A DNA stretch of 36,663 bases from Chrysophaeum taylorii. Taxonomy: Eukaryota; Sar; Pelagophyceae; Pelagomonadales; Pelagomonadaceae. Numbering within the stretch: the stretch's first letter is position 1; each line of letters starts with the position of its first letter. Below are positions 1-36,663 of the stretch, piece after piece. The notes beneath the pieces are model-generated. The model was not told the DNA's origin. It did no database searches and was given only the letters and a program-made list of their open reading frames with translations. The stretch covers positions 1 through 36,663 of the forward strand of contig JAQMWT010000160.1 of NCBI GenBank assembly GCA_029834535.1, read 5' to 3'. The position numbers and the translations under genes are program-made.

Positions 1-138
1 CCCATTTGTACTTCGTTCAGTTACGTATTGCTCACTGGGCATCGGGACGAAACAGTCCGAAGAACCCGGATGTCAAAAACCCCTAGTCGAAGACCAGAAA
101 GATAGCGTCATTCTTTCACCGATCGTCGGCTCGCACAA

Positions 139-1495
139 ATGAACTGCTGGCTGAACAGAACGGGCGCGGCGTCCCCAAGGGCAAGGAGCTTGGAGCTGCT
201 GTGGGCGATGTTAACCGGTGGGCTGCCGAAAGCGATACCCACTCGAAGCAACGTGCTTGAAATACCAATAACCGTGGTTCTCGACAGAGCGCGCCGCACG
301 TCGTCGAGGCCGGCTGTCGTGTCCAGGAACGTCATTAACCAGGCTGACGTCGCGCCAGAGATCGAGGACATGTTGAGCGACCAGTACGAAAGCCTAGGTT
401 CTGATACAGACGCGACCACAGAGACCGACGCCCCCTCTAGAGCCGTCGAGCCCGCTTCTTCCTCCGCGTCTCGCGGCAAGGTTCCTCAGCCATTAACTGA
501 CTTCGAGTGGAGCGTCAACTCGCAGCTCGAGGCGGCCATGCAGCCACCCATGAAACTCACTCTCCAGACGGAAGGCGACGTTCCAGTGGCCGACATGGAG
601 CGAGTGTACACATTATCGTTGCGTCAAGTCGCTTGAGAAACCGGAGCTGTGTGTCCCAAGACGACACACCGGCATTGGCCCGAATCGCAAATTCGATGAT
701 ATGCCCTGGGAATATGTTGACCAGTCCACTCAAACTTTCCGTCAGGTGCTTGTCGAAGAACTGAAGCGGCGCCACCTGCGCCGCGCGCCAGCGAAGGCGG
801 TGATGATTTTGATGGCGTTGAATCCAACGCCCAAGCTAAACAACATTCTGCCGCAGGCACAGGCCAAGCTCGCGACTGTCACGTTCGAGGCAGCTTGGGA
901 GGAAGCGGCGGATAGACTCGCTTCGTTTCAGCCAGAACCGACGCAGCCTTCGCCCTATAAGAAGAAGCGTCGTACTGCCGCCTCCAACTCCGACTCAGAC
1001 GACGATCTTTCGACCTCGGTGATGATAACGAATCAGCGGATGAGCCAGTCACTACGCGGCAGAAACACGACGCTCACATCGAGCTGGCTAAGTTCCGGGC
1101 GATGACTTATGATACATACCAGCAATTCGTTGTCGAAGATGGAGTTCGCGGCAAGCGTCTCGATATGACAAAGATGTATGCGAACTCGATGATCCGCGAC
1201 GAATACCCGACGGCGACCTTGCTGTTTGATAGTAGGGCTGCGCACAGATCACTGAAGCTCACGAGGAGCGGGTCTTCAGGTTCACGAAGCTGACCAAGAT
1301 GCCGCTTCGCTCTCGCCTCAGGCCCAGGCTGCTCAAGGCCTTTGTCATCGAACATAACTTCCCCATCTGGAAGAACTCGACGGCATCGACTACGACCGCC
1401 TTTGGGCGTTGTTCAAAAACGCCAAACACCACTGGTGAGCACGACAATCCAGTACGACACCGAGGTCGATGATGAAGAGTCCGGCGCCGAAAATG
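139..1495 (+). pseudogene. hAT transposase, C-terminal half, broken
   Basis: The product would be the C-terminal half of an hAT-superfamily DDE transposase, an enzyme that cuts and rejoins transposon ends. It shows the AxNPxxK segment (ALNPTPKLNN, near 820-845) corresponding to the A-L-D-P-R-x-K motif of hAT enzymes. Further on is a degraded dimerisation region with RVFRFTKLTK and RSRLRPRLLKAF (about 1270-1340, after a frame change). Compared with the better copy on the minus strand at 16785-19774 it has several small indels that break the frame, for example near 250, 620, 1010 and 1240. The sequence before 139 matches the same gene out of frame. It is inactive by itself. Confidence 0.85.
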
Positions 1496-2051
1496 ATCAC
1501 CCTATAGTCCTCGCACCTCCTCTGGGCGTTTTCTCTCTTCCCTCGATGACGCCCTTCCTTTTCTTTTCCTCCTCTTCCGTGTCTCCGCTTCCTGCGGCTC
1601 CGCGCCTATGCTCATAGCGCGAACACCAACTCCCTGCCCCCTGGCTTCTAGGCAATCTTCTCGTCAGCAGCTGCCCTGCCTTGAGCTTGCGCTTTGCCTT
1701 GCCGCCACCTCCTTCGTGTTCGCACCGCCGGATCCTGTCCAAGTCGCAGCCTTGCGCCGTGAGTCCAACACCGCTCGCGCCTCTCCTGTCCCCGCTCGCC
1801 GCCCCAGCGGGCTTCAATCGCGCACCATGCGTAAACAGACTTCGGATCAAACGGGCGAGGGCACAGTTACGTAATGAACGTGTTTGATGGCAATGGCGGC
1901 ATGAATTCGAAGTTGCCTCTTTTCGCCACAAGTGCGGACAACGTGCAGACTCGGGCGCCGCAGGTGCAGGTGTGCCTTGGACGCGCGTATACGGGGCTGG
2001 GGACGCAGCTTCGTAGTAGACGCGGACAGCCCCAGATGCGGGCACGGTCAC

Positions 2052-2226
2052 GGATGCGTATAATACGCGGATGCAGACACGTCTCGGATGCGGACACGCC
2101 GCGGATGCGGACACGCCGCGGATGCGGACACGCCGCGGATGCGGACACACGTCGCGGATGCGGACACGCCCCGCCAGGAGCGGATGCGGATAACACGCGG
2201 ACGCGGATGACCAGCGGATGCGGTCT
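2052..2226. repeat. 17-bp minisatellite near the hAT end
   Basis: Tandem, slightly degenerate copies of GCGGATGCGGACACGCC lie just inside the hAT terminus. The same unit sits near both ends of the complete element (16073-16225 and 19996-20217). Arrays of short subterminal motifs are typical transposase-binding regions in hAT elements; binding here is inferred. Confidence 0.85.
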
Positions 2227-2272
2227 TGCCTCGGATGCGGGGAAAGTGTCCGTGAGCATCTTTAGCGCGCCC

Positions 2273-3714
2273 GCGCAACCCTACCCGCACGCTCAGCATT
2301 ATGCGGATCTACAAAGCTCACTGCCGCTCTGCAAACCGGCAATACGACTACCTCGAATCGACTTGGCAGTCTTCACCTTGCCGTGTCAACATCGGAGTAA
2401 TGACGGCTATGCCACTCCGGTGACCGCCGACCTTTTCGTCAAATAACAAACCCGCTTTGTTCGTTGCACGCTCCCGACATATGCCATTGTCGAGAATGTG
2501 CCCCCAAACCCCGAACTCATCACGAGTACACTGAACTCGCCAAATGCTATCAGCGCAACGGTTACTTCGGACACTCCGGTGTTTACAATGCCTCCGCTTT
2601 TGGCGACGTCACAAGCAAGAACCGCTATCTCGCTGTATATGCGACACCGCTCCGGCTAACCTCGAGAAAACCGCTTTCTTGGTTAATATCTCCTCCGAGC
2701 ATGGCCTCTACTGAACCACAGTCACACCATCCCCGCAGTTCTGGATCGCACCCCGCCCGTGGCACGTGACCCGCTCCACCTTGGACTATTGCCAGCACAA
2801 GGCCACATTTTCCCACAAACCCGCCAACGCCTCTAAACTCTCGATTTCCGAACATGCACGCATCTGCAGTGATTGCACGCTTCACAAGCCCTTCACGGAT
2901 CTAGGTCTAGACGCAGACGGCACTCCCTACGCTTCCATGACCAACATGTCCCATCTCTTGGTTTCACATTGCTGCGCAACTTGTCGCAACATCCAACTCT
3001 CGCCGCGGAACACGCTCCGCTGTTTTTGCGCATCCGAGTCTCAATGTGCACCATTTGGATGGAGCCATCACCGGCACTGTCGCTACTGCCGTCGCATGTG
3101 GCTACTTCCGCGCTCCCTCACCCTACATTCCAGGCCCCCTCGGATATTGGACTGTTATCAACCCGCAGTCTTCTCCCAACGCACACCATTTCCCTGGATG
3201 TTCCCAAGGTACCGCCTTTCTGGTCGTCGCCTACACCAACTCCTTGGCAGCCGCTCACAGCTGAACGCGCCCCTCCACGTGGGTCCACTATAGGAATCGC
3301 TCGCATCCCGGCTTTGCCGCGATCGATTCACAGGGCGAATCACACTCGATGACCCCACGGGGCTCATAAAGTCAAAGCACGTCCACTTACGCGGACTATG
3401 TCGGCCACATCGGAGACACGCTTCAGAAACGCACCAAGTGCTACTCGGTCACTGGCTCGTACCCAACCAGCACGAGCGCCCATCTGACCACATCGCTATG
3501 CGACTCTCAATGAATCGCAGAGTTCGGACACCACTCGGACCCAGAACTGCTCCGCCTGTTCCAACAGCACCCGCCGTACTTCGCGTTCAATGCGCTGGCA
3601 ACACCGTCCGCACAACATGCTGCAGGCCAAGTAGCCGCTGTCCTCGCACTCCACGAATCGCATCACCACGTGAACTTTCACGTCGAACAAGTGCAGGCCA
3701 GTAAGTTCACCTAG
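2273..3714 (+). pseudogene. Retroelement C5-cytosine methyltransferase, C-terminal part (left-arm copy)
   Basis: This is the C-terminal two thirds of a DNA (cytosine-5) methyltransferase domain carried by an LTR retroelement, the counterpart of 14508-16004. Motif IV is FTLPCQ, with the catalytic Cys codon at 2384-2386. Motif VI is IVENV (GAG AAT GTG at 2492-2500). Motif VIII is SGVYNASAFGDVTSKNRY (about 2575-2630). Motif X resembles ALANTVPHNML but is damaged here (about 3590-3625). A TAA follows FVK at about 2443 and several one-base indels break the frame. The gene ends at TAG 3712-3714, inside the following repeat block. The N-terminal part is absent because this copy starts at the hAT target duplication. 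Confidence 0.85.
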
Positions 3715-3992
3715 TCCCAATCTCTAACCCCAGTAAGTTCACCTTGTCCCAGTAAGTTTCATATAAGTTCACCTGGTCGGAAGTTCTCCTAGCTCACACC
3801 CTCCCTTTGAGCTCGTCGCTCTCACCCCCGCCAATCCAAGCTGCTTTGATCCGCACGCGCCGCCAACCCTTGAGTTTACTCGACCCAGTAAGTTCACCTG
3901 GTCCCAGTAAGTTCACCTGGTCACTCAGCTCACCTAGTCCCAATCTCGAACCCCAGTAAGTTCACCTGGTCTCAGTAAGTTCACCTACAATG
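3689..3992. repeat. Direct-repeat block, unit CCAGTAAGTTCACCT
   Basis: At least six full copies of CCAGTAAGTTCACCT, plus partial ones, occur as direct repeats in two clusters (3689-3780 and 3890-3992) either side of a roughly 110-bp unique core. The larger string including CCAATCTC is also repeated in both clusters. The block begins inside the last codons of the methyltransferase and abuts the Helitron fragment, so it may be the end of one of them or a small non-autonomous element. No protein is encoded. Confidence 0.8.
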
Positions 3993-3994
3993 CG

Positions 3995-4590
3995 CGTGTA
4001 GACGCCGGGAGGGCTTATCGGTATTGCGCAGCACGTGTGGGGTAGGGTGGAGTCGTCGACCCAGAAGAGCAAATCCTCGGGGCTGCCGATCGACAGAGAG
4101 CCACGTAGAGCTGGACGTGACAGAAGACGGGCTTGGGAAGAGGACGCCGACCTCGCGGGGCGTCTGGCCCTGGCTCTGTTGATCGTTTGGCGTAGGCGGG
4201 CCTTAAGGGATACAGGTTGGAGGAGCCTCGGTGACACGACACGATCGATCATGTATCTGGTACCGTTGCAGTGGCCGTGCGACGGGTCGAGGTTGCGAAG
4301 ACTTTAAGCTCGCGATCAAAGTCAGCATGCCGTTGGTTGTCAGGGAGTTGAAAACTCGACTGTAAAGAGCGAGGCGTCGGCTTCCGACCCAACCTAGTCG
4401 GCCGAAAAGAACTCCGACGCCTCGTCTCCGGAGAAAAGGCCGCGGTCATGCGCGCGTTGTCAGCATCGACAACATCGTTTCGACGGGGCGTGAGAATGGC
4501 GCGCTGAAAGAGCCGCCGCGGGTCGTGGAAATAGTCTGCGAGGTCGCCGTAGACGGTTTGGAGGATCACTGCCTGGCTCGCGTCTACCTG
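3995..4590 (-). pseudogene. Helitron PIF1-like helicase, C-terminal fragment (left-arm copy)
   Basis: Read on the minus strand, this matches the C-terminal end of the Rep-helicase protein of Helitron rolling-circle transposons. It carries AILTPRRNDV, the NLDPSHGHCNGTR segment that corresponds to the LRNL..GLCNGTR signature, and the end motif VFCHVQLYVAL, the PIF1 motif VI form of LYVALSR. Stretches between these motifs are deleted or frameshifted, so it is a dead relic. The Rep domain and helicase motifs I-III are absent. The right-arm copy at 13625-14235 keeps TINKSQGQT more clearly. Confidence 0.85.
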
Positions 4591-4611
4591 ATCCTCACCC
4601 TAAATTGGGGG

Positions 4612-4851
4612 ACAAACAAACAAACAAACAAACTAACTAACTAACTAACTTCAGACTCCCGAGCATGGGAGCCAGGCCGGACCGACAGGAGCCAGTCCGG
4701 AATCACGGGCCTGTAGACGAGGGCGCCGAAAGGTGGGTCGGGGGAGAGTGATCATCAAGCTTGTTGCCATGCGACGAGGAGACCGCGATGTGACTGACCA
4801 ACTCGTCGATAACCTTCCGTCTGCGCCCCCGGCAATACCCCCGTCCCACTG
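4612..4851 (-). mobile_element. SINE-like element, 5'-truncated (left-arm copy)
   Basis: This is the reverse complement of the short interspersed element also found at 9367-9732, 13350-13596, 30437-30723 and 32296-32648. On the minus strand it runs from CAGTGGGACGGGGG through CTCGGGAGTCTGAAGTTAG and ends in a (TTAG)n(TTTG)n tail (4612-4650 on the plus strand). About 110 bp at its 5' end, relative to 32296-32648, are missing. It lies head-to-head with the non-LTR element that follows. Confidence 0.85.
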
Positions 4852-4866
4852 AGACAAACAAACAGG

Positions 4867-6884
4867 CCCACAAACCCACCCACATCCTTCATTCTCCCCA
4901 CTCACACACCCCCTCTTCGCAGTCGACATTTACAGACAAACAAACAGGCGAGGTTGACGCTCAGGTGAGCTACATGAGCCGCATTCGCACCAAGCTCCAG
5001 AACGTCACCCTCCACTGCAAGTACTCGTTGGGCCCCTACTGCATAGCCCCGCGCATGGACTACATCGCGCAACACTGCTACCCCACCAATGCCTTGAGCG
5101 CGCTCCGCCGCTTCGACGTTGCCGTCCTCAGCTTCGTCGCCACAGCACTTGGCGCAGAGCCGCGTCAGGTTTTTGACTCCATCAACATCGTCCTTCCAAC
5201 GCCACCGCCTTCCTGCTCGGTGGGGGTGGCGGAATTCGCTCCAGCCGACCTCAGCCCCGCCGCCTTTGTTGGCACGGCGGCCCAGGCCCTACACCTCGTC
5301 GACCTTCGCGATCCTACGGGTGCCTTGGAGGACCCTGGCTACCTCCCCGCCTCGCCTCGTCCTGGGTGCCACTTCTTTTCGCACAGGTAACGAGCTGCAC
5401 CGTTGGCACCACCTCCTCGCATCCGGTTGCCGCCTGGGGCGGACCTCGAGACTGCGTGGGACTTCGGGCTGATCTCCGTACCACGCTGGCTTCCCGGCGG
5501 CGCTGGTTCCGGCGACCCCGCCAACGTTCATCGTCGACGGTCCTCTCTCCCGCGAATTCGTCTCCATGGGCGTCCTCGTCGACCCCACCATCTCGACACC
5601 CGTGCTCATACCCCAACTCCAGCGTGCTCTAACCTCCCAGCGCGAGACAGCTCGGGCCTGCACTCCAGCGCCTTGCGGCCTTCCCATCACCGATGCACTT
5701 CGAGTAGCGGCGTCCTCATGGGATCGCTTCTCGACCACGTTCATCAGCTCGTGGCCCAGCTCCGCCCTTCAAATCCCCAACCGCTGCTGGGCTGGGTGTG
5801 CCCAGTACTTTGGCTACCCCTCTCCAGCTTGTTCGGGCCTCGTGGGCACTCGCATTCTGGGCACTGACGTCGTTCTCGACGCTCACGGCAAGGTGCTTCT
5901 CACGCAGGCCAACCTTGTCAACCGCGGAGGAGCGCGGACCACCTGGCATGACGGCCAGCTCGAGTGCGTCCACTGCAGCGTCAAAGAGGCCGGCATCCCA
6001 GCCCTGTCCGAGGTTTTCGGCATCTTTGCTGACGTCGTCGCCCCTACCATTCGCACGCGCCTCTACGGCCGGTACCGAGGCAATCTCGCCCGTCGCCACG
6101 TCGTCCCAGACATCCTCACCACGCTCGACAACAAGGAGCAACTCTACGACATCAAAACCCTCGCTTGGGGTTCGTTCTACACCGCCCACGCCCTCCATCC
6201 CTCCCACCCGTCGCCTGTCGATCGGCGCGCAGCGCAAGTCCACTCCGAATACCTCGCTCACGCCCGCGGCATCGACGCCATCATCCCCCAGCCGGGTACA
6301 GCACCACCGCCTGGCTTCTTGGGCCCTGTCGAACAGCGGCTACGTAGCTACGGCACCGTCGCCGGCCTCGTCTTTGGTGCCTTCGGTGAGGCCAGCGCGG
6401 CGTGCCACGCTCTCGCCCAAACATGCGCAGAGCGCATCGCTGCGCGAACCTGGGTGGCAAGCGGCTGCGCCAACTTCACAGAGGCAAAGGCGGCCCAAAC
6501 TCGTCGCATCTACCGTGAGTGGGGGATCGCCAACGCATTAGGCCGGGCTCGCTGTGCCCTCACCGCCCTCACCCATGTCGCCGCCTCGGGGAACACCACC
6601 CAGGCCGCCCGATCCCAGCAGGACGTCACCCTTCGTCGCACATACGTCCGGCGGCAGCATGCGTACGACCTACGGGCGGGGCCCGTCCTCTCTTCGCCTG
6701 CCCCACGACTCGGCGATGACCCCGACTAGGTCCCGCGTACTTATCTCCGCCCGTCAGGCACATCCCTCCTACCCCACAAACCCACCCACATCCTTCATGC
6801 TCCCCACACACACCCCCCTCTTAGCAGTCGACATTTAAAGACAAACAAAAAAACAGACAAACAAACAGACAAACATCTGTCGAT
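4867..6884 (+). mobile_element. Non-LTR retroelement, 5'-truncated (left-arm copy)
   Basis: This retroelement 3' portion consists of the coding region (4949-6729), a 3' untranslated region and a CAAA-rich tail ending near 6884. An 80-bp piece of the same 3' UTR (6773-6860, with CCCACATCCTTCAT and GCAGTCGACATTTA) also lies directly upstream at 4867-4947. The coding part therefore starts just after a second copy of its own tail. The reverse-transcriptase catalytic domain is absent, as expected for 5' truncation during target-primed insertion. Confidence 0.75.
4949..6729 (+). pseudogene. Non-LTR reverse transcriptase C-terminus with PD-(D/E)XK nuclease (left copy)
   Basis: The reading frame enters as GEVDAQVSYMSR with no start codon. 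SALRRFDVAVLSFVATALG and DLSPAAFVGTAAQAL resemble the region after the RT thumb in many non-LTR proteins, where the context is usually LP..GGLGLRS. Further on is WHDGQLDCVHCSVKEAG. Then comes VVPDILTTL...LYDIKTL, a PD-x12-DIK nuclease core (PD near 6106-6111, DIK at 6148-6156), with QVHSEY downstream. The stretch GLVFGAFGEAS follows. The frame from 5566 to the TAG at 6727 is intact (387 codons); upstream there are frameshifts near 5200-5550. The minus-strand copy at 11467-13251 keeps the opposite half in frame. I infer a restriction-like endonuclease that nicks the target; the family (CRE/R4-like or other) is not resolved. Confidence 0.75.
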
Positions 6885-7160
6885 TAGTAGTTAGGATAGG
6901 CAACAATACGCAATGGCATCCCCAGCCCCGGAGCCATCAATCAGGTTGCAGAATTCTTCTAGAGCATCTCCAGCCGTCTCCTATCAGAGGAGGACCTCCA
7001 CCTCACCTCCCTCTTCAATGCCGTAGCAGATGCTCACCATGCTGCGATCCGCAAGCCAAGCAAATCGAAAAACCTCGAGACGCTACTCGCCGAGGCCACA
7101 GTTGCTAAAGTCCGTGTTGACAAGCGACCCAGCCCCCCTAGCGCTTCGACTGCCGCTCTG
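6885..7160 (+). pseudogene. Possible gag C-terminal fragment
   Basis: After the non-LTR tail, a frame is open from about 6915 to 7211 apart from one TAG near 6961. It encodes ISSRLLSEEDLHLTSLFNAV, which resembles ISDEILLSEADCDAAEFLQV in the gag of the minus-strand methyltransferase retroelement (about 21440-21510). I read it as a damaged piece of gag from a related element; the similarity is short. Nothing marks a start codon. Confidence 0.4.
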
Positions 7161-7375
7161 CCCCCCTTGCACAAGCCCGGTACCATTCAGCACGCGAAAA
7201 TAGTGCCTTAGGTCACTCGCTGGCACCGGGCTTGTCCGAGGGGGGGGGGGGGCGCGAGAACAGCGTTTTGCTGGGCGAGGGGGCCGCCACCCCCCAGCGC
7301 CAAAGTTTTGTGCCCGGGGGGGAGTCTGCGACCTCCCAGCACGAAAGTTTCGTGCTAGGGGGGTGTCTGACCACC
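7161..7375. repeat. GC-rich hairpin element cluster A
   Basis: Several short perfect or near-perfect inverted repeats lie side by side. CCCCCCTTGCACAAGCCCGG (7161-7180) pairs with CCGGGCTTGTCCGAGGGG (about 7227-7244). A CCCCCCAGCGCCAAAG / TTTTGTGCCCGGGGGG hairpin lies near 7289-7320. CCTCCCAGCACGAAAG / TTTCGTGCTAGGGGGG lies near 7333-7365. Poly-G/poly-C edges flank each unit. They look like small palindromic insertions. A related unit recurs in reverse orientation in cluster B (7925-8054). Confidence 0.75.
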
Positions 7376-7924
7376 GCGCACGCACTCTAGAAGAGGCCTC
7401 GAATGCTTGCCGAGCGCCCAGGCGGTCCGCATAGCTATAGAACTACGGACGGCCACGGACTGGGTGCCGGCGACTCGGCCGGGAGGGAGCACCTCTGCTA
7501 GCCTCGAGCTCTTCGCGGGCATAGGCGTTAAAAGAATCGGACAAGAGGAGGCTCGGCTGCAGGAAAATCACAGTGGCTTAGCCATACGCGCGACTCCGAG
7601 CCGTAAAACTTGTCGGGATATTGTACGCGCCCTGTCCTCAAGACGACGATGATGACGACAACGAACCGCCCCCCGCGAACATGGCGAGGTCAACGAGCCA
7701 GACTCCGTCGACGAGCCCGCCCTCGACGAGGAGGAGGATGAGAGCCCAGCTCCAGAGGAGAACCTCCGCGACTACCTCATGGACCTCGGAGACGCCTCAT
7801 TCTACCATGAGGCCGCCACATTCCTTGCGACCCATTCAGCGTCGCCAAAGACCCCCCTCGAAACCCAATTTCCCTGCCAAACTGTAGCCTACATTGCAGA
7901 GCCACTCCGGTGCTGCGGTGCCCG
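7376..7924 (+). pseudogene. Acidic retroelement polyprotein fragment with a methyltransferase motif I-like segment
   Basis: From 7407 one frame contains LELFAGIG (7503-7526), the sequence expected at motif I of C5-cytosine methyltransferases, followed by unrelated residues. From about 7640 another frame encodes a very acidic stretch with DEPALDEEEDE and ENLRDYLMDLGDASFYHEAA. Similar acidic stretches end the gag at 21234 and separate methyltransferase from integrase in the copia-like element (about 30120-30200). It is probably the remains of a gag or linker region upstream of the integrase that follows. No start or complete domain is visible. Confidence 0.4.
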
Positions 7925-8054
7925 TCGTCCTAGGGGGGCATCCCTCCGCGCGTTATAGGGAGGCCTAGGGCAAGGGATACCGACCCCCCAGCGCTAGGCT
8001 TTCGTGCTGGGGGGGGCGTTTTTTTCGTGTTCTCGCGCCCCCCCCCCCCCCGGA
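7925..8054. repeat. GC-rich hairpin element cluster B
   Basis: A CCCCCCAGCGCTAGG / CTTTCGTGCTGGGGGG hairpin (about 7985-8015) is followed by GTGTTCTCGCGCCCCCC (about 8027-8045). The latter is the reverse complement of the GGGGGGGCGCGAGAACA string in cluster A (about 7246-7262). The cluster separates the acidic fragment from the integrase fragment and looks like an insertion in one retroelement coding region. Confidence 0.7.
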
Positions 8055-8056
8055 TG

Positions 8057-9083
8057 CGGCTGTCGCCAAGCCCCGCATCCACCACCAGCAACCAGAGATT
8101 CTTCGCCGCACGATTGCCGCCAATGTAACGAATCTCCGCCCAGGTGATGATCGGTATCTGCAAGACTGCAGCGAATGCAAGCGCTGTCAATCGCATGTCA
8201 GCTTCCGTCACAAGAACACTTCCTGGTCACAGGATGAACTAGCCTATGCTCCTGGCCAACATCTCCATATGGATGTCTCATACCCTACAAGCATCAGCGA
8301 ATGCTATGGTGGGTTTCGTTACATCATGCATTTTGTATGTATTATCTCGGCACACAAATGGGTATACTTCCGGAGGAAACTAGACGCGCAGGACGTTCTG
8401 GCTGGCATCCTCTACGTGGTCAATGTGATTAAGGTCGAATTCGATGTTTGTGTGAAAATCATCTCGTCTGATGCCTTTTCCACTTTCCGCTCCGAAGCTT
8501 TCCACCCGCTCAAGGTGCAACTCGGTATCCAGTTTCAAATCATTGGTCGCCACCTACACTAGCGGAACTTCGCGGAAAACATCATTAAGGAAAACACACG
8601 AGGCACTGTAGTTCGCCTCCTCAACCTTCGCAGTGTCCGCATCGAAGGAAAGCCTATTGCCGCCGAGTACTATCACCCGTTTGCTCTGCTGCAAAAGATC
8701 CAAGCCGGCAATCAGCGCTCTCATGGACTGCCCTCGCGCACTAACATGAACTGCACCGTCCCCCGGCGCATCATGTCACCCATGGCACCGCTCCTGAAGC
8801 TCCTTCCCTTTGGCGAACCTGTCACCTTCGTCTATCCTCACAGTCACAAATTGGAACCTTCCAGCGTCTCCGCCTCTTACCTTCATAGCAACAATTATCG
8901 CCCGAACCTCCCCGGCACAGACCGATTTATCCGTGATGTTCACAGCTCTATCCTGCTTGTACATCAGGGGCGATATGGAAAATCGTCACCTCTAACGACT
9001 TCCACGTTGATGCAGACATGCCAGTCAACCGCAACAAGGAGATCGAACGGATCAAACTTGAAGGGTTGATTGATCAAACTTAA
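8057..9083 (+). pseudogene. LTR-retroelement integrase, broken copy
   Basis: This is an integrase, the enzyme that inserts retroelement cDNA into the genome. An HH pair (RIHHQQPE, about 8078) and DCSECKRC (8164-8187) form the HHCC zinc-binding region. The catalytic core follows: D in HMDVS (8272-8274), D in ISSDAF (8470-8472) and E in NFAEN (8575-8577). The D-to-E spacing of 35 codons is exactly that of the copia-like integrase at 30819-31121. A TAG at 8560-8562 lies between the second D and the E. The frame then continues through about 9083 (EIERIKLEGLIDQT). No RT follows. It probably belongs to the same family as the minus-strand methyltransferase element, but linkage is not shown. Confidence 0.8.
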
Positions 9084-9215
9084 TGCAACATCGGAGTGAC
9101 CAAACTTAACTGATTAAACTTCTATAAAAAGTGGCCAATCTTGTGAATTTTTCCTTGGACATACATCAGATCGAGCAAACTTCAAATAAATTGACCAAGC
9201 TTGTTGACCAAACTT
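9049..9215 (+). repeat. Cluster of TGACCAAACTT-like repeats in AT-rich DNA
   Basis: Eight degenerate copies of TGAYCAAACTT occur within 170 bp at about 9049, 9071, 9097, 9111, 9133, 9174, 9192 and 9205, all in the same direction. The block is much more AT-rich than its surroundings and lies between an integrase end and a methyltransferase fragment. It holds no gene. Confidence 0.7.
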
Positions 9216-9246
9216 GACCGATCCCTATTTTTTACTAACGTTTGAG

Positions 9247-10180
9247 TAAATGCACAACGCTGCATTATTGCAGGTGGACTTCACCAATAGGGTTTCGCCT
9301 CTTTTCGCAAAGGCTTCGACGAAGGCATCATTGTCGTTGCCACGTGTGAAATCAACCAAACTATGCCCTTACCCTGATCGCCGACTGCGGTTGTGATGGA
9401 GGACGGTGCCTCATGAATCCTGAGCCTTGCGAGGGCATCCGCCCTCCCGGCGTAGGTTGGCACCTATTCGCCTCCCGGGCGGGCCGGTTGGCAGCCGGAA
9501 CGTTCGCAGTGGGACGGGGTATGGCCGGGGGGCGAAGACGGAAGGTTATCGACGAGTTGGTTGTCAGTCACATCGCGGTCTCCTCGTCGCATGGCGACAA
9601 GCTTGATGGTCACTCTCCGCCGACCGACCTTTCGGCACTCCTCGTCTACAGGCCCGTGATTCCGGGCTGGCTCCTGTCGGTCCGGCCTAGCTCCCATGCT
9701 CGGGAGAGGTCTGAAGTTAGTTAGTTAGTTAGCTATGCGCGCCCACGCGCAGCAACTGTTCCCGCACGCTCTGCATTATAAGGATCTCGAAAAACTCACT
9801 GCCGCCTTGCAAGCCGGCAAATTACGACTACCTCAACTTGACTTGGCTGTCTTCACCTTGCCTTGTCAACACCTGAGTGTAATGAAAGACTACGACGGCT
9901 ATGCCACTCCAGCAACTACCGACCTCTTCGTCAAAGAATAAACTCGCTCGTTGCACGCTCCCTACATACACCATTGTCGAGAACGTACCACCAAACCCGC
10001 AAACCCACCACGAGTACGCCCAGCTCGCAAAATGCTATCAAAGCATGGGTTACTTCCGACACTCCGGTGTCTACAATGCCTCCGCCTTTGGCGACGTCAT
10101 AAGCAAGAATCGATACCTCGCTGTCTTCGCACGACACCCGCTAAACGGCTACAACCTCGAGAAAACCGCTTATCCCTGGT
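9247..10180 (+). pseudogene. Retroelement C5-cytosine methyltransferase, third copy, split by a SINE
   Basis: Homology to the minus-strand element starts near GCAGGTGGACTTCACC (compare about 20305-20330 reversed). The N-terminal residues run to EINQTM, where a SINE-like element is inserted. The frame resumes at CTATGC (9733) with RAHAQQLFPHALHYKDLEKL. Motif IV is FTLPCQHLS (Cys codon 9864-9866), motif VI is IVENV (9979-9987) and motif VIII is SGVYNASAFGDVISKNRY. A TAA lies near 9940. The copy stops inside the coding sequence at 10180, where the coiled-coil-ORF element begins in the opposite direction. Motifs IX-X are missing. Confidence 0.85.
9367..9732 (+). mobile_element. SINE-like element inserted in the methyltransferase
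   Basis: It starts near CCCTGATCGCCGACTGCGG and ends with (TTAG)n. A 6-bp direct repeat CTATGC flanks it (9361-9366 and 9733-9738), and removing one copy restores the methyltransferase reading frame. The body matches the copies at 30437-30723 and 32296-32648. I could not find convincing pol III A and B boxes. Confidence 0.85.
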
Positions 10181-10400
10181 GGAGAGATTTGACCCTCTCC
10201 GGGTACATGGTAGAGACTGCGTGCAGTCTTAGGCGTGTACAGACCATTCCGCTTGTCACATGCTACTACACAAGGTAGGGATTTAGGCCCTAACTCCTTA
10301 AGGACATTAGGTCCTATATGAGCGTTCACACAGACAACGAGGAATGAAGCCTCCATTACTTAAACAGAAAACCCCATACCTGACGGTACGCACCTTGAGG
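10181..10400. other. Terminal hairpin array, copy 1
   Basis: Consecutive short inverted repeats: GGAGAG/CTCTCC (10181-10200), AGACTGC-GT-GCAGTCT (10214-10229), TTAGGCCCTAA, AGGACATTAGGTCCT (10301-10315) and TACCTGACGGTA. The same series occurs at 22892-23110. It is likely a structured 3' end of the transcript or DNA. Confidence 0.7.
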
Positions 10401-10716
10401 TCTACTCCTTGTTGGAAGTGAACTGCAGATCTAATTCTTCATAATCTCAAAGTCATAATGGCGGAAGGGTAAGGAAGGAAAGAGGGAAAGCCGTATTGCG
10501 GAGAGAAAACCCTCTTGTGGAGATAGGTGTGAAAGGAGTGAGATGTTCCAGTGTCGTACACATAATAGTGTAGCTCTCTGGACCCCCTCGACGTGTGAAA
10601 GAATGGTGTATGCATTTCAGACGTTCTCGAGGGCGGAACTTGTGTAATGTACATGAGAGCAGCGAACAAATTAAACAAACAGCAATAAAACAGGGGAAGG
10701 TAACATAACAAGTCAA

Positions 10717-11421
10717 TTTAGGAAGATGAGGTAGGGCGAGTCGTGACATTGCGCAAAGAAGCGGCATCCACAACAGATGTGTGGTCCAAGTCATCATCAC
10801 TTTTATCTTCCAGTTCCTTTAACTCTGGAGAGGAAGCATCATGATCTTCGGATTGGTCGTTAGCAGCGCATTGTTTGTAGTAATAGCATCACTGAGGGTG
10901 ACCAGGGGTGCCATAACAGAAGGAAGGACATAGCTGCGTCCGGTGTTAAAGTATGTAAATCTGTTGCTGGAATAACTTGATCCTGTGCATCAGACATTGC
11001 GGTATGTAAATTATGGCTGCATCGTCGATTAGAGTTTGCTGTGCCTCATCATAGGTATTTGGAGGAAACTGTCCAATAGACGAAATAAGCGATCGTGAGA
11101 TTATGTGGACAAAGACAGCAAGGGCCGGTATTATAGTATCTTGGTGCATTTGGTGGCTTGATAGTATGCTATCCAAGAGCGCGACGTATTTAAGATTCTC
11201 GGTTGCTTGAGCGTTTAAGGTGTCGTAAGCTTCTTGTACCTGGGTTAAGTTCTTTAGCGCAACCGATACTTGTTGATCTCGTGCCATCAATTGCTGCTCA
11301 CTGTTAGTGAGACGTGAGGATAAAGATATTGAATCTCTCCTTTTAACTGGCGTAAAGATTCAACCACATTGTCGTTAGATTCGTATGGCGTGGACTCAGC
11401 AGATGGAGTTTCGACTGGTGC
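10717..11421 (-). pseudogene. Coiled-coil retroelement ORF, C-terminal part, broken
   Basis: This matches the C-terminal two thirds of the 366-residue ORF at 23425-24525. The central segment (10946-11290) is in frame and encodes VALKNLTQVQEAYDTLNAQ and AVFVHIISRSLISSIGQF. Frameshifts occur on both sides, and the N-terminus is removed by the inverted-repeat junction at 11421. The function is unknown; see the complete copy. Confidence 0.75.
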
Positions 11422-13337
11422 TTGTGGGGTAGGAGGGATTTGACGGGCGGAGATAGTACGCGGGACCTAGTCGGGTCATCGCCGAGTCGTGGGGCAGGCG
11501 AAGAGAGGACGGGCCCCGCCCGTAGATCGTACGAATGCTGCCGCCGGATGTATGTGCGACGAAGGGTGACGTCCTGCTGGGATCGGGCGGCCTGGGTGGG
11601 GTTCCCCGAGGCGGCGACATGGGTGAGGGCAGTGAGGGCAGCGAGCCCGGCCTAATGCGTTGGCGATCCCCACTATCGGTAGATGCGGCGAGTTTGGGCC
11701 GCCTTTGCCTCTGTGAAGTTGGCGCAGCCGCTTGCCACCCAGGTTCGCGCAGCGATGCGCTCTGCGCATGTTTGGGCGAGAGCGTGGCACGCCGCGCTGG
11801 CCTCACCGAAGGCACCAAAGACGAGGCCGGCGACGGTGCCGTAGCTACGTAGCCGCTGTTCGACAGGGCCCAAGCCAGGCGGTGGTGCTGTACCCGGCTG
11901 GGGGATGATGGCGTCGATGCCGCGGGCGTGAGCGAGGTATTCGGAGTGGACTTGCGCTGCGCGCCGATCGACAGGCGACGGGTGGGAGGGATGGAGGGCG
12001 TGGGCGGTGTACAACGAACCCCAAGCGAGGGTTTTGATGTCGTAGAGTTGCTCCTTGTTGTCGAGCGTGGTGAGGATGTCTGGGACGACGTGGCGACGGG
12101 CGAGATTGCGGTACCGGCCGTAGAGGCGCGTGCGAATGGTAGGGGCGACGACGTCAGCAAAGATGCCGAAACCTCGGACAGGGCTGGGATGCCGGCCTCT
12201 TTGACGCTGCAGTGGACGCAGTCGAGCTGGCCGTCATGCCAGGTGGTCCGCGCTCCTCCGCGGTTGACAAGTTTGGCCTCCGTGAGAAGCACCTTGTGAG
12301 CGTCGAGAACGACGTCAGTGCCCAGAATGCGAGTGCCCACGAGGCCCGAACAAGCTGGAGAGGGGTAGCCAAAGTACTGGGCACACATCTCAGCCAGCGG
12401 TTGGGGATTTGAAGGGCAGAGCTGGGCCACGAGCTGATGAACGTGGTCGAAGCGATCCCATGAGGACGCCGCTACTCGAAGTGCATCGGTGATGGGAAGG
12501 GTGGCCGCAAGGCGCTGGAGTGCAGTGGCCCGAGCTGTCTCGCGCTGGGAGGTTAGAGCACGCTGGAGTTGGGGTATGAGCACGGGTGTCGAGATGGTGG
12601 GGTCGACGAGGACGCCCATGGAGACGAATTCGCGGGAGAGAGGACCGTCGACGAGATGAACGTTGGCGGGGTCGCCGGAGCCAGCGCCGCCGTGGGAAGC
12701 CAGCGTGGTACGGAGATCAGCCCGAAGTCCGTCCCACGCAGTCTCGAGTGCTCGCCCCAGGCGGCAACCGGATGCGAGGAGGTGGTGCCAACGGTGCAGC
12801 TCGTTACCTGTGCGAAAAGAAGTGGCACCCAGGACGGAGGCGAGGCGGGGGAGGTAGCCAGGGTCCTCCAAGGCACCCGTAGGATCGCGAAGGTCGACGA
12901 GGTGTGGAAGGGCTTGGGCCGCCGTGCCAACAAAGGCGGCGGGGCTGAGGTCGGCGCTGGAGCGAATTCCGCCACCCCCATTCCGAGCAGGAAGGCGGTG
13001 GCGTTGAAGGACGATGTTGATGGAGTCAAAAACCTGACGCGGCTCTGCGCCAAGTGCTGTGGCGACGAAGCTGAGGACGGCAACGTCGAAGCGGCGGAGC
13101 GCGCTCAAGGCATTGGTGGGGTAGCAGTGTTGCGCGATGTAGTCCATGCGCGGGGCTATGCAGTAGGGGCCCAACGAGTACTTGCAGTGGAGGGTGACGT
13201 TCTGGAGCTTGGTGCGAATGCGGCTCATGTAGCTCACCTGAGCGTCAACCTCGCCTGTTTGTTTGTCTGTAAATGTCGACTGCGAAGAGGGGTGTGTGTG
13301 TGGGGAGCATGAAGGATGTGGGTGGGTTTGTGGGCCT
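11422..13337 (-). mobile_element. Non-LTR retroelement, truncated at both ends (right-arm copy)
   Basis: This is the counterpart of 4867-6779. The 3' UTR is cut at TGTGGGGTAGG (11424-11434), the arm's inner breakpoint, so the CAAA-rich tail is absent. The upstream duplicate of the 3' UTR piece (GTAAATGTCGACTGCGAAG) is present at about 13255-13337. Confidence 0.75.
11467..13251 (-). pseudogene. Non-LTR reverse transcriptase C-terminus with PD-(D/E)XK nuclease (right copy)
   Basis: This is the same protein region as 4949-6729, broken at different places. The first half is in frame: SALRRFDVAVLSFVATALG, DLSPAAFVGTAAQAL, GATSFRTGNELHRWHHLLAS, TDVVLDAHK and WHDGQLDCVHCSVKEAG. A frameshift near 12170 loses the PD-x12-DIK core from the main frame, although it is still readable in another frame (about 12040-12090). 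GPVEQRLRSYGTVAGLVFGAF is in a third frame (11673-12014). Between them the two copies show every conserved block of the domain, but neither is intact. The RT active-site region (YxDD) is absent from both copies. Confidence 0.75.
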
Positions 13338-13349
13338 GTTTGTTTGTCT

Positions 13350-13596
13350 CAGTGGGACGGGGTATTGCCGGGGGGCGCAGACGGAAGGTTATCGACGAGT
13401 TGGTTGTCAGTCACATCGCGGTCTCCTCGTCGCATGGCGACAAGCTTGATGATCACTCTCCGCCGACCCACCTTTCGGCGCCCCTCGTCTACAGGCCCGT
13501 GATTCCGGACTGGCTCCTGTCGGTCCGGCCTGGCTCCCATGCTCGGGAGAGGTCTGAAGTTAGTTAGTTAGTTAGTTTGTTTGTTTGTTTGTTTGT
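13350..13596 (+). mobile_element. SINE-like element, 5'-truncated (right-arm copy)
   Basis: It runs from CAGTGGGACGGGGTATTGCC to the tail (TTAG)n(TTTG)n at 13557-13596. It is the counterpart of 4612-4851 and about 110 bp shorter at its 5' end than the copy at 32296-32648. It lies head-to-head with the non-LTR element and next to the Helitron fragment. Confidence 0.85.
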
Positions 13597-13624
13597 CCCC
13601 CAATTTAGGGTGAGGATCAGGTAG

Positions 13625-14235
13625 ACGCGCGAGCCAGGCAGTGATCCTCCAAACCGTCTACGGCGACCTTGCAGACTGTTTCCACGACCCGCGGCGGCTC
13701 TTTCAGCGCGCCATTCTCACGCCCCGTCGAAACGATGTTGTCTATGCTGACAACGCGCGCATGACCGCGGCCTTTTTTCCCGAAGACGAGGCGTCGGAGT
13801 TCTTTTCGGCCGACTAGGTTGGGTCGGAAGCCGACGCCTCGCTCTTTGCAGTCGAGTTTTCAACTCCCTGACAACCAACGGCATGCTGACTTTGATCGCG
13901 AGCTTAAAGTCTTCGCAACCTCGACCCGTCGCACGGCCACTGCAACGGTACCAGATACATGATCGATCGTGTCGTGTCACCGAGGCTCCTCCAACCTGTA
14001 TCCCTTAAGGCCCGCCTACGCCAAACGATCAACAAGAGCCAGGGCCAGACGCCCCGCGAGGTCGGCGTCCTCTTGCCCAAGCCCGTCTTCTGTCACGTCC
14101 AGCTCTACGTGGCTCTCTGTCGATCGGCAGCCCCGAGGATTTGCTCTTCTGGGTCGACGACTCCACCCTACCCCACACGTGCTGCGCAATACCGATAAGC
14201 CCCCTCACGGCGTCTACACGCGCATTGTAGGTGAA
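13625..14235 (+). pseudogene. Helitron PIF1-like helicase, C-terminal fragment (right-arm copy)
   Basis: This is the C-terminal part of a Helitron Rep-helicase, a PIF1-family DNA helicase used in rolling-circle transposition. In order it shows VILQTVYGDLAD, LFQRAILTPRRNDV (about 13690-13740), a damaged VEFLNSLTTNGM, NLDPSHGHCNGTRYMIDRV (about 13918-13975), TINKSQGQTPREVGVLLP (about 14026-14080), VFCHVQLYVAL (about 14092-14120) and a VYTRIV end. The usual IPRI...RRQFP section between NGTR and TINKSQGQT is deleted, and there are stops at about 13815 and 13868. The Rep nuclease domain is not present. It is in the opposite orientation to the neighbouring methyltransferase. Confidence 0.88.
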
Positions 14236-14530
14236 CTTACTGGGACCAGGTGAACTTACTGGGGTTAGAGATTGGGACTAGGTGAGCTGAGTGACCAGGT
14301 GAACTTACTGGGACCAGGTGAACTTACTGGGGTTTTTCGAGTAAACTCAAGGGTTGGCGGCGCGTGCGGATCAAAGCAGCTTGGATTGGCGGGGGTGAGA
14401 GCGACGAGCTCAAAGGAGTGGGTGTGAGCTAGGAGAACTTCCTGACCAGGTGAACTTATATGAAACTTACTGGGGCAAGGTGAACTTACTGGGGTTAGAG
14501 ATTGGGACTAGGTGAACTTACTGGCCTGCA
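14224..14530. repeat. Direct-repeat block, unit AGGTGAACTTACTGG
   Basis: This is the counterpart of 3689-3992. Full copies of AGGTGAACTTACTGG lie near 14230, 14249, 14298, 14317, 14479 and 14512, with degenerate ones near 14450, around a unique core at about 14340-14440. The last copy contains the methyltransferase stop codon (14508-14510). Confidence 0.8.
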
Positions 14531-16004
14531 CTTGTTCGACGTGAAAGTTCACGTGGTGATGCGATTCGTGGAGTGCGAGGACAGCGCTGTACTTGGCCTG
14601 CAGCATGTTGTGCGGGACGGTGTTGGCCAGCGCATTGAACGCGAAGTACGGCGGGTGCTGTTGGAACAGGCGGAGCAGTTCTGGGTCCGAGTGGTGTCCG
14701 AACTCTGCGATTTCATTGAGAGTCGCATAGCGGATGTGGTCGGGATGGAGTGGCTCGTGCTGGTTGGGTACGAGCCAGTGACCGAGTAGCACTTGGTGCG
14801 TTTCTGAAGCGTGTCTCCGATGTGGCCGACATAGTCCGCGTAAGTGGGACGTGCTTTGGACTTTATGAGTCCCGTGGGGTCATCGAGTGTGATTCGCCCT
14901 TGTGAATCGATCGCGGCAAAGCCGGGATGCGAGCGATTCATATAGTGGACCCACGTGGAGGGGCGCGTTCAGCTGTGAGCGGCTGCCAAGGAGTTGGTGT
15001 AGGCGACGACCAGAAAGGCGGTACCCTTGGGAACATCCAGGGAAATGGTGTGCGTTGGGGAGAAGACTGCGGGTTGGTGGGAACAGTCCAATATCCGAGG
15101 GGGCCTGGAATGTAGGGTGAGGGAGGCGCGCGGGAAGTAGCCACATGCGACGGCAGTAGCGACAGTGCCGGTGATGGCTCCATCCAAATGGTAAGCACAT
15201 TGAGACTCTGATGCGTGAAAACAGCGAAGCGTGTTCCAAGCGGCGAGGGTTGGATGTTGCGACAAGTGGTTGTGCAGCAATGTGAAAACCAAGAGATGGG
15301 AGGTGTTGGTCATGGAAGCATAGGGAGTGCCGTCTGCGTCTAGACCTATATCCGTGAAGGGCTTGGTGAAGCGTGCAATCATTTGGCAGATGCGTGCATT
15401 TTCGGAAATCGAGAGTTTAGAGGCGTTGGCGGGGTTGTAGGAAAATGTGGCCTTGTGCTGGTAATAGTCCAAGGTGGAGCGGGTCACTGTGCCACGAAGG
15501 GCGGGGTGGGCGATCCAGAGATCGTCGGGGATGGTGTGACTGTGGTTCAGTAGAGGGGCCATGCTCGGAGGAGATATTAACCAAGGAGAAGCGGTTTTCT
15601 CGAGGTTGTAGCCGGTGAGCGGGTGTCGTGCATATACAGCGAGATAGCGGTTCTTGCTTGTGACGTCGCCAAAAGCGGAGGCATTGTAAACACCGGAGTG
15701 TCCGAAGTAACCGTTGCGCTGATAGCATTTGGCGAGTTCAGTGTACTCGTGATGAGTTCGGGGTTTGGGGGGCACATTCTCGACAATGGCATATGTCGGG
15801 AGCGTGCAACGAACAAAGCGGGTTTGTTATTTGACGAAAAGGTCGGCGGTCACCGGAGTGGCATAGCCGTCATTACTCCGATGTTGACACGGCAAGGTGA
15901 AGACTGCCAAGTCGATTCGAGGTAGTCGTATTGCCGGTTTGCAGAGCGGCAGTGAGCTTTCTTAGATCCGCATAATGCTGAGCGTGCGGGTAGAGTGGTT
16001 GCGC
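14508..16004 (-). pseudogene. C5-cytosine methyltransferase of a minus-strand LTR retroelement, C-terminal part
   Basis: This part continues the gene whose N-terminal part ends at 20226; the hAT element at 16013-20225 splits them. It begins with LYPHAQHYADLRKLTAALQ. Motif IV FTLPCQ has its Cys codon at 15887-15889, and motif VI IVENV lies at 15773-15787. Motif VIII is SGVYNASAFGDVTSKNRY (about 15645-15700). A variable target-recognition region follows (about 14970-15560). Motif IX-like YATLNEIAEFGHHSD (about 14690-14735) and motif X-like ALANTVPHNML (about 14605-14640) close the domain. An in-frame TAA (15827-15829) precedes motif VI, and there are frameshifts near 15935, 14935 and 14800. The enzyme would transfer a methyl group from S-adenosylmethionine to cytosine in DNA. 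As written it is a pseudogene, but the conserved blocks are very clear. Confidence 0.88.
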
Positions 16005-16012
16005 GGGCGCGC
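16005..16012. repeat. 8-bp target-site duplication of the hAT element (copy 1)
   Basis: GGGCGCGC here equals GGGCGCGC at 20226-20233. Eight bases is the standard hAT duplication length. Confidence 0.92.
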
Positions 16013-16072
16013 TAAAGATGCTCACGGACACTTCACCCGCATCCGAGGCAAGACCGCATCCGCTGGTCATCC

Positions 16073-16225
16073 GCGTCCGCGTGTTATCCGCATCCGCTCC
16101 TGGCGGGGCGTGTCCGCATCCGCGACGTGTCCGCATCCGCGGCGTGTCCGCATCCGCGGCGTGTCCGCATCCGCGGCGTGTCCGCATCCGAGACGTGTCT
16201 GCATCCGCGTATTATCCGCATCCGT
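16073..16225. repeat. 17-bp minisatellite at the hAT 3' end
   Basis: Tandem copies of GTGTCCGCATCCGCGGC. The unit is the same as at the other end of the element and in the same direct orientation on the plus strand. Candidate transposase-binding repeats. Confidence 0.88.
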
Positions 16226-16784
16226 GACCGTGCCAATCTGGGGCTGTCCGCTTCTACTACGAAGCTGCGTCCCCAGCCCCGTATACACGCGTCCAAGGCA
16301 CACCTGCGCCTGCGGCTGCTCCGAGTCTGCACGGTGTCCGCACTTGTGGCGAAAAGAGGCAACTTCGAATTCATGCCGCCATTGCCATCAAACACGTTCA
16401 ATTACGTAACTGTGCCCTCGCCCGTTTGATCCGAAGTCTGTTTACGTGCATGGTGCGCGATCTTGAAGCCCGCTGGGGGGGCGGCGAGCCGGGGAGCCAG
16501 GAGAGGCGCGAGCGGTGTTTTGCTCACGGCTAAAGGCTGCGACATGGACAGGATCTGGCGGTGCGAACACGAAGGAGGTGGCGGCAAGGGCAAAGCGCAA
16601 GCTCAAGGCAGGGAGAGAGCTGCTGACGAGAAGATTGCCTAGAAGCCAGGGGCAGGGAGTTGGTGTTCGCGCTATGAGCATAGGCGCGAAGCCGCAGGAA
16701 GCGGAGACACGAAAGAGGGGTGGAAAGAAAAGGAAGGGCGTCATCAAGGGAAGAGCGAGAAAACGCCCAGAGGAGGTGCGAGGA

Positions 16785-19774
16785 CTATAGGTGATCAGGT
16801 GTTTTCGGCGCCGGACTCTTCATCATCGACCTCGGTGTCGTACTCGGGATTGTCGTGCTCACCAGTGGTGTTTGGCGTTTCTTTGAACAACGCCCAAAGG
16901 CGGTCGTAGTCGATGCCGCCGTCGAGTTCTTCCAGATGGGGAAGTTATGTTCGATGATTACAAAGGCCTTGAGCAGCCTGGGCCTGAGGCGAGAGCGAAG
17001 CGGCATCTTGGTCAGCTTCGTGAACCTGAAGACCCGCTCCTCGTGAGCTTCAGTGATCTGTGCGCAGCCCTTACTCTCAAACAGCAAGGTTGCCGTCGGG
17101 TATTCGTCGCGGATCATCGAGTTCGCATACATCTTTGTCATATCGAGACGCTGGCCGCGAACTCCATCTTCGACAACGAATTGCTGGTATGTATCATAAG
17201 TCATCGCCCGGAACTTAGCCAGCTCGATGTGAGCGTCGTGTTTCTGCCGCGTAGTCGACTGGCTCATCCGCTGATTCGTTATCATCGCCGAGGTCGAGAA
17301 GATCGTCGTCGGAGTCGGAGTTGGAGGCGGCAGTACGACGCTTCTTCTTATAGGGCGAAGGCTGCGTCGGTTCTGGCTGAAACGAAGCGAGTCTATCCGC
17401 CGCTTCCTCCCAAGCTGCCTCGAACGTGACAGTCGCGAGCTTGGCCTGTGCCTGCGGCAGAATGTTGTTTAGCTTTAGCGTTGGATTCAACGCCATCAAA
17501 ATCATCACCGCCTTCGCTGGCGCGCGGCGCAGGTGGCGCCGCTTCAGTTCTTCGACAAGCACCTGACGGAAAGTTTGAGTGGACTGGTCAACATATTCCC
17601 AGGGCATATCATCGAATTTGCGATTCGGGCCAATGCCGGTGTGTCGTCTTGGGACACACAGCTCCGGTTTCTCAAGCGACTTGATGCAACGATAAATGTA
17701 CACTCGCTCCATGTCGGCCACTGGAACGTCGCCTTCCGTCTGGAGAGTGAGTTTCATGGGTGGCTGCATGGCCGCCTCGAGCTGCGAGTTGACGCTCCAC
17801 TCGAAGTCAGTTAATGGCTGAGGAACCTTGCCGCGAGACGCGGAGGAAGAAGCGGGCTCGACGGCTCTAGAGGGGGCGTCGGTCTCTGTGGTCGCGTCTG
17901 TATCAGAACCTAGGCTTTCGTACTGGTCGCTCAACATGTCCTCGATCTCTGGCGCGACGTCAGCCTGGTTAATGACGTTCCTGGACACGACAGCCGGCCT
18001 CGACGACGTGCGGCGCGCTCTGTCGAGAACCACGGTTATTGGTATTTCAAGCACGTTGTTTCGAGTGATAGTATCGTTTTCGGCAGCCCACCGGTTAACA
18101 TCGCCCACAGCAGCTCCAAGCTCCTTGCCCTTGGGGACGCCGCGCCTGTTCTGTTCAGCCAGCAGTTCATTTGTGCGAGCCGACGATCGGTGAAAGAATG
18201 ACGCTATCTTTCTGTTCTTCTCGACTAGGGCTTTGACATCCGGGTTCTTCGACTGTTTCGTCCCGATGCCCAGTGCCCACAGAACTGCGCGTGCTGTGTT
18301 GTGCGGACGGCAGACCGAAAATCCATCGACTTCACGTAGGGCCATCTGCTTCGCTGCAACACCAAACGCTTCGCCGTCGAGAACTGCGTGTGCAACATTA
18401 TCAAGTCGTAATCCGGATTGTGCGAGTGTGTTCTTGTAGTCGTCGGCAACGTCGCCAGCAGTATCATTCTTAGCCGAGACCTCGAATCCAATCACTATCG
18501 GGGCGTTCGTCAACCTCGGCTGCTCGGAGCCCACATCCACCAATTTTCCTTTTATACTGTCCTCGGCAGAGAGTGCGCGAACGTCCAATTGGCTTTTCTC
18601 CTTGACGCCAATGATGACATTGGAGGTTGTACACTTGTATTTGCATTTGCCCTCGCCGTCTGTCCACCCATCCTCCGAGGTGCAGATGAAACCCGTCATC
18701 CGTTCCGCCCCGAACCTCTGAAACAAATCCAGCCGCCGGTCCCTGTCGTATTCCACAATTGCGAGAGCAATTCGATTACAGGTGGAGCGACAGGGCACGG
18801 CTGTCTCCGGCTCGATTTCGCGAATAAAATCTTTCATATGTTCTCCCTTCAGCAAGTTAAACGGCCGCAGCTCGCTGGCGCACGCTATCACGTACTTGAC
18901 AGCCTGGGAATGCATATTTAGGGACGCCACGCGCGAGACGAACCTGGGGTCAGCGTCCCTTGAGAGGCTATCTTTGACGGACCTCGCCGTTGACAATCTG
19001 CGAGGTGGAGAACGGCGACTTGCCTTTGATAAATTCGCCATAGATGGAGGGATAGTGTCGTTTAATAAAAGCAGACATCCGTCTGGTGTTCGATGGCTCC
19101 TTGATTGCATCCTTTCTCTTGCAAGGCTGCCGAACCAGCGGCAGCTTGTTGCCGCCCGGTAGGATGCATCTCATTTGAAACGCGACGCTCTTCTCTGAAA
19201 CGCCGCCGTCGGTGGACGTGCAGGCCAGGGGGCCGTTCGCTACTTCGAAGAACGCCTTGACGATTGACTTGTAGCGAGACTGGCCAGCGGTCTCATCGAC
19301 GTCGGCATCAGAGACACCCCCTTCGTCCTCGGCAGTTTCATCGGTGGCGTGCGATTCTCGATAAGCGTTGACGAGGCTCTGAGCCTTCACACGCTCATCG
19401 TTCTCCTTCTTCGTCTTCTCGTACCGCGCCTTCAGACTCGCAAAAGAATGAAATGGCCTCGAACTCCGGCATTCAACCCAGAACTCGCGTTCGCTGTCGT
19501 CGTCGACTTCATACTCCGGACACGAGATCTTCACCGCCTCTCTCTGCACCCCGCTCGGAAGTTTGTGCTTTGGTTGGTGCTCAACGAGAACAGCCAGCCA
19601 TTCTCTTCGACGTTCAGCAGCAGTCCCACCCTTCCACCATGTGCCAGGCATGGAAAATTGGTACCCGACGTCCTTCGAAAAGTCCTCGAAAACGAGCTTA
19701 CTCTGCGCGGCACCTTCCGACCCCCCGCGCTCCCCTCCCGATGCTGACCGCTTCTTGCTCGCTGTGTCGCTCAT
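16785..19774 (-). pseudogene. hAT transposase (frameshifted)
   Basis: A DDE transposase of the hAT superfamily in three overlapping frames (19774-18968, 19110-17215, 17285-16785), about 1000 residues, starting at ATG 19774-19772. A Cys/His-rich segment with RCILPGGNK, PCKRK and FIKRHYPSI (about 19020-19180) may be a BED-type zinc finger. CTSEDGWTD (about 18660-18685) fits the first catalytic Asp region. CRPHNTARAVLWAL (about 18270-18310) fits the C..H.LNLAV motif. A-L-N-P-T-x-K lies near 17480. MIRDEYPTATLLF and EERVFRFTKLTK with LRPRLLKAF (about 16940-17120) form the hAT C-terminal dimerisation region. Only two single-base shifts (near 18985 and 17255) separate this from an intact gene, so it is recently inactivated or carries sequence errors. 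Confidence 0.9.
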
Positions 19775-19995
19775 GAGATTGTCGATCTCCCAAAAACGAG
19801 ACCTAGCTTTTTAGGTCAACATGACGAGGTTAAAGGATTGCGGTCCTTACTACTGTATACCCCCTCTTAATGTCCGTCGACGGCAGCGTAAACCCTAGCT
19901 TTCATTACTGTGGCTGGTTAAGGATTGCGGATGTTGGACCGTTTCAGGCAGCGGAGGAGAGACGGAGAGCGACGCTCCCACACCACAGGCGTCCG

Positions 19996-20217
19996 CATCT
20001 GCTGGCTATCCGCATCCGCTTGGTGTCCGCATCCGCAGGGTGTCCGCATCCGCAGGGTGTCCGCGTCCGCAGGGTGTCCGCATCCGCAGGGTGTCCGCAT
20101 CCGCAGGGTGTCCGCATCCGCAGGTTACACCCGTATCCGCAGGATGTCCGCATCCGCGGGGTGTCCGCATCCGCGGGGTGTCCGCGTCCGCAGGGTGTCC
20201 GCATCCGCATCCGTGAG
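19996..20217. repeat. 17-bp minisatellite at the hAT 5' end
   Basis: About a dozen copies of GTGTCCGCATCCGCAGG, slightly varied, end directly at the terminal inverted repeat. Both arrays run in the same direction on the plus strand, so they are direct rather than mirror-image relative to the element ends. Confidence 0.88.
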
Positions 20218-20225
20218 CTACTTTA

Positions 20226-20233
20226 GGGCGCGC
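20226..20233. repeat. 8-bp target-site duplication of the hAT element (copy 2)
   Basis: GGGCGCGC, identical to 16005-16012. It lies in the methyltransferase coding sequence. Confidence 0.92.
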
Positions 20234-21234
20234 ATAATAGGGTCAATTTCGCAGGTGACCACGACAGTAATCCGTTTGTCGAAGCGTTTGCGAAAAGAGT
20301 CAAAGCCTTCTTGGTGGAGTCCACCTGCAGTAATGGCTGTGTTTAGCGGAGGGGATTGTGCTTGCGCAGCTTGCGCAGAGAGGTCCGCTGAGCCAGTTAA
20401 TGCATATTGGACGACAGTACGCGGGAGGCTGATGAGTTCTGACAGAAATATTGAATGCTGCTGTAACTTAGCGAAATCTAACGTGTGGGATTGCGAGCGT
20501 GTCTTTGCGACATTCTGCGTGATGTGTGCGAGCTCATCCTTGAGTGACATTTGCGTTCCGGCGTGAAAACAAAGCACAGCGCGGAATGTTTGCTTTGGAT
20601 GGGATGGCAGGGACAATAGACCATTAGTTTGGCGATTGGCGAGAACTACTGCGGTTTTGCCTAGAAGCGTCTTATAATCGTGGGGATCTGCGGTTGACGT
20701 GTTCATAAGCTCGTAAAAGTATGGTTCGTGTGGCAGTGGCGGGTCGGTCGCTTGGACGTTCAGAGCTTTGAGCTGAGATGTCGCTATAACCTGTAGACCT
20801 TTTCTGAATTGCGGGACGACCAGAAAGACGAGATATAAAACGCAACCTGTGGAGTCTTTGATATCCTTTGAGGAGAGACCTGTGGCTTGCAAATACAACG
20901 GTTTGACACCGATGAAATGGCTGGTTAAGGTGCCTCTCCCCATGCGAATGGTGTGTTCGGGAATCCATCGTATGGATTCGGGAACAAAGTGTTGGATTGT
21001 GCGAGTGAAGCAAAATGATGCGCCACCGTCAATTAAAGAAGTTTCAGTGCCGGGACCATCGCATCCGTGCAGCGAGTTAGTCTTCGTGGGTGTCTTTCCT
21101 GGAGTGTAAGTGGCACAAAGAAAATCTGCGACTCTGGGTGAAATGGTTGATGATGTCAGAAAATTCTTCATCGTGAGGCTTGGTGCCTGATTGAGCAAGA
21201 TGTGGTTGGCGGCACAGGCGTCGTCGGCAACCAT
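20226..21234 (-). pseudogene. Retroelement protease plus C5-methyltransferase N-terminus, interrupted by hAT
   Basis: ATG at 21234-21232 overlaps the gag stop (TGATG). An aspartic protease follows: LIDGGASFCF (about 21005-21035) has the D-[STG]-G-A active-site loop of retropepsins, followed by IRMGRGTLTSHFIGVKPLYL. About 150 codons later the methyltransferase begins, with AITAGGLHQEGFDSF (motif I region, glycines not canonical) and ITVVVTCEIDPIMRA (motif II-like E-x-D). The frame runs to 20226, where the hAT target duplication starts. The rest of the domain is at 14508-16004. Protease and methyltransferase are thus in one polyprotein frame, without an intervening integrase. The 5' part is open and looks young. 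Confidence 0.85.
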
Positions 21235-22815
21235 CAGCAAAAAAGCTGACTCTGTTGTAGAGCACGCATGTAGTCGCTGTGACGTTGTGCGTAGTCTTCG
21301 GCGGAGTCATCTTCATCATTGATTTCGGGGATGGTGTCGTCGTAGAGGCCTAGCTGTCCGTGGTCGTCATAGAAACCGAGGTGGCCTTGGTCATCTTTTT
21401 CGTCGGCTTCGCCCTCATCAGGTGGATCTTCCTGAGGATCGGACGATAGCACCTGAAGGAACTCGGCGGCATCGCAATCGGCTTCGGAGAGAAGTATCTC
21501 ATCGGAGATAGTGGTGATGAGATTGATCAGCTTGTTCATGCGCTCGGAGTTGGACGTGTGTTGGCGACCGGTTTGACTAAGATTCCGCATGGTTTGGAGC
21601 TTGCGACGAACTTCACGAAGGGGGACCTTGAATCGTTGGTCAGGAGTAGATGGCTTTGGTGGATGCGGTTGGGTGGGGAAGGTGACCTTGCGAAGGTGCG
21701 GGTGCTCGCGTTTGTCTGGGGTGGCAGGAGAAGCACAGGGGTTTTGTTTGTTCTTTGTTGGGGTGACAGGGGGGGCCTTGGGCTTAGGGCTGTCATTGAT
21801 GTCATAGTACGACGGGGAGCGAGGATTTGGAGGCTTTTTGGGTGGGGGCTTCTTGGGGTGGCGTGTGAGCTGCTTCTTTCGATAGGCGTGAAGATGTTGG
21901 ATGAGATCAGTGTCTTCGTCTGGGTCGAGGTGGGCTTCCATGAGAAACATGGCAACTGGGTCGTGGGTGTTGGGGAATGCTTCATCAGGATCTGGTGGAA
22001 TTTCATCTTCAGAGGGAGAGGTGTCATCATCGTCTTCGGTGAGGTGGAGGCCATGACGGCGGGAGTTAAAACGTGGATTGTCTTTTTCGTTGGTCGGCAG
22101 ATGACCAAACTCAGTGACGAATCGCAACGGCTCGAAGTTCAGGGTGGGATGAGGCTCAAGGTGAGCCCAAAAGATGCGTTCGAAAGTGGAGATAACCGTG
22201 ATGCGGGCGATCAACTTGGGCAAATGGTTTATTGCTTCCTTGTCTTCGTCGAGTAACAGCGAGTCGTCTGGAGTAAGCAGACAGTTGGCAAGACACACGA
22301 AGCCCTTGATATGCTTTGGGGCGCGGGAGTCAAGCAAGCTTGGGCGGTACTTGAATCGAAGTATCTGGTGGATTTCCTTGAGAATCTTGTCATCGGGAAG
22401 TTGGAGAGAGGCATCGTTTGTGATTTGGCGAAGTTGTTGCTGAGCGGGTCGCATATAATCGACATAATGCGCTGGCTCGTGGATCTCCGGGTTGAACAGC
22501 GTGTCCAGGAAGGCATTATAAACATAATGCACGTGGTGGATGTGGTTCTGGCCCGTGTGCTTGTCAAGTCCTTGGCGGACTTGGAGCACGAATTCGAGTC
22601 CTATCGGATGAGAGGATCCGAGTGCATCGATTTCGTCGTATGCTTGGTGCGTGACGGAGTCGCTACCGGCATGCAGGAAACGGCGAAAGAGGGGGTGCAC
22701 GGTCTCGCGGAGGTACACGATGAAGTCGGCTTCTTTTCCTTGGAGGTGAGGTTGTGTGATCGGATACAACTTTCCTTTTGTCGTATAGGTCGTGTCCTTG
22801 TCCTGGTCTTTAAGT
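21234..22815 (-). CDS. Gag-like protein of the minus-strand methyltransferase retroelement
   Basis: The frame is open from a TAA near 22815 to TGA 21236-21234, about 520 codons. There is no ATG near the 5' end, so the start is uncertain, and a spliced or non-AUG start is possible. The N-terminal 230 residues are helical with no known motif (QPHLQGKEADFIVYLRETVH, IHHVHYVYNAFLDTLF). Then come an acidic stretch (TEDDDDTSPSEDEIPPDPDE), a Lys/Pro-rich basic stretch (RHPKKPPPKKPPNPRSPS) and a second acidic tail (EDPPDEGEADEKDDQ). Position upstream of the protease and this composition suggest gag, the structural protein that packages element RNA. I see no CCHC knuckle. The stop overlaps the next gene's ATG as TGATG. 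Confidence 0.65.
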
Positions 22816-22891
22816 TATTGGAGCTTAGGCTCGTAGACGTTTCCCAGGAAATGTTTGCCGAACTTTCGGTAGACGCCCTTGTAGTAGACGT

Positions 22892-23110
22892 GGAGAGATT
22901 TGACCCTCTCCGGGTACTTGGTAGAGACTGCGTGCAGTCTTAGGCGTGTACAGACCATTCCGCTTGTCACCTACTACACAAGGTAGGGATTTAGGCCCTA
23001 ACTCCTTAAGGACATTAAGTCCCATAGAAGCGTTCACACGGACAACGAGGAACGAAGCCTCTGTTAATTAAACAGAAAACACCGTACCTGACGGTACGCA
23101 CCTGGAGACC
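22892..23110. other. Terminal hairpin array, copy 2
   Basis: GGAGAG/CTCTCC (22892-22911), AGACTGC-GT-GCAGTCT (22925-22940), CCTAC...GTAGG, TTAGGCCCTAA, GGACATTAAGTCC and CGTACC-TGAC-GGTACG (23083-23098). Stems remain paired although bases differ from copy 1 at several places. Confidence 0.7.
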
Positions 23111-23424
23111 TACTCATTGTTGGAAGAAAGCTTCAGACTGTATTATTCATAGTCATGAATAAGTAATTGCGGAAGGGTAAGGAAGGAAAGAGGGAAAGCC
23201 GTATTACGGAGAGAAAACCCTCTTGTGGAGATAGGTGTGAAAGGAGTGAGAAGTTCCAGTGTCGTACACACAATAGTGTAGCTCTCTGGACCCCCTCAAC
23301 GTGTGAAAGAATGGTGTGTGCATTTCAGACGTTCTTGAGGGCGGAACTTGGGTAATGTACATAGGAGCAGCGAACAGGTGAACAAACAACAACAAGACAT
23401 GGGAAGTTAACATGACAGATTAAT

Positions 23425-24525
23425 TTAAGAGGTCGGGCGTGTCGTGATATTGCGTAAAGAAGCGGTATCCACAACATCAGATGTGTGGTCCAATTCATCC
23501 TCGCTATTATCTTCCAGTTCCTTTAACTCTGGAGAGGAAGAATCATGATCTTCGGAGGATTGGTCGTTAACAGTATTGTTCGTAGTCATAGCATCACTTA
23601 AGGTGACCAGGGGTGCCATAACAGACGAGAGGAAGGACATAGCTGCATCCGGTGTTAAAGTATGCAGGTCCAATGCCGGGATAACATGATCCTGCGCATC
23701 AGACATAGCTGCATGTAAGTTATGAGCTGCATCGTCGATTAGAGCTTGCTGTGACTCATCATATGTATTTGGAGGAAACTGTCCAATAGACGAAATAAGC
23801 GATCGTGAAATTATGTGGACAAAGACAGCTAAGGTTGGTATTACGTTATCTTGATGCATCTGGAGGCTTGATAGTATGTTATCCAAGAGCGCGACGTGCT
23901 TAATATTCTCGGTTACTTGAGTGTGTAAGTTGTCGTAAGCTTCTTGTACCTGGGTCAAGTTCTTTAGCGCAACCGATAGCTGTCGATCTTGTTCCATCAA
24001 TTGGTGTTCACTGTTAGTGAGACGTGAGGATAAAGATTGAATCTCTTCTTTTAACTGGCGTAAAGAGTCAACCACATTGTCATTAGATATGTCTGGCGTG
24101 GACTCAGCGGGTGGAGTTTCGACTGGTGCTGGTGTTACACCTTCAGATAATGTATTATCTGAAAAGGCATCAATCATGGCAGAGGGATAGCCAACCTGGA
24201 CTAGCACGTTTTTAAAAGACGATTGGTGCTCAGGTGAAAGTTGACGAGAGTAATGAAGCATTGGCGGTACCGTCTCGGAAGAAGTCGCGTTAAGTTGATG
24301 AGAGATATCCTTAACGAAGCGTTCAATGAGCACATTAAGTAGCTCATCAGGATTGGTCACTACACATATTTTATCCTCAACTGACTGTAGTAATGACCAA
24401 GCCGCTACAAGAATCTCAATATTGACATTCGAGATATAAGGCAGCTGTAACAAGAGAGGAGCATTGTCGTCAGGGTTAACGATGATTTTAGAAGTATCAA
24501 CGTTATGACTCGCAATACAATGCAT
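23425..24525 (-). CDS. Coiled-coil protein of unknown function from a mobile element
   Basis: A 366-residue intact frame, with ATG at 24525-24523 and TAA at 23427-23425. I do not recognise a domain. Residues 1-125 are helical and non-polar/polar mixed (LLQLPYISNVNIEILVAAWS). Residues 130-150 are Pro/Thr-rich. Residues 150-215 form a likely coiled coil (VDSLRQLKEEIQSLSSRLT, QVQEAYDNLHTQV). About 220-300 is a hydrophobic helical segment (LAVFVHIISRSLISSIGQF), and the tail is acidic (KELEDNSEDELD). The frame is open upstream of the ATG for about 34 codons with a basic stretch (RRRVRKRSRSQR) until a TAG, so the true start could lie further 5' or be joined by splicing. A weakly similar damaged frame follows RNase H in the copia-like element (36015-36520). 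This suggests an extra 3' ORF of that retroelement superfamily. Confidence 0.7.
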   Translation of the reverse strand: MHCIASHNVDTSKIIVNPDDNAPLLLQLPYISNVNIEILVAAWSLLQSVEDKICVVTNPDELLNVLIERFVKDISHQLNATSSETVPPMLHYSRQLSPEHQSSFKNVLVQVGYPSAMIDAFSDNTLSEGVTPAPVETPPAESTPDISNDNVVDSLRQLKEEIQSLSSRLTNSEHQLMEQDRQLSVALKNLTQVQEAYDNLHTQVTENIKHVALLDNILSSLQMHQDNVIPTLAVFVHIISRSLISSIGQFPPNTYDESQQALIDDAAHNLHAAMSDAQDHVIPALDLHTLTPDAAMSFLSSVMAPLVTLSDAMTTNNTVNDQSSEDHDSSSPELKELEDNSEDELDHTSDVVDTASLRNITTRPTS

Positions 24526-24640
24526 GAGCGCCTCTTTGAGCAGCTTGTGCAGAGAAATCTGCTGCCTCTCACCCTTATCCGTCCGTTGAGAACGTGATCT
24601 CTTCCTTACCCTTCTTCTTCCTTTCTACACGATCAAATAG

Positions 24641-25381
24641 TCCTCTGATTTGTGCCTACGCTCATCATCATGGTCTAGCGCGTCCCGAGGTATGTAGCAC
24701 TATACACTTTACCTTTCTCGTGTAGTTCTAGATGCCGCCTGTCGTGTTCTGAGGATATAGGGAACATACCCTTTCATTCCCCGAATTAAATACTTCCAGA
24801 CGTTCATGATGAGACGGGATGGTTTCCCAGGTGACTTACCACTGCTTGCTAATGCTCTGCAGGTTATGGGCCCAGGCGGGTCCCTGAGAAACCATGTGTT
24901 AAAACGTGCACGTAACCTATGGGTATTGGGTCGTTACCGCGCCGACTCAGCCTCGCCACGAAAACACACTTGTAAATACAACGCCATTACCATTGGGCTG
25001 TATATAATACTTTTTGCACACGTGATCGTGTAACCTTGTGTGCACCTGTTCATAGCATCGTATTGTCATGTCAATGTTGATGTGTGTGTAATTGGCTAAC
25101 CTGTACTCTTGCACACATGTTATGGAATATTTTGGGTACGTCCACTCGTACATTCCATGGCAATGCACTTAACAAGCTCCTTGAGAGCACCAAAACTAAC
25201 CAGCTGCCTGAGTGACTACGCTTAGCGACACTACTCTGGACTCACAGCTTGCACAGTCGTCAAATAGACATCTTTCCATCGAAAACGATGAGTGTACATA
25301 GACACCGATAGACAGACCCCCTTAGAATGTCTAGACAGTGTCAACTGCGTGACTGAACCCACAGGTTCCCCGTCAACTGCT
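24641..25381. promoter_or_regulatory. Divergent intergenic region with a TATA-like box, possible LTR
   Basis: No gene is visible in this 740-bp stretch between the minus-strand coiled-coil ORF and the plus-strand gag. TGTATATAATAC near 24998-25009 looks like a TATA box about 380 bp upstream of the gag ATG, as expected inside a 5' LTR. I could not identify the LTR borders, a primer-binding site or a matching 3' LTR in the window, so LTR status is inferred from position only. Confidence 0.35.
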
Positions 25382-26351
25382 ATGGCAGAACACGCAGCAC
25401 GAGCCGCACCCAAGGCGATCACAGGTGCGGATATATTGAAGCTCGAAGCTCCTGTAGTTGAGTTTCTTAACGATGGAAATCGATTTCAGCTTCAGACTCG
25501 CAAGGTATCCTTGCAAATCAAGCACATTAAGCAATTGTTACGGTCCAGTCATGCCGATGCTTTCCTCGAGTACGACTCGTACGAAGCATATACTCGGTCA
25601 TGCAAGGACTACGAGATCCTCCGGAATCAAATTCTCGATCGCGTTTTCCTGGAATGGAAGACCGATAGGGCTGCTGATCTCCGTTTAGCTGTTGATGAAT
25701 TGCCCCGAGTATCAGGAATGGCATTTCACCAACGAAGCTTTCCCCCACTTACCTGATGCAGAAGTAGCTCAGCTAGCTACTGTCTGTTACGACTATGAAG
25801 TCAAGGCATTACGTCCTGAAATCAATGCTCGTTTCTTAGAAGAGGAACGAATCTTAAATCGCGCGCACCCGAAGGCACTAGCTTTCGACACCCGTGTTCG
25901 TGCCCCTGTTACCATGTTTTCGTTAACTGCTGCTGACTGGCACACTTATCAGAACACGTATGCTACATTCTTGCATACTTACTTCAATCTTGAAAGTGTT
26001 GGAAAACCGGCACTTGCGGCCTGGCCCGCCATCAATGAGGTATACAACAAAAGTTATTTACCCAACAAGGCTCGAGCTATTATGCTCATCGCCTTTAGTC
26101 ACTACGAGTCTGTTACGACTACTGATGTGTCCTATTTGAAACAGCAATTTAACTCTGTTGTTTATAATCCTAACTGGTATGTCCATGTATTTATCGAAGC
26201 TGTCCTAGCATTTAGGCAAATCTCTTACCAACTTAACCAGGAAGAGACTGACCTTCAATTCGACTTTGGCACTCTTTGTAGAAAAATGAAGAGATACATC
26301 GGCATTATGCCGATAATACCAGCAACAACCGTTACGATCGTGGTTGGGTAG
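25382..26351 (+). pseudogene. Gag-like protein of the copia-like element
   Basis: It starts at ATG 25382 (MAEHAARAAPKAITGADIL) and runs in one frame to about 25700, then shifts by one base and continues to TAG 26349-26351 (EYQEWHFTNEAFPHL to TIVVG). The joined product would be about 320 residues, largely helical (VSLQIKHIKQLLRSSHADAF, FSLTAADWHTYQNTYATFLH). Its role as the capsid protein is inferred from position before the protease. No zinc knuckle is seen. The next frame overlaps it for about 70 bases in the -1 frame (open from about 26282). Confidence 0.6.
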
Positions 26352-26362
26352 ATTGGTGTTAT

Positions 26363-28150
26363 ATGTACGAAACCCGATCTTCATCTCGGCCTGTGCCAGA
26401 AGCTGAACGATTGTGTCACCCTACCAACCCTAGCTACATTTTAGAATACGCATTAGACCTTTACAATGTAGTATCAAATGGGTCGAACAAAAGACGCTTA
26501 GAACGCCCTGTTTCTTGGCAACCCTATGTCGAAGGTTTATCATCTCAACCAAAGCCAAAGTTACTACTTACAAACACTTTGGACTCATCAGACAAAAGTC
26601 TGACTCAAACTGCTAACACACTCGCCTTCATCACTTCGTCCCAACCTGGTACATCTTCCACGTTTAATGCTAGACGCTTGCGTAACTCTAATGATGCTCG
26701 CCAGCCTTTCTCTCGCAGCGATTTATCGTATTATCGTCCTGGTGATTCTTACGTCACCAAGAAAACTGCCGGACAGTCCCATGACCGTCCAATTTACCCC
26801 CGCACTTTTGACAGGTCCTCTCGGTCTAACATGAAATTATTAGATCGAACAAACCACACCTTAAACACCCTGCGAGAACAGTGTAGTGAACTTACGAAGC
26901 ATGTGACAGATAATGATACCACGGCTCAGCTACAACAGAATATCAACAAGTTATTTGAGACTCTATTACAATCAGCTGACATTCTGTCAACGACATCTAC
27001 TGAGGACAACAGTAGTTTACTTCGTCTAAACGAACAGCTCATGTTTGCAGAAGACATCATTTATGATGTAGACGTTCATCTATCCTCGACCGAAAAGTCG
27101 TTAAACTACGTGGAGCCACAACACCATACTGTTGTTACTGCTCCCACCCCAAAGGCAACTCCTCCTACTACAAACACACAGGGTAATCCTTCCAATACTG
27201 TGCCTAACCTCTTTACCGCTTCCGCCATCTCGGCTTTACCACCAGCATTATTGTCCTCGCTATCTTCACAGGTCCAATCTGCCCTCAACACACCATCACA
27301 AGCCGAAACCAAAAGGGATGCCGATCATACTTCGCTATCGTCATTTGATGAAAAGCACGGCATGGCTGATGAGGCTGACGAACCATCACCACCTGTTCAA
27401 CCGATCATTATTCCAACGAATCTGTTATTGCTGAAGAACTTCTTCACAGCCAGCCTCTCCACTACTTGCCCACATTCGGAAAACGCCTTCCTCACCAACT
27501 ACATGAAGGTAAACAGTGTCCCTCCACATTGCTCTTTTCTATATTTTGACTCTTGTGCTACCATCTCATTGATGTCCACTTACGATTTTGCAATACCCAA
27601 TCATATAATTCCATTGGACTCCAAATACGCGCCGATTGTTATTCAGACGGCTACAGGACAACAACGGGCATCACACATGATGTTAACACGTAACATTGTT
27701 GTTCCCCTACCAGATCATCCACAAGTTGGCTATGTTAAGATCGACTTCGCTTTATGTCTTCAGCCAGTGCATGACCGACATCTCGCTATCCTGAGCATGC
27801 TCGAGTGGAACCAGACGAACCTGACCACTGTGTTCAATGATCGAGCTGAGCCAAAGCTCAGCGCTGTCACGAGCCGCATAGACAAAGATGTACGTATACC
27901 CATACACTATGTAGCAGCTAATTTACCTGCTCTCCCTTGTCTCACTTACAACATCGCGCGCGACAAGCGGCTCGAACTTCGTTCTCTCGCATTTCCCCTC
28001 AAGCGATACCATGAAAACAGGGATCTACTGGCATACTACAACTACCTACTCCAAAGAGTTTTACCAGATCGCCCGTGGATTCGCCCTTTGGTTCTCAATC
28101 TTCGGAAACAGAACAAATTTGTTCAGCAAAATACGCAGCCATTAACTTGA
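26363..28150 (+). CDS. Gag/protease region of the copia-like polyprotein
   Basis: 595 codons from ATG 26363 to an in-frame TGA at 28148-28150; the frame is also open upstream to about 26282. Residues 1-330 are low-complexity, Ser/Thr/Asn/Pro-rich, with a possible helical segment (TLNTLREQCSELTKHVTDND). The protease is in the C-terminal third: CSFLYFDSCATISLM (about 27530-27575) resembles the D-S-G-A loop of copia proteases, but with Cys in place of Gly. IVIQTATGQQRASHMML fits the second protease strand, and HLAILSMLEWNQTNL fits the I-L-G-x-D/L end. If DSCA is real, the protease is catalytically doubtful. Beyond the TGA, the same frame continues straight into the methyltransferase. Confidence 0.75.
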   Translation: MYETRSSSRPVPEAERLCHPTNPSYILEYALDLYNVVSNGSNKRRLERPVSWQPYVEGLSSQPKPKLLLTNTLDSSDKSLTQTANTLAFITSSQPGTSSTFNARRLRNSNDARQPFSRSDLSYYRPGDSYVTKKTAGQSHDRPIYPRTFDRSSRSNMKLLDRTNHTLNTLREQCSELTKHVTDNDTTAQLQQNINKLFETLLQSADILSTTSTEDNSSLLRLNEQLMFAEDIIYDVDVHLSSTEKSLNYVEPQHHTVVTAPTPKATPPTTNTQGNPSNTVPNLFTASAISALPPALLSSLSSQVQSALNTPSQAETKRDADHTSLSSFDEKHGMADEADEPSPPVQPIIIPTNLLLLKNFFTASLSTTCPHSENAFLTNYMKVNSVPPHCSFLYFDSCATISLMSTYDFAIPNHIIPLDSKYAPIVIQTATGQQRASHMMLTRNIVVPLPDHPQVGYVKIDFALCLQPVHDRHLAILSMLEWNQTNLTTVFNDRAEPKLSAVTSRIDKDVRIPIHYVAANLPALPCLTYNIARDKRLELRSLAFPLKRYHENRDLLAYYNYLLQRVLPDRPWIRPLVLNLRKQNKFVQQNTQPLT

Positions 28151-29876
28151 CTACTCTCACGCCCAGTGTTTCTCTCACAAGAGTCCAATCTCCGCAAACC
28201 CTCTGTTATGTTACTTTGTTCTGTTTTGTCAACCCCGGCGTTCCTGTCTCAAGCCACTAATGACTTAGGCTTAAATATCAATGTAAAAGTTGTTGTTGAG
28301 TCTGATGATACGCTTGTTCGTATGTTACGCCACCGTTTTCCTACTGTACTATTATTTGAATCTCTCCCCGCCTTTATTAACCATCTTCACCTAATCTCAC
28401 CAGAGGAAAGGCGCACATTCTATTGTGATATAATTGAGATCACTCCTCCCTGCACAAACAGGAGTTTACTAAAACAGCAAAAGACGGAAGACTTACACAG
28501 CCTGCTGGACGACTCTCTTTTCGACAGCATGTTGTCTGTCATCAAGCTACTCCAGCCCTTGGTACTACTGGCGGAGATGACGCCTCCATATAAGTACTGT
28601 CATCAAGACCACATCACTGTGGCCAACCTTATCCATACTACACTTGATTCCTGTGTCGATGTTGTTGATAGGTTCCCGACCTACCTCTGTGGCGACTACC
28701 AATCTAGAGAAAGATGGATATGCGTCGCACGCAGATATTCTACTGGACCAATTAAGCTATTATCGTGGCCCATCCTCCATCCACGCCCCTTCCTAAAGAT
28801 CGTGGATGATCTACAAGCAATCCCCAAGCGCCTTTGGCTACCTAACCACATATCCAAAGACTGGATCCGGGTGTTCCCCGATCCTCCATATATCCCCGTT
28901 CCTAAAACGTTTGCACCTTACTCTCGCACAGGTTCTGTTCAGCTTACTATGGCTGACCTTGAATCCCTCAATATGTTACTGCTTCGCCTTCACTCACAAC
29001 AGGCTCACGAACAACGTACTCACTCTGTTCAATCCGAGTGTACTTATCATCAGTTGTGCTTTAAACGCTCCTCTATGGAGCCATTACCCAATGCAACACA
29101 TCCTATACACGTCAAGGTTTTTACAATCCTCTATAACTTGTTTGCCAGCTTACACACTAACTTACCCACTCCTGTGTCCTATTACATAACCGTTTTCGAA
29201 ACTAACCAACCGTCACACAGGTTATTACTTACAACCTCATCAACATCACACAACTCCTACTTCTTAACTGGTGGCCACCATTCCGACGGCAACCTCACCA
29301 TAGAGAACGCCACCACCAAACAGCATGCTTCCATTGACGCGTTTGGAAGCGCGTATACGCTCACTGCTTCCGACATCCCCCGCGACCGGGACAGGTCCAT
29401 ATATTTGGAGCCGTTTGTGGGTGTGGATAGTTCAAGCCCTTCCCCAAGTTGGCTCCGCTGCCACCCATGGCACCACCATACAAAAGCTCTTGTCCAGATG
29501 CTCTCTTGTGATGCCTGGCTGCCTTACGTACAAGGCCACCGACAACTCTTTCGACTACAAGGATTATCATTTTGCTCTGGAAGATCACCACTTATCTCAT
29601 AGTCGCTATATAGGGCACCTTCGTGGAAGTGACCGCAAACTCGGCTGTAAAATCCACTCCATGCTTGCTCCATTGCCCACCGTCCGAGGGTATGCCAATA
29701 TTATTTTACTTGACCCTCGCACCGGGAAGTTACGCTACCCCACTCGACCGGAGTTGATTCGTGCTAACAACCACACCAAGCAACCGGAATCTTTCCTCTT
29801 GTCTCTACGCCATGACCTTTGCTGTGACATGCTCAGCAATGCTCTGCCTGCCGGTACGTACAGCACTCTGTACTAA
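28151..29876 (+). pseudogene. C5-cytosine methyltransferase-like domain inside the copia-like polyprotein
   Basis: It is in the same frame as the protease after one TGA. The motif I region is LLCSVLSTPAFLSQATNDLG, followed by VKVVVESDDTLVRMLRHRFP (motif II-like E-x-D, then the N-x-P region). Motif IV is CDIIEITPPCTNRS; the catalytic Cys is retained at 28451-28453, but the usual Gln after it is Thr. Motif VI reads VLLAEMTPP where ENV is usual. Motif VIII is GDYQSRERWICVARR (about 28685-28730). After a frameshift near 29530, motif IX-like GKLRYPTRPELIRANNH (about 29725-29775) and motif X-like MLSNALPAGTYSTL (about 29830-29870) close the domain. A TAA ends this frame at 29874-29876. The domain order matches bacterial and eukaryotic DNA cytosine methyltransferases; the motif changes suggest reduced activity or strong divergence. 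Confidence 0.85.
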
Positions 29877-32288
29877 AACCTTTCGCTCCTCGTTGCCGAT
29901 ATTAAATCCCTTATCTTGGACCCTACCTTCCAACATACTGCTGCAGTGACTAAGAAATCCTATGTATCCAATTTCATGACCATTAATCGAGCTTCCACTA
30001 CGTGCAGCACAGATACCTTGTCTTTGGCACAAGCTTTTATGATGTCTATTTCCAGCAACTGCTTTTCCGAAATGTCGTTGAACTATATATCTTCGTCCTA
30101 CGAAGATACTCTCGTTACTCGTGATGATGAGAATGCACCTCCAAGTGACCCTGCTGCGCACCAGGATGACGATACACCGCCTTCCCCTGCCTTAGACACC
30201 GAACTCAAGTTCGATGTTCGGCGCAAACGGCACATTCCCGCTCACCCCATTCCTCGTAAGTCCCTCGCACATGGAACCACCGAATATCTCAATGCCAAAG
30301 AACGTGCCAATCGCTTTCACCGGGTGCACCACTGCCCCGACAACGTCGCTGCCAAGGCCCCCAACGTACTTGCTCGCCCTGGATTCTCTGCTTCTGACAT
30401 ACCATATCGCGACTTATGCACCGACTGCATCGCACAGCGTAGGTTGGCACCTATTCGCCTCCCGGGCGGGCCGGTTGGCAGCCGGAACGTTCGCAGTGGG
30501 ACAGGGTATGGCCGGGGGGCGAATACGGAAGGTTATCGACGAGTTGGTTGTCAGTCACATCGCGGTCTCCTCGTCGCATGGCGACAAGCTTGATGGTCAC
30601 TCTCCGCCGACCGACCTTTCGGCGCTCCTCGTCTACAGGCCCGTGATTCCGGGCTGGCTCCTGTCGGTCCGGCCTGGCTCCCATGCTCGGGAGAGGTCTG
30701 AAGTTAGTTAGTTAGTTAAGTTAGCATCGCACACAACAAGCGCCACCCGCACAAGCATTTCAATGCGACCAAGCCTTCTTTTGAGCAAACTTACAAAGCC
30801 GGCGAAGTCTGGGCGTGCGACGGCGGCTATGTGACCATCCCATCCGAATGGGGAGGCTTCACACATATCATAGTCTTCAAGGAACTCATTTCGAAATTTC
30901 TCTTGGTGTACTTTACACGCACCACCAACGCCACGGAGTTCACTCGAGCTCTGGATTTTGTGTATGACTTCTGTCGTACACAACTCAACGTGCACATGCG
31001 CACCCTCTACTCCGATGCATTCAAGCCCTACTTTAGCCAGCACATTACCTCCCCGCACCGCGTCGATAAGGGCATTCAACTCATTGGCTTCCCGCCGCAC
31101 ATGCACCACTTTAACTTTGAAGTTGAGTCTGCCATCGGTTTCATCGCCTCCGCCTCCTCAACTCGCCTTCGTTCTCTCCGTAATGCTCACTATCGTGGCG
31201 CCAAGATCGTGAAGCCCGCTATCATGTTTCCATGGGCGGTGATACACACTGTTCAAAGCTATAACCTTCTCCCGAACGCCACGCTCGAGCGCATTCATCA
31301 TGCTATTCTGAGTCCGCAACAGCTACTCTACAACCAACTCAACACTCCCCAACACGATATGCTCAAGATTTTTGGCGCTGAACGTTACCTCCTATTGGAG
31401 CCCCATGAACACCACAAGTGGGAACCGTGCCGCCGCAAATATCTGTATCTCTGTTGCGCCAACGCGCAAAACCCGCTCGTCTCCCCACGCGTCGACCATC
31501 TCGCTGACGTCGTCCTCAACCCTGAAAACGGACAAATTCGTGTTTCGTCCAAGCTGCAATTCCTCTACATGCTCCAGTATCCTGATCCTGAACTTGCTCC
31601 TCCGCCTCACGCTCCTCCCGCGCCTTTCTCGCTCACACCCCACGCCGCTATCCAAGACCATGTCACTCAGAGGGGGACACGGACTCCTCATCCTCAGAGG
31701 GGGCACTCTCCACCTCCTTCAGCTCCTTCTTCGTCCCCTGCTCCTGCCTCTTCTCGCTCTTCTAACACTCTCGCCGACGATTCTGGCTCTATGTCACCGC
31801 CGCCCTTGCTTCCTTCTTACAATGACCTTTTTGCACAAGATGACCTCATTCTTGTTCCAGGTTCCAAACAGCCTAACACCCGCAAGGCCACTTCTATGAA
31901 AACTATCCGAGCCCGGTTACAAGCGTCTACTATTGGTGCTTACAAAGCCGCTGGTGGCAAGCTCGCCGATTTCCGCTGGGATCTTCGCCACCACTTTCTT
32001 ACGTTCAAGTCACCCGCCCTCTCCGCCCTTCATCTCCGTGGTGGTATCCTCTGGTCTGCTATCTGCTCAGAGGGGGAACGTGCGTTGTTAGCTCGTCTTC
32101 TTCTCCCGTTGCGCACTGAATTACTTGCCCGCTACCCGCACGTCGATGGTTACTTCGCCCACGCCAAGTGCGCATCCAGCATCCCAGCTGCATCCTTTTT
32201 AACTGCTGATGGTTCACCTACGTGCCCCATTCCTCAGCCCTTTTATCTGCGTTCACTGAACACGCTGCTGCCTTTGGCACTTCTTCCT
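29877..32288 (+). pseudogene. Copia-like integrase, split by a SINE
   Basis: It continues in frame from the TAA at 29874. An acidic linker (DDENAPPSDPAAHQDDDTPP) leads to the HHCC zinc region: FHRVHHCP (about 30316-30340) and LCTDC (30417-30431). The SINE-like element 30437-30723 sits after CTDCIA; removing it and one 10-bp duplication restores the frame. The catalytic residues are D in WACDGGY (30819-30821), D in TLYSDAFK (31014-31016) and E in NFEVES (31119-31121). The spacing D-x34-E is near the retroviral D,D-35-E. The C-terminal part is a Pro/Ser-rich linker (31590-31800) and a conserved-looking domain with KLADFRWDLRHHFLTFKS. A second SINE follows at 32296. Integrase inserts the element's DNA copy into chromosomes. 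Confidence 0.88.
30437..30723 (+). mobile_element. SINE-like element in the integrase gene
   Basis: It is flanked by a perfect 10-bp target duplication GCATCGCACA (30427-30436 and 30724-30733). It ends in (TTAG)n and lacks about 70 bp of the 5' part seen at 32296-32648. Insertion plus duplication is 297 bp, a multiple of three. Confidence 0.92.
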
Positions 32289-32295
32289 TACAATA

Positions 32296-32648
32296 ACTAA
32301 CTAACTAACTTCAGACCTCTCCCGAGCATGGGAGCCAGGCCGGACCGACAGGAGCCAGTCCGGAATCACGGGCCTGTAGACGAGGAGCGCCGAAAGGTCG
32401 GTCGGCGGAGAGTGACCATCAAGCTTGTCGCCATGCGACGAGGAGACCGCGATGTGACTGACAACCAACTGTCGATAACCCGTATTCGCCCCCCGGCCAT
32501 ACCCCGTCCCACTGCGAACGTTCCGGCTGCCAACCGCCCGCCCGGGAGGCGAATAGGTGCTAACCTACGCCGGGAGGGCGGATGCCCTCGCAAGGCTCAG
32601 GATTCATGAGGCACCGTCCTCCATCGCAACCGCAGTCGGCGATCAGGG
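32296..32648 (-). mobile_element. SINE-like element, longest copy, antisense between integrase and RT
   Basis: It is flanked by TACAATA (32289-32295 and 32649-32655). Read on the minus strand it starts CCCTGATCGCCGACTGCGG and ends (GTTA)n, about 353 bp. Removing it joins ...LLPYN to MHLRTWRF in frame. Insertion plus duplication is 360 bp. No clear tRNA or 5S rRNA-like head was found. Confidence 0.92.
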
Positions 32649-32654
32649 TACAAT

Positions 32655-33660
32655 ATGCACTTACGTACCTGGCGCTTTATTGATCACAACTCATCCGAGT
32701 TTGGCGCTACTTCTGCATCTCTGGCTGACTTGGAGGAATACCTTCTGGTCTCTACCGAGTTTATCACCCAGGTCTTACACACCGACCCTACTATCCATAT
32801 TCAACTGGAATCTGCTTCTCCTACTCCTACTGACGCTGTTTCCGCTTATCCCGAAGTTGCGCACACTGCCTCGACCACAACGTCGTTAAACTATAACTCA
32901 CCAGCCACTGTTGGTCCTGACGAATATAAGGTCCAAGAAGCGGACGTTTCCATTGACGAATATAAACTCAAGTGCCTCCACGGTATGTCGCCTGAAAACA
33001 GGCACGCCTACCTCAAGGCCATCGCCAAGGAACTCCACGACATTATCCGCTTTGGCTGCTTCAAACTTTCCTTACCCGACGGTGTCTCTCGTCCTATTGA
33101 CAGCAAGATGGTGCTGAAGATTAAAACAGACTCTGCAGGCAAATACGTCAAGCAAGGCTCGCTTGTGCTACGTGGCTTCCTAGCATCTCTTGGCGCCGAT
33201 TTCTTTGGCACCTTCAGCCCCATGGCCACCATGACCGCAATCCGGGTACTACTAGCTATTGCAGCATACAAGCAATTGCCTGTCTACCATGCAGACGTCC
33301 CGAACGCCTTCGTTCAGTCTGACATTGATGCCAACGTCTATGTTCAGTTACCAGACGGCATCAAGCTTATCGACCCCGATGACGCTAAGTACAAGGGCCG
33401 ACGTCTACCGAAACTGCTGAAGTCACTTTATGGACTTCGGCAATCACCATCTTTGGAACAAAGAGACAGACGGCTTCTTCCGCAGCCTTGGCTACAAACG
33501 CCTGCATTCGGACTCTTGCCTATATGCTCGAGTATCCGCACATGCTAAGTTCGTCGTATGCAGTCTGTCTGTAGACGATATTGTTATTGTGTCCATTGAT
33601 GACCCTCTTCGTACCGATTACAGGATGCCTCCACAAACGGTATGCTGTAGAGCAGTTTGA
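32655..33660 (+). pseudogene. Copia-type reverse transcriptase
   Basis: The frame continues from the integrase across the SINE. ELHDIIRFGCFKL, MVLKIKTDSAGKYVKQGSLV and LRGFLASLGADFFGTFSP correspond to the E..al..n..W.lv, K.D..G.v..kARLV and akGf.Q..G.Dy..tF motifs of copia RTs. YHADVPNAFVQSDID carries the first catalytic Asp (33294-33296). SLYGLRQSP lies at about 33425-33455, and after a one-base shift there LHSDSCLYAR and LSVDDIVIV follow. The VDD catalytic pair is at 33571-33579, with Ser instead of Tyr/Phe before it. It copies element RNA into DNA. It is inactive here because of the frameshift and the upstream stops. Confidence 0.9.
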
Positions 33661-34666
33661 ACCTGTCCATACCCTCCTAGGCATGCGTGTGTGTCGCACA
33701 TCTGACGTTCCATTTTCTGGATGTGCAAGCCAAGCTGGATGAACTCTTCGCTGATCACCCAGTCTTGCAGCAACTGACCCCGTTAAATATCCTATGTCAT
33801 CGTCCTTCAAGTATAAAGATGGCACTCCCAGCACTGAAACAGAGTTGTACATCAATTCGCACTTTGCCACCCTTGGCAAGGTGGTGTTCATGCAAGTTGC
33901 CTGCAGACCTGACTTCTCGCGCCTTGGGCAGATGTTCGCGTGGTATGCATGCACCTACGTATGTTCGTCCAAATGCTAGAGCATTTGCTTCGCTACCAAG
34001 AAGCCGGAAAACCGCTCACTTCGCCTCTGGTTCCATCCTAAAGGTAATGCCATTGAAGCTCACCTTCGCACTGTCTCCGCTAATCGAATTGATCTATCCA
34101 CTGTGGTCGACTACCAACCGCAGGATGTATCTACTGGACAGTTTGACCCTTAGTTGCCATGGTTGACACGCTGACAATGCCCCTTCCTTAGCACAGGAAG
34201 ATAGAATCTACCACCGGGTTTGTCTTCTATCTTTCAACTGCCTTATTGGTTGGAAAAGCAAACTTCAACCGATTGTCACCTGCTCAACTCACGAAGCTGA
34301 GTTGATTGCCCTCAGTATTTGTGCTGATGAAGCTGTTTGGCTACGCCTGCTGTTGGAACTCTCTTTGTCGTCAACCCCACCTTCTACGTCAACAATGCTA
34401 ATGGTGAGAACACCGCTGACCCTGTTGACTTCGATGACAATGACAACCCAATTGCTGAAGATATGCTTCATCAGAAGCCTACCTCTTTGTCTGACAATGC
34501 TGCCGCTGTTCACACCTCTAATAACCCAGATGGGTCCTCTCGATCCAAGGCACTGTCGACCAGATGGTTTAAAATCCGTGAGTACATCTCGCTACAGAAA
34601 ATACGAGTCCATCATGTTCCCGGCAAGCTGAACGTGGCGGATGGTTTTAAAGCCACTTGCTGCTGA
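33661..34666 (+). pseudogene. Copia RT C-terminus and RNase H, heavily frameshifted
   Basis: Recognisable pieces lie in alternating frames. HFATLGKVVFMQVACRPDF (about 33855-33915) matches the GsLmYl..tTRPDi region. ESTTGFVFYLSTAL (about 34205-34250), then IGWKSKLQPIVTCSTHEAEL and ICADEAVWLRLLLE (about 34235-34360), match the STtGy.f..g..isW.Skkq..va.SstEAEy...W lines of copia RNase H. LSDNAAAVHTSNNPDGSSRS and FKIREYISLQKIRVHHVPGK, then NVADGF (about 34480-34655), match the DN.sA...n...H.R.KHi...h..ire and AD..TK end. RNase H removes the RNA strand from the hybrid. Confidence 0.88.
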
Positions 34667-36014
34667 GTTCTCCACTTTTCGTTCTCTACTCGGTATGCAT
34701 CATGCTTCTGACGACAAGCTTCCTTACAGGATTGAAGATGCCTAACTCTAGTGACCGCAACGTCGTTAAACTAGCCCTGGCCTTTCCTTCTTTTACAATT
34801 TTTTTGTACGCGTCGGTGAGTGTCGCTATGTCTTTTTTGGCACTCCCGTGGCCGTGGCCGCGGCATCTCTCCAGTCGTTCGAAGGACAAGTCCACGCTCG
34901 CTTTCCACGACCGACCTTCTCCCAAGTTGTCTCAAAAGCGACAACCCATAACCACTGTCACCCTGTTACCTCCCAGGCTACTGTCTCACCGATACCAGCT
35001 GAACATATTTACTACAATCTCTAACACTCCAGGATGGCCTCAACATGGATTTTGCCTGATTGAACGAGGATTCTTCTCTCTGAGAGCTTCCTGTACCCGG
35101 CTACTCCCTTTCTCTTCTTTATGAGAGCGGCCCTCTACGGCACTCAACTCGATCTATGAATCTGCTGACTTTTTGCTGTTTGTGGAACTAACAACACTCA
35201 TATCCATGCGCCTACCCATTACTACATTGTGGGAGGCTGATCCTGCTATTGCTTCTATTGGCTGCTATAGAGGCCCCAAACGTGAACATCTCATTCTGTC
35301 ATCCTACTGTACGCAATGCCTCAACGATTTGGGGCAACCTACATTTCTTGCCTCCACCACATATAATTCGATGTCACAAGCACCCAGTGAACCCCACTGA
35401 AGTGCTGAGTCACCTCAACACAGATGACCACAAGAAGAATGGTCACATTCCCATCTCCATATCACCATTAACATTTGTTGCGCTTGTTACAACACCGATC
35501 AGGTGCCCATACAACCTGCTCGTATGTGTACGTAATGCTACTTCCTTCCAACCTCCTGTGATGGGTTCTCAGCTGGTCATATACGCGCAACCATCATACG
35601 CACGTATATCATTAAAGATCTGATATCTTCTCTGAACTAGCAGTCTAACGCAATATCCGTCGTCACTTGCTCATTTAGTCTTATCAGTAACCGATGCAGC
35701 CACAGATTCCACCACTCAACCCATTCGCACTGGATCTTCGGCTTATTACTCAGATGCACCTGGAGCATCTCAACTTTTTGTAATGCTCGTGCGAACACAG
35801 GCTCAAAACTCAGGCTATGTTCAAGCCCACAAATACCACCATGTGATTAATACTGTTGTCCAATCGTGGGCACAACATCTTGACGACGACGTATCATCTC
35901 CTCGGATGATAAAGCCGCCATCACTCCTGGATGGAATGTTCGCCCCACCTATACTCCGGCAGAACATCAAGACTTTCTGCATTTTAAACAGAAATACCCC
36001 TACTTGCACAACAT

Positions 36015-36520
36015 GTGTTGACCGAAACGTCATTAAACTACTCACTTCCCACATCCGAATCTACTCTGGAAATGTCTTCGCCATCGACACACCCTGCTCC
36101 TTCTGCCTCGCCTGATGATGTCGATGCCTTGCGTCAACAAGTCGCGCAACTCCAGGAAACTCGCCCACATATTCGCAAGGTCAACACCCTAGCGCTGAGA
36201 ATCTATCTCTGCGCACAGATCTGAGGCTGCCATTGCTTCACTACCTCCCTGGAGAACCGGCTCTTTCCTATAGCCAATGCACACGTGTTGCTCGTAACCC
36301 TGCTCAAGATCACAGAGCGACTGTCTCGCTTAACTCTAACAGCTCATGACCAATATGCCGCCAACCCTTCCTCCCCGGACGATCACCTCCATCGTCTGCG
36401 TGATAATTTGCTCGTGTATTCAAAGCATTCTTCGCATGTGAATCGGAAGACCTTCATCTTCTCGATCCGTTCGCTGAGTCCACCACCGCTGAAACCAACT
36501 GGAGAATCCTAAAACTTGAC
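36015..36520 (+). pseudogene. Possible 3' ORF of the copia-like element, coiled-coil type
   Basis: One frame encodes SPDDVDALRQQVAQLQETR (36108-36165), and then another encodes LENRLFPIANAHVLLVTLL and LTLTAHDQYAANPSSPDDHL. The order (Pro/Ser-rich, short coiled coil, hydrophobic helix, Q-aromatic-x-x-N) resembles the 366-residue ORF at 23425-24525 (SLRQLKEEIQSL, AVFVHIISRSLISSIGQFPPN). Similarity is weak and judged by eye. No function is known. Confidence 0.4.
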
Positions 36521-36663
36521 TCACTAGTGCCATCCCTACTGAATGGTTTACGGCACTCACGTTTCTGTATGGTACCACACCACTCTGCTATTGGTGTTCA
36601 CCACTCATAGCAGAAGCTGACGCAAGAAGATACCTGATGATCCGATCAAATACGAACTAGGCG

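What the first reader, a model, noticed from the sequence alone, without database searches (positions are those of the whole stretch)
27530..31130. Copia-like retrotransposon with a C5-cytosine methyltransferase domain between protease and integrase
The sequence shows, in one plus-strand element, a protease (FDSCATISLM), then a domain with C5-methyltransferase motif order (ESDD, PPC, AEM, QSRERW, PTRPELI, SNALP), then an HHCC/DDE integrase and a copia RT. Retrotransposons that captured cytosine methyltransferases are established in dinoflagellates and charophyte algae. Whether this arrangement and lineage are new cannot be decided here. The element could methylate its own cDNA or its insertion sites; this is inference.
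Basis: partly seen in the sequence, partly recalled or inferred. Interest (0 to 1): 0.9.

Follow-up and report, generated by a model that had tools for sequence, protein, structure and literature searches.

The report
DNA-methylating enzyme inside copia retrotransposons
The window holds a worn copy of a copia-type jumping gene that carries its own cytosine-DNA-methylating enzyme domain, a part that sister copies in the same genome keep under selection, so that some genome parasites may write the very mark that cells use to silence them.

Summary
From 24548 to the contig end runs a Ty1/copia LTR retrotransposon ("F1") whose pol begins with a C5-cytosine-methyltransferase (MTase) domain, between a protease-like motif and the integrase. 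Alone, the window piece scores weakly on Pfam DNA_methylase (13.1 bits, cut-off 22). But two of four outside relatives pass the cut-off, the 50 Foldseek rows listed for each of two models are C5-MTase-family entries, and catalytic Cys and Glu are kept in 38 of 38 copies read. The domain evolves about as slowly as the integrase (dN/dS 0.127 and 0.120). This copy is broken. DNMT-bearing LINE, DIRS and Gypsy elements are in print; one 2025 sentence names Copia; ten searches found no description of this anatomy. Methylation of the element's own cDNA is inferred; a test for CpG hypermutation was negative. New variant of a known kind.

The parts
24548..24861 (+). 5' LTR of the F1 copia element (TGCAGAG...CTCTGCA)
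   Evidence: left end of the match to the window at 24545-24550 in 10 of 12 long sister loci; of the other two, L038 is cut by the fetched stretch and L034 starts at 27664. 93.7-97.5% identical to the 3' LTRs of the C33, C42 and C420 copies; ends read
24862..24876 (+). candidate primer-binding site GGTTATGGGCCCAGG
   Evidence: directly after the LTR in the window and in the C33, C42 and C420 copies, 4 of 4 read; likeness to the complement of initiator tRNA-Met is recalled, and the one pattern search for such a tRNA found nothing
25292..28147 (+). gag-protease region in three overlapping open stretches (25292-25750, 25704-26288, 26288-28147)
   Evidence: tblastn with ORF1 of sister copy L036, 90-96% identity
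27545..27574 (+). protease-like motif FDSCATISLM (DSCA; D[ST]GA is the usual form, recalled)
   Evidence: no protease match in Pfam
28148..28150 (+). conserved in-frame UGA between the gag-protease frame and the MTase-pol frame (UGA CUA here)
   Evidence: UGA in 36 of 37 distinct copies with a readable junction, from 42 loci
28151..29873 (+). C5-cytosine-methyltransferase domain with a large insert; frame 2 to about 29422, frame 0 from about 29418; stop at 29874
28208..28234 (+). MTase motif I (MLLCSVLST; G lost in this copy)
28436..28453 (+). MTase motif IV with catalytic Cys (EITPPC)
28565..28579 (+). MTase motif VI (LLAEM)
28697..28717 (+). MTase motif VIII (YQSRERW)
29733..29759 (+). MTase motif IX-like (RYPTRPELI)
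29835..29855 (+). MTase motif X-like (SNALPAG)
30318..30434 (+). integrase HHCC zinc-binding motif
   Evidence: read directly, coordinates
30437..30723 (+). insertion of a dispersed ~280-bp repeat, absent at this place from 12 of 12 long sister loci
30726..32243 (+). integrase core (D, D, E) and C-terminal part
   Evidence: rve E 0.0053 and SH3_retrovirus E 0.0065, both under their cut-offs; 93% identity to sister copy L031
32296..32648 (-). second insertion with the dispersed repeat, opposite orientation; absent here from 10 of 12 long sister loci (L041 ends before it, L033 has a repeat copy at or near the place)
32676..33618 (+). copia reverse transcriptase, with a frame change near 33451-33467
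   Evidence: RVT_2 E 1.3e-20
33617..36638 (+). rest of the element up to near the contig end; the 3' LTR lies outside the contig
14535..21288 (-). copy of the second MTase-bearing copia family (F2), split by an insertion between about 16019 and 20227
   Evidence: tblastn pieces, main ones 79-88% identity, one short piece 63%
2266..9056 (+). second F2 copy, broken: MTase part 2266-3687, IN part 6900-9056
   Evidence: tblastn pieces, 42-94% identity
9261..10182 (+). F2 MTase fragment
   Evidence: tblastn pieces, 68-80% identity

Best explanation
It is a degraded copy of a Ty1/copia LTR retrotransposon family (F1) that carries a C5-cytosine-methyltransferase at the N-terminal end of its pol. Shown: LTRs and a 5-bp target duplication (in a sister copy), the order PR-like motif/MTase/IN/RT, an MTase fold, conserved catalytic residues, purifying selection on the MTase about as strong as on the integrase, and a conserved UGA before the MTase. 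Inferred: the UGA is bypassed at low rate, so that MTase, IN and RT are made in small amounts and packed into the particle; the MTase then methylates the element's newly made cDNA before or at integration. The benefit is most likely that the cDNA or the new insertion looks like the host's own methylated DNA (escape from a nuclease, editing or sensing), or enters a chromatin state that does not harm the host.
Against: No activity data. Copies show no excess of C/T change at CpG: 18 of 37 third-position CpG sites polymorphic against 101 of 186 CpH sites, p 0.59. Pfam does not list the MTase in the L031 frame at E<=0.1 and scores the window piece under its cut-off; P0001 and P0003 are under it too; sequence searches of the PDB with the window piece and with F1 find no MTase. 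Motif I is not the canonical FxGxG. Copies for dN/dS were the best protein matches, which biases dN/dS downward. Three junctions fold no better after the UGA than shuffles. Model confidence is modest (pLDDT 47.1 and 62.8).
Confidence: 0.6

Rival explanations
1. The MTase acts on the chromatin of the insertion site or on the element's own regulatory sequence after integration: it lowers its own expression or copy number and so spares the host.
For: Selection on the catalytic residues fits any DNA target; self-restraint is one of the ideas in PMC5890265 (section 11 read).
Against: Position inside pol ties the enzyme to the particle and cDNA (inference); dozens of copies are present (91 match rows), so restraint is weak; no CpG decay in copies.
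Confidence: 0.2
2. The MTase modifies RNA (genomic RNA or the tRNA primer), as the C5-MTase DNMT2 does for tRNA.
For: Best Foldseek row of the second model is a DNMT2 (4h0n, 2.1e-9) and best VIA row of the first is S. pombe Dnmt2, though such rows are tied with DNA MTases; RNA as a possible target is raised for SymbioLINE in PMC5890265 (section 11 read).
Against: A large variable insert at the place of the DNA target-recognition domain (residues 231-520); DNA MTases score equally in the same lists.
Confidence: 0.12
3. The domain is a catalytically dead MTase fold used only to bind nucleic acid, for example in packaging or integration.
For: Motif I is not canonical in F1; F2 has SKxRY where QxRxR is expected, in 6 of 6 loci.
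Against: Catalytic Cys, motif VI Glu and motif VIII Arg188 unchanged in 38 of 38 F1 copies; P0001 and P0002 keep the same residues.
Confidence: 0.07
4. The motifs are a chance reading in a decayed element; there is no MTase.
For: The window piece alone is under the Pfam cut-off and the L031 frame is not listed.
Against: Relatives, profile search, fold, conservation and selection agree.
Confidence: 0.01

Closest known systems
SymbioDIRS-Dnmt3 and KnitGypsy-Dnmt3 (PMC5890265, abstract and sections 6, 9, 11 read)
   Same: Reverse-transcribing element with a C5-MTase inside the Pol polyprotein, many copies, purifying selection on the MTase
   Different: Carriers are DIRS and LTR Gypsy elements; here Ty1/copia, MTase at the start of pol right after a conserved UGA and before the integrase; MTase not shown to be Dnmt3
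SymbioLINE-Dnmt (PMC5890265, section 6 read)
   Same: C5-MTase outside the named DNMT classes, spread by a retrotransposon
   Different: LINE, MTase in an ORF upstream of the RT frame; here an LTR element with integrase
Copia elements with DNMT3, one sentence in PMC12344493 (section 5 read)
   Same: States that some DNMT3s sit in LTR Copia and DIRS elements
   Different: No anatomy in the section read, and credited to PMC5890265, which reports Gypsy and says that Copia in Symbiodinium lacks any DNMT domain (passage); may be a slip
Tca2 of Candida albicans (PMC2194720, abstract and section list seen)
   Same: Retrotransposon with a UGA between gag and pol
   Different: No MTase is mentioned; in F1 the UGA lies after the protease-like motif and before the MTase
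DIRS elements with Dam-like adenine MTase (mentioned in PMC5890265, primary papers not seen)
   Same: MTase carried by a cDNA-making element
   Different: Adenine, structurally unrelated enzyme

Membership tests
Ty1/copia LTR retrotransposon | copia-type reverse transcriptase (RVT_2) | tested here: met
   1.3e-20, 74.5 bits, cut-off 31.6; 7.7e-42 in L031
Ty1/copia LTR retrotransposon | integrase upstream of reverse transcriptase in pol | tested here: met
   IN 30318-32243, RT 32676-33618; one 1691-aa frame in a sister copy. rve scores are under the Pfam cut-off (17.4 against 32.6)
Ty1/copia LTR retrotransposon | LTRs with TG..CA ends and short target duplication | tested here: met
   C33 copy: LTRs 97.8% identical, GTTAC both sides. 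C42 copy: GATAA/GATAG, 4 of 5. C420 copy: no duplication (3' side joins other element sequence). Window: only the 5' LTR is in the contig
Ty1/copia LTR retrotransposon | aspartic protease | tested here: inconclusive
   motif FDSCATISLM only; no protease match in Pfam
Ty1/copia LTR retrotransposon | tRNA primer-binding site after the 5' LTR | tested here: inconclusive
   same 15 bases after the LTR in 4 of 4 copies read; tRNA pattern search 0 matches
C5-cytosine methyltransferase (PF00145) | score over the family's curated cut-off | tested here: inconclusive
   window piece 13.1 bits, cut-off 22; not listed for the L031 frame at E<=0.1; over it: P0002 23.0, P0004 24.3, F2 L046 38.6 and L048 36.7, gypsy L052 23.8 and L051 23.5; under it: P0001 20.2, P0003 17.7
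C5-cytosine methyltransferase (PF00145) | catalytic PC (motif IV), Glu (VI), R.R (VIII) | tested here: met
   38 of 38, 38 of 38, and 37 of 38 plus 38 of 38 copies
C5-cytosine methyltransferase (PF00145) | motif I glycine-rich SAM loop | tested here: inconclusive
   CSGLST in the family (G in 36 of 38, C in 35 of 38), CSVLST in the window copy; not canonical FxGxG
C5-cytosine methyltransferase (PF00145) | C5-MTase fold | tested here: met
C5-cytosine methyltransferase (PF00145) | methyl transfer from SAM to cytosine | not testable with these tools
   needs purified protein
Dnmt3-type retrotransposon MTases (PMC5890265) | MTase groups with Dnmt3 | not tested
   no Dnmt3 rows were at hand; the tree held only bacterial, two host-like and element rows
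SymbioLINE / SymbioDIRS / KnitGypsy DNMT elements | carrier is LINE, DIRS or Gypsy | tested here: not met
   carrier is copia (RVT_2); the gypsy family found alongside (L051, L052) is a Gypsy carrier

The most novel reading that the evidence does not exclude
In this genome LTR retrotransposons of both great superfamilies, copia (two deeply split families) and gypsy, carry C5-MTases under purifying selection, the copia ones from one capture and the gypsy one from another. Carrying an MTase would then be close to a condition for successful retrotransposition here, because the host discriminates against unmethylated incoming DNA: a restriction-modification-like self/non-self system in a eukaryote.
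Probability: 0.15. Interest if true: 0.92.

Novelty: new variant of a known kind. Interest (0 to 1): 0.74.

Why it matters
Cytosine methylation is a mark by which many hosts silence transposons, so elements that bring their own MTase turn the usual picture round. The precedents I found in print are three element families in Symbiodinium (LINE and DIRS) and a Gypsy family in Klebsormidium (PMC5890265). Here a 71-Mb genome holds at least three MTase-bearing LTR families, two copia and one gypsy, with 309 match rows in three capped searches (some rows are pieces of one copy) and many long open frames. That makes an open question testable: does the MTase help the element's cDNA survive or integrate, and do unrelated superfamilies converge on it in one host?

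Tried and rejected
Rejected: that the stretch is another domain; that the UGA at 28148 is decay of this copy alone (36 of 37 copies have it). Not supported: a strong hairpin after the UGA (three copies folded no better than shuffles; pseudoknots are not modelled there).

Led nowhere: PDB sequence searches with the window piece and with F1 (nothing relevant) and F2 (a cytosine MTase at E 0.84 only); relatives of L031 ORF2, residues 1-640, of similar total length among 5.8 billion proteins (none of the 7984 scored candidates at E<=0.001); viral contigs (none confirmed); CpG decay (no difference; CpG observed/expected is 0.79-1.02 in four F1 stretches of the window against 1.07 in two other window stretches and 1.26 and 1.46 in two host-like loci, an uncontrolled and slight difference, same call); tRNA pattern (none). 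A small HMM from three bacterial MTases gave the window core 7.5 bits against 1.5 for the best of 200 shuffles, but only 0.2 bits for the longer L031 stretch and 1.1 for the host-like MTase L043, so it is a weak control. The first MTase tree used rows of P0005-P0007 with alignment gaps in them by mistake and gave 78/84 for the split of the copia group from the rest; the corrected tree gave 95/99 with 15 rows and 94/96 with 12 rows (host-like rows and P0004 left out). The program flags long branches in all three.
Full report
Observation. The stretch was translated and scanned. The motifs named in the finding are present on the + strand at the stated places. This copy is broken: gag-protease lies in three overlapping open stretches, a UGA stands at 28148, motifs I-VIII are in frame 2 (28151-29422), motifs IX-X in frame 0 (from about 29418), a stop stands at 29874, two insertions with a dispersed ~280-bp repeat interrupt the integrase region and the stretch before the RT (30437-30723, absent from 12 of 12 long sister loci; 32296-32648, absent from 10 of 12, L041 ending before it and L033 having a repeat copy at or near the place), and the RT part changes frame twice. 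RVT_2 matches the piece 32610-33545 at 1.3e-20.

Sister copies. The protein search in the window's own genome (unnamed, 70.8 Mb, 697 contigs) gave 91 match rows from 88 scored candidates of 1453; a few rows are pieces of one copy. I fetched 42 loci of this family, 38 of them distinct copies. Catalytic Cys101, Pro100, motif VI Glu142 and motif VIII Arg188 are kept in 38 of 38, Arg186 in 37, Gly25 of motif I in 36 (the window copy is one of the two exceptions), motif IX Arg and Glu and motif X Asn in 37 of 37 readable. Pooled dN/dS is 0.137 for motifs I-VIII (703 pairs) and 0.148 for motifs IX-X (649 pairs), against 0.278 for the insert at residues 231-520 (703 pairs) and 0.362 for the linker (624 pairs). 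In a second set (12 long loci and the window; 13 copies usable for MTase, IN and PR, 12 for gag and linker, 10 for RT) MTase is 0.127, motifs IX-X 0.111, PR region 0.095, IN 0.120, gag 0.146, RT 0.194, IN-RT linker 0.300. The copies were the best protein matches, which lowers dN; the contrast between catalytic parts and linkers is less open to that bias.

Element anatomy. The match to the window starts at 24545-24550 in 10 of 12 long sister loci; L038 is cut by the fetched stretch and L034 starts at 27664. In the C33 copy the LTR at that end recurs about 12.16 kb further (coordinates), 97.8% identical over 320 columns, with TG..CA ends and GTTAC on both sides; the C42 copy has LTRs 92.7% identical with GATAA and GATAG; the C420 copy has LTRs 92.4% identical, the second joined to other element sequence, and no matching duplication. 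The window's 5' LTR is 24548-24861; the 3' LTR is beyond the contig end. GGTTATGGGCCCAGG follows the LTR in the four copies read. I recall that this resembles the complement of the initiator tRNA-Met anticodon arm, as in other copia elements; a strict pattern search for the tRNA found none, so this is open.

The UGA. Of 42 loci, 41 gave a readable junction (L032 did not), 37 of them distinct places; 36 of 37 have UGA there, one (L029) has another triplet next to small gaps. 28 of 37 read UGA CUA; L020, L036, L038 and L042 read UGA AUG. Other stops in the MTase stretch are private to single copies, apart from one site shared by two. So the stop is a feature of the family. I recall UGA CUA as a leaky context. 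Read-through or re-initiation is inferred. Three junctions fold no better than shuffles. Tca2 of Candida has a gag-UGA-pol junction whose bypass is unexplained (PMC2194720, abstract seen).

A second copia family and a gypsy family. Pfam PF00145 in the own genome gave 121 rows at E<=0.01 from 123 scored candidates of 474. I read eight of the loci and two further places: a host-like MTase that I take for DNMT2 (L043; name recalled), another host-like MTase in a 2086-aa frame (L044), six loci of a second copia family F2 (L045-L050), and two loci of a gypsy family (L051, L052). F2 has a protease-like motif DGGAS, the MTase (PCQ, VEN, SKxRY in 6 of 6 loci; L046 scores 38.6 bits), and, in L056 from another F2 place, an integrase (rve 0.0036, under its cut-off) and RVT_2 (5.8e-39). 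F1 and F2 match each other at 26-27% in IN and 35-39% in RT, and their MTase profiles align over 202 columns at E 1.4e-6. The gypsy family has the MTase upstream of RVT_1 and RNase H in one frame (L052: DNA_methylase 3.5e-5, RVT_1 1.5e-12). Own-genome searches gave 108 rows from 100 scored candidates of 630 for F2 and 110 rows from 110 of 1112 for gypsy. dN/dS of the MTase is 0.173 over seven F2 rows (one from the window) and 0.153 in one gypsy pair. The window itself carries two broken F2 copies and an F2 fragment.

Origin. In a 15-row tree F1, F2 and P0001, P0002, P0004 form one group (95/99) apart from gypsy, bacterial and host-like rows; without host-like rows and P0004 the figure is 94/96. 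A faulty first tree gave 78/84. Long branches are flagged. The reading is one capture in a copia ancestor and a separate one in gypsy; which MTase class they come from was not tested, as no Dnmt1, 3, 5 or 6 reference rows were at hand.

Function. If the MTase methylated integrated copies at CpG for long, C/T changes should be in excess at CpG. They are not: 18 of 37 third-position CpG sites and 101 of 186 CpH sites are polymorphic, p 0.59. CpG observed/expected is slightly lower in F1 stretches (0.79-1.02) than in two other window stretches (1.07 each), without control. This speaks against heavy, lasting CpG methylation with deamination; it does not speak against methylation of cDNA, of another context, or of RNA. 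The most likely role, by position in pol and by the published activity of a DIRS DNMT on CG sites (PMC5890265), is methylation of the element's own cDNA.

Literature. Ten searches of the PMC library were answered. PMC5890265 (abstract, sections 6, 9 and 11, one passage of section 7) reports LINE, DIRS and Gypsy carriers and says that Copia in Symbiodinium lacks any DNMT domain. PMC12344493 (section 5 and passages) has one sentence naming LTR Copia and DIRS carriers of DNMT3, credited to the former paper. PMC9998398 (passages only) reports no element-borne DNMT in the passages seen. PMC2194720: abstract and section list. Other papers were seen in search listings only. I found no description of copia elements with this anatomy in those searches; most subscription papers and all bioRxiv preprints are not held.

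Noticed in passing
window 30437-30723, 32296-32648; also 4634-4851, 9450-9731, 13347-13577: A dispersed ~280-bp repeat ending in GTTA/TTAG runs, in both orientations; two copies sit inside the F1 element. Looks like a short non-autonomous retroposon.
   Followed up: partly
L051, L052 (G000:C235, C686); 110 match rows in a capped search: A Ty3/gypsy family with a C5-MTase domain upstream of RT; match identities fall into a higher (about 82-98%) and a lower (about 75-77%) group, and two open frames exceed 3000 aa.
   Followed up: partly
window 14535-21288 (-), 2266-9056 (+), 9261-10182 (+): Copies of a second MTase-bearing copia family (F2) in the same window.
   Followed up: partly
window 27545-27574: Protease-like motif reads DSCA, not D[ST]GA (usual form recalled), also in the two sister ORF1s printed.
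   Followed up: no
L044 (G000:C621): Host-like C5-MTase (65.4 bits) in a 2086-aa frame with a RING-like stretch at E 0.23, under the cut-off; possibly DNMT5 (recalled); rest of the frame not read.
   Followed up: no
window 17215-19170 (-) and 18968-19810 (-): Two overlapping long frames inside the insertion that splits the F2 copy; no Pfam match at E<=0.01. Possibly a DNA transposon.
   Followed up: no
window 4794-6729 (+) and 11396-13348 (-): Two copies, in opposite orientation, of a long frame; the pieces scanned have no Pfam match at E<=0.01.
   Followed up: no
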